A DNA stretch of 64,000 nt from Rhodobacteraceae bacterium EL53. Its GTDB lineage: Bacteria; Pseudomonadota; Alphaproteobacteria; Rhodobacterales; Rhodobacteraceae. Below are positions 1 to 64,000 of the stretch, piece after piece. Under the pieces are notes generated by a model. It worked only from the letters and a program-made list of their open reading frames with translations. It searched no databases and was not told the origin of the DNA. Made by a program: the position numbers and the translations under genes. The stretch's first letter is position 1. Every line of letters starts with the position of its first letter. The stretch is from NCBI GenBank assembly GCA_900313015.1, contig OMPR01000009.1:233495-297494 (forward strand), written 5' to 3'.

Positions 1-1620
1 TTGGCGGGTTTTTTGGGGCTGCGTGGGCAACTTGTTTTACAAGGGATTCCAGCCTGGGCCGCCATTTTTCTCGTCTTTAACTGGATTGGGCGGCAAATTT
101 TTCTGCTGCGCCGTCAAGAAGAACTACAAGTCCTTGCGTCGATGCGTATCGCCGAATTGCGGTTGTTGATCGATCTTCTGTCAACAATGCTCATTCTGCA
201 TGGTTTGGTTCAATTACTCGGCACTGTTGAGAATATATCAGAGGCGACGCGTGCGGTCATCGGGTTTCCTGTGGTTTGTGTGACTGCTTTGATCTTATTG
301 CGGATGCAACGCCTGCGGTCTACGGATGCAGGACAAGACGCACTCACGGGCGGCAGAGAAAAAAGCCCGCAAGGGTTTTCGCGTCTCATCGAACTTATTC
401 GCCGCGCACTTTATTTACTGGGCCTAATTGCACCCATTTTGGCGGCGGCAGGTTATGTCCACGGTGCCGAAGCTCTGATTTATCCGGCTGTCACGTCATT
501 AGCACTGATCGCAATCATGATCATCTTACAACGCTTTTTGGTAAATCTTTATGTTTGGATTTCCCGCAGCGGAGACACTGCGCGTGATTCACTGTTTACG
601 GTTCTAATTGGTTTTGCCTTAGCGCTTCTTTCTTTACCAATTCTTGCGCTCCTTTGGGGGGCAAGAGGTGAGGTCATGACCGAACTCTGGAGCAAATTGC
701 TTGAGGGGTTCCAGATTGGTGGAACTCGGATTTCTCCAACAATCTTTTTGACCTTCGCAGCGCTTTTCATGTTTGGCTATACCTTGACTCGCTTATTGCA
801 GGGCGGTTTACGAAACTCGTTGTTGCCAAAAACGAGCATCGATCCGGGGGGGCAAAATGCCATTGTTGCCGGAACCGGCTACGTCGGCATTTTTCTTGCT
901 GCCTTAGTGGCTGTGACTGGTGCAGGGCTTGATTTATCTTCTCTGGCCATCGTTGCAGGTGCTCTCTCTGTTGGTATCGGTTTTGGTTTGCAAACGATTG
1001 TCTCGAATTTTGTCTCGGGAATTATTCTCCTTGTCGAGCGCCCAATTTCCAAAGGGGACTGGATCGATGTCGGTGGTAGAATGGGGTATGTGCGTGATAT
1101 CTCGGTGCGTGCGACCCGGATCGAAACCTTTGATCGGACCGATGTCATTGTTCCCAATTCGGACCTGATTAGTGGGTCAGTTGTGAACTACACGCGCGGG
1201 AATACTGTCGGTCGCGTAATCGTACCAGTTGGTGTTGCCTACGGAACGGACACTCGTTTGGTTGAGAAAATCCTTGGTGAAGTTGCCAATTCGCATCCTA
1301 TGGTGCTCGCAAATCCAGCGCCTAGCGTTGTGTTCCAAGGGTTTGGCGCAGATTCTCTGGACTTCGAAATTCGCGCCATTCTGCGAGATGTGAATTGGGT
1401 TCTCTCAGTTAAGTCTGACATGAACCATGAAATTGCTAAGCGGTTTACTGAGGCTGGGTTGGAAATTCCCTTTGCGCAACGTGATATCTGGTTGCGAAAT
1501 CCCGAAGCGTTGGCTGGCGGCGGTGTGCCATCAGAAAAGACCGAAACGACAAATCTGGTCGGTGAGCCGATTGAGATGACCGAAGCAGACCTGAGCGTGG
1601 AGGCCCCGGATGAGCACTGA
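1..1620 (+). CDS. Mechanosensitive ion channel, MscS family (5' end outside window)
   Basis: The protein is open from the first base, so its N-terminus is probably missing; 539 residues are visible. Several hydrophobic segments fill roughly residues 1-320. The MscS core follows: the pore-lining helix with GIGFGLQTIVSNFVSG near residue 325, then the beta domain with 'VERPISKGDWI' and the conserved 'VPNSDLI' near residue 384. Family members open under membrane tension and release solutes during hypo-osmotic shock; this is a long-form member of the inner membrane. Its stop overlaps the start of the AlaX gene by 11 bases, so the two are probably co-transcribed. The family call is firm; the exact subfamily and the true start cannot be seen. 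Confidence 0.9.
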   Translation: MAGFLGLRGQLVLQGIPAWAAIFLVFNWIGRQIFLLRRQEELQVLASMRIAELRLLIDLLSTMLILHGLVQLLGTVENISEATRAVIGFPVVCVTALILLRMQRLRSTDAGQDALTGGREKSPQGFSRLIELIRRALYLLGLIAPILAAAGYVHGAEALIYPAVTSLALIAIMIILQRFLVNLYVWISRSGDTARDSLFTVLIGFALALLSLPILALLWGARGEVMTELWSKLLEGFQIGGTRISPTIFLTFAALFMFGYTLTRLLQGGLRNSLLPKTSIDPGGQNAIVAGTGYVGIFLAALVAVTGAGLDLSSLAIVAGALSVGIGFGLQTIVSNFVSGIILLVERPISKGDWIDVGGRMGYVRDISVRATRIETFDRTDVIVPNSDLISGSVVNYTRGNTVGRVIVPVGVAYGTDTRLVEKILGEVANSHPMVLANPAPSVVFQGFGADSLDFEIRAILRDVNWVLSVKSDMNHEIAKRFTEAGLEIPFAQRDIWLRNPEALAGGGVPSEKTETTNLVGEPIEMTEADLSVEAPDEH

Positions 1621-2332
1621 GTTGTTATTTCTTAAAGATGCATATCAAAAGACGGGACTGGCAACTGTAATTGCCCATACGCCCGAGGGCGGTGTTGTCC
1701 TGGACAAAAGCCTGTTCTATGCCACCAGCGGCGGTCAGCCAGGGGACAGTGGAACTCTTTGCTGGGATAATAGCGAAATGATCGTAGCCACTACTATCAA
1801 GGTTGACCGTGGAGCGATTGCGTTAGTCCCGGTCGATGGGCAGAGCCTGCCGCCTGTTGGAACAGAAGTCAGCATGGAGCTGGATTGGAGCAAACGTCAT
1901 GGGCACATGCGTGTGCATACCGCCTTGCATTTGTTGTCTGTTGTGATCCCCTTGCCTGTATCCGGTGGGTCTATAGGTGCTGAAAAAGGGCGGTTAGATT
2001 TCAATATGCCCGACGCCCCTGAGGACAAGGCGGCTTTACAGGCACAACTGCAGTCATTGATCGACCAAGACTTGCCTGTTCTAGCAGATTCTATCACTAA
2101 CGAAGAATTGGAAGCTAACCCAGGGTTAGTCAAAACTATGTCCGTCTCTCCACCACGCGGAACAGGACACATTCGTTTGATCCGCATTGGAGAAGGAGGT
2201 GCTCAGGTCGACCTTCAACCGTGTGGCGGAACGCACGTTACTCGTACCGGAGAGATTGGAAAAATCCGTTTGGGCAAGGTTGAGAAAAAGGGAAAAGTAA
2301 ACCGCCGCATTTACCTGCATCTTGAAGCATAA
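1610..2332 (+). CDS. Alanyl-tRNA editing protein, AlaX type
   Basis: This 240-residue protein matches the free-standing editing domain related to the C-terminal half of alanyl-tRNA synthetase. It would hydrolyse Ser or Gly mischarged on tRNA-Ala in the cytosol. The N-terminal part has the 'SGGQPGDSG' strand typical of AlaX-II/AlaXM proteins. Zinc-binding residues are visible: HTALH near residue 102 and CGGTH near residue 204. The ATG at 1610 overlaps the MscS stop. It acts on the same tRNA as AlaS, whose gene lies at 33.8 kb. It is the last backbone protein gene before the island. Confidence 0.9.
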   Translation: MSTELLFLKDAYQKTGLATVIAHTPEGGVVLDKSLFYATSGGQPGDSGTLCWDNSEMIVATTIKVDRGAIALVPVDGQSLPPVGTEVSMELDWSKRHGHMRVHTALHLLSVVIPLPVSGGSIGAEKGRLDFNMPDAPEDKAALQAQLQSLIDQDLPVLADSITNEELEANPGLVKTMSVSPPRGTGHIRLIRIGEGGAQVDLQPCGGTHVTRTGEIGKIRLGKVEKKGKVNRRIYLHLEA

Positions 2333-2388
2333 AAGTACAAAAAAGCCTCTTGCAAACCGGCGCAGTATACTTCAGATAACGCCACAGT

Positions 2389-2478
2389 GGACAGGTGGCC
2401 GAGTGGTCGAAGGCGCACGCCTGGAAAGTGTGTAGGCGGGAGACCGTCTCCAGGGTTCGAATCCCTGTCTGTCCGCCA
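2389..2478 (+). tRNA. tRNA-Ser (anticodon GGA)
   Basis: The 90 bases fold as a class II tRNA. The acceptor stem GGACAGG pairs with TCTGTCC, the discriminator is G and CCA is encoded. The anticodon loop CTGGAAA gives GGA. There is a long variable arm and a T arm CAGGG-TTCGAAT-CCCTG. Phage-like genes begin just after its 3' end, so this tRNA is the likely integration target. I could not find a second copy of its 3' end in the window. Confidence 0.96.
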
Positions 2479-2934
2479 TTATCCCCATTGCGAACCAGTG
2501 ACACCGCCCTGACGGGCACGGATTTTTCCGTGTTATCAAAGGGGTTTGCGGGAACCGACCGGACCTCATAGACGCGCTGCCAGGCCAAGGCTGGGCTCAG
2601 AATGGCCCTCAGTCTCAGTTTGGGCGAACCTCACCCTTTGCGGTTCGGCCCTCTTTTCTCACGCTATTTCAATGACCTGACTTCGAACCCCGCCAAAACC
2701 CAATCGCGCGTTCCGAACGATATCCATGCCAACGGAGATCGAACACGCGGTAGGCGCATTGCTCAGGATCGCAGCGAAAACCCGGGCGGCGTTTGGGGTG
2801 CTTATGGATGAGGAATGGGATCGAGCGCCAGTCTGACCGTGAAGCGTTCATTCAGCCGGTCATTGATTTCGCCGATCGCGTGCGGGCGTTTGCTTTGCAC
2901 CCAAGATCAGTTTCGAGCAGCAATGGAGATGACG
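2479..2934. other. Left margin of the prophage, no recognisable integrase
   Basis: No convincing gene is visible between tRNA-Ser and the RuvC-like gene. A short frame at 2728-2838 (36 codons on +, starting MPTEIEHAV) has phage-like composition and may be the remnant of a small gene. The stretch after it (2839-2934) reads like degraded coding sequence in another frame. An integrase or excisionase would be expected beside the tRNA but is absent. Confidence 0.5.
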
Positions 2935-3453
2935 ATGTCCCACAATCAAATTGAACCCGTACCGGCACGACAAGAACATTCATGTCCCGGAAGCATCCTG
3001 GCGCTGGACCTTGGAACGCAGACCGGCTGGGCGCTGCGGACCTCCGACGGGCTGATCACCAGCGGTACAGCATCCTTCCGCAATGGCCGGTTCGATGGTG
3101 GCGGCATGCGATATCTGCGCTTCACGAACTGGCTGGGCGAATTGGAACGTTTGTCCGGTCCCATCGCTGCCATCTGGTTCGAGGAGGTCCGTCGCCACGC
3201 AGGAACCGACGCCGCGCATGTCTACGGCGGTCTGATGGCCACGCTGACAGCATGGGCTGAATTGCGAGGCGTGCCGTATCAGGGTGTTCCCGTTGGCACG
3301 ATCAAGAAACACGCCACCGGCAAAGGCAACGCCAACAAGGCCGCCATGATCGCCGCCGCCAGGACACGCGGGTACAGCCCGGCGGATGACAACGAGGCCG
3401 ACGCCATCGCAATCCTGCTTTGGGCCATCGAGACCGATGGAGGCGTGGCATGA
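2935..3453 (+). CDS. RuvC-like Holliday junction resolvase, phage type
   Basis: The protein has the RNase H-like fold signature of RuvC-type resolvases: 'LALDLGTQTGWAL' near the N-terminus, a glutamate strand 'IWFEEVRRHAG', and a C-terminal 'DDNEADAIAI' helix supplying the last acidic residues. Phage members resolve branched DNA before packaging. The ATG at 2935 is preferred because GGAG sits six bases upstream; ATGs at 2923 and 2929 are in frame. At 172 residues it has normal length. Its stop overlaps the next ATG as ATGA, as in phage operons. Confidence 0.82.
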   Translation: MSHNQIEPVPARQEHSCPGSILALDLGTQTGWALRTSDGLITSGTASFRNGRFDGGGMRYLRFTNWLGELERLSGPIAAIWFEEVRRHAGTDAAHVYGGLMATLTAWAELRGVPYQGVPVGTIKKHATGKGNANKAAMIAAARTRGYSPADDNEADAIAILLWAIETDGGVA

Positions 3454-3653
3454 CTGGGATGAGTTTCACGCCCAGAGGTTACGGTGGGTATCGTCGCCAA
3501 CCCGATCAGGTCAAACGCGACGGCTGGAAAGAACAGGGTTTGTTGGCGGTGTCACTGGATGACGACCGGCTTACATGGCCGGAGCGGGAGCTGGTCCGCC
3601 AACTTGGCGAGCGTCTTTATGGCAAACGCAAACAGGAGACGCACAATGGGTGA
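3450..3653 (+). CDS. Small phage protein, function unknown
   Basis: This 67-residue basic protein (starts MTGMSFTPRGYGGYRR) overlaps the resolvase stop by ATGA, and its own end overlaps the next start. I recall similar small proteins next to RuvC-like and DUF6362-like genes in Rhodobacter prophages, but know of no assigned function. It has no membrane segment and no cysteine. The tight overlaps on both sides support it as a real gene. Confidence 0.6.
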   Translation: MTGMSFTPRGYGGYRRQPDQVKRDGWKEQGLLAVSLDDDRLTWPERELVRQLGERLYGKRKQETHNG

Positions 3654-4092
3654 ATGGACAACCGCGATGGTCGAGGACCGGTTGGAGAGTGCGGCCGACG
3701 TGTTTCGTGTCTTGCCCAGCGTCATGCCACAGGGCTTCTTCAATGCCTGACCCGAGTATTTCCACAGCTTCGCGGACAAGGTCGGTCAGGAGCCGCAGAT
3801 GCGTCGCCCCCGGCCGGGCCCGCGCCAGATTTCTGAGGCAGAGGAGGCATTGCTCTGGCTGCGCTGGCTGGAACGGGACGATGCCCGGATCGTCTGGTTG
3901 CGGGCCGAGCGCACGGCGTGGAAGTCTATCTGCTGGGAGATGGGGCTCAGCCGAACCGCCGCGACACGTCACTGGCACTACGGCATCGCGCTCATCACCT
4001 GGCGGCTCAACGGGCGGGTGCCCTCGGCAAGACGCTCAAAGCGGTTCGTGATCGAAAACGCCAACGGCCTGTCAAGAAAAATCGTCCTGTGA
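3646..4092 (+). pseudogene. DUF6362-like phage protein, interrupted by TGA
   Basis: One frame runs from the ATG at 3646 to 4092 and is broken only by TGA at 3748-3750. The part before ('MVEDRLESAADVFRVLPSV...GFFNA') and the part after ('PEYFHSFADKVG...', then 'AEEALLWLRWLERDDARIVWLRAE') together give about 148 codons, as expected for the DUF6362 family. The stop falls where relatives, as I recall them, have a Trp before Pro, so TGG to TGA is the simplest explanation. The C-terminal part has a helix-turn-helix feel ('WKSICWEMGLSRTAATRHWHYG'). A shorter product from the ATG at 3799 cannot be excluded. Confidence 0.7.
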
Positions 4093-4585
4093 GGCAATTT
4101 TCGGGTGTACACCGGAGCGCGTGACACTTTCGCTCCCAGGGGATACAAATCTGGCATACTCGGGAGAGGCGCGAGCAAAACAACCCGCGCCGCTGGACCC
4201 CGGGGCCCAACCAAGGGTCCATCGGGGGGCCAGGCGTCTAACCTACTGACTTTACGGGTCCTCTCATGTTCGTTTGTCAAGTTTTTTTCGCGCTGATGGT
4301 TCCGGTCGAGACTTTCGTCCGGTCTTGAGTTCATGATCAACGCGCGTTGCTGGAGGCAGAGCTTTCGAGACGACGGTAGATCACACTCTGATGCGCGGGT
4401 TGGTTACCGCAGGACCGTTGATCCGTCTTGGGCTTGCCTTCTGTCTTCCTGCGGGCATCGGCGCGGTGTGAGCCGGCCGGCCACCAAGGACCCTCGAGGG
4501 TTCCCGGGGCAGCTCTGCCCCCGGCAACGCGCGTTGGTTTTTGTTGTCGTACTTTCTCCTGCTGTTTTCTGTTTGTCGGGATCTC
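4093..4585. other. Non-coding flank downstream of the IS110 transposase gene
   Basis: About 490 bases with no credible gene lie between the DUF6362 pseudogene and the transposase stop. The stretch is rich in potential structure: a strong hairpin at 4504-4524 (CCGGGGCAG-CT-CTGCCCCCGG) with GGACCCTCGAGGGTTCC just before it, and GC-rich inverted segments around 4185-4240. It must contain one end of the IS110 element and possibly a structured RNA. The exact boundary of the element is not visible. Confidence 0.45.
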
Positions 4586-5890
4586 TCAGGAGAAGCTGGG
4601 CTCAACCGGCTGCACATGTCGTGCGATGGCCCAGATAAATGCCGCCATCTCGCGGGCGATCGCGGTGGTCACCACCGTTTGCGCTTTGCCGCGCGCGGCC
4701 AGCCGACGATAGCGCGCACAGAGCCGGACCTGCGCTTTCCATGCAATGTCGCGCACCGCTTTGGGCAGGTCGTCTAGGCGGGCAAGATTGTCTGGGCCAA
4801 CTGCCGCTTTGTGGCGGTATGTCCAAGCCCCTTCAATCAGAACCCGGCGCGCGTCCTTTGAGCCCGCCTTGGTGATGCCGCCTCTGGCTGTGCGGCCGCC
4901 ACTGGAATATTCTGATGGCACGAGACCGAGATAGCTCATCAATTCACGCGGTGTGTTGAACCGGCGCATATCACCGATTTCCGCAACAACCGTGACCGCT
5001 GTGACAAAGCTCACACCACGCATGGCCTGAATGGCCATCACAACGGGCGCCATGGTCCATTCCGGTATCAGATCCTGGATCTGACCTTCAATGCGCGCGA
5101 GCCTATCCGCAGCATCATCGACCGCTGCAATGTACTCCTGCAGCACAATTTGGTGGGCCGGATGCTCAAAACGCTGCTTGGAAAGCCAAACACGATGTTT
5201 CTTGGTCCAGTTTCTGCCCGTCCGAAAGATCCGATCGTGTCGTAGAAGAAAGCCCGAAAGCTGTTGCCGCGCGCGTCTGAGGTTCTCCATGGCCGAGGTG
5301 CGCGCCCGTACCAGATCCCGCATGGCCTCGTGGCCCTCGTCCGGAACCCACACCGCTGTCAATTCACCTGCGCGGTGCAAACGGGCGAGCAAAACGGCAT
5401 CACGCCGATCGGTCTTGACACGATCACCCGGTCGCGCGGGCGTCATCGAGGGCGCAACAAGCGTGCAATCATGCCCAATGTCAGTCAGGTGCCGATGAAT
5501 GCCGTATCCGCAAGGCCCGGCTTCATAGCAGAAATGCAACGTGGCGTGTCGTTTCGTGAGTTTGGTGACAAGCCGCCTGATCGCCTCGCGGCTGTTGGCG
5601 ATTTCACCAAGAAAGCGCACCTCGCCTCCACGCCCGTCTTCGGCAATCGCAACTGCAATCGTCTCTTTATGCACATCAAGTCCAACAAATGCTGTATTAT
5701 CTCCCATGGTTCGTCTCCTCGTGTATGGGGCTCTGCTCCGTCACAATCGGGCAATCCCCGACATAACACGGCGCAGGCGAGCCACCCGTCTAAACGAACA
5801 TTGGGTCCTTCCTGGGCGTAAACGTATACGGGGGGGCGCAGCGCGCAATATCGCTAGCGACAGGGCCCGTTTTTTGGGAAGCCACCCCGG
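4230..5890 (-). mobile_element. IS110-family insertion sequence (limits approximate)
   Basis: The transposase gene at 4586-5707 is flanked by non-coding DNA on both sides (4093-4585 and 5708-6031). IS110 elements lack terminal inverted repeats and clear target duplications, so the ends cannot be placed by eye; the coordinates given are only a guess inside those flanks. A bridge RNA is expected upstream of the transposase in the IS110 group, or downstream in the IS1111 group. Both flanks are structured here, and I could not decide between them. Confidence 0.45.
4586..5707 (-). CDS. IS110-family transposase (DEDD recombinase)
   Basis: The 373-residue protein has the N-terminal DEDD domain ('FVGLDVHKETIAVAIAE' near residue 8, 'VKTDRRDAVLLARL' near residue 98) and the C-terminal transposase_20 region with its serine ('MRGVSFVTAVTVVAEIGD', then 'YLGLVPSEYSSG' and 'KAGSKDARRVLIEGAW'). 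The frame is complete. IS110 recombinases insert without classical inverted repeats, guided by a bridge RNA encoded in the element's own non-coding end. The element sits between the DUF6362 remnant and the methyltransferase gene of the prophage, on the opposite strand, so it came in after the phage. Confidence 0.93.
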   Translation of the reverse strand: MGDNTAFVGLDVHKETIAVAIAEDGRGGEVRFLGEIANSREAIRRLVTKLTKRHATLHFCYEAGPCGYGIHRHLTDIGHDCTLVAPSMTPARPGDRVKTDRRDAVLLARLHRAGELTAVWVPDEGHEAMRDLVRARTSAMENLRRARQQLSGFLLRHDRIFRTGRNWTKKHRVWLSKQRFEHPAHQIVLQEYIAAVDDAADRLARIEGQIQDLIPEWTMAPVVMAIQAMRGVSFVTAVTVVAEIGDMRRFNTPRELMSYLGLVPSEYSSGGRTARGGITKAGSKDARRVLIEGAWTYRHKAAVGPDNLARLDDLPKAVRDIAWKAQVRLCARYRRLAARGKAQTVVTTAIAREMAAFIWAIARHVQPVEPSFS

Positions 5891-6031
5891 CGGGCATCCA
5901 CCTGCGACCTACTGAAAACCACAACAAAACAAACCTTTGGAGCCGGACACCCCGGTGGCCGCTGGACCCTTGCGGAGTCCAGGCTGGCTGCCGGTGTCCG
6001 GAGTCCACCCGATAGAGGCGGACCGAACCGC
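5708..6031. other. Non-coding region between IS110 transposase and phage methyltransferase
   Basis: No credible gene. The half nearer the transposase is its 5' flank and a candidate place for a bridge RNA. The rest (about 5890-6031) is phage leader DNA and includes GC-rich inverted segments such as GGACACCCCGG...CCGGTGTCC. The methyltransferase ATG follows at 6032. Confidence 0.4.
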
Positions 6032-7297
6032 ATGACCCTGAGCTTTGCCCCAGACGCGATCGAGCAATGGCCGCTCGACCGCCTGAAACCCTATGCAAAG
6101 AATGCCAAAATGCATGGCGCGGACCAGGTTGCCAAGATCGCTGCCAGCATGGCCGAGTTCGGTTGGACCGTGCCGTGTCTGGTAGCGGATGATGGCGATC
6201 TGATTGCGGGCCACGGTCGGGTGCTGGCTGCCGAACGGCTGGGGCTCAAGGAAGCCCCGGTTATCGTGCTGGGGCATCTGTCGGATGAACAGCGCCGCGC
6301 CTACAGGATCGCCGACAACAAGCTGACGGAATTGGGAGAATGGAACGAGGTGGTTCTTTCCGGTGAACTGCAGTTGCTGGCATCGGAGGATTTCGACCTG
6401 TCGCTGATCGGGTTTGACGATGGCGAATTGGACGCTCTTCTGTCCAGCCTTGATAACGAAACCGACGCAGAGGGCGAAGATGACATTCCCGAACCGCCCG
6501 AGGTTCCGATCAGCCGACCGGGCGACCTTTGGGTGCTTGGCAATCATCGCCTGCTTTGCGGTGACGCGACGGTGGCCACCGATGTCGAGCGGGTGCTGGG
6601 CAATGTGAAACCGTTGTTGATGATCACCGATCCGCCTTACGGGGTGGAATACGATCCCGGATGGCGCAGCCTAACGGGAGCTTCGACCACCAAGCGCACT
6701 GGCAAGGTGCTGAATGACGACCGCGCGGATTGGCGGGAGGCCTGGGCGCTGTTCCCTGGCGATGTGGCTTATGTCTGGCACGGGGCACTGCACGCAACCA
6801 CCGTCGCCGAAAGCCTCGAGGCGGCCGGGTTCAATGTCCGCTCGCAGATCATCTGGGCCAAGGATCGGCTGGTGCTGAGCCGGGGCGATTACCATTGGCA
6901 ACACGAGCCCTGCTGGTATGCCGTGAAAAAGACCGGCAATGGCCACTGGGCAGGTAATCGTAAACAGACGACGTTCTGGCAAATCGCCAACAAGGATCAG
7001 GACGCGGAAACCGTGCACGGCACGCAAAAGCCGGTCGAATGTATGCGTCGGCCGATTCTCAACAACTCAAGCCCCGGTCAGGCAATTTATGAGCCGTTCA
7101 TGGGATCGGGCACGACGCTGATCGCAGCCGAAACTACGGGGCGGGTGTGCCTCGGAATCGAGCTGAACCCGGCTTATGTCGATGTGGCCGTCAAGCGCTG
7201 GCAGCTGTTCACCGGTCAAGAGGCCGTTCTGAACGGGATCGGCGAAAGCTTCGCGAAAGTTGAGGCCAAGCGTTTGGCTGTGGCCCCGACATTGTAG
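6032..7297 (+). CDS. ParB-like / DNA methyltransferase fusion (N4/N6, phage)
   Basis: The N-terminal 100 residues resemble a ParB/Srx-type nuclease domain ('LKPYAKNAKMHG', 'LIAGHGRVLAAERLG', 'RAYRIADNKLTE'). The rest is an amino-methyltransferase with the catalytic DPPY motif near residue 199 and the SAM-binding 'FMGSGTTLIAAE' near residue 355. That order is the beta-class arrangement. Such proteins are common in Rhodobacterales prophages and methylate adenine or cytosine amino groups, probably to protect phage DNA. At 421 residues it is full length and intact. Confidence 0.92.
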   Translation: MTLSFAPDAIEQWPLDRLKPYAKNAKMHGADQVAKIAASMAEFGWTVPCLVADDGDLIAGHGRVLAAERLGLKEAPVIVLGHLSDEQRRAYRIADNKLTELGEWNEVVLSGELQLLASEDFDLSLIGFDDGELDALLSSLDNETDAEGEDDIPEPPEVPISRPGDLWVLGNHRLLCGDATVATDVERVLGNVKPLLMITDPPYGVEYDPGWRSLTGASTTKRTGKVLNDDRADWREAWALFPGDVAYVWHGALHATTVAESLEAAGFNVRSQIIWAKDRLVLSRGDYHWQHEPCWYAVKKTGNGHWAGNRKQTTFWQIANKDQDAETVHGTQKPVECMRRPILNNSSPGQAIYEPFMGSGTTLIAAETTGRVCLGIELNPAYVDVAVKRWQLFTGQEAVLNGIGESFAKVEAKRLAVAPTL

Positions 7298-7335
7298 GGA
7301 ACCGACGGCGCAGTTTGACCGCATGAATGAAGAAA

Positions 7336-8049
7336 CTAGGCTGGGTGGCCATCTGGGCCGGGTGCAGCCCTTACCAGTAGAACCCTTTTCTTGCGACCCG
7401 TCCTGGTGACAAACACAACTTCTTCGGATCCGTCTTTGTTGACCACGTATTTTAACCGGTTGAGCGAAAATAGCTGACCATCGACGGAAACTTCTTTGTG
7501 ATCACTGGACAGGGAGACATTGTTTAACTCGGTGTCCAGTCGGGCAAGGATCGTTTCTAAAGACTGGGCCTCTAGAAGCCGTACTTCCTTTACAATTTGA
7601 GCCAGAGTGATCGGCTCCAAGCCACCCTTTTCACGCTCTTCATTGAGGTGACGCATCGTCTTACGTGTGAAAAAGTACCCTAGTGTTGCGGCAAGGGTCG
7701 CCGCCGTTCCGGCGACAGCCCATCCGACGGGTGTGAGACCCAGGAAAGTTGCTGCTGGGGCAATTCCGAGCGTGCTGGCAACTCCGCCGAGACCGACTGC
7801 CGTGAGAGCTGAACCTACTCCAAGAGCAGCGCTCGAGGAGAATGCTGCCAGCCCGCCCGTGGCGCCGAATATCCCGGCAGCCGATACCAGACCAAGACTG
7901 CCGAGCAAGGTGCTATTCCCGAGGACAAATGCCCCGATCCATGTACTAGATAACGTGCCTGCGATATATCCCGCCGCTCCCGTGGAGGCGATCCAAGCGC
8001 CGGATGAGTGAATGACTGGAATGGCAATAGCGAGAAAAGGTAAAGGCAT
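7336..8049 (-). CDS. Hypothetical membrane protein, Gly/Ala-rich
   Basis: I do not recognise this 237-residue protein. The first 130 residues are a long run of small hydrophobic residues (Gly, Ala, Ser, Leu), enough for several membrane passes. The rest is soluble and charged, starting with a basic 'FFTRKTMRHLNEEREKG' stretch and ending in a beta-like segment ('VVFVTRTGRKKRVLLVR'). It is on the opposite strand to the phage genes around it, so it is a candidate cargo gene. A membrane-acting toxin or effector is possible but is speculation. Confidence 0.6.
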   Translation of the reverse strand: MPLPFLAIAIPVIHSSGAWIASTGAAGYIAGTLSSTWIGAFVLGNSTLLGSLGLVSAAGIFGATGGLAAFSSSAALGVGSALTAVGLGGVASTLGIAPAATFLGLTPVGWAVAGTAATLAATLGYFFTRKTMRHLNEEREKGGLEPITLAQIVKEVRLLEAQSLETILARLDTELNNVSLSSDHKEVSVDGQLFSLNRLKYVVNKDGSEEVVFVTRTGRKKRVLLVRAAPGPDGHPA

Positions 8050-8129
8050 TTGTTGGCTCTAAGGTCTGGCAATAGATGAAAGATAGGTATCCCCTGAGTT
8101 GCGTTCAAGTATTCGTGATCCATTCGGTC

Positions 8130-8417
8130 GAGAAGTCGGCACAAGCCTCGATGAGGCGGCTATGGATGACGCCGGCGGCGCGCGATCACAAGGATGGGGC
8201 GACGATTTTGGCGAACACGCCGGTGAACGGCCGGCTTGGCCGACAGCTGGGAGCGATACTTGCGAGCAGCGCCGGACGCTGAACCCAGCATTCGTCGAGG
8301 CTCTGATGGGCTGGCCCACCGGGTGGACCGACTTCGGCTCTGTGGCAACGGCGTGTTCCCACTGGTTGCTGCGCATGCGCTCAGAACTCTGGCGGCTGAA
8401 TTGCTGGCCGATGGATG
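8130..8417 (+). pseudogene. Remnant of a phage DNA methyltransferase C-terminus
   Basis: Two frames carry pieces that fit the C-terminal tail of phage cytosine-type methyltransferases as I know them: 'WMTPAARDHKDGATILAN' in one frame from about 8163, and 'TLNPAFVEALMGWPTGWTDF' in another at about 8277-8336. No catalytic domain is present and the frame changes between the pieces, so this is a decayed 3' fragment. The call rests on motif memory. Confidence 0.5.
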
Positions 8418-8427
8418 AGGTGGCGAC

Positions 8428-8673
8428 ATGAAGCAGTCGCGTATCATGTCGCTGATCGAGTCCGTCGCCAATGTGATCGTCGGTTACAGGGTTGCTGTAC
8501 TGACGCAGATCCTGATCTTCCCGGGGTTTGGTTTGCAGGTGATGCTGGTGCAGAACCTGAAACTTGGCATGGTGTTTACCGTGCTGACTATCGTCAGATC
8601 GTTCACGCTGCGTCGGGTTTTCGAGGCGATCAGGGTTCGTATGGGCAAACGGAAAACCGCCGCCCCAACGTAG
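8428..8673 (+). CDS. Small phage membrane protein (DUF7220-like)
   Basis: The 81-residue protein starts MKQSRIMSLIESVANVIVGYRVAV and contains two hydrophobic helices separated by 'FGLQVMLVQNLKLG', followed by a basic tail ('RSFTLRRVFEAIRVRMGKRK'). This pattern matches the small inner-membrane phage proteins I know as DUF7220. Function is unknown. It follows the methyltransferase remnant closely and is intact. Confidence 0.65.
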   Translation: MKQSRIMSLIESVANVIVGYRVAVLTQILIFPGFGLQVMLVQNLKLGMVFTVLTIVRSFTLRRVFEAIRVRMGKRKTAAPT

Positions 8674-8698
8674 CGGCAGCGGCAATGAATGACATGGG

Positions 8699-9205
8699 TC
8701 AGGATGCGATCTTGTAAGTTCGCCCGCGCCCCTCGACTTTCTGGGAGGTGATAGTCAGGCCGAGGCGTTTTTTCAACGCGCCCGACATCGTTCCACGAAC
8801 CGTGTGAGGCTGCCAATTTGTGGCTGCGGCAATCTCGGCGATCGTTGCCCCGTCGGGTGCTTCGAGCATCTCGATCAACAGCGCCTGTTTGGCGCCCGTA
8901 CGGGTTTTCGGCTTGGCCTGTGCCGGATCAGGCTGCGGGGTTTCCGTCTCGATGCCGATCGCTACCAGCCCCGCATCGGTAGTGAACAGCGTGGTGCCGT
9001 GGCCATCACCGGTCTTACGCCATGTGGGTTCACACTTGCGGATGTCAGCCTCGACCTCGTCTAACAGGCCGTGTGTGATAAGCGGCACGATCACCTTGTT
9101 GGCCGCGCTACCGCGCAAACGATCCGGCAGCGGCAGGGCAATGCGATCGTCCTGTTGGGACGCACGGGACAGGATGAGGGTCTGGGTTTCGGTGAGTTTG
9201 GTCAT
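8699..9205 (-). CDS. DUF3489-domain protein
   Basis: The 168-residue protein begins MTKLTETQTLILSRASQQDD and has a C-terminal winged-helix-like region ('LLIEMLEAPDGATIAEIAAA', 'WQPHTVRGTMSGALKKRLGL', 'GRGRTYKI') typical of DUF3489. A proline/threonine-rich linker joins it to a second helical domain near the N-terminus. Such proteins are frequent in alphaproteobacterial prophages and are presumed DNA-binding. It heads a leftward cluster together with the three small genes to its right, with a 4-base overlap to the next one. Confidence 0.75.
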   Translation of the reverse strand: MTKLTETQTLILSRASQQDDRIALPLPDRLRGSAANKVIVPLITHGLLDEVEADIRKCEPTWRKTGDGHGTTLFTTDAGLVAIGIETETPQPDPAQAKPKTRTGAKQALLIEMLEAPDGATIAEIAAATNWQPHTVRGTMSGALKKRLGLTITSQKVEGRGRTYKIAS

Positions 9206-9417
9206 TGGGTAATTGCCTTCGTTTGGGACAGAAACGGGGCGATGTTCAGGATCGGCCGAGGGTCGGTGCCTACCAGTTCGCAGGCCATGGCCAGCGAAGG
9301 GTAAACACGAGGATCACCGGATTCAGTGAGACCGTAGACGAAGAAATCCCAACCGTAACTCTCGCGGTTGGCCCAGATCTGGGTCGTGGAACTGTTTGCA
9401 TCAAAGATCAAAAACAT
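9202..9417 (-). CDS. Small phage protein, function unknown
   Basis: A 71-residue protein (starts MFLIFDANSSTTQIWANRES) on the minus strand. Its stop overlaps the DUF3489 start by four bases (TCAT on the plus strand), which supports real coupling. It has no membrane segment or recognised motif and is probably part of a phage accessory cluster. Confidence 0.55.
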   Translation of the reverse strand: MFLIFDANSSTTQIWANRESYGWDFFVYGLTESGDPRVYPSLAMACELVGTDPRPILNIAPFLSQTKAITQ

Positions 9418-9509
9418 CGTTCGTCTCCGTGGTGCGGGGCGGCGACTATCGCGGCCCTTCTACCGCTTGAAGCCCCGCGCGTGGCGGGGCGGGCAGGAAA
9501 GGCCGTGCA

Positions 9510-9728
9510 TCATTCGGCGTATTCGCCTTCCTGAAAGGCGCGGTCGCAAATCTCGCGCAGGTTGTTTGAAATGTCGGCCAGATCGCCAACATGGCCCCAG
9601 TGAATCTCGTCGGGGTTGGCCTGGAAATGCTCATCGCTCAGTGTCTGCAAGCGGGCGAGCATGGTGTTGATCTCGGCTTTGCGGGTCAGGAAGGCAGCCA
9701 GTGCTTTGTCATTGCTGCGGGTCATCAT
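9510..9728 (-). CDS. Small helical phage protein, function unknown
   Basis: A 72-residue acidic, helical protein (starts MMTRSNDKALAAFLTRKAEI). Its start overlaps the stop of the DUF6900-like gene by four bases, so the two are translationally coupled. The helix pattern 'DEIHWGHVGDLADISNNLRE' is regular. The composition fits the surrounding phage genes. No function is known to me. Confidence 0.55.
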   Translation of the reverse strand: MMTRSNDKALAAFLTRKAEINTMLARLQTLSDEHFQANPDEIHWGHVGDLADISNNLREICDRAFQEGEYAE

Positions 9729-9919
9729 ATTGTCTCCCGTGCTGCGGCCAGCCCTGCGGCGTAGGCGGCTTCAAGCGCGGCTTTGACGTCCCAGACCGAA
9801 ACCTCGTGAAAATCGAGGCTGTCGCTTTTGCGCTCTTTCAGCGTCTCGATGAAGAGGTGTTCTTTGGCAATACTGGCCATCAGGTTGGCGGGGGCGGTTT
9901 GGGTGGTCTTGCCTGTCAT
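9725..9919 (-). CDS. DUF6900-like small phage protein
   Basis: The 64-residue protein from the CAT at 9917-9919 contains 'IAKEHLFIETLKERKSDSLD' and 'HEVSVWDVKAALEAAYAAG', the pattern I associate with DUF6900. It is the first gene of the leftward small-gene cluster and is divergent from the terminase operon. The longer open frame upstream in this phase is only the shadow of the terminase small-subunit gene. Confidence 0.65.
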   Translation of the reverse strand: MTGKTTQTAPANLMASIAKEHLFIETLKERKSDSLDFHEVSVWDVKAALEAAYAAGLAAARETI

Positions 9920-10022
9920 GGTCTGGCTCCTTTTCGGTGCAATCAGAATCGCTCTGTTCGCGTGTTCTATCAACGACAATCGAAGCAATAACAGTGCTTT
10001 ATACGGAAGGGCTTGATTGCAA

Positions 10023-10619
10023 ATGGAAGGCCTGAGTGAACGAAAATACGCCGCCCGAGCAGGCCTGTCGCGCGGTGCGATCCAAAAGGCCAAGGCGGCC
10101 GGGCGGCTGGTTTTGCATGCTGACGGCTCGATCGATGCAGCGGCCTCGGACCGGAATCGGGCGGCGATGACCGATCCGTCAAAACAACGTGGCACGACCA
10201 AGGACAAACTCAAACCGGTGCCTGATGCGGCGCTGTCCGCCGTTGGTGAAACCCTGCGCGAACAGGGGCTCTCGGCCCCGGCCTCGGGCGGGAACACCAC
10301 CTTCCTGCAAGCCAAGACCGCCAACGAGGTGTTGAAAGCGCAGGAGCGGCGGCTGAAGCTGCAAAAGATGAAAGGCGAGCTGGTCGACAAGGCTCGCGCC
10401 AAGGCGCTGGTATTCAGGCTGGCACGCGAGGAACGCGATGCCTGGATCAACTGGCCGGCACGGGCGGCGGCATTGATGGCGGCGGAATTGTCGGCCGCGC
10501 TGTCGGAAGCCGGGCAGGATGTAACACTGGAGACAAGTCTGATGCAGAAGATCCTCGAGACCCATGTGCGAGCCCAGTTGGAAGAACTTGGTGCACATGC
10601 CCGGTTCGATCTCACCTGA
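10023..10619 (+). CDS. Terminase small-subunit-like protein
   Basis: The 198-residue protein starts with a winged-helix-like segment ('LSERKYAARAGLSRGAIQKA', 'LVLHADGSIDAAASDRNR') of the Nu1 type, followed by a linker and a long helical region ('LKAQERRLKLQKMKGELVDK') ending in 'VRAQLEELGAHARFDL'. In lambda-like phages this subunit recognises the packaging site and recruits the large subunit. Its end overlaps the terminase large-subunit start. The ATG at 10023 is preferred over an upstream TTG at 10017. Confidence 0.8.
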   Translation: MEGLSERKYAARAGLSRGAIQKAKAAGRLVLHADGSIDAAASDRNRAAMTDPSKQRGTTKDKLKPVPDAALSAVGETLREQGLSAPASGGNTTFLQAKTANEVLKAQERRLKLQKMKGELVDKARAKALVFRLAREERDAWINWPARAAALMAAELSAALSEAGQDVTLETSLMQKILETHVRAQLEELGAHARFDLT

Positions 10620-12564
10620 AACCACAACTGGCATCGGGGAATTCGACGGACACGATGATCTGCGCCGTGCCTGGGCGGAAGGGCTGCAACCCGATGCTGA
10701 TCTGACGGTGTCCGAATGGGCCGATCAATACCGGATGCTGGCCTCGCGCGCCTCGGCCGAGCCCGGACGTTACCGCACCGGGCGCACACCCTACATGGGC
10801 GAGATCATGGATGCGCTCTCGCCCAGCCATTCGGCCCAGCGGGTGGTGTTCATGAAGGCGGCGCAGGTGGGTGCGACAGAAGCGGGCAATAATATGATCG
10901 GGTTTGTGATTGCCCATGCGCCGGGTCCGATGCTGGCGGTGCAGCCGACCGTGGAACTGGCCAAGCGTAATTCGCGGCAGCGGATCGACCCGCTGATTGA
11001 GGAAAGCGCGTCCTTGCGCGAACGGGTGCGGCCATCCCGGGCTCAGGATTCCGGCAATACCATGCTCTCGAAAGAATTCGCGGGCGGGATTTTGATCATG
11101 ACCGGGGCGAACTCGGCCGTGGGCCTGCGTTCGGCCCCGGCTCGTTACATCTTTCTCGACGAGGTCGACGCCTATCCGGCCTCGGCCGACGAGGAAGGCG
11201 ATCCGGTCAGTTTGGCTGAGGCGCGGTCTCTGACCTTCGCGCACCGGCGCAAGGTATTTCTGGTGTCAACGCCAACGGTAAAAGGGGTGAGCCGGATCGA
11301 ACGGGAATATGAGGCTTCGGACCAGCGCCGGTATTTTGTGCCGTGCCCGCATTGCGGGGAACGGCAATGGCTGAAGTTCGAACGGTTGCGCTGGGACAAG
11401 GGCCAGCCGGAAACGGCAGCCTATCAATGCGAAACCTGCGAAGAACCGATTGCCGAACACCACAAGACGGCAATGCTGGAAGCAGGCGTTTGGCGGGCAA
11501 CAACGGAAAGCGCGGACCCGACCACGGTTGGCTATCACCTCTCGGCGCTTTATTCCCCGGTTGGTTGGCTCAGCTGGGAAAGGATCGCACGCAGCTGGGA
11601 GGCGGCGCAGGGATCGGATGATGCCATTCGTGCTTTCAAGAACACCATCCTCGGTGAAACCTGGGTGGAGAGCGGCGAAGCGCCGGACTGGCAGCGGCTG
11701 CTCGACCGTAAGGAAGAGTGGAGTGCAGGCACCGTGCCCTCAAACGCGCTGTTCCTGACGGCGGGCGCGGATGTGCAAAAGGACCGGATTGAGGTCGATG
11801 TCTGGGCCTGGGGCCGTGGGCTGGAAAGTTGGTTGATCGACCACATCGTCATCGAGGGTGGTCCGGGATCGGAAGCCTGCTGGAATGGCCTCACCGATTT
11901 GCTTGGCCGGACATGGCAACATGCCAATGGCAGCCAGATGACCATCGCACGGCTGGCCGTCGACACCGGCTATGAAACCCCGGCGGTTTATGGCTGGGCT
12001 CGGAAAGTTGGCTTTGGCCAGGTGGCGCCAGTGAAGGGTATGGAAGGGTTCAATCGCGCCAGCCTGGTGTCGGGTCCGACGTTTGTGGATACGACCATTG
12101 CAGGCAAACGGTTGCGCCGTGGGGCGCGGCTGTGGACCGTGGCGGTCTCGACGTTCAAATCCGAGACCTACCGGTTCTTGAGGTTGCAACGGTCAACACC
12201 GGAGGAGCTGGCAGCCGGAACGGATTATCCGCCCGGAACCCTGCACCTGCCGGGCTGGATCGACAGCGAATGGCTGAAGCAACTGGTCGCCGAGCAACTG
12301 GTGACGGTGAGGAACAAACGCTGCTTTGCCCGGCTGGAATGGCAGAAACTGCGTGAACGCAACGAGGCGCTCGATTGCCGGGTTTATGCCCGTGCGGCCG
12401 CGTGGATCCTTGGAGCGGATCGCTGGTCGGACAAACAGTGGGATGAGCTAGAGCGGCAGGTGGCGGCTCCAGATGCCGAGGTCGGCACAGGCACGGTGAG
12501 AGCCGTGCGCCAAAACCGCCCCGCGAACCAGCGCCGTTCGGTGCGCTCGAATTACATGAGGTAA
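10597..12564 (+). CDS. Terminase large subunit, GpA family
   Basis: The protein has the packaging ATPase of lambda GpA-type terminases: a Walker A-like 'FMKAAQVGATEAGNN' near residue 85 and Walker B 'YIFLDEVDAYP' near residue 184. A zinc-ribbon-like pair CPHC/CETC follows near 250-285, then the C-terminal nuclease with 'GADVQKDRIEVDVWAW' near residue 390. It cuts concatemeric DNA and pumps it into the prohead. The ATG at 10597 gives 655 residues; an in-frame ATG at 10564 is further inside the small-subunit gene. The frame is complete although the capsid it should serve is missing. Confidence 0.93.
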   Translation: MPGSISPETTTGIGEFDGHDDLRRAWAEGLQPDADLTVSEWADQYRMLASRASAEPGRYRTGRTPYMGEIMDALSPSHSAQRVVFMKAAQVGATEAGNNMIGFVIAHAPGPMLAVQPTVELAKRNSRQRIDPLIEESASLRERVRPSRAQDSGNTMLSKEFAGGILIMTGANSAVGLRSAPARYIFLDEVDAYPASADEEGDPVSLAEARSLTFAHRRKVFLVSTPTVKGVSRIEREYEASDQRRYFVPCPHCGERQWLKFERLRWDKGQPETAAYQCETCEEPIAEHHKTAMLEAGVWRATTESADPTTVGYHLSALYSPVGWLSWERIARSWEAAQGSDDAIRAFKNTILGETWVESGEAPDWQRLLDRKEEWSAGTVPSNALFLTAGADVQKDRIEVDVWAWGRGLESWLIDHIVIEGGPGSEACWNGLTDLLGRTWQHANGSQMTIARLAVDTGYETPAVYGWARKVGFGQVAPVKGMEGFNRASLVSGPTFVDTTIAGKRLRRGARLWTVAVSTFKSETYRFLRLQRSTPEELAAGTDYPPGTLHLPGWIDSEWLKQLVAEQLVTVRNKRCFARLEWQKLRERNEALDCRVYARAAAWILGADRWSDKQWDELERQVAAPDAEVGTGTVRAVRQNRPANQRRSVRSNYMR

Positions 12565-12566
12565 CC

Positions 12567-12782
12567 GTGACCACACTGGCAGAACTGCAAACCCGGCGCG
12601 AAGCCCTGGCGGCCTCGCGCGCCAGTGGTGTGGCCCGGGTCAGCTATGACGGCAAAACCGTGGAATACAACAGCCTTGCCGAAATCGACCGCGCAATCGA
12701 TGTGCTGGACCGTGAGATTGCCGCCTTGGAAGGCCGCAGGGTGATCCGGCAGGTCCGAGTGACCACAACCAAGGGATTGTAA
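12567..12782 (+). CDS. gpW-like head-tail joining protein
   Basis: A 71-residue protein (starts MTTLAELQTRREALAASRAS) with the helix-strand-helix layout of gpW-type joining proteins: 'GVARVSYDGKTVEYNSLAEI' then 'DRAIDVLDREIAAL'. Its position between terminase and portal is the standard one in lambda-like phages. It starts with a GTG-like leader three bases after the terminase stop, and its last base is the first base of the portal start codon. Confidence 0.85.
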   Translation: MTTLAELQTRREALAASRASGVARVSYDGKTVEYNSLAEIDRAIDVLDREIAALEGRRVIRQVRVTTTKGL

Positions 12783-14266
12783 TGGGCCTGTTTGATGCTT
12801 TTCGCCGCCGGGAGACTGGCGGCCCCAGTGGCGTGCGCGCCCGTCTCGAAGGGGCCATGTCGCGGCGTCGTCTGAGGGGCTGGCAACCACCGCTGGAAAA
12901 CATCAACTCGCTGGTGGCTTCAGGCGGGCCGCGCTTGTTGGCACGCTCGCGCGAGTTGGTTGTCACCAATGGCTACGCCGCCAATGCCTGTGCGGCTTAC
13001 GCGGCCAATCTGGTAGGGGACGGGATCAAACCCTCGTCTTTGATCGAGGACGGGGAATTGCGGGACCAGGTCCAACGCCAGTGGCTGGCCTGGACCGATC
13101 AGGCGGATGCCGACGGACTGACGGATTTCTATGGGCTCCAGGCGATGATTGCGCGCGAGATGTTCGTAGCCGGAGAATGCTTTGTGCGCATCCGGCCACG
13201 TCGAGCAGAAGACGGCTTGCCTGCACCGATGCAATTGCAGCTTCTGCAATCGGAAATGCTGCCGTTTGAGAAGACCGAAACCGCCCCCAATGGCAATCGC
13301 ATCCGCTGCGGCATCGAATTCGACCTGATCGGGCGGCGCGTTGCCTACCATTTTCGCCGCCGCCATCCGGGCGACAGCACGGACAGACGGGACGTGATTC
13401 CAGACACAGCGAGAGTGCCCGCCAAGGATGTTCTGCACATCTACCGCGCCATTGATGCGGGGCAGATACGGGGTCTGCTGCATGTGGCACCGGCCATGGT
13501 GCGGCTGTTTCTGCTCGATCAATACGATGACGCTGAACTCGACCGTAAGAAAACCGCCGCCATGTCTGCGGGCTTCATCACCAAGAATGCGCCAGAAGAA
13601 GCGTTGATGGGAGAAGTGGAAGATACTGGTGAAGGTATTGTTATCGCCAGTCTGGAACCGGGAACTCTGCAGGTTCTGCTGCCCGGTGAGGACATCAAAT
13701 TCTCGAGCCCCGCCGATGTGGGCGGCGGCTTTGAAGCGTTTCAGTATCGCACCTTGCTGGCAATCTCCGCCTCTCTTGGCTTGCCGTATCATCTGGTCAC
13801 GGGCGATGTGCGGCAGGCGAATTATTCCAGCCTGCGCGCCGAGCTGGTCGAGTTCCGCCGCAGGATTGGCCAGTTGCAACACGGGGTGATGGCACATCAG
13901 TTCTGCCGTCCAGTCTGGCAACGCTGGCTGGAAGCGGCGGCGCTGTCGGGCGCGCTCGATCTGCCGGACATGGCCAGGGCCAAACCGGTCCATTGGATCC
14001 CGCCACGCTGGGATTGGGTCGATCCGTTGAAGGATATTCAGGCGCAATTGCTCGGGATCGAAGCCGGGTTGATGTCTCGCCGCAAGGCGGTCGAGGCCAC
14101 CGGCTACGATATCGAGGAGATCGACCGTGAGAATGCGGCGGATGCCGAGCGCGCAGCGGCTCTCGGCCTCAATTACAGCACCAGCCCCAGCGAGACGCAG
14201 GGCGCACGGGCCTCACCGCAAAAGCAGGCTGACCCCAAGCAAACGCCCAAACAATCGAACCAATAG
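12782..14266 (+). CDS. Phage portal protein, lambda gpB family
   Basis: This 494-residue protein has family features including 'RSRELVVTNGYAANACAAYA' early, 'GECFVRIRPRR' and 'VLHIYRAIDAGQIRGL' in the middle, and 'SLGLPYHLVTGDVRQANYSS' near residue 335. The portal forms the ring through which DNA enters the head. Its length is normal and the frame unbroken. It overlaps the gpW-like gene by one base and is followed 9 bases later by the head protease gene. Confidence 0.93.
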   Translation: MGLFDAFRRRETGGPSGVRARLEGAMSRRRLRGWQPPLENINSLVASGGPRLLARSRELVVTNGYAANACAAYAANLVGDGIKPSSLIEDGELRDQVQRQWLAWTDQADADGLTDFYGLQAMIAREMFVAGECFVRIRPRRAEDGLPAPMQLQLLQSEMLPFEKTETAPNGNRIRCGIEFDLIGRRVAYHFRRRHPGDSTDRRDVIPDTARVPAKDVLHIYRAIDAGQIRGLLHVAPAMVRLFLLDQYDDAELDRKKTAAMSAGFITKNAPEEALMGEVEDTGEGIVIASLEPGTLQVLLPGEDIKFSSPADVGGGFEAFQYRTLLAISASLGLPYHLVTGDVRQANYSSLRAELVEFRRRIGQLQHGVMAHQFCRPVWQRWLEAAALSGALDLPDMARAKPVHWIPPRWDWVDPLKDIQAQLLGIEAGLMSRRKAVEATGYDIEEIDRENAADAERAAALGLNYSTSPSETQGARASPQKQADPKQTPKQSNQ

Positions 14267-14275
14267 GGAACCACC

Positions 14276-15319
14276 ATGAAAAACTGGTATTCGATCTGCG
14301 CCCTCAATGATGGCGCGGAAATCTCGATCTATGATGAAATAGGCACTTACGGCGTTTCGGCGAAAACCTTTCTCGCTGGAATCGGTAAACTGCCTGACAA
14401 GGCCCCGTTGATCCTGCGTCTCAACAGCCCGGGTGGCTCTGTGTTCGATGCGGTGGCGATATACAATGCCCTGCAAAGGCACGCAGGCAAGGTCACCGTG
14501 AGTATCGACGGCATTGCCGCTTCAGCAGCTTCCTACATCGCCATGGCGGGTGACGAGATCATCATGCCGGAAAACGCCTCCCTGATGATCCACGATCCTT
14601 CGGGCATGGTGATGGGCACGGCGGCAGACATGCGCGCCATGGCTGAGGCGCTTGACAAGATCGGTGCCAGCCTGCTGCGCGGCTATGCGGCGAAATCCGG
14701 CAAGGCGGAAAAGGATATCGCGGAACTGATGGCCAAGGAAACATGGCTGGATGCCGCCGAGGCGCTGGAGATGGGCTTTGCCGACACGATGTCCGAGCCG
14801 GTCAAAATCGCTGCCAGCTTTGATGTGAGCCGGTTCCAGAATACGCCGCCGGAAATTGTGGAGGCGGTGAAGGCTGCCGATGAGCCAGTAGTAGTGCTCA
14901 CTGAACCCGAACCAAATCCTGACCCAGCGGCCAAGCCAAACCCCGATCCGGACCCCGCGGCCATCCGCTGCGAGGCCATGACCTATGCCAAAACTGTTGC
15001 CGATCTCTGCCACCTTGCCGATCAGCCGCATATGGCAGCGGGCTTTCTCAACTCCGAAACCAGCCTCGAGGATATCCGCAAAGCCCTGATCGACGCCAGG
15101 GCCGCCGAGAAAGGCGCGAAACGCGCGCTCGCCGATGTTGGCCTCGATGGCGAAGAAGCCGCGCTCGATATCCGCGACCTGCGCTCCTTGCTCGATTTTA
15201 TTCGACTGGTGTGCCGTACCGCCATGCAGACTGCCGTGCGCATGATCACCACCGGTGTGATGCTGGCACTGCTCGCCGGGGTTGCGATTAAGATGAAGAT
15301 TTTCGGCGGCGGCCCGTAG
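14276..15319 (+). CDS. ClpP-like head maturation protease fused to a DUF6127-like tail
   Basis: Residues 1 to about 200 are a ClpP-type serine protease: 'LRLNSPGGSVFDAVAIYNAL' near residue 45, the catalytic Ser in 'DGIAASAASYIAMAG' near 85, and His in 'LMIHDPSG' near 105. A Pro/Asp linker follows. The end from about residue 275 ('EKGAKRALADVGLDGEEAA', 'DIRDLRSLLDFIRLVCRTAM', then a membrane helix and 'KMKIFGGGP') is not protease-like. It matches the C-terminus of the small membrane phage protein DUF6127, which normally sits just before the lysis genes. The junction near 15100-15115 therefore looks like an in-frame deletion fusion that removed capsid and tail genes. Confidence 0.8.
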   Translation: MKNWYSICALNDGAEISIYDEIGTYGVSAKTFLAGIGKLPDKAPLILRLNSPGGSVFDAVAIYNALQRHAGKVTVSIDGIAASAASYIAMAGDEIIMPENASLMIHDPSGMVMGTAADMRAMAEALDKIGASLLRGYAAKSGKAEKDIAELMAKETWLDAAEALEMGFADTMSEPVKIAASFDVSRFQNTPPEIVEAVKAADEPVVVLTEPEPNPDPAAKPNPDPDPAAIRCEAMTYAKTVADLCHLADQPHMAAGFLNSETSLEDIRKALIDARAAEKGAKRALADVGLDGEEAALDIRDLRSLLDFIRLVCRTAMQTAVRMITTGVMLALLAGVAIKMKIFGGGP

Positions 15320-15393
15320 CCGTTCGCCTGAACAAGACTAACCCCCAAACAGACCCTCCCATGTGGCGGGTTTCTTCGTTTCTGGAGGACACC

Positions 15394-16068
15394 ATGACCA
15401 CAACCTTTCACAACCATTGGCGCGACGTACCGGAAAACATCTGGCGTTGGCCCAATTTCTCACCCGCAGAATTCGCCTGCCGCGGCACCGGCAAGCTGGT
15501 GATCAACTAACCTGCGCTCGACAAGCTGCAGGCACTGCGCGATCGACTGGGCAAGCCGCTGATCCTTCGTTCCGCCTATCGCAGCCCGGAGCACAACCGC
15601 GCCGTGGGCGGCGCAACCCGCTCGAAGCACATGAATGGGGCAGCCTTCGACATCGCCATGTAGAACCATGACCCGGTCGCGTTCGAGGTGGCGGCACGCG
15701 CGGTCGGTTTCCTTGGGTACGGCTTCTATCCGCGCTCGGGCTTCATGCATGTCGATCTCGGCCCGGCCCGGCAATGGGGCGAACGCTTCCCGGTCCGGGC
15801 GACGGCATTCGCCGAGGACACACCGCCTGCGCGCGAGGTTCTGGCGCAAAGCCGTACCATGAAAGGCGGCGGCGCGGCGGGAGTAGCGACTCTGGGTGCT
15901 GCTGGTGTCGAGGTCGCGCAGAGTGTTCTGGCCGAGACCCAAGCCGCCGTCCTGCCGTTCGTCCCGTATCTCGACACGCTTCGCTGGGTGTTCATTGCCG
16001 TGGCGCTCGGTGGGATCGCCGTCACAATCTACGCGCGGCTGGATGATTGGAAGCGGGGGCAGCGATGA
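15394..16068 (+). pseudogene. Peptidase M15-type endolysin with two in-frame stops
   Basis: A single frame from the ATG at 15394 to 16068 (224 codons) is broken by TAA at 15508-15510 and TAG at 15661-15663. The segments read as a D-Ala-D-Ala carboxypeptidase-like M15 lysin: 'NFSPAEFACRGTGKLVIN', then 'PALDKLQALRDRLGKPLILR', then 'GATRSKHMNGAAFDIAM' with the zinc His/Asp, and 'GFMHVDLGP' with the last His. The C-terminus has a membrane helix ('LRWVFIAVALGGIAVTIYA'), as in lysins of this phage type. The protein would degrade peptidoglycan at lysis. Two stops make it inactive. Confidence 0.85.
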
Positions 16069-16322
16069 TTGCCACTTTGCTCAGCGGGATTGCTGCCAGT
16101 CCATGGGCGCGGGTCGCGCTGCGCTACAGTGCGATCGCCTTCACCATCGTCCTGTTCCTGCTGTCGATGCGCCGCGCCGGAGAGCGAACTGGCCGTTTCA
16201 TCGAACGCCTCGAAACCACGGAGAAAGCCAATGAAATCCAACGGCGGATGCTGGAAGCGGCGGCAAGCCGTCCTCGTGATCGCGATGAGCTGGTTGACCG
16301 GCTGCGCGACGGCGGGTTTTGA
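16065..16322 (+). CDS. Small phage protein with one membrane helix (i-spanin-like position)
   Basis: An 85-residue protein starting at the ATGA overlap with the lysin frame. It has an N-terminal membrane segment ('YSAIAFTIVLFLLSMRRAGE') and a charged coiled-coil-like tail ('FIERLETTEKANEIQRRMLE'). This is the layout of the inner-membrane spanin subunit, and the Rz1-like gene starts inside it. The call as spanin partner is inference from layout; no sequence family is recognised. Confidence 0.6.
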   Translation: MIATLLSGIAASPWARVALRYSAIAFTIVLFLLSMRRAGERTGRFIERLETTEKANEIQRRMLEAAASRPRDRDELVDRLRDGGF

Positions 16323-16488
16323 TGCGAACGGTGCCTCGGCATGCCCGCCGGTCGTGGAATACAGCAGAGAGTTTCAGGCACGGGCTGCCGAAGAATTGGC
16401 GGTTTTGCCGGATGGGTCGACTGTCGTAGAAATGATGGGCGACTACGCGGTCATGCGGGAGCAGGCGCGGGTTTGCATGTCAATTTAA
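16231..16488 (+). CDS. Rz1-like lipoprotein, overlapping the upstream gene in another frame
   Basis: The frame from the ATG at 16231 gives 85 residues with a lipoprotein signal: basic 'KSNGGCWKRRQ', hydrophobic 'AVLVIAMSW' and lipobox LTGC. The mature part is short and polar ('ATAGFDANGASACPPVVEYS'). It begins inside the preceding small membrane gene in a different frame, the arrangement of embedded Rz/Rz1 spanin pairs, which fuse inner and outer membranes at lysis. It is the last phage gene on this side. Confidence 0.6.
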   Translation: MKSNGGCWKRRQAVLVIAMSWLTGCATAGFDANGASACPPVVEYSREFQARAAEELAVLPDGSTVVEMMGDYAVMREQARVCMSI

Positions 16489-16517
16489 GCCTGTCGAACC
16501 GACATCTGATCCCGCAC

Positions 16518-17189
16518 TCATTCAACGACGGGATAGAACGGTTGCCCCCAGTTTTCATTTGGGTTGTCCATCATGATGTCGACGAAAACAGGCATCAGAA
16601 AACCCAATATCTCCGCGCCGTCCCGAACCTGCGCCCGATTCACTCCGCTGTTCCAGGTCGAACCGCCGTGAACAAGCTGGTTGCGCAGAACGTAGAGCCG
16701 ATCGAAGACAAAGCTCAAAACACGTGCTGTATCACCGGCCTGAAATGACTGCGCGAATGATCTGGCAGAAGCTTTGAAGCGGTCCGCCCAATCCTCGAAG
16801 CCATCGATTCCGTTGTGGTGCTGCCAGAACGGATTGAAAACATAGCGGTTTTCCATAAGCATCCGAACCGGCCCCGAGAACTGCTGCCAGAGCGCCGTGT
16901 AAATGCGCTGCTCATTATCCAAAGCGACAAGCCGCCCAAAGAAGTCGACAAATGCGGCGCGTTCACCTGAGGTCGCAGTCTGGAACTCCTGCTCGTCGGC
17001 ATAGGCGGCATTGAAAGAGATCCAGAGGAAAATGAAGCGTGCGTCATCATCGTCATCACAAGCCTCTGCACGACCGATCCAACTGATGGCTCGATGGGCG
17101 CGCAGTCCCATCGTTTCGGGAAAAGCGTCACGAATGGCGCGTTGTTTTGCTTTCAGTGTCGCATGGTCGAGACTATTTTTCATCGCCAA
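16518..17189 (-). CDS. HEPN-domain protein, possible RNase
   Basis: The 223-residue helical protein has the motif RNQLVH at residues 169-174, the R-N-x3-H signature of HEPN ribonucleases. An N-terminal helical region ('LRAHRAISWIGRAEACDDDD', 'RFIFLWISFNAAYADE') precedes it. HEPN proteins cut tRNA or mRNA in toxin-antitoxin and anti-phage systems. The gene lies 16 bases after the WYL regulator on the same strand, so the two probably form an operon. The frame is intact. Partner and target are not visible. Confidence 0.75.
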   Translation of the reverse strand: MAMKNSLDHATLKAKQRAIRDAFPETMGLRAHRAISWIGRAEACDDDDDARFIFLWISFNAAYADEQEFQTATSGERAAFVDFFGRLVALDNEQRIYTALWQQFSGPVRMLMENRYVFNPFWQHHNGIDGFEDWADRFKASARSFAQSFQAGDTARVLSFVFDRLYVLRNQLVHGGSTWNSGVNRAQVRDGAEILGFLMPVFVDIMMDNPNENWGQPFYPVVE

Positions 17190-17205
17190 TTCCTATTCAA
17201 AATGA

Positions 17206-18188
17206 TCAAGGCAGAGCGTCGAAATCCGACCTCTGATGGCCCGCCACCAAATCGCGGAGACCTTCGGGCATCAAGACTTCCACCTTGTCGCCCCATTGAT
17301 AGAGATGCCACGCCATTTCCAGCCAGCCTGCAGCTTGAAACCTGACGATCAAACTGCCGTCGCCTTGTGGTTCGACAGTTTGAGTGGGGTGAAAACGGAA
17401 TTCGGCGGCGCGCGCGGCCGCCTTGGGGGCGAAGCGCCACACGACCTCACCGTATTGTTCGGGGTCCTGGTAGACGCCAAAGGCCCGTGACGCGTGGTCC
17501 TCGAGGGAGAAGCCCGAGGCAAGAGGGAAGCTTCGTCCAGAACTTTTGCCTCATGGATCCGATCCATGCGGAAATTCAAGATGGTTTCACTACGACCCGG
17601 CTGGCGGGCAACGAGGTAGCTGCGGTGGCCTAATAGCATCCCGTGCGGTTCAATCTCCCGCGGTTTTGCGTCCGTTGCACCGTAAATCACCCGCAGCCTA
17701 AATGGACCGCGTAACGCCTCGATGACCGCATCCGTCACCGCAGGCATGAGAGCTACTTTGGGTCCAGGTCGTGTTACTTGCCCCAAACTTGCCAGAACCG
17801 CTTCCGCGTCAGTTTCAGACCGCAGTGCATCGCGTGTATCCAGGCGCGCGAGAAGTCTGTCGCGAAAGTATTCCAAGCTGCGTGCATGGCGTAGCCGACC
17901 GTCTCCGTGTGCGGTACGGGTGGCGATTTCCAGAGCCTCAATCGCAGTTTCCTGCCGGGGTTGAAGGGATTCTGGAATTGGTGTCTCCAGCCGCCAATGG
18001 CGCCGCCTTTCGGCATCATCCATGGTTGTCACATTGTCAAATGTGGCATCCAAGGCCTCGGTCATCCGCTGAGCCGTGCGGTGCGATACGTCAAACTCAG
18101 CGCAGATATCTTCGAGGCTGACACCGCCCCGGCGGGACGCTGCCATTTGGGCCAGACGAAGCAGATCCTGCGCTTTGGCGAAAGACAT
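17206..18188 (-). pseudogene. WYL-domain transcriptional regulator, frameshifted
   Basis: From the ATG at 18186-18188 the protein starts MSFAKAQDLLRLAQMAASRR with a helix-turn-helix ('VSLEDICAEFDVSHRTAQRM'), then the WYL region ('LRVIYGATDAKPREIEPHGM', 'RSYLVARQPG'). Near 17500-17525 the frame is lost. The proper C-terminus continues in another frame ('ASGFSLEDHASRAFGVYQDP', 'WRFAPKAAARAAEFRFHPTQ', 'DKVEVLMPEGLRDLV') to the stop at 17206. WYL regulators such as BrxR and CapW repress anti-phage systems and sense ligands through the WYL domain. The gene is divergent from the nuclease-helicase genes, a classic regulator position. Confidence 0.85.
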
Positions 18189-18212
18189 TTGACCTCCATG
18201 CCAGAAATTGAC

Positions 18213-18225
18213 ACCGTCACACGGT
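18213..18225. promoter_or_regulatory. Candidate operator between divergent WYL and nuclease-helicase genes
   Basis: ACCGT-CAC-ACGGT is a perfect inverted repeat in the 105-base gap between the WYL start (18188) and the small + strand gene (18294). A TTGACA-like -35 hexamer overlaps its left side. WYL repressors of defence loci bind inverted repeats in such gaps. The repeat is short, so it could be chance. Confidence 0.4.
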
Positions 18226-18293
18226 AAAGTTGAGAGTGAAGCCTGTCGAGATGATTCTCTTTGAGACGGCCATTTGGATAAAAGGATATTTGG

Positions 18294-18554
18294 ATGACTA
18301 CTAATGTAATCAAGATTGAGAGGGTGTCGCCAAGGGGTGGCATTGCCGAGGAGCCAGTATGGAGTGCGAAGGGTTACTGCCTCGGGGATCCAAAATTCGG
18401 GGCTGAAAAACACCATGCCAAGAATTCAGTATTTGTAAAAACACTCGATGAAGCAGCAGAGCTTATTTCTAAGGGGTTTTCACTGCGAATGGTCGGAAAG
18501 GGGCAACGGGCTTCATTGGTTTCTCCGAAGGGCCTGAGAGTCGTTCGCGCTTAG
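18294..18554 (+). CDS. Small hypothetical protein at the head of the nuclease-helicase genes
   Basis: An 86-residue basic protein (starts MTTNVIKIERVSPRGGIAEE) without membrane segment or known motif. It lies between the candidate operator and the RecB-like nuclease gene, 71 bases before the latter. The C-terminal half ('VKTLDEAAELISKGFSLRMV', 'SLVSPKGLRVVRA') looks like a compact alpha/beta fold. I do not recognise the family. It may be a regulatory or accessory component of the locus. Confidence 0.5.
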   Translation: MTTNVIKIERVSPRGGIAEEPVWSAKGYCLGDPKFGAEKHHAKNSVFVKTLDEAAELISKGFSLRMVGKGQRASLVSPKGLRVVRA

Positions 18555-18625
18555 GAGTTAAGAGTACCTTTGAAACGCGCGGGATTCCGTTTGTAGGTTT
18601 CATTAAGATCAAACAAGGCCGACGA

Positions 18626-21600
18626 ATGCGTACTATTGCCAGCAAAATTCTTTTATCCGCTACCGACCTCATGCGTTTCATGGGGTGTTCTCACGCGTCG
18701 ACTCTTGATCTGGCCTATATGAGGGGCACCGGGCCGGTTCCCTGTGCAGACACAGAAGACGCAGCTCTTCTGCAAAAACAGGGTGATGCACACGAGGCGG
18801 CGCATCTGAGCCGGCTCAAGAAGGCAGGGCGCAGTGTTTTCGAGATTGAACACGGCTGTCTGGCAGACAATGCCAAAGCCACGAGATTGGCTCTCGCCGA
18901 CGGTCCCGACGTGGTGTTTCAGGGCGCGTTCTTGTCAGGAAATTGGGGCGGATGGTCGGACTTCCTGGAGCGGGTCGAGACACCTTCGGCACTTGGGGCG
19001 TTTAGCTATGAGGTGGCCGACTCCAAGCTGAAGCGTCGCGCGGACCCAAAACATGTACTGCAACTGGTTCTTTATTCCGATCTGTTGGCAGAGATTCAGG
19101 GCGTGGCGCCCGAGTTCGCGCATGTCGAATTGGGTGACGGCACCCGCGCGACGCTACGCCTTGCCGACTATTCCGCTTACGCCCGAATGGCGAGAGAGCG
19201 GCTGGAAGCCTTTGTCGCTAGTCCGCATCCCACACGTCCGATGCCCTGTGCCGATTGCGGTCTTTGCCGTTGGGCCGATCATTGCGAAAGCGTCTGGCAG
19301 GCCGAGGACAGCTTGTTCAATGTTGCCAATATCAGCCGTGGTCAGGTGAAAAAGCTGGAAGCCGCTGGCGTTGATACGTTGGAAGCTCTTTCGGCTCTGG
19401 ATTGCCCGATCCGTGGCATGTCCGAAAACACGCTGGCCCGGCTTGTCGTCCAGGCGCGCTTGCAGTAGGCCCGCAAAACCGGAGAGCCAGATTTTGAACT
19501 GCGGGCTCCGGAGCCCGGCAAAGGCTTTGATCTTTTGCCGGAGCCGCAGCCGGGTGATCTGTTCTACGACATCGAAGGCGATCCGCATTTTGACGGCGGT
19601 CTCGAATATCTGCACGGGATCTGGTTCGACGGGCAGTTCCAGGCTTTCTGGGTCCATGATCATGATGCCGAAGCGCGGGCATTGTCCGACTTGTTGGCGT
19701 TCTTTCGTGCGCGGATCACGCAATACCCCGCCGCGCGCATCTATCACTACGCGCCCTACGAGATCACCGCGCTCAAACGGCTGACTACGAAATATGGGAT
19801 TGGTGAGGCCTATCTTGATCGGCTTTTGCGGGAACGTCGCTTTGTCGATCTGTTTGCAGTGGTTCGGGGCGGGCTGATCGGGTCGGAACCAAACTATTCC
19901 ATCAAATCGATGGAGGCCTTCTATGATCGCAAGCGGGATGGCGAGGTCAAGACGGCGGGGGGATCGGTCGTGGCCTATGAGCGTTGGCGCGAAACGCAGG
20001 ATCAGCAGATCCTCGATGAGATTGAAGATTACAACCGCGTCGACTGCGTCTCGACGGAAGAATTGCGTGATTGGCTGGTTGGTTGTCGCCCCGTCGGCCC
20101 ATGGCCGGTGCTTGCTCCGGATGCCGGAGACAAAGAGGCGGAAGAGGATGCCGACACCCAAGCGCTACGGAACGCAATCGCGGCATCGGCGTTGCCGGAT
20201 GAGCGACAGGAGATGCTATTCAACCTTGGACTTTTCCACAAACGCGAGGTGAAGCCCGCTCAATGGGCGGTGTTTGACAGTGCTGCCAAGGACGAGGATG
20301 ACCTGATCGACGATCTCGATGCTCTTGCCGGCTTGGTAGCGGTCGGTCCCGTCGAGCCGGTCAAGCGATCCTATGCCCGCAGCTACAGTTTTCCGCCTCA
20401 AGAGACCAAGTTGCGGCATGGAAAAAGGGCGACTGTCCCAGTTTTTGACGCGCCGCCCACGACGGTCGGAATTGAGAGCCTGGACCGGCGTGCACGCGAA
20501 ATCTTCGTCAAGGCGGGACCGGGCAAGGCGCATCTCTTGGCCGATCGGTTATCTTTGCACCCGGACTGGCCATTGAATACGGGCGTCATAGCTTCAGCCC
20601 TGCGAGACGTGATTGCTGATCAATGCGGTCCGCGCCGATTCACTGCGGTGGATGATCTGCTTTCGCGCGCCTCGCCGAAACTTCGATCCGGGCCGAGAAC
20701 CGACCTTCTTGAGGGGGCTGACCCTGTTTTGGGCACCATTGAGGTGGTAAACGACATGGATGAGACCGTCTTGCCAATCCAGGGGCCTCCGGGCACCGGC
20801 AAGACCTATATCAGTGCCCGCGCAATCCTCTCTTTGGTCCGTAAGGGCCATCGCGTCGGTGTCACCTCTAACAGCCACGAGGCGATCAGGAATGTGCTGA
20901 TGGGCTGCCTTTTGGCGTTGGAAGACGAAGACCTGCCGATCAATCTCGAACTCATCCACAAGGTTTCTGGCAGCGAGGATGGGTATCCCGAAGACTGCGA
21001 TGTTCATCGTACGACCGACAACGCAGAAGCCGCCAATGGCGGGCATGTGGTGGGCGGCACGGCGTGGTTCTTTGCGCGCGATGAGAATGTTCAGGCCTTC
21101 GACTGGCTGTTCGTGGATGAGGCCGGTCAGGTCGGCCTTGCCAACATGGCTGCTATGGGACGGGCGGCAAGGAACATTGTACTGGTCGGTGACCCCCGCC
21201 AATTGCCGCAGGTTATCCAGGGCTCGCATCCCGAGCCAGCAAACATGTCCTGCCTTGACTGGATGCTGGCGGAAAAAGCGACAATCCCGGCCGACCGGGG
21301 CATTTTCCTGCCTATATCGCGGAGGATGCATCCGGATGTCTGTGGGTTCATTTCCCAGCAGGTCTATGAGGGCAGGCTGACCAGCCACCCCGATACGGCT
21401 CTGCAACGAGTGACCGATACTAAGTTGCCTGAAACCGGAGCTTTTTGGGTTCCTGTTGCCCATGAAGCCAATGCCCAGATCGCTCAGGAAGAAGTTGTTG
21501 CTATTGGAAATAGCATAGCTGAGCTGCTTGGCGGGAACTGGACAGGCAAGGAGAGCAGTACACGGCCGATGCGCGAGACGGACATCATCGTCGTGGCCCC

Positions 21601-21919
21601 CTATAACGCGCAGGTGAACGCGCTACGGGACGCCCTTCCTTCGGGTGTCCGCGTTGGCACAGTGGACAAGTTCCAGGGACAGGAAGCCCCGGTCTGCCTT
21701 GTATCCATGACAGCGTCCTCCGCCGAAGAAACCGCGCGAGGGATGGAGTTCCTGTTTTCGCTGAACCGCATCAATGTCGCGGTGTCACGCGCCAAGGGAC
21801 TCGCATTGGTTTTTGGAGCGCCGCGATTGCGTGAGGTGAAGTGCAACACTGTTGAGCAAATGCAGCTGGTGAATACGCTGTGTGCCTTTCAAACTAACAC
21901 TCTGGGCAAAGGGATCTGA
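18626..21919 (+). pseudogene. TM0106-type RecB-like nuclease / Upf1-like SF1 helicase, one amber codon
   Basis: One frame of 1098 codons is broken only by TAG at 19466-19468. Before it is a RecB-like nuclease ('FSYEVADSKLKRRADPKH') with a four-Cys cluster 'CADCGLCRWADHC' near codon 205, as in FeS nucleases. After it comes an RNase H-like segment ('DLFYDIEGDPHFDGG'), then an SF1 helicase: Walker A 'QGPPGTGKTYIS' near codon 720, 'FVDEAGQVGLA' near 831, 'VDKFQGQEAP' near 1013 and 'INVAVSRAKG'. The natural protein would degrade and unwind nucleic acid. The second part might still be made from an internal start. Its stop is 59 bases before the large ATPase gene. Confidence 0.85.
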
Positions 21920-21978
21920 ATGCGAATTTCTAAATTGGCCACTAAGAAACACGGTAAAACTGGTTGGGAACACAGCTA

Positions 21979-24900
21979 ATGCAAACAGCGGCCTCTGAAG
22001 AAAAACAAGATCCAACACTTTTGGCTTCGCCCGAAGACTGGGCGAACTTTGTCGCCAGAGAGCTAAATGATACGCACGAGGCATATTTAAAAAAACCTGA
22101 TTTTCTTCTAGGTCATTCTCGGACGGAACGTCAGACTTCAGCAGATTACGCTGGGCGAGAGCTATTGGAGTTGGTGCAAAATGCCGCTGATGCGGCGGCG
22201 GAGGCAGGCGGTGCTGGGAAAGTCCTGATTGAGGTGACTCAGGATGGCCTTTTTGTCGCAAATAGCGGCCAGCCATTTCGAACTGGGGGCGTTTCGTCTC
22301 TTATGACAGCGCATACCAGCGACAAGCCTACACGTGCCGCCAAGATGATTGGTGCAAAAGGCCTTGGTTTTCGCGCGATTTTAAATTGGACGGAAGCACC
22401 CTTGATAAGCAGCGGCGAACTTGAAATCGGGTTCTCTCGTGTTTTTGCGAATGCGCAAGTTTCCGCTTTGGCGATCCAAAATAGAAAAATCGGAGATTTG
22501 TTCACCACCAAAAGTGAAGAATCTCCCCCTCTACTTGTCTTTCCTGCGACTGGAGCAGAGTTGGAGCGACTTGGTGACGACCATGTTGCAACGATGTTGC
22601 TACATACCCGTGCATTGCGAAAGGAAGGGTTTGATACCGTTGTAGCTGCTCCATTCCATGAAAGGCGCGCATTCGATCGGGCCATTGAACAAGCGAGCCA
22701 GTTTGAACCGAGTTTTCTTCTTTTTGTGAAATCTCTAGACAGTATATGTATTCGATTTCCTGACGAGCAAGCACGAGTTTGGAGTAAAGAAATAGAAGAA
22801 AATGGTGATGTAACACTCTATTTGGAAAGCGGGCCGGACACTGGAATTCAAAGCTGGATTTTGCGCCACAAGCAGGGATCTATAGGTGATGGAAAGGCCG
22901 AGCGGCAATACGAACTGGCGATTGCTTTAAGGCTAGATGAAGAAAGCAAATTTGGACGGTTGCACAGTTACTTTCCGACATCACTACCATTGCCGTTTAA
23001 TGGCTTGTTTCACGCCACTCTTGAGCTCGATTCAAATCGCAAGACAATACAAGAAGATTCTGATCTCAATGAAGGTGTACTGACTGCTCTTGGTGAGTTT
23101 CACGCCGAAACTCTCCATGAGTTGAGACAGGGGGAGCGACTAAATGGAAACCCACTATCTTGGCTAGTCGTGGAAGAGGGGGCCACGTTTCCGGATTCTC
23201 TAGAAATTATGGCAGAAAGTACATGGCGCCGAACGCGTGAGCTTCCTTTGATAGAGGGTTTGGACGGGGTGTGGCGTACGGCCTCGGAGAGCAAAATCGG
23301 CCCGCATGGATACTCGAGTTTTATTCCTTCCCGTCTCTTTGGCGAACTGGTCAAAGTTGAAGATGAGAATGTGGAACAATTGCTCCGCGACAAGATAAAC
23401 GTTCCTGAAATCAATCCTAAGAAGATCCTTAAGCGTCTTCGTGAAGGAAGTCTGAATATCCAGGAACGAGCTCGGGCTATCGTCGGTGTTGCATCGTCCT
23501 TGCCCGAGGAACATCATGATCGCCGCCTTTTTCTGGATATAAACAGTGATCAGATGCCGGCAGCGGTTATCCCCTTTCCACCGCCGAGCAAGGACGAACA
23601 GCGCCGCAGTCTTCCTGCCTGGTCGTCCGCTCGCTTCATCCACCCCGAGCTTTGGGAACAGCTAGTGGATCAGGCGCCAGGCTCTACGCTTCGCGAAAAG
23701 CTCTCTGAGTTAAAAGGTTTTCGGGTAACCGAGTTCAGCGTGGATAGTGTCATCAGTGCCCTGCGTACCAAGTTGGGGGAACTGCTAAAGTCCGGCCATC
23801 CTGAACCAGACAGGATACAATCTGAATTTCTGACCGAAATTTTGATTTTGTATGACGAGAAACGCAACCGGCCCACAGGTTTGTTGAACGTTCGATGCAA
23901 GGATGGAAGTTGGAGGGACGTCACGACTGTTCATCTCTCAGAGCATTATGGCCAAAGTGGTCGGATCAATGCCGAGTTGTACAAAGCCGATCCGGAGTTA
24001 TTGGTTGCGGCTCCCGACCAGAATGGGCTTGCGAATGAAGGCGTAGATCTGACTGAATTCTTGATATGGTTGGGAATTAATCAATGGCCAAGAAAAATGA
24101 CGGAGCCACTTCCGAGCAGGTGGGAAGCGCAAATCCTGCAGGATTTGCCCGCCTCTTTCACAGTGTCAGATGGAAATAAGTTTCAAGAACTTCAGCGTGA
24201 TCAACTGCAATGGGGCTACACGATCAGGGCAGAGTTTGAAACCGTCGAAAAGCTGGATGAAATTCTGTCGCATGCGCCATCCGACGCAATTCTCGCCTGG
24301 TTGTCACAGGATGAACGGCTAGACCCGATAGCTCCGGTGTCAGAGTTTACGGTTTCAGTACAGGGTCGGAGCAGCGGAAATGCCTCATTTCGTGCGTATC
24401 AAGGACCACTGCCGAACATTGTACGACACAGCATTCAACAAAGCGAATGGCTGGTTTGCAGGGATAAAAAGAAGCATTCTCCGCAAAATGTGATGACCCA
24501 GCCCGGGGCGCTTTCTGTACTCTTCAATTCCCCGAAAGCAATCAGCGCTGAAAGCGAGGCAGACTTTGGTTTGTCTCCTGACCTTTTGCGGAGGGGCCTC
24601 GAACGCGCGGGTGTGGCCCGGGGATTGGGCGATATACCTGAGTCTCAAGTCTATCGACTGTTGTTGTCTCTTCCTATGCGGAAAATTAAACCAGAATTGG
24701 CCAGTCGATTGTATCTCCAACTTCTGGAGCGGGAAGTATTCGATCCCGAAAAGGGTGGAGCAGATCGTGAAGCCTTCCTCAAACAAGGTCGGGTTCCGGT
24801 GCAGACCGAAGAAGGTTGCAGTTGGGGCGCTCGGGCCGATACCTATTATGCCCACCGTGACGACCTCCCCGAAGCGGCCCGACCTCACCTTACACTCATT

Positions 24901-26184
24901 GATCTGCCCTCACGTCGCAATGCAACCCAGGTTGAAGCCCGGTTTGGAATCCCGGCATTGCGCAAAGGTAATATGGGTGTCCGCGTGCTCTCCGTCGAAG
25001 CCGAGAGTGGAAACCTGGCCCAAGACTTGAATTACCGTTTTGACCAAGCTCGTCCCTTCATTTTGGCTCTTCGTTACCATCTCTCTCCAGAGGAAGGGGC
25101 ATTGCGCCGATTGAAAGCACTAGACCTCGCAGTCGCGAGTCGAGTGGAAATGGAGCTATCTATCAACGATCGGCACATTGTGAACGACTTAGAACCTTTC
25201 AAGCATACCCTGAAAGACGGTGAGTTAATTGTCGCAATTGATAGCACTCGTCCCAACGAAGAAAATGTTGATCTTGGCCTTCACGCCATTTCTGATGGCT
25301 TGGCGGAACTCTTCGAACTTCAATCCAATGCTGATTTCACATCGCTTCTGACTGCGTCCTCGCCGGCTCTTCGCAAGAGCCATTTGAAACGCGCTCTGCC
25401 GAGAATAAGTTCCGACGAATTGGAGGCTGCGCTATCAGGGGTCGGCTATGTCGAAAGCACCGATATGGAGATTGGCGTAGACGCCGAAATGTTGGCACAG
25501 GGGCCATCGGAACCTTCTCAAAACAAGACGACGGCGCTAAGAGATGCCATGCAGGATCAGGAGAGCATCCCGCAGGCCCCGGAAGCGAACGATAGTATTG
25601 ATGAAAGAAAAAATGTTGAGCCAGGAGAACTTAGATTAAAGGCCAAGGCAAAACCATCACCAGAAATTGATCAAGCATTCGGACAGAATTCAGGGCGCGC
25701 GAAGGTTCGTGTGTCTGGAGCTACTGGCCGAATGGGCAACCGAAACCCGAAAGATGTGGAGCAGGCCGCGGATGCCGAAAAATGGACAGTCGCATTTGAG
25801 GTAAGCCAGAAACGATATCCACTGTTGGTTGCACACCTGCAGGGGAAGGGCGCGTTTGGGTGTGATTGCTTAAGTTTTGTCTCTGAAGATGATCTGAGGT
25901 CTTTTCAGGATGACCCTGGGAAAATTGAACTAGTGGATCGTTTCATTGAAACGAAGTCTGGGGCGGTTCGTTTTACAAGAAATGAATGGGATGCGGCGGA
26001 GAAGTTGGGAAACCGCTACTTCGCATATCGCGTTAGTTTTTCGTCTGGACAACGCGACAAAGCGCAATTGACAATTGTTCAAAACCCTAGGGCGCAATTA
26101 CTGGCGATCCGAGTGGAGCATGAACTGTTGATGGAAAGAGTAAACTCACGAGACGAGTTTGAATTATTTCAAGCTGATTCTTGA
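21979..26184 (+). CDS. Large HSP90-like ATPase (sacsin-like) protein with DUF3883-like C-terminus
   Basis: The intact 1401-residue protein has an N-terminal GHKL ATPase domain: N-box 'RELLELVQNAADAA' near residue 60, then 'FVANSGQPFRTGGV' and the glycine loop 'GAKGLGFRAIL' by residue 135. This resembles the sacsin N-terminal repeat. A long middle region without recognised motifs follows. The last 130 residues ('RFIETKSGAVRFTRNEWDAA', 'LGNRYFAYRVSF') match DUF3883, which has a nuclease-like E-x-K pair. Large GHKL-DUF3883 proteins occur in anti-phage islands. The ATG at 21979 is preferred over the TTG at 21964. It is less GC-rich than the nuclease-helicase gene before it, which suggests a different origin or age. 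Confidence 0.75.
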   Translation: MQTAASEEKQDPTLLASPEDWANFVARELNDTHEAYLKKPDFLLGHSRTERQTSADYAGRELLELVQNAADAAAEAGGAGKVLIEVTQDGLFVANSGQPFRTGGVSSLMTAHTSDKPTRAAKMIGAKGLGFRAILNWTEAPLISSGELEIGFSRVFANAQVSALAIQNRKIGDLFTTKSEESPPLLVFPATGAELERLGDDHVATMLLHTRALRKEGFDTVVAAPFHERRAFDRAIEQASQFEPSFLLFVKSLDSICIRFPDEQARVWSKEIEENGDVTLYLESGPDTGIQSWILRHKQGSIGDGKAERQYELAIALRLDEESKFGRLHSYFPTSLPLPFNGLFHATLELDSNRKTIQEDSDLNEGVLTALGEFHAETLHELRQGERLNGNPLSWLVVEEGATFPDSLEIMAESTWRRTRELPLIEGLDGVWRTASESKIGPHGYSSFIPSRLFGELVKVEDENVEQLLRDKINVPEINPKKILKRLREGSLNIQERARAIVGVASSLPEEHHDRRLFLDINSDQMPAAVIPFPPPSKDEQRRSLPAWSSARFIHPELWEQLVDQAPGSTLREKLSELKGFRVTEFSVDSVISALRTKLGELLKSGHPEPDRIQSEFLTEILILYDEKRNRPTGLLNVRCKDGSWRDVTTVHLSEHYGQSGRINAELYKADPELLVAAPDQNGLANEGVDLTEFLIWLGINQWPRKMTEPLPSRWEAQILQDLPASFTVSDGNKFQELQRDQLQWGYTIRAEFETVEKLDEILSHAPSDAILAWLSQDERLDPIAPVSEFTVSVQGRSSGNASFRAYQGPLPNIVRHSIQQSEWLVCRDKKKHSPQNVMTQPGALSVLFNSPKAISAESEADFGLSPDLLRRGLERAGVARGLGDIPESQVYRLLLSLPMRKIKPELASRLYLQLLEREVFDPEKGGADREAFLKQGRVPVQTEEGCSWGARADTYYAHRDDLPEAARPHLTLIDLPSRRNATQVEARFGIPALRKGNMGVRVLSVEAESGNLAQDLNYRFDQARPFILALRYHLSPEEGALRRLKALDLAVASRVEMELSINDRHIVNDLEPFKHTLKDGELIVAIDSTRPNEENVDLGLHAISDGLAELFELQSNADFTSLLTASSPALRKSHLKRALPRISSDELEAALSGVGYVESTDMEIGVDAEMLAQGPSEPSQNKTTALRDAMQDQESIPQAPEANDSIDERKNVEPGELRLKAKAKPSPEIDQAFGQNSGRAKVRVSGATGRMGNRNPKDVEQAADAEKWTVAFEVSQKRYPLLVAHLQGKGAFGCDCLSFVSEDDLRSFQDDPGKIELVDRFIETKSGAVRFTRNEWDAAEKLGNRYFAYRVSFSSGQRDKAQLTIVQNPRAQLLAIRVEHELLMERVNSRDEFELFQADS

Positions 26185-26566
26185 GGTCTCTGAAGAGCAC
26201 TTTTAGGTGCCGATGGGAATGCCCACATTCAGAGAAGGTTCGACGAGCGTCCCGTTCCCTCCGCCACTTGCCCTTGAGAAGTCTTAGTCCAGAACCGTCT
26301 TCGGCCGGAGTTTTCCGTTATATTCAAAGGTTATGCGGGAGGGGCTGTTCACTGGCCCCGGCGCAATTAGGGGCAAAAGCATTCTCCACAAGCCGATATT
26401 CTCTGGACCTGTTGACTGTGCAGATTTGGTGAATTGTTTGCAAGCACATGAAAACGTGTGACTTATTGAGCACGGAAGGTAAGCGCTTCGACACAGGTCG
26501 TGTCCGATAGGTGGAACATACGTCGAACTACCACGCGTCTAATGTCTTGGCTGCATGAAGGCCGCT
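26185..26566. other. Gap between the large ATPase gene and the decayed restriction locus
   Basis: About 380 bases where two convergent genes meet. I see no credible gene, RNA or clear terminator; short open frames here have no coding character. Confidence 0.5.
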
Positions 26567-27465
26567 TCAGTCATCGCGCATCTCTTTTTGCATTCCCCAT
26601 GAACACGAGGAGCATAGACCATCGAGGGTGTTGTAGTCCTCCGGATCGCACTCGGTTTCGCAAAGTTCGCAGATCAACCGGTCCTCATTGCAAAAGACAC
26701 ATTTGCGACGCCAGCGACTCCATGACACCCGGTCGCAAATCGGACAAGTTGTGACCTAAGGCATTCCGCCGTCTTTCGCGACAGAATAGGCCTCTTGGTC
26801 ATTCAAATCGTCAAACGCTTTTTCGAACAGAGTTTCTCGCTCGATCTCCTGACCACATTCAGCACATTCGGTCCAGAGATTGTTGAAAGCCATGTTCTCA
26901 GTCTCAACACACCGAACCAGTGGCGACGAACAATGCAGGCACCGAGCCTGTTGCGCGTCAAAAACCTCTCTGTTTTCCAGAAGCTTCTGCCAGACTGCGT
27001 CCTTAAACACCGCGAGCGGCTCCTCTTCGAGATGCTCGACCAGCAGCCGTTCAAATAGGGGCATGGCGGATGCCAGGGCCTCCCGGGCAGGTGGGTGTTG
27101 TCTTAAGGAACAGGTACTCTGTGTCGTTGCGGATATTCGCCAACTTCGAAAGTCGATTCCAATCGAGGTCGAGATAGAGCCTTTTGAATCGCTCTTCGAT
27201 GAAGCGTCGATCGATAGTGTTGCGGTGTGCCTTCTTGGGCTTCATCAGCACGGTGCCGTGTGCCTGCTTTTCCGGCACCAGATCCTTGTAGATCAGGGTC
27301 ACTTCCGACCCCACAGATGATTCATTTTAGAGACTGTTTGCAGAGTAGAAGAACGCCCGCGTAGAGGTTTTGGATTGCCAAGAGCAAGCGGCGCTGATCG
27401 TCGGCCTCAAAATCCTCTACGCCAAGTTCGATGGACAGAACCGCGTTCTCGAGCAGTTTCTTCAT
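26567..27465 (-). pseudogene. HEPN-like / zinc-ribbon protein joined to hsdR, broken
   Basis: The start (27463-27465) lies two bases after the hsdR stop. Pieces in order: 'NAVLSIELGVEDFEADDQRR' and 'AIQNLYAGVLLLCKQSLK', then TGA; 'LDWNRLSKLANIRNDTEYLF' in another frame; a second frameshift near 27070; then 'EREALASAMPLFERLL'-like sequence with CLHC and CAEC pairs; TAG at 26756-26758; then 'TTCPICDRVSW', 'KCVFCNEDRLICELCETEC' and 'CSSC'. I recall intact relatives of about 280 residues with an N-terminal HEPN-like helix bundle (RNDxEH) and C-terminal zinc ribbons. Here the His position is Tyr (RNDTEY). Coupling to hsdR suggests a companion of the restriction system. Confidence 0.7.
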
Positions 27466-27467
27466 GC

Positions 27468-30348
27468 TCAGTAGTACTCCCGGATGTAGCCGAAGGCTCG
27501 CTCGAACAGCTCAGCGTCCTCGTGCTGCTTGTATTTGAACAGGGTCTGCCGCAGAGACTTTTTCACCTCGCGTTCGCCAGCATGGATGGCGTGCCATCCA
27601 CCGAACCGGACTGCGAGAACAATTTCGTCGATGTCGTCGACGATGCGCCGAACCATGATCGGGATCTCTCCGTTCTTGGCTTCCTCAAAAAGATCGGTGA
27701 GTGCCGCCTTGCCACGGTCGATGTCTTCCTCGACAGGGGTTTCGCGTTCCATTTTGACGACATTCTTTGCGAGCTTGAGCAGCTCTTTCAGGAAATCAAC
27801 ACTGAGAAGTAAACCTTGCTGATGCCGGTTTTTCAGGCCTTCAAGCCGCTCGGCCAGTGCCTTGTACTGAGGATTGCCTGTATGCTTTCGAAGGCGACCT
27901 GTCAGCTTGACGGAGATTTCCTTCGTCTTTTCTCAGGGTCGGGATTGCCGAGAACCGCCTCAAGAAGTTCCGCGCCCATCACTAATGTGTCGCGATCATC
28001 CCGCACGGTATCGACGTGCACGTTCTCATGGATCAGCTCAATAGTTTTTGCACCAGGGCGATGCCAGAGAAGTCGACCGATGCCGGTTGACGGCTTCAGC
28101 GAATCGTACACTTGCGTCAACTAACGGTAGTCCTTTTCGTACGATGTTAAAATTGGATCCAGCGAAAGTGCCTCCGAAATGCGGTTCAAGATACTGAAGT
28201 CAGGGGCGAAGGCGTCGCGCCGCTCGTCATTGGGCAGGCAGTCCTGCGCGGCGATCAGGCCCTCGTACCCGGTTAGGATTCAGTCGACGCCAGCGAAATC
28301 TTCCAGGCATTTCTGGATGGCCGAGGGCAGCATCGCCGCCAGTTCAGAAATGTTGGAAAAGGCTTTCCGAAAGCCTTTTCGTCGAATTTCAGCGACTGTG
28401 TGACGTCATCGAAAATCCCAAGGTAGTCCACAATCAGACCGTGGGTTTTCTGCTCGCTTTAGGGACGGTTTGTCCGACAGATCGCCTGCTGCAGTGTGTG
28501 ATCGCTTAGCGGTTTGTCTAGTTAAATCGTCTTAAGGATCGGAGCGTCGAACCCCGTCAGCAGCTTTGATGTCACAATGACGGTCTTCAGTGGGTCTTTG
28601 GAGTCGCTGAACCGGTCAAGCAGCTTCTCTTCCGCATCCGCGGCATACTGATCCTCTCCGCTGTTCACTGACATGACGATGTCGGATGCTTCTGGCGGCA
28701 ACGACTTGTCGAGCTCTTGTTTGTAAACCAGGCTGCTTTCACAGTCGAAGGTGACAACCTGCGCGCCGAAACCGTTTGGCGCGACCGTCTCATAATAGTG
28801 CTTGGCGATGTCGCCACAGATCGCGCGGATGCGTTCGGGGGCCTTCACGAGGATCGACATCTTGGAGGCGGCACGGCCGAGCTTGTCTTCGTCCGTCAGA
28901 CGATCGGTCAGTTCGGCATAGGCCGCTTCGATTGCCTGCTGGTCAATGTGCAGATCCACAAGCCGCGGATCGAGTCGTTCAGACAATAGCGGCTCATGTA
29001 GCCCTTCTAATCGATCTCGGCGCCGAAGGCGTAGAAGGTGTTCCGGTCAGGCCCAACAGAAACGCGTTCGGCAACGCCTCACGCATCTTGCGGCCCAGAC
29101 CGCCTTCCTGCGTGCGGTGCGCTTCTTTGACCATGACGATGACGTTGTCGCGTTCGTTCAGGACACCATCTGCCTCGCCGAATTTGTGGATCGTGTTGAT
29201 AATGACCTTTCTGGTGTCTTTGGACAGCAGATCAGCCAGGTCCTCGCGGATGTTGGTGCGCACAAGGTTGGCCACGTTGGCAAAGTAGAAGGTGCCAGCG
29301 GTCTGGCTGTCGAGGTCGATGCGGTCGACCACTACCAGAACGGTCGGGATCTTGAGCGCCGGGTGCAGTCGCAGCTTGCGGGCGGCGAATAGCATCAGCA
29401 GCGACTTGCCCGGCCCTTGGAAGTGCCATATCATGCCCTCGCGCACCTGACGGGTGACGACGCGCTCGACGATCTTGTTGACGCCCTCGACCTGTTTGGG
29501 TAGCGGGCGATAATCTTGATGCGCTGCTTGCCCTTCTGCGTCGCGATGGCGGTGAAGTTAGCGAGCAGTTCCAGCACCATCGCCGGGCGGAGCATGATGG
29601 TGACTGCCTTTTTGATCTCGCCCACGGATTGTAACGCACCTTCATCCGCCCGCCATGGACCCCAGAGATCGACAGGCAAGCGGACAGAGCCGTAGTGGTA
29701 CTCCTTGCCCTCGGTCCCGACAGAAAAAACGTTCGGTACGAACAGTTCCGGTATGTTCTTCTCATAATTGTCATGGACCTGAAGTACAGCGTCGAGCTAG
29801 CTTTGGCTGGAGCGTACCGGCGTCTTGGTCTCGATCAAGACAAGCGTTAGGCCGTTGACCAGCGGCACCAGATCAGCGCGTTTTTCGGTCTTGCCAGCGT
29901 GGAAGGTGAACTGCTGGGTGACGGCAAAGCTGTTCTGTTCGATGTCGTCGAAATCGATCAGGCGGATGGTGACATGCTCGCCATTTATGCCAAAGGGCAT
30001 GGAGCGTTCGCCGAGCATCCAGGCGCCGAATTCCTCGTTCGCCTTCACCAACCTGTCCGACCGCGCGTTCATGACAATGACGCGCAGGCGATAGAGCACG
30101 TCGTCCAAGCAGCCCGGATTGGCGGCGATGTCGGGGTTCAGACGGATCAGGGCATCGCGCAGAAAGGGTTCGACCAGTGCCTCCTGCGACTGGCGTGGCA
30201 GGTCGGCATGGCCGACAAAATGCAAGCCGAGGCCGGAGATCTTGCTTCCCTGCCGGGCGAGGCCGGTTGTGACGGTAGCGGGGCCGTTCATCGCGTTGAG
30301 AGGGTCCCGGATGAAGGCTTCGACGGTGTTGGCTTCGTTGAATGTCAT
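27468..30348 (-). pseudogene. hsdR: Type I restriction enzyme R subunit (hsdR), multiply disrupted
   Basis: The pieces tile a whole HsdR of about 960 codons. N-terminal nuclease: 'LTLVLIETKTP' with D-ExK residues. Then an amber at 29797-29799 in 'SSQS*LDAVLQVHDNYE', a frameshift near 29500, motor motifs 'IWHFQGPGKSLLM' and 'VMVKEAHRTQEG' (relatives have DEAH), a frameshift near 29000, 'LLTGFDAPIL', and TAA at 28522-28524 and 28459-28461. More stops lie at 28280-28282 and 28121-28123. The C-terminus 'GEREVKKSLRQTLFKYKQHE' to 'FGYIREYY' is clear. HsdR translocates and cuts DNA. This copy is dead many times over. Confidence 0.93.
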
Positions 30349-30693
30349 CCAGAAATACCTTGTTGCGTAACCTCTGAGATTATTTGTCCCAGGCTTTTCA
30401 TTCGGTGACTAAGTGTCGAAGATTTGGCGTGACTTTGACGGATGAATTCTACGGTTTCACGCTGAAAATTGATTGGTGGGAGGGGTATCAAGATCCGAGT
30501 TTGATTTGATGCGTTAACATTAGTCTGGCTGACACCTCTCGTTGCGAAAGACATAACTTGGCGGCGTCCAATGGGAGCATTTAGAAATGCACATAGATAC
30601 TCTGGATCAAGTCTTTCACGGTTGGTCTGGAGACGCACGAGAAAGGATGCGAAAACATGCTCTGCGTCAAGGTGGTAAAGCCCAGTTCGGCCT
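30345..30693 (-). pseudogene. hsdS: 3' remnant of type I specificity subunit (hsdS)
   Basis: The frame overlaps the hsdR start by four bases and reads 'TGLYHLDAEHVFASFLVRLQ', 'RLDPEYLCAFLNAPIGRRQV', 'GVSQTNVNASNQTRILIPLP' and 'FIRQSHAKSSTLSHRMKSLG'. This is the end of a target recognition domain and the C-terminal coiled coil of HsdS. It is open right up to the edge of the IS5-family element at about 30694. The rest of hsdS and all of hsdM are missing: beyond the element the sulfotransferase gene begins. HsdS gives DNA sequence specificity to type I systems. Confidence 0.85.
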
Positions 30694-31539
30694 AGGCACG
30701 GGACTCATAACTAGAATATTACGGTTGCGGCGAGAGCGATGGTCGAAAGGAACACCTTTGGGCATATCTGTCATAGCGGGTTGCCACCCGCCTCCAATCT
30801 TTCAAGCGGCCAAACATGATCTCGATACGATTGCGGCGTTAATATCGACGTTTGTCATATTTGACGGCCTTGCCGCGTGACTTTCGTCCGGGGATGCAAG
30901 GCGTTATTCCCATATCTACAAGGGCTTCCCGGAACCAATCCGCATCATAGCCACGATCCCCAAGTAGCCAGTCCGCTGATGGCAGGCTACTCACAAGAGC
31001 TCTCGCCCCAGTGTAGTCGCTTGCTTGACCGGCGGTCATGAAGAACCGAATAGGCCGCCCAACCGTGTCAGTCACAGCATGCAGCTTTGTGTTCATACCG
31101 CCTTTGGTACGCCCGATCAGGCGTCCGCCCCCCCCTTTTTGACCGACAAGCTGGAAGCTGTCCGGTGGGCCTTGAGGTAAGTCGCGTCGATTGAAAGCGT
31201 TTTTTGGTCAGGCGCTTCAGCGGCAAGGCCCTCCATAATTCGGGCAAACACGCCCATATCGCTCCACCGCTTCCAACGATTATAAAGCGTCTTAGGTGGA
31301 GGATACTCCTTTGGCGCATCAGGCCAACGTAAGTCATTGCGATTGATGAATATAATACCACTCAGCACGCGTCGATCATCGACGCGTGGCACACCTTGGC
31401 TCTTCGGAAAATAGGGCCGAATCCGTGCCATTTGATCTTCGTTCAGCCAGTAAAGATTGCTCATATAGCCCCCGCAGTTTAGGAGCTTGAATCACGCCGA
31501 ACCGGCAACCTCAATCAGATTAACAGGTCCTGTGTCTAA
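30694..31539 (-). mobile_element. IS5-family element (IS427-like), copy 1
   Basis: About 845 bp hold an orfA/orfB transposase on the minus strand. The right end begins GCACGGGACTCATAACTAG after CCTAG. The left end, read on the minus strand, is ACACAGGACCTGTTAATCTG after TTAG. These ends share a pattern with GCACGGGATCTATTAATCTG of copy 2 at 63.67 kb. CTAG/TTAG-like edges fit the YTAR target of the IS427 group. The element marks the edge of the island and cuts hsdS. Confidence 0.8.
30711..31464 (-). pseudogene. IS5-family transposase orfAB, copy 1, with damaged orfB
   Basis: orfA (31464 to about 31117) starts MSNLYWLNEDQMARIRPYFP and ends at an A5G8 run (31123-31140 region) where a -1 frameshift would give orfB: 'GRLIGRTKGGMNTKLHAVTD', 'GDRGYDADWFREALVDMGIT', 'PGRKSRGKAVKYDKRRY'. 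orfB then meets TAA at 30839-30841, where relatives continue with Lys ('KRRNRIEIMFGRLKDWRRVA' follows in frame without its first Lys). A small indel before 'CPKVFLSTIALAATVIF' breaks the frame again. The DDE transposase is therefore truncated in this copy. Confidence 0.85.
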
Positions 31540-31640
31540 GCGGGACTTTGTTGGCGGGCGGTCAATTCAAACCCATCAGGATTATTGGTGGCTTCGAAAA
31601 ACTATTTGGTGGTTGATCGTCACCGCTCTGTAGGTGGGTT

Positions 31641-32234
31641 TTACGAAGCCGAATTGTAGATTTCGAAATCTTTAGCGTGGTGCTGACGAAATTTGCGCTC
31701 AATCTCTGGCGACAAATACAACGTCATCTCGGGCGACAGGTTCTCGCGTTCTAGGGTGAGTTTCACGGAAAGTCGTCCTTCAAGATACTGTATCGCTAAA
31801 GGCAGAGAGTCATACTTGAATAAATGTGTTACAGGTGCGCTCCCAGTAGGAGGCCGCAAGAATCGTTCTTGGCTACCAACATTTGCGAATCCAGGGCGCG
31901 GAGCCTTCATATAGGCTAGTACAAAGTCGTTAAAACTGACCTTGTGCGTCGAATTGGGACGGCCCTTCATATATTGGCGTCGCCTGTAACGATACCAACT
32001 GCCCAGCCAATCTATGGGTTCCCGTACCACTGCCATGGTCTCCATTTCAACACTGCTGACTTCTGAAAACATGGGTTTGAAGAACTGGTTGTACCTGTAA
32101 AGGGGGGTGTGTTTCAGTTCAGGCGGATTGGCTATGACAATTTCTGCACGATCCCGCAAAGCCGTTTGAAGCGCAGTGGTGCCAGTTTTAGGCACGGAAA
32201 AAAGAACCAAACGTTCTTTAAAGAAAACAAGCAT
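31641..32234 (-). CDS. Sulfotransferase-like protein (mislabelled gamma-glutamyl kinase in roseobacters)
   Basis: The 197-residue protein starts MLVFFKERLVLFSVPKTGTT; 'SVPKTGTTALQTAL' is the 5'-phosphosulfate-binding loop of PAPS-dependent sulfotransferases. 'MAVVREPIDWLGSWYRYRRR' is the matching 3'-phosphate-binding strand. I recall close relatives in Rhodobacterales annotated as gamma-glutamyl kinase, which is not supported by these motifs. The acceptor is unknown. It looks like backbone between the island edge and recA. The gene is on the minus strand, divergent from recA. Confidence 0.75.
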   Translation of the reverse strand: MLVFFKERLVLFSVPKTGTTALQTALRDRAEIVIANPPELKHTPLYRYNQFFKPMFSEVSSVEMETMAVVREPIDWLGSWYRYRRRQYMKGRPNSTHKVSFNDFVLAYMKAPRPGFANVGSQERFLRPPTGSAPVTHLFKYDSLPLAIQYLEGRLSVKLTLERENLSPEMTLYLSPEIERKFRQHHAKDFEIYNSAS

Positions 32235-32516
32235 TTGCTGAGCCTTGTTAGGATATCGCTACTCCAAATACTGGCCCAAGCTCGTCGTATAGGCAATGGA
32301 TTTCCGGTGGGTTCACTCTTGTAAAGTTCTGATGAGGAGTATGGGTGAAGAACTTTTGCGGCTGTCTTCGTTTAAGGTTTATGAAGTCTTAACCCTCGTA
32401 TCCTAAACTTTTTGGAAGAATTGGCGTGTGATCCGACTAGGAGAGAACTGGCGAAGTGAAAAAGATAGCGCACAATTCAATATTTGTTTGAAATGTTCTT
32501 GCTTTGGTCCTATCAA

Positions 32517-32531
32517 GAACATTAGCGGAAC
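32517..32531 (+). promoter_or_regulatory. LexA/SOS box upstream of recA
   Basis: GAACATTAGCGGAAC fits the alphaproteobacterial LexA site GAAC-N7-GAAC exactly. It lies 55 bases before the recA ATG, and it falls inside the longest open frame, which supports the downstream start at 32587. LexA binding here would make recA DNA-damage inducible. Confidence 0.85.
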
Positions 32532-32586
32532 AAACCTAGGATTGCCGCCCGACTTCGGGTGTGACACAAGGAAGAGGAACGAGATA

Positions 32587-33657
32587 ATGGCGGATCTTCT
32601 GACGATGAGCAACAAGCAGAACGAAGGCAAGAAAAAGGCGTTAGACAGCGCTCTGGCACAGATCGAACGTCAGTTTGGCAAAGGGTCAATTATGAAGCTG
32701 GGGGATGGTAATGCCATCCAGGAAATTGAAGCCAGCTCTACCGGGTCTTTGGGGTTGGATATTGCGCTTGGGATTGGCGGTTTGCCGATGGGGCGTATTG
32801 TTGAGATCTACGGCCCAGAAAGTTCTGGTAAGACAACATTGACGTTGCACTGTGTTGCTGAACAACAAAAACGAGGCGGTGTTTGTGCATTTGTGGATGC
32901 GGAACACGCTCTGGATCCCCAATATGCCCGCAAGTTGGGGGTTGATCTCGATGAACTGCTGATTTCGCAGCCAGATACAGGCGAACAGGCTCTGGAAATC
33001 ACTGATACGTTAGTCCGGTCCGGTGCGGTAAACATGGTTGTTGTGGATTCGGTTGCGGCTCTCACCCCAAAGTCAGAACTTGAAGGTGATATGGGAGACA
33101 GCAGCGTTGGTGTTCAAGCGCGCTTGATGAGCCAAGCTATGCGTAAGTTGACCGGTTCTATCAGCCGCTCTAAATGTATGGTCATTTTCATTAACCAAAT
33201 CCGGATGAAAATCGGTGTTATGTTTGGCTCACCAGAAACGACGACTGGTGGTAATGCGCTGAAGTTTTATAGCTCTGTACGCTTGGACATTCGTCGTATT
33301 GGTCAGATCAAGGACCGTGACGAGGTTGTTGGTAACGCAACCCGTGTAAAAGTTGTTAAAAACAAGGTCGCGCCACCATTCAAGCAGGTTGAATTTGACA
33401 TCATGTATGGCGAAGGAATCTCTAAAATGGGTGAACTTTTGGATCTTGGTGTCAAAGCGGGGGTCGTCGGGAAATCGGGTTCGTGGTTCAGTTATGGCGA
33501 CGAACGGATCGGGCAGGGGCGTGAAAACGCAAAGCAGTTCTTGCGTGATAACGAACGAATGGCCTTCGACATCGAAGACAAAATCCGCGCAGCACATGGG
33601 CTGGATTTTGAGATGCCACCTGAAACAGCGGAAGAGGATGATATCCTTGAAGGGTAA
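32587..33657 (+). CDS. recA: Recombinase RecA
   Basis: RecA forms filaments on single-stranded DNA, drives strand exchange and triggers LexA self-cleavage. The 356-residue protein has Walker A '[11 protein letters not shown]' near residue 75, '[20 protein letters not shown]' (Walker B and loop L1 start), and '[20 protein letters not shown]' covering loop L2. The acidic tail '[12 protein letters not shown]' is typical. The ATG at 32587 is chosen because the SOS box lies just upstream, ahead of any longer start. Full length and intact. Confidence 0.98.
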
Positions 33658-33717
33658 TGACTGCGTTGGGCGGTACGCCTGAAAAACGAAGGATATTGAC
33701 TGCCTATTATTGTTAGG

Positions 33718-33755
33718 CAAGACAAGGCGGCCTAGCAGGTCGTCTTGTTTCGTTT
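33718..33755 (+). terminator. Possible rho-independent terminator after recA
   Basis: CAAGAC pairs with GTCTTG around an inner GGCC/GGTC helix, followed by TTTCGTTT. The T-run is interrupted, so termination may be partial before alaS. A second small hairpin (GACTG-TGGA-CAGTC, 33767-33780) follows. Confidence 0.5.
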
Positions 33756-33837
33756 CAGGGCCTACGGACTGTGGACAGTCTGTTGGCAGGGCGATAAACC
33801 TGCTCGGAACCAATAGATTGCCAGCCGAGAGAGCCTC

Positions 33838-36492
33838 ATGCCGACGCTGAATGATATCCGCTCCACCTTTTTGAACTACTTTGCCAAGCAAGGGCACGAA
33901 ATCGTGTCCTCTAGCCCCTTGGTCCCACGAAATGACCCTACTTTGATGTTTGTGAACTCGGGTATGGTCCAGTTCAAGAACTTGTTCACTGGTCTTGAAA
34001 TGCGAGATTACAACCGGGCGACGACGGCGCAGAAATGTGTTCGAGCTGGTGGCAAGCACAACGATCTTGATAATGTGGGCTATACTGCGCGCCATCATAC
34101 ATTTTTTGAGATGTTGGGGAACTTTTCCTTTGGGAATTACTTCAAAGAAGAGGCTATTACCTTTGCATGGGATCTGATCACCAAGGAATTTGGGATAGAT
34201 AAGTCCCGTCTATTGACCACCGTGTATCACACGGATGATGAAGCCTATGAAATCTGGAAAAAAGTTGGCGTTCCAGAAGATCGCATCATCCGCATAGCCA
34301 CCAGTGACAACTTTTGGCAAATGGGCCCAACCGGACCCTGTGGCCCGTGTACCGAGATATTCTATGATCATGGGGAACACATTTGGGGCGGCCCTCCGGG
34401 ATCTCCTGACGAAGACGGCGATCGCTTTATCGAAATCTGGAACGTCGTGTTCATGCAAAATGAGCAGTTCGAAGACGGATCTATGGTTCCCTTGGACATG
34501 CAATCGATTGATACGGGCATGGGGCTTGAGCGGATTGGCGCGCTTATGCAGGGCAGCCACGATAACTATGACACAGATTTGTTCAAAGCCTTGATCGAAG
34601 CAAGTGCGGATGCGACGGGTGTCGATCCTTATGGTGATCACAACGTTCATCATCGGGTGATTGCGGATCACCTACGCTCAACTTCTTTCCTGATGGCAGA
34701 CGGTGTTATGCCATCGAACGATGGTCGTGGGTATGTTCTGCGCCGAATCATGCGTCGCGCTATGCGCCACGCTCATCTGCTAGGGGCTAAGGACCCGGTG
34801 ATGTACCGCTTGGTTCCATCGCTTGTTCAACAGATGGGGGCGGCCTATCCTGAACTAGGACAGGCGCAGTCGCTGATTGAAGAAACGCTGAAACTTGAAG
34901 AAACGCGGTTTAAGCAAACTCTGGATCGGGGTTTGAAGCTGCTTGATGATGAACTGGGTTCTTTGCCTGATGGGACGCCGTTGCCTGGTGCGGCGGCGTT
35001 TAAGTTGTATGACACTTTTGGCTTCCCTCTCGATCTGACGCAGGATGCATTGCGCGAGAAGGGCCGGGATGTAGATACCGAAGGTTTTGAAACTGCGATG
35101 GCGGAACAAAAAGCCAAAGCACGTGCCGCCTGGTCCGGATCCGGTGAAGCAGCAGATGCGACAATCTGGTATGATATCGCTGATACCCATGGCAAAACTG
35201 ATTTCCTTGGCTACGATACCGAAATTGCGGAAGGTCAGATCGTCGCTTTGATACAAGACGGCGCTGAGGTGAAAACGGTTGAGCTGGGCGGTAAGGTTCA
35301 GATCGCTCTGAATCAAACACCGTTTTATGCTGAGTCAGGTGGTCAGGTTGGCGATAGTGGCCTGATCCGGACAGATGCTGGATTGGCGAAGGTAACAGAT
35401 ACACGCAAAACGGCCGGTGTCTTTCAACACTTCGCAGAAGTTGTCGAGGGTGTAATCTCCGCTGGGGTTGCTGCAACGTTGGAGGTCGACCATGGTCGTC
35501 GTACAGCTATCCGCTCAAACCATTCAGCGACACACTTGTTGCACGAAGCACTGCGTCGTGCCCTCGGAGATCATGTTGCTCAACGCGGTTCTTTGAATGC
35601 ACAAGACCGTTTGCGTTTTGATTTTAGCCATACAAAGGCATTGACCCAGGATGAACTGGCACAAGTTGAAATCGAAGTGAACGAGTTTATCCGCCAGAAC
35701 ACACCCGTTGAAACCCGGATCATGACCCCTGATGATGCTCGCGCTTTGGGTGCACAGGCTTTGTTTGGCGAAAAATACGGCGATGAAGTGCGTGTTGTTT
35801 CGATGGGTGTGCAGCCGGGCTCTGGCAAAGGGGCTGATGGCGAAACCTATTCGCTCGAACTTTGTGGTGGGACCCATGTGAAGCGGACGGGTGACATTGG
35901 TGAGTTTGTACTGCTGGGCGACAGTGCCAGCAGCGCAGGTGTGCGTCGGATTGAAGCGTTAACAGGTATCGATGCGCAAGCGCATTCAGCTCAACAGCGA
36001 ACCGTTCTTGGTGCAGTCCAAACTGAGTTGAAAACCTCTCCTGATCGTTTGTTGGAGCGGATCAAAGGCGATCAATCCAAAATCAAAGATCTGAATAATG
36101 AAATTGCGCAATTGCGCCGTGAATTGGCGATGTCCGGAGGTGCACAGTCAAATCCGGAAGCTGCGGAAATCAATGGTGTTAAATTTCTAGCTCAGGTTTT
36201 GAGCGGCGTAACTGGAAAAGATCTGCCTGCCCTCATTGATGAACACAAATCCCGCATTGAGTCGGGTGCTGTTTTGTTGATTGCGGACACCGGTGGCAAG
36301 GCTGCTGTAGCGGCTGGCGTTACCGAGGATTTGGTTAAGCAACTGTCTGCTGTTGATCTTGTCAAGGCTGCAGTCATTGAATTGGGCGGCAAAGGCGGCG
36401 GTGGTCGTCCTGATATGGCACAGGGCGGTGGTAAAGATGCCAGCAATGCCGACGCAGCCATCAAAGCCGCAGAACAGGTGATAGGAGAATAA
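33838..36492 (+). CDS. alaS: Alanyl-tRNA synthetase
   Basis: The 884-residue enzyme charges tRNA-Ala with alanine in the cytosol. The class II catalytic core is at the N-terminus ('[20 protein letters not shown]', '[15 protein letters not shown]', '[18 protein letters not shown]'). The editing domain carries its zinc ligands in '[12 protein letters not shown]' near residue 562 and CGGTH near 676. The C-terminal part ends with a glycine-rich '[20 protein letters not shown]' region as in C-Ala domains. Normal length. It follows recA, an order common in alphaproteobacteria, and precedes a DUF1330 gene by one base. Confidence 0.98.
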
Positions 36493-36493
36493 A

Positions 36494-36781
36494 ATGGGTG
36501 CACTTTGGATTGCGCATGTGACTGTTACAGACGTTGATGCGTATAGCAAATATGCGGAACTGGCAGGGCCTGCCATTGCCAAGCATGGAGGCGAATTTGT
36601 CGCAAGAGGTGGTAAATTCGTGCAGCTTGAGGGCAAAGAGCGGCCCCGCAATGTCGTTGCAAAATTTCCGTCTGTTGACGTGGCTGTAGCTTGTTATCAT
36701 TCACCAGAATATCAGAAGGCTCTGAACCATGCACGAGGCGCATCAGAGCGAGAACTGATGGTAATCGAAACCTCGGAATAA
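36494..36781 (+). CDS. DUF1330-family protein
   Basis: A 95-residue dimeric alpha/beta-barrel-like protein: 'LWIAHVTVTDVDAYSKYAEL', 'HGGEFVARGGKFVQLEG' and 'ACYHSPEYQKALNHARGASE' are DUF1330 hallmarks. Function is unknown. The start codon lies one base after the alaS stop codon, so it is co-transcribed with alaS. A good terminator follows. Confidence 0.88.
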   Translation: MGALWIAHVTVTDVDAYSKYAELAGPAIAKHGGEFVARGGKFVQLEGKERPRNVVAKFPSVDVAVACYHSPEYQKALNHARGASERELMVIETSE

Positions 36782-36798
36782 GAGGTGACAGTGAAGGA

Positions 36799-36828
36799 AA
36801 AGGCCCGGTTTGACCGGGCCTTTTTCTT
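36799..36828 (+). terminator. Rho-independent terminator of alaS-DUF1330
   Basis: AAGGCCCGGT-TTG-ACCGGGCCTT forms a strong stem followed by a T-rich run (TTTTTCTTTTT). It lies 18 bases after the DUF1330 stop. Confidence 0.9.
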
Positions 36829-36883
36829 TTTCCAGCAAGGGATGGAATAGGTTCACACGTAAATGTTGGGTTATTTCCAAACA

Positions 36884-36914
36884 AAAACGGGACGCTCTCA
36901 GAGCGCCCCGTTGT
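36884..36914 (-). terminator. Rho-independent terminator of typA
   Basis: ACGGGACGCTCT-C-AGAGCGCCCCGT is a near-perfect stem. On the minus strand it is followed by TTTTTGTTTGG, so it fits the end of typA, whose stop is at 36935. Confidence 0.8.
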
Positions 36915-36934
36915 GTTAGCTAATGATCGCAGTA

Positions 36935-38755
36935 CTAGGCGATGCTTCTGGCCATGCGCTTGCGCTCATGCGGATCCAAATACCGCTTCCGAAGGCGGAT
37001 AGCGTTTGGTGTTACTTCAACCAACTCATCATTGTCGATGTAGGCAATCGCTTCTTCCAAAGACAATGTGATTGGCGTTGTCAGGCGGACAGCATCGTCT
37101 GTTCCCGAAGCACGCACGTTGGTCAGTTTCTTACCTTTGAGCGGGTTCACTTCCAGATCGTTTTCACGTGAATGTTCACCGATGATCATGCCCTGATAAA
37201 CGTCGGCTTGTGCGCCGATCATCATCTTGCCACGTTCTTCGAGGTTCCACAGAGCGTAGGCAACCGAAGTGCCGTTTTCCATCGAGATCAGAACACCAGC
37301 GCGACGACCTGGGATCGTGCCTTTGTGCGGGGTCCAGCCGTGGAACACACGGTTCAGAACGCCGGTACCGCGGGTGTCAGTCAAGAATTCGCCGTGATAG
37401 CCAATCAGACCACGCGAAGGTACATGCGCGATGATGCGGGTCTTGCCAGCACCGGCAGGCTTCATTTCAGTAAGCTCACCTTTGCGCACGCCAGTGATTT
37501 TTTCAATCACAGCGCCGGAGTATTCGTCGTCAACGTCAATGGTGACTTCTTCGACAGGTTCCATCCGTTTGCCGTCTTCTTCACGGAACAAAACCTGCGG
37601 GCGTGAAATTGACAGTTCGAATCCTTCACGGCGCATATTTTCGATCAGAACGCCCATCTGCAATTCGCCACGACCGGCAACTTCGAAGGCTTCACCGCCG
37701 GGAGTGTCAGAAATCTGAATCGCAACGTTCGATTCCGCTTCTTTCATCAGGCGATCTCGGATGATGCGAGACTGAACTTTTTTTCCATCGCGGCCCGCCA
37801 ACGGCGAATCGTTGATGCCAAAGGTTACGGTGATGGTGGGTGGATCGATTGGCTGTGCGGGCAGGGCCTCTTCGACCTGCGGCGCCACGAGGGAATCCGC
37901 AACCGTTGCTTTGGTCATGCCGGCCAGCGAAACGATATCACCCGCTTCGGCCAAGTCGATCGGGGTCTGAGCCAGACCGCGGAACGCCAGAATTTTGGTG
38001 GCGCGAAAGCTTTCGATCTGGGTGCCGTCACGGGACAGAGCTTTGACCGTTTCGCCAACCTTCAGCGTGCCGCTTTCTACACGGCCAGTTAGTAGGCGCC
38101 CGATGAACGGGTCGCTGCCAAGCGTGGTCGCAAGCATGCGGAACGGTTCGTCCATCTGCTCGATCTGCTTGGGGGCAGGAACGTGATCAACGACCAGATC
38201 AAACAGCGCGTTCAAATCTTTACGTGGGCCATCCAGCTCCATGTCAGCCCAACCAGAGCGGCCAGACGCGTACATGGATGGGAAATCAAGTTGATCGTCG
38301 TCGGCGCCGAGGTTGGCAAACAGATCAAAACATTCATCCAGCGCACGATCAGGTTCGGCATCGGGCTTGTCGACTTTGTTCAGGACCACGATGGGGCGCA
38401 AACCCAGAGCCAGCGCCTTGGAGGTCACGAACTTGGTCTGTGGCATCGGGCCTTCGGCCGCGTCCACCAAAAGAACAACACCATCAACCATAGACAGGAT
38501 CCGCTCAACTTCACCGCCGAAATCAGCGTGGCCGGGTGTGTCGACGATATTGATCCGGGTGCCTTTCCATTCGACTGAAGTCGCTTTGGCAAGGATTGTG
38601 ATGCCGCGCTCACGCTCCAGATCGTTGCTGTCCATAGCGCGCTCAGTCGTCGCCTGGTTTTCCCGGTATGTACCGGATTGTTTGAGAAGCTCGTCAACCA
38701 GGGTCGTTTTACCGTGGTCCACGTGAGCAATGATTGCGATATTACGCAGGTCCAT
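36935..38755 (-). CDS. typA: GTP-binding protein TypA/BipA
   Basis: A 606-residue translational GTPase. G1 is '[15 protein letters not shown]' at residues 10-25, followed by '[11 protein letters not shown]' (switch), '[14 protein letters not shown]' (G3) and '[15 protein letters not shown]' (G4). The C-terminal TypA-specific region is present ('[17 protein letters not shown]', '[20 protein letters not shown]'). It binds the ribosome and helps assembly and growth under stress and cold. Complete, on its own transcript with a terminator at its end. Confidence 0.97.
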
Positions 38756-38886
38756 GAGAGGTCAGCCTTTGAACGGGATGTTGCCGCGCCCATACCGCGG
38801 CACGGGAAAAGATACCAGCGAAAATACGCATCTCGAAGGGGTAATAAGGATTCTAGTCCCCCAAACGTTGCGAAATCAGTCGTTGA

Positions 38887-39222
38887 TCAGTGGCCGGCCG
38901 AGGTGGAAAAAAGCTGAATGATCAAAATACCTGCAATGATGAGCCCCAAGCCAGCCAGCGCGGGTAGGTCTAGTTTTTGTCCAAATACAAAAAAACCAAT
39001 GATGGCGATTAGGACGATGCCTAAGCCAGACCAAATGGCATAGACAACGCCGACATTCATCGTTCTGAGCGTCAACGCCAAGAGGTAGAAAGAGGCTCCA
39101 TAGGCGACGACCACCAGAGCAGAAGGCCAAAACCTAGAAAATTGCTGACTGGCCTGCAATGCAGTGGTGCCAATTGTTTCAGCAATTACGGCAAAGAAAA
39201 GAATGATAAGAGCTTTGGGCAT
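38887..39222 (-). CDS. Small multidrug resistance (SMR) family transporter
   Basis: The 111-residue protein from the internal ATG (39220-39222) has the four helices of SMR pumps. The essential glutamate is in helix 1 ('FFAVIAETIGTTALQAS'), and 'YGASFYLLALTLRTMNVGVV' and 'IWSGLGIVLIAIIGFFVFG' are the EmrE-type signatures. Such dimers export cationic drugs or guanidinium in exchange for protons at the inner membrane. The upstream ATG at 39261 would add 13 residues with no family match, so the shorter start is preferred. Confidence 0.9.
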   Translation of the reverse strand: MPKALIILFFAVIAETIGTTALQASQQFSRFWPSALVVVAYGASFYLLALTLRTMNVGVVYAIWSGLGIVLIAIIGFFVFGQKLDLPALAGLGLIIAGILIIQLFSTSAGH

Positions 39223-39434
39223 CACTTTGATCCAACTCGAGCAGAACAGGGCAAGGAACATGATCCCTTGCTAGGTCACTCAGCACATTCACGGCCGGTT
39301 CGGCAAGTAGGAATGGGATATCAGAATACAAAATCCCTTGGAGGTGATGAAAACCAGACTTTGCGGTTTAGGGTTTGTTTTGTAGTTTTAAGTGCGTTTT
39401 TGATTGATAAATGTTTCTATTGTAGAGTTTTGTT

Positions 39435-39566
39435 ATGCCACCTTTTGCAAAAATAGTTGTCTTGCTATCAGCCTTACTTGCCATCGGGGGATGGTTTGCC
39501 GATCAACGAGAGGCGAAACTAGACGTCCCAGATACGTTGCAACACTACAGTTCGGGATCGGGTTGA
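39435..39566 (+). CDS. Possible 43-residue membrane peptide
   Basis: A short frame (MPPFAKIVVLLSALLAIGGW...) has one hydrophobic helix and a polar tail. It lies in the gap between the divergent SMR gene and convergent icd. I see no clear ribosome binding site beyond a weak AGAG, and know no homologue. It may be chance. Confidence 0.25.
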   Translation: MPPFAKIVVLLSALLAIGGWFADQREAKLDVPDTLQHYSSGSG

Positions 39567-39588
39567 ACCTTTAGCGATAAAAGTGTGC

Positions 39589-39617
39589 GCGACCTGTGAA
39601 TTCATATCACAGGTCGC
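39589..39617 (-). terminator. Hairpin at the end of icd, possible terminator
   Basis: GCGACCTGTGA pairs with TCACAGGTCGC around ATTCATA. It lies 7 bases after the icd stop. On the minus strand a short GCGCACACTTTTA follows, so the T-run is weak. Confidence 0.55.
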
Positions 39618-39623
39618 GATTGT

Positions 39624-40838
39624 TCACCCCACCAACGCTTTGTTCAGGTTTTCCTCGACCTTCTCAAGAAAACCCATTGTGGTCAGCCAACTCTGATCAG
39701 GCCCGACAAGCAAAGCCAAGTCTTTGGTCATGTGGCCGCTTTCAACGGTATCAACGATAGTCCGTTCCATCGTTTCGGCAAAACGTTTGAGTTGATCGTT
39801 CCCATCCAGTTTTGCACGGTGCTTCAAGCCGCCAGTCCAAGCAAAAATTGATGCGATCGAATTTGTTGATGTTGCTTCGCCTTTCTGGTGCTGTCGATAG
39901 TGGCGTGTGACGGTCCCGTGGGCCGCCTCGGCTTCGACGATTTTTCCATCGGGTGTCATCAGTTGTGAAGTCATCAAACCAAGTGAGCCAAACCCCTGCG
40001 CAACCGTGTCCGACTGCACGTCGCCATCGTAATTTTTGCAAGCCCAAACAAACCCGCCATTCCATTTCATCGCGCAGGCGACCATGTCGTCGATCAGGCG
40101 GTGTTCATACCAAATGCCTGCAGCTTTAAATTTGTCCTCAAATTCCTTTTCATAGACCTTTTGAAAAAGCTCGAGAAAACGCCCGTCATACTGTTTCAAA
40201 ATTGTATTTTTGGTTGAAAGATAGACGGGCCACCCGAGTTGAAGGCCGTAGTTCAACGACGCACGCGCAAAATCCAGAATTGAGTTGTCGAGGTTATACA
40301 TCGACATGAAAACCCCAGCTGATGGGGCATCAAAGACCTCTTGTTCGATTTCAGTGCCGTCTTCGCCGACAAATTTCATGGTCAGCTTACCGGGGCCAGG
40401 AAACTTCATGTCGGTGGCTTTATACTGATCCCCAAAGGCATGGCGGCCGATTACGATCGGTTTGGTCCAACCGGGAACAAGACGTGGAACATTTTTACAA
40501 ATAATAGGTTGGCGAAACACAACTCCACCGAGAATGTTGCGAATGGTCCCATTGGGCGAACGCCACATCTGCTTCAGACCGAATTCCTCAACGCGTGCTT
40601 CATCCGGTGTGATGGTGGCGCACTTGATGGCAACACCAACTTCCTTGGTTTTTTCAGCGGCATCAATTGTAATCTGATCTTCGGTGCGGTCTCGTTCTTC
40701 TATACCCAGATCAAAATATAGTAGATCCACATCCAAATATGGCAAGATTAGCTTGTCTTTGATGAACTGCCAGATAATCCGGGTCATCTCGTCGCCATTC
40801 ATTTCGACGATCGGGTTTTCAACTTTGATTTTGGACAT
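39624..40838 (-). CDS. icd: Isocitrate dehydrogenase, NADP-dependent
   Basis: The 404-residue enzyme (from [20 protein letters not shown]) oxidises isocitrate to 2-oxoglutarate in the TCA cycle, making NADPH. '[16 protein letters not shown]', '[19 protein letters not shown]', '[20 protein letters not shown]' and '[20 protein letters not shown]' (with the NADP-binding HGT) are hallmarks of the eukaryote-like, dimeric subfamily. The ATG at 40836-40838 is preferred; the longer frame adds 25 residues without family match. Confidence 0.97.
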
Positions 40839-40972
40839 GGGTTGGTCCTTCGGGCTGTGAGCGTCAGACGACGATCTATTAGCAGAATACGGCTCAACTA
40901 ACAAAGTATGCAATGGTATACAATTGAATAATTACAACTCTTCTGACCTGGAAAATTTGAAATGTTAGCCAG

Positions 40973-42139
40973 TTATTCTGTCAGTGCAGGATGTTCACGA
41001 AAGAAGGATTTCAATTGAGGGCGCAACCAAGCCCAAACATGCGGAGCGCCTCGAATTACCGGTATGCCTACCCGTTGATCGAGTTGGGCCAGAGAGACCT
41101 GATACGTGACCCATGATCCGCCACCATTCACAAGATTGCTGATAGGGACCTGAACGCGATCAATTGCTTTGGCAAACAAGGCATCGGAAGTTTCTGCTGC
41201 CTCGAATTCCTGCCACAATGCGATCAAGGATTGGCCTTCTCTGTCTGGCAACAAGCCAAACAGGCGCTCAGCTGCCTTTTGTTCTTTCACGGCCATAACT
41301 GCGTGATCAACCACACCATGGATGGGGGCATCGCCTGCATCTATTTCAACGATATCGTGGATCAACAGCATCTTGAGAACGCGGTCTAATGTAACCCCAG
41401 ATCCTGCTTGATCTTCCAACACCATAGCATGCAACATGATATGCCAAGAGTGCTCGGCTGAGTTTTCAAACCGTGAATTGTCATTCAATCTGGATGCGCG
41501 TTGGATGCGTTTCAGCTGGTCGGCTTCGTTCAGAAACGCTAGCCGATCCGTCAGGGCGGTTACATCGATAGTGCTCGGATTGCCTAGGAGAGAGGACGCA
41601 AGGACAAAGGCTTCAGGGAATGTGTCTTGCAAATAGGCAGCGCGCCCACTGGCAATGTTATCGCGTACAACGTCAATGTGATCAGCCTGTTGAGGCGTAG
41701 CATAAAGAGCTTGAAACATGGGCTGGCAGCGATCCAACCGCTTGGCGTATCGCGCATCGACGGTTTCATCTGCTTCGAATTCAAGCCAAAGCGCCAGAAA
41801 CGTGTCTGCTTGATCGTTGGGCAAAATATTGAATAACTCAACCGCCGCGGCGCGTTCTGCCTTGGCCACAGCAGCCCAGTCTGTTTCTTCGTGTATGGGG
41901 TGATCGCCGACCACAATTTCTACCAAATCATGCAGGAGCAACATTCGGATTGCCCGATCCACAGATGCCCCTTGCGCGTTCACAGGGCACAGTATCAGCG
42001 CATAAAGAGCTAGGTGCCAACTGTGTTCTGCAGAATTCTCAGGACGTGACTGATCCAACAGGGTGCTTGCCCGTTCCACCGTTTTTAACCTGTCCGCTGT
42101 TTTGAGGAATTCAATTTGGGCGGACAGGCGGTCGGTCAT
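40973..42139 (-). CDS. Tandem HD-domain protein (YfbR-like halves)
   Basis: The 388-residue protein contains two HD hydrolase domains. The first has 'SAEHSWHLALYAL' (His 39) and 'LLLHDLVEIVVGDHP' (HD at 70-71); the second has 'SAEHSWHIMLHAMV' (His 230) and 'LLIHDIVEIDAGDAP' (HD at 261-262). Each half resembles the 5'-deoxynucleotidase-like HD family (YfbR-like). The two halves are clearly duplicated. The protein probably acts on nucleotides, but the substrate is not shown. Its stop is followed by the icd region; its start overlaps the next gene's stop by four bases. Confidence 0.85.
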   Translation of the reverse strand: MTDRLSAQIEFLKTADRLKTVERASTLLDQSRPENSAEHSWHLALYALILCPVNAQGASVDRAIRMLLLHDLVEIVVGDHPIHEETDWAAVAKAERAAAVELFNILPNDQADTFLALWLEFEADETVDARYAKRLDRCQPMFQALYATPQQADHIDVVRDNIASGRAAYLQDTFPEAFVLASSLLGNPSTIDVTALTDRLAFLNEADQLKRIQRASRLNDNSRFENSAEHSWHIMLHAMVLEDQAGSGVTLDRVLKMLLIHDIVEIDAGDAPIHGVVDHAVMAVKEQKAAERLFGLLPDREGQSLIALWQEFEAAETSDALFAKAIDRVQVPISNLVNGGGSWVTYQVSLAQLDQRVGIPVIRGAPHVWAWLRPQLKSFFREHPALTE

Positions 42140-42381
42140 TCGGTGGGATCTTTCTGGGTTAACGAGGCTTTGTATTCCGTCACTTTCTTGACCAGAAAAC
42201 GACGTGCGATACGTTCAGATAAACGAACACGAATTTCTGTTAGAAAGGCTTCTTCTAGCGATTGGGATGACGCAGCCAGCACATTGCCGACCTCGACATA
42301 AAACCGGTCATCTCCGATTTGGTCCATCACCTTAAGGGTGTCCTCGGCCAATTTAGCGGCCAAGGTTTCGATTGTTCCCAT
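42136..42381 (-). CDS. Small conserved helical protein, function unknown
   Basis: An 81-residue helical protein (starts MGTIETLAAKLAEDTLKVMD), charged and without membrane segments. Its stop overlaps the HD gene start by four bases, and its start codon abuts the alpha/beta hydrolase stop, so it belongs to a hydrolase - small protein - HD operon. No family is recognised. Confidence 0.65.
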   Translation of the reverse strand: MGTIETLAAKLAEDTLKVMDQIGDDRFYVEVGNVLAASSQSLEEAFLTEIRVRLSERIARRFLVKKVTEYKASLTQKDPTE

Positions 42382-43034
42382 TAGCGGGTGTTCTCGGTCA
42401 GGCGGCGTTTCACATAATCTGTGGTGCTGTTCATCAGGGTGTCCATGTGAGGATCCTGAAAGAAGTGGTCAGCGCCTTCGACTTCCTGATGAGTGATGGT
42501 GATCCCTTTTTGGTCATGCAGCTTGTTCACCAACGCTGTGGTGTCGGCTGGCGGTGCAACGCGATCTGAGCTGCCATTGATGATCAAACCAGAAGATGGG
42601 CAGGGTGCCAGGAACGAGAAATCGTACATGTTGGCCGGTGGAGAAACAGAAATGAATCCTGTGATCTCTGGGCGGCGCATAAGCAACTGCATGCCAATCC
42701 ATGCTCCAAACGAAAAACCCGCAACCCAGCAATGCTTTGAGTTGTTGTTCATCGATTGCAGGTAATCAAGCGCCGAGGCGGCATCAGAAAGTTCGCCAAC
42801 ACCTTGGTCGTATTCACCTTGGCTCCGTCCGACTCCACGGAAATTGAATCGTAACACGGTGAAGCCCATGTTGTAGAACGCATAGTGGAGATTGTAGACC
42901 ACCTTATTGTTCATGGTCCCGCCGAATTGAGGATGGGGATGTAGAACGATAGCAATCGGTGCGTCTTTTTCCTTTTGTGGGTGGTAGCGGCCTTCAAGGC
43001 GGCCTTCGGGTCCGGGAAAAATCACCTCGGGCAT
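42381..43034 (-). CDS. Alpha/beta hydrolase
   Basis: From the ATG at 43034 the protein is 217 residues with 'IAIVLHPHPQFGGTMNN', 'LRFNFRGVGRSQGEYDQG' and the nucleophile elbow 'AGFSFGAWIGMQ'. The catalytic Asp and His appear in 'INGSSDRVAPP' and 'EGADHFFQDPH'. It matches small cytosolic alpha/beta hydrolases often found next to suf genes in Rhodobacterales. Substrate unknown. It is divergent from iscR with the iron control element between them. Confidence 0.88.
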   Translation of the reverse strand: MPEVIFPGPEGRLEGRYHPQKEKDAPIAIVLHPHPQFGGTMNNKVVYNLHYAFYNMGFTVLRFNFRGVGRSQGEYDQGVGELSDAASALDYLQSMNNNSKHCWVAGFSFGAWIGMQLLMRRPEITGFISVSPPANMYDFSFLAPCPSSGLIINGSSDRVAPPADTTALVNKLHDQKGITITHQEVEGADHFFQDPHMDTLMNSTTDYVKRRLTENTR

Positions 43035-43100
43035 GTTTGCGTTTATCCTGTTTCTTTTTCGGGAGTACCCGAGAATTTCTTGACGAAATCTGTAAGGCAC

Positions 43101-43117
43101 TTTAGAACGGTTCTAAA
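43101..43117. promoter_or_regulatory. Irr-type iron control element (ICE) upstream of iscR-suf
   Basis: TTTAGAACGGTTCTAAA is a perfect 17-base palindrome and fits the ICE consensus TTTAGAA-N3-TTCTAAA bound by Irr in alphaproteobacteria. It lies 99 bases before the iscR start and 66 bases before the hydrolase start. Irr acts under iron limitation, so it would link suf transcription to heme and iron status. Confidence 0.85.
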
Positions 43118-43216
43118 TGCGGCGCACCGACTGGCTACGCTGTAGATGCGGAATACGCATTGGCAGCCAAAAGGTCAATGATTGCGCGTAAATGTCACAG
43201 GTGTAAGGGGCGCCAT

Positions 43217-43675
43217 ATGAAATTGTCCACAAAGGGTCGATACGCCATGGTGGCGCTTGCCGATATTGCCCTGCAACCTGCTGAAGCACTTGTGACTTTG
43301 GGTGAAATCTCTAGCCGGCAAGATATCTCACTGCCGTACCTGGAACAACTGTTCGTCAAGCTGAGGCGTGCAGGTCTGGTTGACTCGGTGCGTGGTCCAG
43401 GTGGTGGCTATCGTCTGTCTCGCCCAACTTCAGAAATTCGCGTTGTCGAGATCTTGGCAGCCGTGGATGAGACCGTTGATGCGATGCACAAAGGGGCAGG
43501 TGCCTCGGGGGGCGCGTCGGGGAGCCGTGCACAATCTCTGACCAACAGGTTGTGGGAGGGGCTAAGTGCAAATGTATATGTCTTTCTCCACCAAACGCGG
43601 TTGTCTGATGTTATCAAGAATGATCTGGCACCATGTCCCGCTGTTCCTACCTTGTTTGCGATCGTCGACGACTGA
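43217..43675 (+). CDS. iscR: Rrf2-family regulator, IscR-like, lacking the cysteine cluster
   Basis: The 152-residue protein starts MKLSTKGRYAMVALADIALQ and has the Rrf2 winged helix with 'VRGPGGGYRLSRP' (wing). E. coli IscR has three Cys and a His binding [2Fe-2S] at 92-107; the matching stretch here ('HKGAGASGGASGSRAQSLTN') has none. The only Cys is at 140. I recall that IscR of Rhodobacter sphaeroides also departs from the classical three-Cys scheme. It heads the suf operon and probably represses it. Confidence 0.88.
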   Translation: MKLSTKGRYAMVALADIALQPAEALVTLGEISSRQDISLPYLEQLFVKLRRAGLVDSVRGPGGGYRLSRPTSEIRVVEILAAVDETVDAMHKGAGASGGASGSRAQSLTNRLWEGLSANVYVFLHQTRLSDVIKNDLAPCPAVPTLFAIVDD

Positions 43676-43736
43676 TGTCTGAGCCACTCTTAACTTTTGA
43701 TATGTGCAGGGGTGCCACTGAAATGGTGTTTCTATA

Positions 43737-44777
43737 ATGCGTGTTTATCTTGACCATAATGCCACGACGCCGCTGTGTTCGGCTGCTCGAGAGGCAATGA
43801 TCAAGGCTATGGATCTGTGCGGCAATCCGTCTTCGGTTCATGCTGAAGGGCGCGCAGCCAAAGCTATCGTCGAAAAGGCACGATCACAGGTGTCCACAGC
43901 TTTTGGCGCGGATGGCGCTGATCTTGTGTTCACCTCGGGTTCAACCGAAGGCGCCGCTTTGGCTATGGCTGGTCGAGACCTAATGGGGTCCGAAATTGAA
44001 CACGATGCGGTCCGGGCCTGGGCTGTGAACGGGCTGCCTGTGAACGAACAGGGACTCGTAACAGTAAGCGATCCTGCACGATCAGTAATGCAACTTGCCA
44101 ATTCAGAAACCGGTGTGATTCAGTCACTGCCACAGGGTATTGCCCTAACGGATGCGACGCAGGCTTTTGGTAAATTGCCGGTGGCGTTTAATTGGTGCGG
44201 CGCGGAAATGGCACTTGTTTCTGCCCACAAGCTTGGCGGCCCAAAAGGCATCGGCGCGCTTGTTATGCGACGGGGCACTGATTTGCCTGCGCAAATCAAA
44301 GGCGGCGGCCAAGAGATGGGACGGCGTTCAGGTACCGAAAACGTGATCGGCATTGCAGGGTTTGGTGCGGCGGCCCAGTCTGCGGCGAAAGATTTAGCCG
44401 ATGGCGTATGGGAACGGGTTGCAGAACTTAGAAATATTCTAGAAAAGGCCCTTGCTACCACAACTGTACAGACTATTTTTGTCGGGAAAGAACAACAGCG
44501 CCTGCCGAACACGTTGTGCTTTGCGACTCCGGGGTGGAAGGGCGGAACACAGGTGATGCAGATGGATCTCGCCGGCTTTGCGATTAGCGCCGGTAGCGCC
44601 TGTTCTAGTGGAAAGGTTCGTGCCAGCGGTGTGTTGCGCGCGATGGGGTATGATGAGGCCACAGCCGAGAGCGCGATCCGCGTGTCACTCGGGCCTTTGA
44701 CAACAGAAACGGATGTGCTGCGCTTTGCGGATGCGTGGCTTGCAAAAGAAAAGAAGCATCGCGCGCGTGCTGCGTGA
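43737..44777 (+). CDS. Cysteine desulfurase, NifS/IscS class
   Basis: A 346-residue PLP enzyme that takes sulfur from cysteine for FeS assembly. 'MRVYLDHNATTPLCSAAREA' is the N-terminal signature, the PLP lysine is in 'SAHKLGGPKGIGAL' near residue 165, and the sulfur-accepting Cys is in 'SAGSACSSGKVRASG' near 288. The loop around that Cys is of the class I (NifS/IscS) type. A second, class II enzyme (sufS) ends the same operon. Located between iscR and sufB. Confidence 0.93.
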   Translation: MRVYLDHNATTPLCSAAREAMIKAMDLCGNPSSVHAEGRAAKAIVEKARSQVSTAFGADGADLVFTSGSTEGAALAMAGRDLMGSEIEHDAVRAWAVNGLPVNEQGLVTVSDPARSVMQLANSETGVIQSLPQGIALTDATQAFGKLPVAFNWCGAEMALVSAHKLGGPKGIGALVMRRGTDLPAQIKGGGQEMGRRSGTENVIGIAGFGAAAQSAAKDLADGVWERVAELRNILEKALATTTVQTIFVGKEQQRLPNTLCFATPGWKGGTQVMQMDLAGFAISAGSACSSGKVRASGVLRAMGYDEATAESAIRVSLGPLTTETDVLRFADAWLAKEKKHRARAA

Positions 44778-44795
44778 TCTGACGGAGGGTTTGTC

Positions 44796-46316
44796 ATGGC
44801 TGCTTTGGACCAGACACAGGTAAAAGATGGTGTTGATCAGGAAACCGTAGAAGCGGTGGCCGAGGTTAGTACATACAAATATGGTTGGGAGACCGATATT
44901 GAGATGGAATATGCCCCCAAAGGGCTGACCACGGATATTGTGAAGCTGATTTCTGAAAAGAATGAAGAGCCCCAGTGGATGCTGGATTGGCGTCTTGAGG
45001 CCTATGAGCGTTGGTTGCAGAAAGAAGAGCCAACTTGGGCAATGGTAGATTATCCCGAAATCGATTTTCAGGATCAATACTACTACGCGCGCCCCAAATC
45101 GATGGAAGTCAAACCCAAATCGTTAGACGAAGTCGATCCTAAGCTTTTGGCAACATACGAAAAGCTTGGCATCCCACTGAAAGAGCAAATGATTTTGGCC
45201 GGCGTCGAAGGTGCTGAGGATATGCCAGCCGAAGGTCGCAAAGTTGCGGTTGACGCGGTTTTTGATTCCGTGTCCGTCGGGACAACCTTCCAAGCTGAGC
45301 TGAAAAAGGCAGGCGTTATTTTCTGCTCCATTTCAGAAGCGATCAAAGAACACCCGGAATTGGTCAAGAAATACCTTGGTACTGTTGTTCCAGTATCCGA
45401 TAACTTCTACGCGACGCTGAATTCGGCCGTATTTTCAGACGGATCGTTTGTATACGTGCCCCCGGGTGTACGTTGCCCAATGGAACTGAGCACATATTTC
45501 CGTATCAACGCGGAAAACACAGGCCAGTTCGAGCGCACTCTGATCATTGCGGATAAAGGTAGCTATGTCAGCTATTTGGAAGGCTGCACTGCTCCGGCAC
45601 GCGATATTGCGCAGCTGCACGCCGCTGTGGTTGAGATCATCATCGAAGAAGATGCAGAAGTAAAATATTCAACAGTTCAGAACTGGTATCCCGGTGATGA
45701 GAACGGCAAAGGCGGCATTTACAACTTTGTGACCAAACGTGCGGATTGCCGTGGTGATCGTGCCAAGATCATGTGGACTCAGGTTGAAACCGGGTCGGCC
45801 GTGACTTGGAAGTATCCATCGTGCATTCTGCGTGGCAACGAGAGCCAAGGTGAGTTCTATTCGATCGCGATTGCGAACAATATGCAGCAAGCTGACACGG
45901 GCACCAAGATGATCCATCTCGGTAAAGACACCAAGAGCCGTATCGTGTCCAAAGGGATCAGCGCAGGGAAAGCGCAGAACACCTATCGCGGGCTTGTTTC
46001 CATGCACCCTAAAGCCAAGAATGGCCGGAATTACACGCAGTGTGACTCGTTGTTGATTGGCGACAAATGCGGGGCTCATACGGTTCCGTACATCGAAGTC
46101 AAAAATAACTCGGCCCGTGTCGAACACGAAGCAACCACGTCCAAAGTGGATGACGATCAGCTGTTCTATTGCCGCTCACGCGGAATGGATGAGGAAGAGG
46201 CCGTTGCCTTGGTCGTAAACGGGTTCTGTAAAGACGTGTTGCAGGCGTTGCCGATGGAATTCGCGATGGAAGCACAGCAGCTGGTTGCGATCTCGCTCGA
46301 AGGGTCGGTTGGATGA
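44796..46316 (+). CDS. sufB: Fe-S cluster assembly protein SufB
   Basis: The 506-residue scaffold subunit of the SufBCD complex. Family motifs: '[15 protein letters not shown]'-like '[15 protein letters not shown]', '[20 protein letters not shown]', '[20 protein letters not shown]' and the C-terminal '[20 protein letters not shown]'. It binds the nascent Fe-S cluster in the cytosol. Intact, with normal length, 18 bases after the desulfurase gene. Confidence 0.97.
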
Positions 46317-46368
46317 TCCTCTGCGGGCTGCGTTTTCAGGAGCCGGTGAGACCGGTCAAGGGGGTCCT

Positions 46369-46974
46369 GTGACTGCCCTTTCTGAAACCATGACCCGCCC
46401 AAAATTGACAATGCCGCCGGCTGAATCGGCGGCATTGCAAATGGCCTATGAAGAATCAGATGTGATCCTTGAATATGGATCTGGTGGATCCACGGTACTG
46501 GCCTCGGAACTAGCAGGAAAACACGTCACCTCGGTCGAAAGTGACCGAGACTGGGCCAACATGATGAAACAATGGTTTAAGGCGAACCCACCGGCGCAAG
46601 GCACCGAAATTGACATTTCTTGGGTCGATATTGGACCCACACGCGATTGGGGCCACCCTGAGACCGACGATTATTGGCGGACCTATCCTAATTACCCTTT
46701 GGGCGTTTGGGAACGTGATGGCTTTCGTCACCCTGATGTTGTTCTGGTCGATGGCCGCTTTCGGACTGGCTGCGCACTGGCAACTGCTTTCAATATCACT
46801 CGTCCCGTCACATTGCTGTTCGATGATTATGCAGCTCGCAAATGGATGCACCGCGTCGAGGAGTTTCTAGGCACACCTACCATCATTGGACGCCTCGGCG
46901 TTTTTGATGTTGAACCCACAATTATCCCGGCCAATCGCCTGACCAAGGTGATCCGGCAAATGACGCAACCGTAG
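46369..46974 (+). CDS. SAM-dependent methyltransferase-like protein inside the suf operon
   Basis: The frame gives 201 residues from the GTG at 46369, which has AAGGGGG about ten bases upstream; ATG at 46390 is the alternative. 'ILEYGSGGSTVLASELAGKH' is a SAM-binding-like loop and 'VTSVESDRDWANMMKQW' an acidic strand. 'PDVVLVDGRFRTGCALATAF' is a third motif. Similar short proteins act on glycans or small molecules, but the substrate is unknown. It separates sufB from sufC and is not a Suf component I know. Confidence 0.7.
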   Translation: MTALSETMTRPKLTMPPAESAALQMAYEESDVILEYGSGGSTVLASELAGKHVTSVESDRDWANMMKQWFKANPPAQGTEIDISWVDIGPTRDWGHPETDDYWRTYPNYPLGVWERDGFRHPDVVLVDGRFRTGCALATAFNITRPVTLLFDDYAARKWMHRVEEFLGTPTIIGRLGVFDVEPTIIPANRLTKVIRQMTQP

Positions 46975-46979
46975 GTGCG

Positions 46980-47804
46980 ATGAGTATGGGTGAGACAGTT
47001 CAAAATGCAGGACCGTTGCGGTTGTACTGGTGGCGAGGCGAACCGAATTTCGGCGACGTGCTGTCCTCGGTGATCGTTGCGCATGTGTCTGATCGAAAGA
47101 TTGCACACGGGGGCCCTTTGGATTGTGATATGCTTGGCATTGGATCGTTAATTCAAGTCATGCGCAGAAATCACACCGAAGCTAGGGCAGGCGGTTTTAA
47201 ACCTTGGATCTGGGGGGCAGGGTTGTTGCACCCCGTGCCACGTGATTTCTTGAAACATGTTCGCGTTGCGCTTGTACGTGGGCCAATCACAGCCGCGCTG
47301 CTTGGGCTGCGTCGAACTGAGTTCGGTGATCCAGGGCTATTGGCATCAAAGGTTTTACGTGAGCGCACAGGTAGGAACGATCGTGTCGCACTGGTGCCCC
47401 ATCATAGCCAAATGGACGATCCTGAGATTGCACGCCTCGCGCAGGATGAACCAGCGTTGCAAGTTATTGATGTGGCACAAAGTCCAAAAACGGTTTGTCG
47501 TCAAATTGCGCAGTGCCGGCATGTGATTTCGGCTAGCCTGCATGGTCTGATCGTTGCGGATTCTTACGGTGTTCCAAATACTTGGCTAAGCCCTGGCAAG
47601 CAATCGCATCTGAAATATCACGATTATGCAGCTTCAATTGGTCGTCCGATGATCAATCCGATTCAACTGACCGACATACCAGAATTGCTGCAGTCACTGA
47701 AAGACAATGATGGTCTTATCTATCGTGACGGGGTTGCCCGTGCGTGTGACGACCTGATCAACACCTTCCCGGCGTCTTTAGGGACGTCAGTAAATACCGC
47801 CTAA
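46980..47804 (+). CDS. Polysaccharide pyruvyl transferase family protein
   Basis: The 274-residue protein has 'LRLYWWRGEPNFGDVLSSVI' at the N-terminus, 'LVRGPITAALLGL', 'FGDPGLLASKVL' and 'CRHVISASLHGLIVADSYGV', the pattern of the CsaB-like pyruvyl transferase family. Such enzymes add pyruvate ketals to surface sugars using PEP. It begins six bases after the methyltransferase-like gene and precedes sufC. Its presence inside a suf operon is unusual; it may have come in with the methyltransferase as a pair. Confidence 0.85.
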   Translation: MSMGETVQNAGPLRLYWWRGEPNFGDVLSSVIVAHVSDRKIAHGGPLDCDMLGIGSLIQVMRRNHTEARAGGFKPWIWGAGLLHPVPRDFLKHVRVALVRGPITAALLGLRRTEFGDPGLLASKVLRERTGRNDRVALVPHHSQMDDPEIARLAQDEPALQVIDVAQSPKTVCRQIAQCRHVISASLHGLIVADSYGVPNTWLSPGKQSHLKYHDYAASIGRPMINPIQLTDIPELLQSLKDNDGLIYRDGVARACDDLINTFPASLGTSVNTA

Positions 47805-47838
47805 CCTAGGTTATGGCTTGAAAAGAAACGAGGAAAAA

Positions 47839-48594
47839 ATGCTCGATATCAAAAACTTGCACGTGAAACTTGAAGATGAGGAAAAACAGATCCTCAAAGG
47901 TGTTGACCTGAAAGTTGGTGCCGGTGAAGTGCATGCGATCATGGGCCCGAACGGGTCTGGAAAATCAACTCTCAGCTATGTTTTGTCCGGTCGTGATGGC
48001 TACGAAGTGACCGATGGATCCGCTCATTTGGATGATCAAGACTTGCTGGATCTGGAACCAGAGGAACGCGCAACAGCGGGTTTGTTCCTTGCTTTCCAAT
48101 ACCCAGTTGAGATCCCTGGCGTCGGCAACATGACGTTCCTGCGGACGGCGGTAAACGCGCAGCGCAAGGCCCGTGGCGAAGAAGAGCTGAGCGCGGCTGA
48201 TTTCCTTAAAATCGTACGCGAGCGGGCCAAGTCACTCAAGATCAATGCAGACATGCTTAAGCGGCCGGTCAACGTTGGTTTTTCAGGTGGTGAGAAAAAG
48301 CGTAACGAGATTCTGCAGATGGCGATGCTAGAACCAAAGATGTGCATTTTGGACGAAACAGACTCAGGTCTGGACGTAGATGCAATGAAATTGGTCTCCG
48401 AAGGCGTGAACGCGTTGCGGGACGAGGGTCGTAGCTTCCTCGTTATTACTCACTATCAGCGTTTGTTGGACCACATTAAACCAGACGTCGTTCACATCAT
48501 GGCCAATGGTCGTATCGTGAAGTCGGGCGGACCAGAATTGGCTCTGGAAGTTGAACACAACGGTTATGCCGACATTTTGGCTGAGGTGGGCTAA
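47839..48594 (+). CDS. sufC: Fe-S assembly ATPase SufC
   Basis: A 251-residue ABC-type ATPase: Walker A 'GPNGSGKSTLSYVLSG' near residue 37, signature 'FSGGEKKRNEI', Walker B 'CILDETDSGLDVDAM', and 'VITHYQRLLDHI' (H-loop). It drives conformational change of the SufBCD complex. The ATG at 47839 is chosen because GAGG lies seven bases upstream. Its last base is the first base of the sufD start codon, so translation is coupled. Confidence 0.97.
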   Translation: MLDIKNLHVKLEDEEKQILKGVDLKVGAGEVHAIMGPNGSGKSTLSYVLSGRDGYEVTDGSAHLDDQDLLDLEPEERATAGLFLAFQYPVEIPGVGNMTFLRTAVNAQRKARGEEELSAADFLKIVRERAKSLKINADMLKRPVNVGFSGGEKKRNEILQMAMLEPKMCILDETDSGLDVDAMKLVSEGVNALRDEGRSFLVITHYQRLLDHIKPDVVHIMANGRIVKSGGPELALEVEHNGYADILAEVG

Positions 48595-49874
48595 TGGCAC
48601 TTCCCGAACTGAAACAAACGGCTACCGAGGCCCGGTTGGCCACGATGGAGTTCCCAAATGCTGGCTGTACCAGAGCGGCCCGAGAGGCGGCAGTGGCCCG
48701 TGTGCGCAAAATGGGGCTTCCAGATCGCCGGGACGAGTATTGGAAATACACCCGTCCCGACACCCTCGTGCAACCCGTAGCCCCAGAGGCTGCTGTTTTT
48801 GAACACGATGAAGCGATGATGTTCAGCACCTTTGATCGGTTGAAGATCGTTTTCGTGGATGGAATCTTTGATCCTGAAGTGTCAGATGATCTGTCGCTTG
48901 AGGGTGTTGAAATTGACCGACTAGAAGACATCTGTTGTACCGATATCCATTGGGCAAAAGACCTGTATGGCGTATTGGAAGAGCGCGGACAATCGCCCGT
49001 TCAGCGTCCCTTGGCAGCATTGAATACTGCATTCGCTGCGGATGGTGTTGCGATCCATGTAACAGGTAAACCAAGCAAGCCAATCAGCTTGATCTATGTT
49101 CATAAAGATACCGCTTCGGACGCCACTCTGCATCATGTAGTGCGTGTAGAAACAGGTGCCGAAGTAACCATTCTTGAAAATGGCCCAGCGGCGTCACGGT
49201 TCAACAAGTGCATGGAAATTGACATCGCCGATGGTGGTAAATTGCACCATATTCGTGCGCAGGGCCGCGACCACGAACGCCGAGCCGTTACGCATATGTT
49301 TGCGCGGTTGGGCACTGAGTCAGTCTTCAAGAGCTTTACGCTGACCGTCAACGGTGTCCTGACCCGCAATGAATGCGTTATTGAATTGACCGGTGATGAT
49401 GCGGTGGCGCATGTGGCAGGTGCCTGCGTTGGTGATGGTGATTTTCTGCATGATGACACAGTGTTCGTGACACATGATGCAGTGAATTGTGAAAGCCGTC
49501 AGGTCTTTAAAAAAGTTCTAAGAAACGGGGCCACTGGCGTTTTCCAAGGCAAAATCCTAGTTAAAGCTGGCGCTCAGAAAACAGACGGGTACCAGATTAG
49601 CCAATCGCTCTTGCTTGATGACGACAGTCAGTTTTTGGCCAAGCCTGAACTCGAAATCTACGCGGACGATGTTGCGTGTTCTCACGGGTCAACATCTGGT
49701 GCGATTGATGAAACTGCGTTGTTTTATCTGCGGTCTCGCGGTGTGCCACATTCCGAAGCCATCGATCTGCTGACGTTGGCCTTCCTTGCGGAAGCTGTCG
49801 AAGAAATCGAAGACGAAGCTTTGGCTGAGGATATCGTAGCGCGGCTTGAAGCCTGGCTTAAACGTCGAAGCTGA
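48594..49874 (+). CDS. sufD: Fe-S cluster assembly protein SufD
   Basis: The 426-residue paralogue of SufB. It shows 'GLPDRRDEYWKYTRPDTLVQ' near the N-terminus, 'GVFQGKILVKAGAQKTDGYQ' and the C-terminal 'ETALFYLRSRGVPHSEAIDL'. SufD pairs with SufB and SufC for cluster assembly. Starts within the sufC stop. Intact and of normal length. Confidence 0.97.
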   Translation: MALPELKQTATEARLATMEFPNAGCTRAAREAAVARVRKMGLPDRRDEYWKYTRPDTLVQPVAPEAAVFEHDEAMMFSTFDRLKIVFVDGIFDPEVSDDLSLEGVEIDRLEDICCTDIHWAKDLYGVLEERGQSPVQRPLAALNTAFAADGVAIHVTGKPSKPISLIYVHKDTASDATLHHVVRVETGAEVTILENGPAASRFNKCMEIDIADGGKLHHIRAQGRDHERRAVTHMFARLGTESVFKSFTLTVNGVLTRNECVIELTGDDAVAHVAGACVGDGDFLHDDTVFVTHDAVNCESRQVFKKVLRNGATGVFQGKILVKAGAQKTDGYQISQSLLLDDDSQFLAKPELEIYADDVACSHGSTSGAIDETALFYLRSRGVPHSEAIDLLTLAFLAEAVEEIEDEALAEDIVARLEAWLKRRS

Positions 49875-50359
49875 TGCCGGTAACAACGGATATTTTGGCG
49901 ACGTATCGGGGTCCCGGACGCGTCATCAACCGCTTGCTTGAAATGGGGCAGCGCGAAGATCGCGCGCTGGCCATTTTGATTGCAGGCTGCAGCATGGTGT
50001 TCGTCGCCCAGATGCCACGCTTGGCCCGCGAGGCGCACTTGACTGGACAAGAGTTGAACATGCTTTTGGGTGGGGCGTTGTTGGGGTGGATCATTATTGC
50101 GCCTTTGATGTTTTATATCATCGCGGCCGTCAGCCACATCGTGGCGCAAATTTTTGGCGGGCGAGGCGAATGGTATGGGGCGCGGTTAGCGTTGTTCTGG
50201 GCGTTGCTCGCAGCGTCACCCTTGTTGTTGTTGCAGGGTTTGGTTGCGGGGTTCATCGGTCCGGGAACGGAATTGAATATTGTTGGCGGACTTTGGGTTG
50301 CGGTCTTCAGTTGGTTTTGGATATCAGGTTTGCGACAGGCAGAAAGGTCTCGGGCATGA
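49874..50359 (+). CDS. YIP1-family membrane protein
   Basis: A 161-residue protein with four hydrophobic segments ('LAILIAGCSMVFVAQMPRL', 'GGALLGWIIIAPLMFYIIA', 'ALFWALLAASPLLLLQGLV', 'IVGGLWVAVFSWFWISG'). The layout fits the YIP1 family found beside suf genes in Rhodobacterales. The role is unknown. It shares its first base with the sufD stop and overlaps the next gene as ATGA, so it is part of the operon. Confidence 0.7.
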   Translation: MPVTTDILATYRGPGRVINRLLEMGQREDRALAILIAGCSMVFVAQMPRLAREAHLTGQELNMLLGGALLGWIIIAPLMFYIIAAVSHIVAQIFGGRGEWYGARLALFWALLAASPLLLLQGLVAGFIGPGTELNIVGGLWVAVFSWFWISGLRQAERSRA

Positions 50360-50949
50360 CACTTCAAAATCTTGGCTCTTTGGCCTTGTTGACGATCAAG
50401 CAACCTGCTCAAGCCGCTAAAGTCATCCTGACTTTGAATGTTGGCAGGGATGTGTTGTGGATTGCTCTTGCTTTAGCGGTGGTGCTGAACACGCTGATCT
50501 TTTCACTGTCTAATATAGTTTTGCCAACTGGGCCGTCGCCAATTCCGGGATTGCTAGACAATCCCGTCTTTTACGGTGGGTTTGTCGGTGGCGGGTTGGT
50601 TCTAACGATCTTCTCCCTCCATCGAGTTGGTCGGATGCTTGGCGGAACTGGATCGTTCGATGACGTTATGATCCTGATGGTCTGGATGCAGTTTTTGCGC
50701 GTGACGGTACAGGCGCTAGCTTTGCTTCTGGTTCTCACGATACCAGTTTTGTCGGTTTTTTTGATATTCGGTGCCACCATCGTTGGGTTGTTTATCTTTC
50801 TACATTTCATAGACCAGGCACATCGCCTCGGCTCTATGATGCGCGCTGGTGGGGTTTTGCTGGCGTCCCTGTTTGCGATTGCTGCTACGTTTTTCATTCT
50901 TCTGTCCCTCATCGGAGGGCCGATAATGGGTTCTACTCCTTATGTATGA
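50356..50949 (+). CDS. YIP1-family membrane protein
   Basis: A 197-residue protein starting MTLQNLGSLALLTIKQPAQA, an N-terminus typical of YIP1-like proteins of this clade. It has five hydrophobic segments. It overlaps the preceding gene as ATGA and overlaps sufS by eight bases, so all three are translated together. No specific function is known to me. Confidence 0.7.
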   Translation: MTLQNLGSLALLTIKQPAQAAKVILTLNVGRDVLWIALALAVVLNTLIFSLSNIVLPTGPSPIPGLLDNPVFYGGFVGGGLVLTIFSLHRVGRMLGGTGSFDDVMILMVWMQFLRVTVQALALLLVLTIPVLSVFLIFGATIVGLFIFLHFIDQAHRLGSMMRAGGVLLASLFAIAATFFILLSLIGGPIMGSTPYV

Positions 50950-52162
50950 TGTCCAAAAAATCCGGGCTGATTTCCCAATTCTTTCACGAGAAGTGAACGG
51001 GAAGCCTTTGACTTACCTAGATAATGGGGCTTCGGCGCAAAAGCCGCAGGTGGTTATCGATGCCGTCACCCAAGCCTATTCGATGGAATATTCCAACGTC
51101 CACCGGGGCTTGCATTTTCTGTCGAATCTAGCCACGGACAAATATGAATCCGTACGCGGAAAAATCGCCACGTTCCTGAACGCCTCAGATGAATCCGAAA
51201 TTGTTCTGAATTCAGGGACCACCGAGGGTATCAATCTGGTTGCTTATGGCTGGGCCATGCCCAGGATGGAAGCTGGTGATGAGATTATCCTGAGTGTTAT
51301 GGAGCACCACGCTAATATTGTGCCCTGGCATTTCCTGCGTGAACGTCAGGGTGTAGTGCTGAAGTGGGTTGATGTCGATGCTGAGGGCAACTTGGATCCC
51401 CAAGCGGTATTGGACACGATAACTCCGCGAACCAAATTGATTGCTGTAACACAGTGTTCCAACGTTCTGGGAACAGTGGTTGACGTCAAGGCGATCACGA
51501 ATGGTGCGCATGCTCAGGGTGTTCCTGTTCTGGTGGATGGCAGTCAGGGTTCGGTTCATATGCCTGTGAATGTCGCGGATATCGGGTGTGACTTCTACGC
51601 GATCACGGGTCACAAGCTTTATGGACCGTCCGGGTCAGGTGCGATTTACATCAAGTCCGAACGAATGGCGGAAATGCGCCCCTTTATTGGTGGCGGCGAT
51701 ATGATCCGCGAAGTTTCCAAAGATGCGGTAACTTACAACGATCCCCCAATGAAATTCGAAGCTGGGACACCGGGTATTGTTCAAACCATAGGGTTTGGTG
51801 TTGCGTTGGATTACTTGATGGACCTTGGGATGCAAAACGTTGCCGCGCATGAGGCAATGCTAAGGGATTATACCGTTTCGCGTTTGAATGGTTTGAACTG
51901 GCTTCATGTTCAGGGCACGACCCATGACAAAGCTGCCATATTCAGCTTTACGTTGGACGGTGCCGCACATGCCCATGACATTTCAACAATTCTGGACAAA
52001 AAGGGAGTGGCTGTTCGGGCTGGACATCACTGCGCGGGTCCGTTGATGGATTTCTTAGGTGTGACAGCAACGTGTCGGGCCAGCTTTGGCTTGTATAACA
52101 CCAAAGCCGAGGTCGACACTCTGATTGATGCGCTCGAGCTTGCGCACGACCTGTTTGCTTAG
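50942..52162 (+). CDS. sufS: Cysteine desulfurase SufS
   Basis: The 406-residue class II desulfurase: 'PLTYLDNGASAQKPQVVID' and 'YSNVHRGLHFLSN' at the N-terminus, His in 'MEHHANIVPWH', the PLP lysine in 'TGHKLYGPSG' near residue 223, and the sulfur-accepting Cys 378 in 'VTATCRASFGLYN'. It feeds sulfur to SufBCD. The usual SufE, SufT or SufA genes are not seen downstream. It ends the operon; a hairpin follows. Confidence 0.96.
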   Translation: MYDVQKIRADFPILSREVNGKPLTYLDNGASAQKPQVVIDAVTQAYSMEYSNVHRGLHFLSNLATDKYESVRGKIATFLNASDESEIVLNSGTTEGINLVAYGWAMPRMEAGDEIILSVMEHHANIVPWHFLRERQGVVLKWVDVDAEGNLDPQAVLDTITPRTKLIAVTQCSNVLGTVVDVKAITNGAHAQGVPVLVDGSQGSVHMPVNVADIGCDFYAITGHKLYGPSGSGAIYIKSERMAEMRPFIGGGDMIREVSKDAVTYNDPPMKFEAGTPGIVQTIGFGVALDYLMDLGMQNVAAHEAMLRDYTVSRLNGLNWLHVQGTTHDKAAIFSFTLDGAAHAHDISTILDKKGVAVRAGHHCAGPLMDFLGVTATCRASFGLYNTKAEVDTLIDALELAHDLFA

Positions 52163-52178
52163 TCACATCAAAAACATC

Positions 52179-52208
52179 CAGAAAAGGCATTGAATTTTGG
52201 CTTTTCTG
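52179..52208 (+). terminator. Hairpin after sufS, possible terminator
   Basis: CAGAAAAG pairs with CTTTTCTG around a 14-base loop, 16 bases after the sufS stop. No T-run follows, so its role as terminator is weakly supported. Confidence 0.35.
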
Positions 52209-52295
52209 ATTGCGGTATCTGTGCTGGTATTTTATAGCCCGAACCATGGTATCCTTGCAGGGCGAACCCGCTCAGAAGGTCCGAGAGAATAATGC

Positions 52296-52372
52296 GGTCC
52301 AGTAGCTCAGCTGGATAGAGTGTCGCCCTCCGAAGGCGAAGGCCATAGGTTCGAATCCTATCTGGACCGCCA
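52296..52372 (+). tRNA. tRNA-Arg (anticodon CCG)
   Basis: A 77-base class I tRNA: acceptor GGTCCAG pairs with CTGGACC, the discriminator is G and CCA is encoded. The D arm has AGCTCAGCTGGATAGAGT, the anticodon loop CTCCGAA gives CCG, and the T arm is ATAGG-TTCGAAT-CCTAT. It marks the left edge of the next accessory stretch. Confidence 0.95.
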
Positions 52373-53981
52373 TTGTTCTATAGAGTTGCCCTCAACCAGT
52401 TACTGAATTCCCATATAGATGGGTGGTTTTGGCTGAGGCTCTTGTTCTATCCGCACCACCAATTTGCACTGCAGCTAGAAAGGTTTGGAGTGGATTGCCT
52501 CGTGGTGTCCAAAACGTGGGAATTGTACTATACAGTGGACCTGACAAGCGTTTTGAAGGGCGGCCAGTAGCCACTGTTTAGCCGGAACGCATATGAAGGC
52601 GAAACAGATACGCACGTGCAACATACTAACGGTTGAAGGGCCAACCAACATGCAACTTCTTAGCCCCATCTGACTGACACATTACCTGTGGAGCCCAACA
52701 CCAAATACGCTTTACAATGATAGCCAATCTACAACATCCGTTCCAAGGTTACGGTGAAATGGTGTGTTTGGTAGAATGTGATCTGTTAATCTCTGCTGAG
52801 TTTGAGAACCAGCCAAGCGTCGAACACGATGGCGGGTGCATTCGAACTGTTACGGTTCCAATTATGTGGAAAAAAACGTTTTCACAGGACGCCTGTGGCG
52901 CCTGATTGGGGTGTAGGGCCATGACTTTATGTTGCTCACAAAGCCCATAACAGCCTATTTGGGTATAACATCGAAGTCGTAATGAAGCACCGGATTAGGG
53001 CAGAGCCTAGGCTAGTCAAAATCAAACGCGAAACGCGTTTAGTTGCAAAGAATCTGCCTATTGCAAATAGTCCAAGCTTGGTTGGTTGTGCATGTTTCAA
53101 CACAAGAAGGGATGTCTTGCATATTCGCGGTCAAAGCCATTGGGGCGAGAAAGAAGACACAGAGCATCCGGTGCCTAGCCATAACGCCCCTCGGGTTAAG
53201 ATCAATGGAGGCAAAGAGCTACGCCGCAGAGCGAACAATTTGTTTGGCTTAGATCAAATCATGAAGGACCTTGGGCGAAGGTTTCCTGTGTGCAAATTCA
53301 AATCAACCAGATCCTCGATTTTCTCGCTTCGTTTAGGCTGCTGTTGGTGTCAAAAAATCAACAGCACAGAACGCATTCATAGGTTCAAGAATCTAAAACC
53401 ATTTGTTTTCTAGGTCTTTGGTGCACAAATCGACTGATGGGATGCAGTTTATCAAACCTGCGTGATGGCGCGAAGGCACGAGCAGTTTGGCTCTTACGTG
53501 TTTCAAGACCACAAACTTAAAAGCCGACGTTGGTATTTCAGCGCCGCGCGGGTCATATTCGACCCATTTTCCTATGGAGAATCGCGAAACAACGTCCTGA
53601 AAGCTTGGTATGACCCCTGTGTCTTCCACGAGGTAATTGCCGCCCTCGCATGGTATGCAGGTAAACGCCTGCGGGGCAGTAGACACACATATCTGACGTG
53701 TAAGTGATGGGAGGGGAGGGGAGTTCGAAAGATAACTCGCAGAGGTCCAAACCCGCATGTTCCCCCTCAACCGCTACACCGCGCTTGGCCTATCTGGCAA
53801 CTGGGAAACCGGGTGAACCCCTTTGGGAAACAGGTAAGAACGGCCTGCAACTATTCTGTGCAATAAGGCAACTTATATTAAGAATCTTGAATGGATCATC
53901 CAGAAATTGATCTGAATCAAGCGATACCGGGGATATTTGTTGTAATATTATGTTAATTGGCTCTTTGGGGGGGGAGGTGTC
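52373..53981. other. 1.6 kb after tRNA-Arg with no convincing gene
   Basis: I see no gene here that I would defend. Open frames such as 52982-53413 (+) and 53393-53770 (-) have no family motifs, odd amino acid composition and no ribosome binding sites. The stretch could be a decayed mobile element next to the tRNA, but I see no IS ends or att repeats. Confidence 0.5.
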
Positions 53982-54908
53982 ATGGGTAAACTAACACGAA
54001 TGCAGTTTGGGTCGGTGAAAAATAGGCTGAACATTTTATGGCTAGGGCAGTTGGCTCGCCGCCTTTGTTCGGCACGTGAAGGTTTCCGGACTGCTTCCTT
54101 TAAACACCAGCATCTTTTTGCATCCGCGTTAGTGTTAAACTTGGGATGCATCAGTGCTGATGCGGCAGACACATTTTACAAAGGATCAAATATAGGAATG
54201 GCTGCTTGGGAAATGCCCTACGAAATTCAATACGTGCATAACGGTCAGAGCGACCTGGACGCTGATGCGATTTCTTTGGCACAAAGGCATGCCAAAGTGA
54301 TTACAGCCGCGATTGCGGATGGGGGTGTCGATGCTTCTCAGATAGATATGTCAGTTGTCTTCGCGGACGCATTCACTGATGCGGATTCAGGACCTATACC
54401 GTGGCCGCCTTTAGGCGAGACTATGATATCGCCGTGGTTGGCGATGACCAAAAAGGGCTCTGACACAATTCGATTGACACTTTTTGTTTCAGATTTACGC
54501 GTGATTGCGGACAGTGCGCTGCGTGCCCGCGGGGCAGCGCCTACAAGCTATCAGACGGGGCCTGAGTGGGCGGTGATGCCGTACACTTGCCTAGCCCAAG
54601 CCACTGAAGAATATGTGACACAGGTCACTTCAGAACGCATATCGGAGCAAATCAAGATCAGCACCGATTGCGTACCAAAAAGCTTTGTCTCTCATCTTCT
54701 GTGGCTGTTTCAATCAGCGCCTCAAAATTTCTTTGCTCCGTTCGAGATATCCGTGATGGGCCGGATTGAAACTGAGCGTCACGAGAGCATGAAGTTCTAC
54801 GAACGATTGTACGTCGGATTAATCCGGTCTGGGATTTCAGCTTTGAACCACGAGGCTGGCACCGAATTGACCTGGTGGCACAAAGCCCTGCGCGAAGCCA
54901 CCAGCTAA
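53982..54908 (+). CDS. Hypothetical protein upstream of the RTX gene
   Basis: A 308-residue protein (or shorter, from internal ATGs) with a hydrophobic stretch ('HLFASALVLNLGCISADAAD') that may be an export signal behind an overlong N-terminus. Later parts ('AKVITAAIADGGVDASQIDM', 'SVVFADAFTDADSGPIPWPP', 'TELTWWHKALREAT') are not recognised. It lies 100 bases before the large RTX gene on the same strand, so a link to that protein is possible but not shown. Confidence 0.5.
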   Translation: MGKLTRMQFGSVKNRLNILWLGQLARRLCSAREGFRTASFKHQHLFASALVLNLGCISADAADTFYKGSNIGMAAWEMPYEIQYVHNGQSDLDADAISLAQRHAKVITAAIADGGVDASQIDMSVVFADAFTDADSGPIPWPPLGETMISPWLAMTKKGSDTIRLTLFVSDLRVIADSALRARGAAPTSYQTGPEWAVMPYTCLAQATEEYVTQVTSERISEQIKISTDCVPKSFVSHLLWLFQSAPQNFFAPFEISVMGRIETERHESMKFYERLYVGLIRSGISALNHEAGTELTWWHKALREATS

Positions 54909-55008
54909 TTTAGACCGCCTTTCGCTACCTGGTGTCGAAGGGCAATAAGACCAACAATCTGTTGGTGCGGCAGCGTTGCCCCACATTTTTAAGGGAAAGG
55001 GACTTTCC

Positions 55009-58000
55009 ATGACCATTGAAACAGTTTTATCACATACAACATTCGTTGGTTACACAGCAGCGCAGCAGGCGACGCTTGAGGCCGCATTACGAGGCATGTA
55101 CTCGGGTTCGGCCACAGGTAAAACTCTGCTCGACAACGTTTCAGCTGCTTTGCCTCTCAACATCAAATTTGTGAATGGAAAGGCGCAAGCCTTTAGAGGC
55201 ACCGGTAGGGTTGAGTTTGATTTTGCCGCCGTTGAAGATCTTTCATATTTCGACGCCAATGGCAAAGGTGTTCAAGTCGAGATCGAACATGTGCTGCGTC
55301 ACGAGCTGGTACATGCACTTGAATCTTTATCTGATACGCCAAGAGGCACCGCGAGCACAGATAATGCCAAGGGACCGACATTGGTGTTCGAAAAGGCAAT
55401 CAATGATCAGCTCTCATTGCCTAACCGGCTATCCTATGAAGGTGTAGATATCGATACTGCGATCGTACCGGGCACCGAATATACTGGTGGAGCGGCCATT
55501 GATATCGCTCTTGCGCGTTCGGGCAACGAAGATACGTCTACCAACAATCCCGCTACCAAAGATTTACTCTGGGGGCGTGGCAATGGCAGCAATTACTTCA
55601 AGTCTGGTGATGGTACAGATTTTCTTTACGGCAATGGCGGTAACGATGTGCTCGAGGGCGGTGGTCAAAATGACTCTGTCAATGGTGGCGCCGGAACAGA
55701 CCGTGCAGTTTTCAGTGGCAAGTGCGAGGATTATTCCTTCACAAACAATGCCGATGGGACGATCACGGTAACCGACATCCGTGCGGGTAGCCCCGATGGT
55801 ACAGATACCCTTAAAGATGTGGAATTCGCTCGGTTTTCGGACGGCGAGATAGACCTTACAACAGGCGAATTTGCCTGCCCTGGGCAAAATGTTGTCATCG
55901 TGATTGACCGGACCGGGTCGATGAACAACGATATCGCGGCTGCCAAGGCCGCAGCCATCGAAATCGCAAATGCCCTGTTTGGTACCACGGAAAAGCCGGT
56001 GGCAAGTACGCTGGCTATCGTCACCTACTGGGATAGCAATACTGTAACCAATCTCAGCTTTACCAAGCAAGCCAGTGTGGCAGACCGCAAGGCCGCAGCG
56101 CTCGCAGCGCTCGATGCCCTTTCAACGTCAACACAGGGTGGCACGGAAAACCTCAATACGGCCCTACTGCACGCACTTAACGGCAATGCAGGAACTTGGG
56201 ATATTGGCAACAAATCTAACAAAATCATCGTATTCACAGATGAGGACGCGGACGACCCAGAATTGCGCGCGCAAGTCGTTGCAAAATCGTTGAGTGGGGA
56301 TATCGCAATTGACCCGTCTGGTTTGTCAGGTGCCTCATCAACAGCGGGCGCAGGTGCGCCGGCTGGATCGGCTAGCTTTGTAGACTATACTGACAAGCCC
56401 TTCTCAGATCCCTATGGTCCAAGTCCCCTACAGATCCTCCCAGTTGTGATTGGCAACTCCAGCACTGCCAATGCCGACCTCGAAGCCCTTGCTGATCAAA
56501 CCAACGGGCAAGTTTTTAATGCCTCATCAAGTGATCCGTCACAGGCTGCTCAAAACGTAATCGCGGCGATCAATGCAAGTTCGGGCACGGATGGCCCGGA
56601 CTCTCTGACTGGTGACGCTATGGCCAACTCAATTGGCGGCCTAGGCGGGAATGACACCATCGACGGGTTAGGAGGCAACGATACTCTGTCGGGTGGCGAA
56701 GGGGATGACCTCCTGAGCGGTGGCGACGGCGACGACAGCCTACGCGGTAACGCCGGCTATGATACCATTGATGGCGGCGCAGGCGATGATACGGCAATCG
56801 TCAATGCAAACAGAGGGGACGTCAATGTTGTCGGTTCTACCGATCCAGTCGTCATTCAAAGCGCTGACGGTGATGTCACAATCCGGAACGTTGAGAATGT
56901 AAGGTTCCTTGATGGGACTGTCGCTTTTGCAAATCTTGACAGTTTGGCGGGCACCAACACTTTCGGCAGCGCCGGAGATGATTTGATGCAGGGTGATGAA
57001 CTCTCCAATCGGCTCTGGGGGCGTGGTGGCAACGACACCTTAGAGGGGTTGGGCGGCAACGATACACTGAACGGCGGCTTGGGCAATGATATGGTCAACG
57101 GCGGCGCTGGCGCGGATGAATTGTCAGGTGGTGGAGGTAACGATACCCTTGATGGTGGCGCGGACAACGATACCGTTGTCATAGATGCTACACGTCAAAA
57201 CGCTGTAGTCGATGGCCCCGAAGGTCAGCTCAGTATCCAGACGGACCAAGGTACTGTCACTTTAAGGAACATCGAGAACGTTCGGTTTACAGATGGGAGC
57301 ATGTCTATCGCGGATGTCGCTGCATTGCGGGACCAGACAATCCTTGGCACACCGAACAACGACACTTTGCTGGGCGGCTACGGTGATGATACGGTATCGG
57401 GCTTGGACGGTGACGACCTGATTGAAGGTGGTTTCGGCAATGATGAGCTTCTCAGTGGTGGTGGTCAGGACACTCTGCTTGGCGGAGATGGCAACGATGT
57501 GCTGCGTGTTTCCGAAACACGTGCGACAACGGAAATCGGCGACACCGTAAGTAATCCAGTAGCAAGCCCAATGGCCCTGCCGACGAACTGGTCGCTTGCT
57601 CCGTTTTCAGATGTCGAAAATCCAACCACTGTGCCGAACCAAACACTTGTCATTACTGGATCAGGGGATACCCACGAAGCATTCCAATTTGACGCAACAG
57701 CAGGTCAGCAATGGACCTTTGATGTTGATGGGGCGGACTATGATACTCGGTTGACCCTCTATGACTCTGCCGGGGTGCAAATCACCACGAACGACGACAG
57801 CAGCGCCTCAACCGGAGCCGGCGGATCCACGAGCGGGCGGGATTCGTTCATACAATACGATTTCACTGCTGACGGCACCTATATTATCGCATTGCACCCA
57901 TACTCCAGCGGTCCAATTTCAAACACCCAGACCGCAACGTTGAATATCTCGGCCACGGGAATAACGATACCGCCTTCCTCCGCAACCGATATGAACCAAC

Positions 58001-59445
58001 TTGACGGTGGCTCCGGTGATGACACTCTGATCGCGGGTTCCGGTGATGAGACTTTGATAGGCGGGCTCGGCGATGATTCACTTTCCGGCGGTTCTGGTGA
58101 TGACACGGCAGTTTTGAACACATCTCAAGCAAATGTCATTGGCCAAACGGTTACAGGTGGCATCCAACTGACGTCCTCCGAAGGCGTTGACTTCCTAGCG
58201 TCAGATATTGAGAGGGTCCAATTCAATGATGGGACGCTAACACTTGCTGCTGCAGGGGCTCTCATGGGTACAATCCCCAGCATCGTCAACGGCACCGACG
58301 CCGGTGAAAACGTGAATGGGACGACAGCGGCAGAGGTCGTGAACGGGCTGGGAGGCGCTGATTGGATCTCACCAGGTGGTGGGTCAGACACTGTGGATGG
58401 TGGAAGTGGCAACGACATGCTCAGCTTCTTCAACCTACCAGACACACCAGGACGTACAAACACGGAATATCGCCTCGAAATTGATATGGACGCGGGCACC
58501 GCTGTCAGCCACGACGGAATGGAGCGTATTATGTTCCAAAATATAGAACGTTTGACGGCCACGGTTTTTGCAGACCGCATCCACGGAACGTCAGGTGACG
58601 ACTCTATTCGAGGCTTGGGTGACTATGACTGGATCGTTGCCTCCGAGGGACGCGATACGATCGATGGCGGCACCGGACAGGACATGATTTCGTTCCTCGA
58701 ATGGATGAACACAGCTGCCAACGTCATCGGAGATGCGTTCACCGAAACTGGCGCTCCACCCTCAGGCACACAAGCTACTGGTGTTGTTGTGAATCTGGAA
58801 AACCCCTCAGAAAACACGAACCTAGCGTCGGGCTTAACACTGAACAGTGTTGAGCGAGTGACGGGGTCAGGGCGTCAGGACGTGTTTTACGGCGACGCGA
58901 ACCAAAACGACTTCCGGGGCCTTGGCGATTTTGACTGGTTCGTATCTTCCGATGGTGGTCGTGAACGGTATTTCGGTGGCGACGGCGTGGACACGGTCAC
59001 TTATTTCAACGCGCCGGGGGCGGTGACAGCCAGTCTTCGAAATGGGGCCACGGTCAATGGCGGCGAAACGGGCTACGGTACTCAAGGTTGGGCGGCAAGG
59101 GACTTGTACTTTGAAGTCGAAAACCTTGTTGGGTCTGAGTTTGACGACAACCTAACGGGATCGAACGAGCGCAACCAGTTGTCAGGATTGGACGGAGATG
59201 ATTTCTTGTTCGGATATGGCAATGTCGATTATCTCAAGGGGGGCGCTGGTAACGATACGATCAATGGCGGTGGATCTTCGGATTATGCTCTTTTTGATGG
59301 GAACAGGGCCGACTACACGCTCACTAGGACCGCAGCGAACCAAGTGTCGGTTAGTGGGGCGGATGGAAATGACAGCTTAATCGACGTGGAGTATTTCCGA
59401 TTTGACGACATGGATGTAACGATTTGGGATCTGGCTTTGGTCTAA
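55009..59445 (+). CDS. Large secreted RTX protein with HELVH, VWA and PPC domains
   Basis: A 1478-residue protein from the ATG at 55009 (GGGAAAGG upstream). Near residue 98 is HELVHAL, the HExxH zinc-protease motif. A short RTX block lies near 190-235. A VWA domain starts near 293 with 'VVIVIDRTGSMNND' (MIDAS). Many glycine-rich calcium-binding nonapeptides of the GGxGxDxL type follow (about 528-595, 645-720, 780-830, 1000-1035 and further to 1420). A PPC-like beta domain ('HEAFQFDATAGQQWTFDVDG', 'ADGTYIIALHPYSSGP') is near 860-980. RTX repeats and lack of a signal peptide point to type I secretion. Function may be adhesion or proteolysis. Confidence 0.85.
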   Translation: MTIETVLSHTTFVGYTAAQQATLEAALRGMYSGSATGKTLLDNVSAALPLNIKFVNGKAQAFRGTGRVEFDFAAVEDLSYFDANGKGVQVEIEHVLRHELVHALESLSDTPRGTASTDNAKGPTLVFEKAINDQLSLPNRLSYEGVDIDTAIVPGTEYTGGAAIDIALARSGNEDTSTNNPATKDLLWGRGNGSNYFKSGDGTDFLYGNGGNDVLEGGGQNDSVNGGAGTDRAVFSGKCEDYSFTNNADGTITVTDIRAGSPDGTDTLKDVEFARFSDGEIDLTTGEFACPGQNVVIVIDRTGSMNNDIAAAKAAAIEIANALFGTTEKPVASTLAIVTYWDSNTVTNLSFTKQASVADRKAAALAALDALSTSTQGGTENLNTALLHALNGNAGTWDIGNKSNKIIVFTDEDADDPELRAQVVAKSLSGDIAIDPSGLSGASSTAGAGAPAGSASFVDYTDKPFSDPYGPSPLQILPVVIGNSSTANADLEALADQTNGQVFNASSSDPSQAAQNVIAAINASSGTDGPDSLTGDAMANSIGGLGGNDTIDGLGGNDTLSGGEGDDLLSGGDGDDSLRGNAGYDTIDGGAGDDTAIVNANRGDVNVVGSTDPVVIQSADGDVTIRNVENVRFLDGTVAFANLDSLAGTNTFGSAGDDLMQGDELSNRLWGRGGNDTLEGLGGNDTLNGGLGNDMVNGGAGADELSGGGGNDTLDGGADNDTVVIDATRQNAVVDGPEGQLSIQTDQGTVTLRNIENVRFTDGSMSIADVAALRDQTILGTPNNDTLLGGYGDDTVSGLDGDDLIEGGFGNDELLSGGGQDTLLGGDGNDVLRVSETRATTEIGDTVSNPVASPMALPTNWSLAPFSDVENPTTVPNQTLVITGSGDTHEAFQFDATAGQQWTFDVDGADYDTRLTLYDSAGVQITTNDDSSASTGAGGSTSGRDSFIQYDFTADGTYIIALHPYSSGPISNTQTATLNISATGITIPPSSATDMNQLDGGSGDDTLIAGSGDETLIGGLGDDSLSGGSGDDTAVLNTSQANVIGQTVTGGIQLTSSEGVDFLASDIERVQFNDGTLTLAAAGALMGTIPSIVNGTDAGENVNGTTAAEVVNGLGGADWISPGGGSDTVDGGSGNDMLSFFNLPDTPGRTNTEYRLEIDMDAGTAVSHDGMERIMFQNIERLTATVFADRIHGTSGDDSIRGLGDYDWIVASEGRDTIDGGTGQDMISFLEWMNTAANVIGDAFTETGAPPSGTQATGVVVNLENPSENTNLASGLTLNSVERVTGSGRQDVFYGDANQNDFRGLGDFDWFVSSDGGRERYFGGDGVDTVTYFNAPGAVTASLRNGATVNGGETGYGTQGWAARDLYFEVENLVGSEFDDNLTGSNERNQLSGLDGDDFLFGYGNVDYLKGGAGNDTINGGGSSDYALFDGNRADYTLTRTAANQVSVSGADGNDSLIDVEYFRFDDMDVTIWDLALV

Positions 59446-59915
59446 GAGCTGAACACACATCCGCACAGCACGACAGAACGTATCGAGATTCAGAAGTGTC
59501 CGGCGTCCCAAATTTGGGACGCCGGAAGCGTTTGAGCGTTGAAACAGCTTTGGCTGGGTTGTTTGGCTGCGCTGTTGTTTCGCCGGTAGGATGTCCCAAA
59601 GCCATCGGATGCTTGGCGCGCAAATAGTGCATCTTTTGGAACGTCTGAATTACACTTTGGAATCCAAGGTGACTAGATGCTTGGACCGTTTTTGCTCGGC
59701 CTGATCTCAGGTCGAACTCCTAGTTGAGTGGCAATGATTTCACGAACGAAAAACCTGAACCAATTGTTCAATTAGAAAAGCCAGCGTTGGCAGTGAGAAG
59801 ATTCTAGAATGGAAGCAAAGAGGCGATTCCTTGAACAAATCACTTATATTTCAGCCTATTCTTCATATTCTTAAAGAACCTGATACAAATAGATTCGTGG
59901 AACAAAGAGGGCGCC
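59446..59915. other. Gap between RTX gene and K+ channel gene
   Basis: About 470 bases without a credible gene. It holds the perfect palindrome at 59500-59525 and, near the right end, the likely promoter area of the channel gene. Nothing else is seen. Confidence 0.5.
59500..59525 (+). terminator. Perfect 26-base palindrome after the RTX gene
   Basis: A perfectly symmetrical 26-base sequence (arms CCGGCGTCCCAAA and TTTGGGACGCCGG) lies 55 bases after the RTX stop. It could fold as a strong hairpin or act as a protein site. There is no T-run, so terminator function is uncertain. Confidence 0.5.
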
Positions 59916-60233
59916 ATGAACGCAATAGCTAAAATAACACGAGGGGTCGGCGTCGCGCTGAGCGACGGAAGGGTAAAAGGTATCTTGGCCTTTACTGTTG
60001 GCATGATTTGTTGGGCGTCGATCTTTTATCGATATGTAGAAGGGTGGAGTTGGCTTGATTCTGTGTACTTTTCTGTCGTGACTATTTCGACTGTGGGGTT
60101 TGGTGATTTTTCCCCCGAAACGGCGGCAGGTAAGATCTTTACCATGTTCTACATTATTGTCGGTCTGGGTGTCTTTGTGACGGCAGCCACCACAGTTGCA
60201 GACGCGATCCTGTCTCAAGAGGAAGACGAATAA
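59916..60233 (+). CDS. Two-helix potassium channel (Ion_trans_2)
   Basis: The 105-residue protein has two membrane helices around a pore loop with the K+ selectivity filter TVGFGD near residues 59-64 ('[20 protein letters not shown]'). This is the minimal KcsA-like pore, which works as a tetramer in the inner membrane. The tail is short and acidic, without a visible ligand domain. It stands alone with its own upstream region. Confidence 0.92.
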
Positions 60234-60417
60234 TATACAGAACTGACGTCAGTTTTACCTTGCTGTTTTCTAACGTCTGTCGGTGGTTTCATCGTCCCGA
60301 AAACGATGATTGTATGCTATTCGATTTCGCCCCGGACCTGATGTAAAAAATCAAAAACATATACATATCAAGGTTTTTGAGTGTAACATTTAGAAAACAA
60401 TGTTCTGGAGGGACGGA

Positions 60418-61497
60418 ATGGAAAAGACCCAAGACGCTAAGATCATCGATCTCGCAATACGCCTGCTGTTCCTTGGATTATTTCTCTATAGCGCGCTTGC
60501 AATGGTCGCACCGCTTGCCAGCGTGGTCATTTGGGCGGCGATTTTGTGCGTTGCCCTTTACCCTGCATTCGATTGGCTTCAAGGAAAATTGGGCGGGCGC
60601 AAATCGCTGGCTACAACGATTTTAGTCTTGCTTGGACTTTTACTTACATTAGGCCCGGTTGCAACTGCGGTCTCAGGGGCCGCCGAGCTTGGATCAGAAT
60701 TTGCTGAACAGGCCGCAAGCGGAGAGTTGAAAGTTCCACCCGCACCAGAGGGGCTTAAGGAATTTCCGTTGGTCGGCAGCAAGGTGTCCGATGTCTGGAC
60801 AATGTTTGAAAGCAACCTAAGCGGTGCGCTTGCAAAATATGGCGCTCAAATTCTGGAAGTCACCAAATCGCTCTTTGGGAAAGTCTTAGGAATTGGGATC
60901 GGCCTACTTGGGCTGGCGTTGTCGGTTATCATCATGGGCGCTCTGTTTTCTCCCGGACCGCAAGTGGTTCAGGGGCTGCAGCGGTTTGCAGATCGCGTGT
61001 TTGCACCGCGTGGCAGTGAGTTTGTTACATTGGCCGGCGCGACTATCCGGAATGTGACCAAAGGCGTGATCGGGGTTGCCGCAATTCAAGCCTTTGTCGT
61101 TTGGGCATTGCTTGCTGTGTTCGGAATCTCATCTGCGGCGACGCTGGCGTTTGTGAGCCTAATCCTGTCTATCGTTCAGATTGGCCCCGGTTTGGTTCTG
61201 ATACCAGTGATCATCTACGCTTGGAGCTCCATGTCTGGAGGCGCGGCGCTTGCGTTTACAGTGCTTGCTGTCCCTACGATGATTATGGACAGTTTCCTGC
61301 GTCCGGTGTTTATCTCAAAAGGGCTGGAAACGCCGATGCTTGTCATTCTGATTGGCGTTCTTGGCGGAATGATGGCCTATGGTCTGATAGGGATATTCAT
61401 GGGCCCAGTCTTGTTCGCGGTCTTCTATGAATTGTTCAAAGTCTGGATCGATGAGTCGCCAGAGGCCGAAACCCCTGCCGAGGGAGCGGCAGAATGA
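60418..61497 (+). CDS. AI-2E family membrane protein
   Basis: The 359-residue protein (from MEKTQDAKIIDLAIRLLFLG) has the multi-helix pattern and motifs of the AI-2E (TqsA/PerM) family: 'VVIWAAILCVALYPAFDWLQ', 'FSPGPQVVQGLQRFADRVFA', 'VGAIQAF'-like 'IGVAAIQAFVVWALLAVFGI', and 'ILIGVLGGMMAYGLIGIFMG'. Members are putative exporters of quorum signal or ions. The next gene starts four bases before its stop, so an operon is likely. Confidence 0.9.
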   Translation: MEKTQDAKIIDLAIRLLFLGLFLYSALAMVAPLASVVIWAAILCVALYPAFDWLQGKLGGRKSLATTILVLLGLLLTLGPVATAVSGAAELGSEFAEQAASGELKVPPAPEGLKEFPLVGSKVSDVWTMFESNLSGALAKYGAQILEVTKSLFGKVLGIGIGLLGLALSVIIMGALFSPGPQVVQGLQRFADRVFAPRGSEFVTLAGATIRNVTKGVIGVAAIQAFVVWALLAVFGISSAATLAFVSLILSIVQIGPGLVLIPVIIYAWSSMSGGAALAFTVLAVPTMIMDSFLRPVFISKGLETPMLVILIGVLGGMMAYGLIGIFMGPVLFAVFYELFKVWIDESPEAETPAEGAAE

Positions 61498-62558
61498 GGA
61501 AGACGATTTGGACGACACTTGCGGTCATTCTGTTTTTCCTTGTCTGGTATCTGGTTGCGGATCGCAAAACTCCCTTTACCGGCAATGCCAGAGTTAAGGC
61601 TATTGCGACCCAGATAGTACCACAGGTGACGGGCACTGTGACCGAGGTTCTGGTGGAAAACGGACAGGTTGTGAATGCGGGCGATGTCTTGCTGCGGCTT
61701 GATCGGCGTCCTTACGAGATTGATAAATCCAAGGCCGAAGCTGATCTTGAGGCCGCGACGCAGGACGTGGGTGCATCATCGGCCGAAGTCAGCGGCGCGC
61801 AGGCCAAATTGGCCCGGGCGCAGAGCGACCTGGACACCATGCGCATTCAAACGGAACGTGTTTTCGCGCTTGAAAAGAAGGGGTTGATCGCCCTCACGCG
61901 CGCAGATGACGCGCGCGGTCAGTTGGCTGAATCAGAGGCCAATCTGGAAAATGCCAAGGCCGATCTGGAAAAGGCCAAACAAAGGCTAGGGTCAAAAGGG
62001 CAGGACAATCCAAAGATTCAACGTGCCCTTGCCGAACTGGCAGATGCAGAGTTGAATCTTGAATGGACGGAATTGCGCGCCCCGGCGACAGGGGTCGTGT
62101 CTAACTTGCTCATTGCGCCGGGCACCTATGCACGGTCAGGTCAGGATCTGCTTACGTTCCTTGATGCAACGGACATTTGGATCGAAGCCTATTTCACCGA
62201 AAACAACCTTGGTCGTGCCGGAGTGGGGTCGCCTGTTGATGTGGTGTTGGATATGCATCCCGGTCAGATCATACCAGGTGTCATCGAAAGTTTTAGTTCT
62301 GCCGTATCAATGAGCGGTGGAGACGTGCCAGGCCAATTGGCCAGCCCACCTAGCACCAAAGGGTTCTTACGCGAACCAGAGCGGTTCCCAGTGCGTATTG
62401 TGTTGCCGGGATACGAAGCCGGAAACGCTGAGGATGATCTGAGGTTTCAATTGAACGGCCAAGCTGATGTGATCATGTATCTCAGCGACAACTCTTTGTT
62501 GAACTTGGTTGGACGCGCCTACATCCGGGTGGTTTCAATTCTGTCTTATGCGTATTGA
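61494..62558 (+). CDS. HlyD/EmrA-type membrane fusion protein
   Basis: The 354-residue protein has an N-terminal anchor ('TIWTTLAVILFFLVWYLVAD'), then a biotin/lipoyl-like hybrid domain ('QIVPQVTGTVTEVLVENGQV', 'AGDVLLRLDRRPYEIDKSKA'), a long coiled coil (residues about 70-180), and the second half of the lipoyl motif ('LRAPATGVVSNLLIAPGTYA'). It would link an inner-membrane exporter to the outer membrane. Overlaps AI-2E (ATGA) and the DUF2955 gene by 11 bases. Confidence 0.92.
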   Translation: MRKTIWTTLAVILFFLVWYLVADRKTPFTGNARVKAIATQIVPQVTGTVTEVLVENGQVVNAGDVLLRLDRRPYEIDKSKAEADLEAATQDVGASSAEVSGAQAKLARAQSDLDTMRIQTERVFALEKKGLIALTRADDARGQLAESEANLENAKADLEKAKQRLGSKGQDNPKIQRALAELADAELNLEWTELRAPATGVVSNLLIAPGTYARSGQDLLTFLDATDIWIEAYFTENNLGRAGVGSPVDVVLDMHPGQIIPGVIESFSSAVSMSGGDVPGQLASPPSTKGFLREPERFPVRIVLPGYEAGNAEDDLRFQLNGQADVIMYLSDNSLLNLVGRAYIRVVSILSYAY

Positions 62559-63582
62559 AGATCGCCGATCAGTTCTGAGGCTCGCAATCGGCGTTACGGG
62601 CCTTTTTTCCCTTGGCTTGCTGTTGGGGTGGCCGCTTTCTGTCATCGGGGCGGTATTTGCAGCGTTGTTTCTGCAAGCACCCAACGCATTGCCATTGGCC
62701 GCATTCGGAAAACTCTTCGTATTCTCGATCGGATTGATGTTCGTTTCGTTTGTATTGGCGTCTATCACCGCGCCTTATCCGGCTGTGTTTCTCATTCTGG
62801 TGGCAAGTGCGATCATTTTATCGTTTGTTTGGTCTGTGTCAGGGGCCGGAGTTTTGCCGGGTGTCATCGCCTTGATGGGCGCGCTGATGATCCCCAATCT
62901 TGTCTTACAATCATCGGATCTTGCATTTGTCCTGGTGCTCTGGATTCCGGCAAATCTGTTTCTAGCCGGGTTTGCTTCCACCTTAATGTTTGTACTCATT
63001 CCTGCTGCACCACCTACCAATGCTCAGAAAAAAGCGGCTGCCGCAGCGCAGGACTTTGACCCATATCGGCGTATTGTCAGGATGTCGCTGGTCACGGTTC
63101 CGTTTGCGTTGGTGTTCTTTTTGTCCGGTGCGTCAGCCTTGCTGGTGTTGTTTTTTGTGGCCTTGTTGAGCCAGCAGCTTGCCGCCTTGCCTGCAGCAGG
63201 GAAAGCTGTTGCCAAGGCGATGTTGACAGCAAACCTATTAGGTGCAGCGGTTTCGATAATCTGTTACGAGATCAATGTCATTGCACCAGTCATCATGACG
63301 CCAATCCTCCTTTGCTTTTTCTTTTGCTTGTCATTGGGGGCGCTTGGTAAATCTCAAAACTTATTCGCATCCGCTGCGGGTTCGGCAATTACGACTGCTT
63401 TGGTTGTTTATGGTGGCTCAATTGCACCCTTCTCAGACGATGCAGACGTCAAAAGTATCACGCGTGTTCTGCAGGTTGCTAGTGCCTCGATTTTTGTGAT
63501 CGTGGCTTACGTGGTCGTTGACGAGTTTTGGCCGGAAAGAAAGCGACGAAGCGGTCGTTTAAAAACTCAATCAACAACTTAA
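62548..63582 (+). CDS. DUF2955-family membrane protein
   Basis: The 344-residue protein (from the ATG at 62548, inside the HlyD gene end) has about ten hydrophobic segments in two blocks joined by a charged loop near residue 170 ('NAQKKAAAAAQDFDPYRRIV'). This matches DUF2955/FUSC-like proteins that pair with EmrA-type fusion proteins. It probably forms the inner-membrane part of an exporter. Substrate is unknown. Confidence 0.85.
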   Translation: MRIEDRRSVLRLAIGVTGLFSLGLLLGWPLSVIGAVFAALFLQAPNALPLAAFGKLFVFSIGLMFVSFVLASITAPYPAVFLILVASAIILSFVWSVSGAGVLPGVIALMGALMIPNLVLQSSDLAFVLVLWIPANLFLAGFASTLMFVLIPAAPPTNAQKKAAAAAQDFDPYRRIVRMSLVTVPFALVFFLSGASALLVLFFVALLSQQLAALPAAGKAVAKAMLTANLLGAAVSIICYEINVIAPVIMTPILLCFFFCLSLGALGKSQNLFASAAGSAITTALVVYGGSIAPFSDDADVKSITRVLQVASASIFVIVAYVVVDEFWPERKRRSGRLKTQSTT

Positions 63583-63673
63583 AATGCCATTTCCTCACTG
63601 TTGGGAACATCCAAAATGGAATAGTATGTCCGTTTTTCCGGTTACATCGGAGAAGAACGGTTGTCTTTACTTA

Positions 63674-64000
63674 GGCACGGGATCTATTAATCTGACTTGC
63701 TGGTTCGGCGTGATTCAAGCTCCTAAACTGCGGGGGCTATATGAGCAATCTTTACTGGCTGAACGAAGATCAAATGGCACGGATTCGGCCCTATTTTCCG
63801 AAGAGCCAAGGTGTGCCACGCGTCGATGATCGTTGCGTGCTGAGTGGTATTATATTCATCAATCGCAATAGCTTACGTTGGTCTGATGCGCCAAAGGAGT
63901 ATCCTCCACCTAAGACGCTTTATAATCGTTGGAAGCGGTGGAGCGATATGGGCGTGTTTGCCCGAATTATGGAGGGCCTTGCCGCTGAAGCGCCTGACCA
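63674..64000 (+). mobile_element. IS5-family element (IS427-like), copy 2, cut by window edge
   Basis: The left end GCACGGGATCTATTAATCTG follows TTAG. The sequence from the shared GTTCGGCGTGATTCAAGC onwards matches copy 1 in the opposite orientation almost base for base. Only the first part of the element is inside the window. Confidence 0.85.
63741..64000 (+). CDS. IS5-family transposase orfA, copy 2 (3' end outside window)
   Basis: 86 residues are visible, starting MSNLYWLNEDQMARIRPYFP. They match copy 1 at 31.1-31.5 kb except for three residues (RCVL for RRVL, NSLRW for NDLRW, and LRWSD for LRWPD). The frame is open to the end of the window. It is a DDE transposase whose catalytic part would be in orfB, not seen here. 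Confidence 0.88.
   Translation, partial: MSNLYWLNEDQMARIRPYFPKSQGVPRVDDRCVLSGIIFINRNSLRWSDAPKEYPPPKTLYNRWKRWSDMGVFARIMEGLAAEAPD

Follow-up and report, generated by a model that had tools for sequence, protein, structure and literature searches.

The window, a stretch of 64,000 nucleotides from Rhodobacteraceae bacterium EL53, contains five genes that are arranged divergently downstream of a prophage remnant. The remnant (10564..15319, plus strand) retains the genes for terminase gpA (10564-12564, PF05876/PF20454), a portal protein (12782-14266, PF05136) and a ClpP-like protease (14276-15319, PF00574). On the minus strand, a HEPN-like protein, a predicted RNase, is encoded at 16518-17189 (221 aa when read from the ATG, 16518..17183) and carries the motif R167-N-Q-x-x-H172 (RNQLVH). 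Next to it, at 17209..18188 of the same strand, lies the broken gene of a WYL-domain regulator, traced by tblastn with an intact Roseovarius WYL protein; PF13280 is detected on its N-terminal frame (33.5 bits against a gathering cut-off of 21.8, E 4.2e-8). The candidate operator TGCCAGAAATTGACA, of the form TGTCA-N5-TGACA with one mismatch, is located at 18199..18213, and an open reading frame for an 86-aa protein occupies 18294..18554 on the plus strand. The first-pass annotation had named the prophage remnant, both minus-strand genes and the 86-residue protein, and each of these is borne out. The type I restriction locus that it placed on the other side is, in the portion scanned, an HSDR_N fragment of 183 aa (29797-30348) amid short ORFs, with recA next. 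Type I restriction was dropped as a component of the system, since this fragment is the only piece found.

The plus strand further encodes a nuclease-helicase of the TM0106 family at 18626..21919, spanning 1098 codons, both pieces of which match TIGR03491 (112.9 and 134.1 bits; curated cut-off 97.45). A Cas4/RecB-like nuclease domain forms the piece before the internal stop (18626..19465, E 1.8e-32), followed by an RNase_H_2 domain (19559..20080, PF13482, E 9.9e-27) and an SF1 helicase domain of the DNA2/UPF1 type (20762..21820; PF13087, PF13086 and PF13604, AAA_11/12). The earlier description of a nuclease-helicase of 1100 codons thus stands as to its domains, but the gene is not open, as an in-frame TAG at 19466-19468 separates the nuclease from the RNase H domain. 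The last gene, at 21964-26184 of the plus strand, is open and encodes the sacsin-type GHKL ATPase TmtA (1406 codons from a TTG, or 1401 from the ATG at 21979), with the sacsin N-terminal ATP-binding domain at 22156..22407 (NF047352, E 2.4e-20). It had been described as an HSP90-like ATPase of 1401 residues with a DUF3883-like end; the ATPase and its length hold, but no DUF3883 is detected by Pfam in the TmtA of the window. PF13020 occurs in 13 of the 90 relatives listed, and in the DUF3883-like (NO VEIN C-terminal) region at 25753..26088 all 35 aligned proteins share the residues D1301, E1329 and K1331. The idea that this region may act as a nuclease draws on these residues and on one published remark.

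Two of the five genes are broken. The WYL gene has a frameshift at 17520-17532, its two frames jointly covering residues 1-327 of an intact relative, and because of this frameshift and the in-frame TAG in the nuclease-helicase, the copy in the window is probably decaying, and the core has probably lost its function in this strain. A metagenome protein, P0005, is nearly identical (99%). Amber read-through as normal decoding was rejected, as 20 of 22 distinct TM0106 matches lack an internal stop (that of genome G128 is the other one with a stop) and the WYL gene of the window is also broken.

Recurrence of the core and its accessory genes

The divergent pair of WYL and TM0106 genes, to which the HEPN-like gene is usually added, forms a core that recurs in many alphaproteobacteria. 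The order of domains in TM0106 is a four-cysteine Cas4-like nuclease, an RNase H domain and a DNA2/UPF1-type helicase; the Cys, Asp and Lys residues of the nuclease domain are conserved across 55 aligned proteins, and an intact homologue has PDB sequence matches to SMUBP-2, DNA2 and UPF1. In the numbering of L040, the predicted active-site residues are D132 and K134 of the nuclease, D315 and E317 of the RNase H domain and the Walker lysine K723. Copies of the module lie on plasmids, next to prophage tail genes and next to RepB/serine-recombinase genes. Genome G206 has three cores, each in a different setting. When 61 and 43 genomes of two other orders were searched for TM0106, the centre genome was the only match; a search of a phage collection was unproductive.

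The WYL regulator is less constant than the term ‘core’ suggests. A WYL gene of at least 60% identity is present in 29 of 38 core loci, in one of them as a fragment; in four its place is taken by a WYL protein of at most 51%, and in five none was found, little or no upstream sequence being available for two of these. Its distances track those of TM0106 less well (rho 0.43) than TmtA distances do (rho 0.56). The palindrome TGTCA-N5-TGACA, with at most one mismatch, is present in 31 of the 38 loci, mostly adjoining the WYL start, a count made in the very sequences where it was first noticed. The 4.86-Mb genome matches the extended pattern exactly only at the site of the window; a second site, with a mismatch, lies on a different contig. 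The palindrome is likely the operator of WYL.

Neither the HEPN-like nor the 86-aa gene is a fixed part of the module. The HEPN-like gene is found in 25 of 38 core loci (two as fragments), and its distances follow those of TM0106 (rho 0.79). The R, N, Q and H of its motif are invariant in 19 of 19 homologues, all with RxxxxH. The HEPN assignment by profile is weak: HEPN_RiboL-PSP appears in 12 of the 19 members at E values up to 1, the best being 0.076, below the cut-off, and a HEPN profile search against PDB was unproductive. The relatives of the protein carry the HEPN name from their annotators, and its model is all-helical (pLDDT 74), with no PDB match at E 0.001. A scan of 44 loci found the 86-aa gene in 10 of them, counting the window, and its protein is modelled as mixed alpha/beta (pLDDT 81), likewise with no PDB match at E 0.001.

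The earlier proposal was that the five genes constitute one regulated system, and the set does recur in other genomes. All five genes are intact, with order and orientation unchanged, on the Haematobacter plasmid pOT1-5; the set is also present in Paracoccus shanxieyensis, as far as the contig extends, and in Gemmobacter with one extra gene. Such recurrence would favour a single dedicated five-part system of WYL, HEPN, 86-aa protein, TM0106 and TmtA, but among 14 loci with close TmtA the 86-aa gene is present in only two and the HEPN-like gene in 10, and the core, when TM0106 is the bait, is more often accompanied by other partners than by sacsin-type ATPases. As an exclusive system the five-gene set is thus refuted by the partner census, and this reading has very little probability; joint action of the genes where they co-occur is retained. 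The ATPase on its own belongs to Tiamat, a listed system, and the remaining genes make up a core in which McrBC, SbcCD-like or other sacsin-type genes take the partner's place at other loci.

The exchangeable slot after TM0106

Among 28 loci found with TM0106 as bait, the slot behind this gene contains McrBC-type genes in 14, sacsin-type (Tiamat-like) genes in six, an SbcCD-like pair in three and no recognised payload in five; the classes were assigned by hand (the McrB fragment of L062 by eye), the three SbcCD-like loci are close relatives of one another, and the TmtA-type loci L003-L022, found with TmtA as bait, lie outside this census. Of 19 full-length plasmid matches with an identity of at least 72%, 13 were read; G307 (59%) and G302 (54%) lie under the line of 60%. 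Intact modules include the McrBC form of Rhizobium daejeonense and the TmtA form of Gemmobacter nectariphilus.

Partner swapping is visible at the DNA level, with a fixed junction within the last TM0106 codons. Loci L004 and L090 share 4.88 kb of core at 95.5% identity and diverge 13-28 nt ahead of the TM0106 stop, one carrying TmtA as its payload and the other McrBC; similarity resumes past the payload at 96.8% identity. Close DNA similarity stops 13-40 nt upstream of the TM0106 stop in 9 of 11 compared pairs. In L006 and L059, which have a DUF4357 gene in common, it ends at +335, and in L063 and L064, with the same payload, it continues beyond the stop. The junction of the window lies at 21880..21925, where close similarity to another core copy (L005) stops 34 nt before the TM0106 stop, followed by a weaker match inside TmtA (70.5% over 380 nt).

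On a TM0106 tree of 38 rows, the kind of payload changes 17 times against 19.8 in shuffles, and TmtA versus McrBC changes nine times against 9.3; McrC distances hardly track TM0106 (rho 0.26). The tree and these 38-row tests omit L011 (TM0106 100% identical to that of L040), L110 (same as L102), L022 and L109 (TM0106 broken or truncated) and the partial L112-L114; six rows that are distant or on long branches (L066, L067, L107, L108, L119 and L120) belong to the 44-row tree and not to the tests.

Such a neighbourhood could arise by coincidence in a defence island, with WYL-TM0106 self-sufficient and Tiamat, McrBC and others inserting at a hotspot, functionally uncoupled from it. McrC relatives do occur with no TM0106 in the 10 kb examined upstream (L129 and L132), and hence payloads may work independently and the neighbourhood may in part reflect clustering in defence islands; likewise, five of the 28 cores have no recognised payload, and TM0106 is found in the examined flanks of none of nine distant TmtA genes (about 35-43% identity). 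However, the next gene starts from -40 to +18 nt of the TM0106 stop in 28 of 34 payload-bearing core loci, often overlapping it as ATGA, a spacing that suggests translational coupling, the downstream starts being assigned mechanically. Further, TmtA at least 52% identical to that of the window was never seen without TM0106 in the loci examined, TM0106 lying directly upstream in 14 of 14 genome-contig loci, and the junction falls inside the last codons of TM0106 itself. Coincidence is considered unlikely. Core-associated TmtA forms one clade and lone TmtA another (one change in a 20-row tree that omits L018, a 28% relative also with TM0106 upstream).

Relation to named systems

Tiamat is listed as a one-gene system, and we know of no mechanism established for it. 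The ATPase of the window matches TmtA over most of its length (PADLOC model PDLC03964, E 7.4e-254, residues 23-1161), and a second TmtA model (PDLC03971, E 0) matches the proteins found in the slot at L059 and L106. Unlike the one-gene Tiamat, TmtA here follows WYL-TM0106; a HEPN gene is usually present as well, and a DUF4357 gene often. The window was the only match for TmtA in 244 genomes of the order; a TmtA profile search of PDB and a genome-contig scan with TmtA alone were unproductive. The first-pass annotation knew no named system with this exact set of genes. PADLOC has no protein model for TM0106 and NCBIfam no defence name, and the ATPase belongs to Tiamat. No description of the core and its slot was found among PADLOC protein models or in the literature searched, and term searches for the TM0106 family gave no paper.

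CoCoNuT type II, in the available part of its description, comprises McrBC, the UPF1-like CnuH and the HEPN protein CnuE (eLife 2024, PMC11090510), and the McrBC-payload form with HEPN encodes the same three kinds of activity together. This likeness, and the match of TmtA to the PADLOC Tiamat models, would favour the view that the module is a variant form, with accessory genes, of either Tiamat or CoCoNuT-type McrBC. However, all 10 McrB proteins read have an NxxD motif (MNTADR or MNAADR), in contrast to the NxD given for CoCoNuT in that part (PMC11090510), and no such core appears in the examined flanks of nine distant TmtA loci. CoCoNuT membership is rejected on the motif, and the variant reading as a whole is very improbable; the window itself has no McrB. 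Further differences from the system as there described are that the helicase here includes nuclease and RNase H domains, HEPN is encoded separately and McrBC is replaceable (PMC11090510).

The bacterial DNA2-like helicase-nuclease Bad, as far as the accessible text describes it, joins a nuclease of the four-cysteine Fe-S type to an SF1 helicase, as is predicted for TM0106, which is set apart by the RNase H domain between the two (NAR 2020, PMC7430649); the words phage and operon occur 0 times in the main text of that paper (PMC7430649). BrxR, in the consulted part of its description, is similarly a WYL regulator beside a defence locus with an upstream inverted repeat of 5-bp spacer, but its repeats are of 11 bp against the 5-bp arms of the candidate operator (NAR 2022, PMC9122601).

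The window has partial helicase or nuclease similarity to the MkoA, MkoC and DruK models, that to MkoA and MkoC in the helicase region only. A complete Mokosh has a MkoA/MkoB or MkoC set; no other Mokosh or Druantia genes were seen in the set of the window, and both systems are rejected, the similarity being partial only. In L094, the Zorya genes ZorA, B, C and D come after a distant WYL-TM0106 pair.

A predicted mobile module and its implications

The reading we favour, with a probability of about 60%, is that the window holds a damaged copy of a mobile module, composed of a core and an exchangeable downstream partner, in which the partner is predicted to detect and cut foreign DNA and the nuclease-helicase to degrade it. 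We infer from the genes that its role is likely anti-phage. WYL would repress the module through the palindrome and release it on infection or DNA damage. The main payloads would be NTP-driven nucleases that recognise the invader and make ends, namely TmtA with its GHKL ATPase and putative DUF3883, McrBC with GTPase and nuclease, and the SbcCD-like pair with an SMC-type ATPase and phosphoesterase. TM0106 would load on the ends so made and resect them DNA2-style, and the HEPN RNase may act as a late fail-safe.

A more general and more tentative proposal, which we hold at somewhat less than even odds, is that a WYL-controlled DNA2-like nuclease-helicase supplies the DNA-degrading back end that unrelated front ends share, these being swapped by recombination into a fixed slot on plasmids and prophages. 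These front ends would include Tiamat ATPases, McrBC and SbcCD-like pairs, and perhaps Zorya and ubiquitin-like cassettes. If this is true, the sensing of phages and the destruction of DNA evolve separately, as parts that can be exchanged. The slot also offers a natural swap experiment for Tiamat, since the role of TM0106 with the break-making McrBC would predict what TmtA produces. If the slot is functional, it would assign a likely role to the TM0106 family and would explain how unrelated defence systems come to share a degradation engine and a regulator.

The window locus and the spread of its core

In the window, re-reading of the sequence confirmed the five genes at the positions assigned by the first-pass annotation. 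These are, from left to right, an open HEPN-like gene (16518-17183, minus strand), a WYL regulator (17209-18188, minus strand) with a frameshift at 17520-17532, an open 86-codon ORF (18294-18554, plus strand), a TM0106-family nuclease-helicase (18626-21919, plus strand) with an in-frame TAG at 19466-19468, and an open sacsin-type GHKL ATPase (21979-26184, plus strand); two of the five, WYL and TM0106, are broken. PADLOC model PDLC03964 identifies the ATPase as TmtA (E 7.4e-254), which defines the listed Tiamat system. As for the flanks, the prophage remnant described upstream is present, while the type I restriction locus described downstream is, over the part scanned, a fragment (HSDR_N, 29797-30348), a decayed gene followed closely by recA. 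Farther along, 54976-59445 encodes a protein of 1489 aa that combines RTX repeats with a VWA domain. The genome comprises 4.86 Mb in 18 contigs.

The proposed recurrence of the set holds, as the Haematobacter massiliensis plasmid pOT1-5 carries all five genes intact, in unchanged order and orientation. On genome contigs, all 14 loci whose TmtA shares 52% identity or more with that of the window (best segment) have TM0106 directly upstream. Among them, a same-clade WYL is found in 12, HEPN in 10 and the 86-aa gene in two, where the contig of L007 starts inside TM0106, the WYL of L019 is at 38% and the TM0106 of L022 is broken. The flanks examined around nine remoter TmtA loci (six genomic and three plasmid, at about 35-43% identity) contained no TM0106, with the entire contig of L016 being 5 kb; TM0106 is present upstream of the still remoter TmtA of L018 (28%). 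On a 20-row TmtA tree, with L018 left out, core-associated and lone proteins split with one change. The core, i.e. WYL and TM0106, usually with HEPN, is uncommon, with TM0106 matched at E <=1e-100 in 12/244 genomes of the order and 9/385 of the class, the window's own counted.

Exchange of partners behind TM0106

The idea of one fixed five-gene system did not survive a census with TM0106, rather than TmtA, as bait (28 loci at >=60% identity; 13 plasmid, 14 genome, one IMG/VR contig), in which the core has McrBC, SbcCD-like and other partners. The slot directly after TM0106 holds a McrBC-type payload in 14/28 loci (13 with a recognisable McrC, some degenerate, and one called by eye from an McrB-like N-terminal fragment only), a sacsin-type ATPase in six, an SbcCD-like pair of phosphoesterase and SMC-type ATPase in three close relatives (TM0106 95-96% identical), and no recognisable payload in five. 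The sacsin-type payloads of the window, L059 and L106 match TmtA models across most of their length, and L040's shares 57% identity with that of the window. In L102, where the contig end truncates it, and in L109, viewed in its short version L086, the payload resembles a second, 2103-aa sacsin protein of pOT1-5, itself TmtA-like only in part. A single genome, G206, has three cores: one accompanied by a sacsin protein of the 2103-aa type, one by a 1479-aa TmtA, and one by a gene of the TmtA family that lies on its HEPN side. The DUF4357 domain occurs as a small gene of its own ahead of TmtA in many loci and forms the N-terminal part of McrB in L100, L101 and L115, suggesting that one reader can serve payloads of either kind.

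More distant relatives show further partners. For example, L094 (2210-14523) has in one co-oriented run WYL (34%) just upstream of TM0106 (42%), then ZorA, B, C and D, assigned with Zorya type I models. In L119, a TM0106 relative (51%) with a divergent WYL is followed by a multiubiquitin/ThiF E1/DUF6527 cassette (11386-13196), and such a cassette also adjoins the distant relative of L121 (4600-7957). In L108, TM0106 is preceded by ZorB and ZorD and followed by HEPN and McrBC. SbcCD-like pairs also lie on the core's other side, by HEPN or WYL, in L010 (1-3740, by eye), L061 (5067-10105) and L067 (5973-10738; both annotated), perhaps in a second slot. On the HEPN side, L104 (1-4042) encodes a helicase of at least 1347 aa with UvrD and DEAD domains, and L105 an ORF of similar look, judged without a domain scan.

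The swap is visible in the DNA itself, as compared by blastn (E 1e-8) in 11 locus pairs with similar cores; some of the TmtA loci came from a search baited with TmtA itself, which alters their number and leaves the junctions unaffected. L004 (TmtA) and L090 (McrBC) have 4.88 kb in common at 95.5%, up to points 28 and 13 nt short of the TM0106 stop, continue with unrelated payloads of about 4.6-4.7 kb, and then regain similarity (96.8% over 501 bp). The close match breaks off 13-40 nt ahead of the stop in 9/11 pairs, two of which, L008/L040 and L005/window (both TmtA), have weaker matches (69-80%) inside the payload beyond the junction. Similarity in L006/L059 continues across a common DUF4357 gene and ends at +335, and in L063/L064, with the same payload, it continues through the payload. 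On a 38-row TM0106 tree, payload kind requires 17 changes against a shuffle mean of 19.8 (31/500 shuffles <=17), and TmtA versus McrBC alone nine against 9.3.

RepB-like partition proteins form a right flank common to L003, L004, L013, L090, L104, L105 and L111 (TmtA in three, McrBC in four), with a large serine recombinase too where the sequence is long enough. In L003, L013, L105 and L111, where both lie right of the payload, this flank is likely a mobile element. GTA-like prophage tail genes closely precede the HEPN side of the core in L005, L008, L009 and L102 (DUF2793 in 4/4, additionally Phage-tail_3 in the last three), which suggests carriage by prophages.

Proposed coupling, regulation and chemistry

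In 28/34 payload-bearing core loci, the gene that follows TM0106 (the payload itself or a small one ahead of it, with mechanically assigned starts) begins from 40 nt upstream to 18 nt downstream of the TM0106 stop, frequently overlapping it as ATGA; the spacing is looser in the window (44 nt, 59 to ATG) and pOT1-5 (94 nt). HEPN is present in 25/38 core loci, and WYL is at least 60% identical in 29, more distant in four and not found in five. Distances correlate with those of TM0106 at rho 0.79 for HEPN, 0.56 for TmtA, 0.43 for WYL and 0.26 for McrC, and WYL is therefore less constant than TM0106 and HEPN.

A palindrome, TGTCA-N5-TGACA with at most one mismatch, counted in the same sequences where it was first noticed, occurs 95-109 or 428-572 nt upstream of TM0106 in 31/38 core loci, and no single match was equalled in more than 3% of 200 shuffles. 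It is a likely WYL operator (window 18199-18213) and adjoins the WYL start in most loci, the exceptions being L103 and L117, where WYL starts elsewhere, and L115, where no WYL was found. The WYL regulator BrxR binds inverted repeats with a 5-bp spacer, according to the accessible text of its description (PMC9122601). The palindrome was not found in L018, L101 and L111 (no WYL found), L019, L062 and L106 (WYL <=51%), and L007, which has no upstream sequence on its contig. In extended form, the palindrome matches the window genome exactly at a single place, the window locus, and with a mismatch at one other.

Across 55 aligned TM0106 proteins, C21, C211, C214, C220, D112, D132, K134, D315, E317, D828-E829 and seven of eight Walker A residues are at least 96% conserved; we take these to be Fe-S, PD-(D/E)XK, RNase H and helicase residues, after Cas4, DNA2 and UPF1. 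By sequence, an intact TM0106 homologue matches SMUBP-2, DNA2 and UPF1 among the PDB entries. Bad is, in the accessible part of its report, a bacterial DNA2-like 5'-3' helicase-nuclease with four cluster cysteines (PMC7430649). In TmtA, ATPase-type residues and D1301, E1329 and K1331 are invariant, and DUF3883 is termed a novel REase domain in the available portion of one study (PMC3710099). The three main payload kinds therefore each resemble an NTPase combined with a nuclease. The payload would cut DNA and TM0106 would resect it, with HEPN as a fail-safe and WYL as the switch.

Relation to known systems

The literature searched, with few subscription papers, contained no paper joining TM0106 with WYL or naming "TM0106 family RecB-like" or TIGR03491, and for DUF3883 with WYL only an unrelated one. 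No such module was noticed in work on Tiamat, McrBC/WYL, sacsin/DUF3883, Cas4-like/UPF1/McrBC or Dna2-like/McrBC, covered mostly at the level of titles and listings. CoCoNuT type II combines McrBC, a UPF1-like helicase and HEPN in the accessible text of its description (PMC11090510). Membership was ruled out, as McrB of the core loci has NxxD in 10/10 sequences read, whereas that of CoCoNuT has NxD; the McrBC form may still, by analogy, work like a CoCoNuT. The module is likely, as judged from sequence, a mobile chassis for defence, built from known kinds of parts and with a slot for plug-in partners, and its window copy, with two broken genes, is probably decaying.
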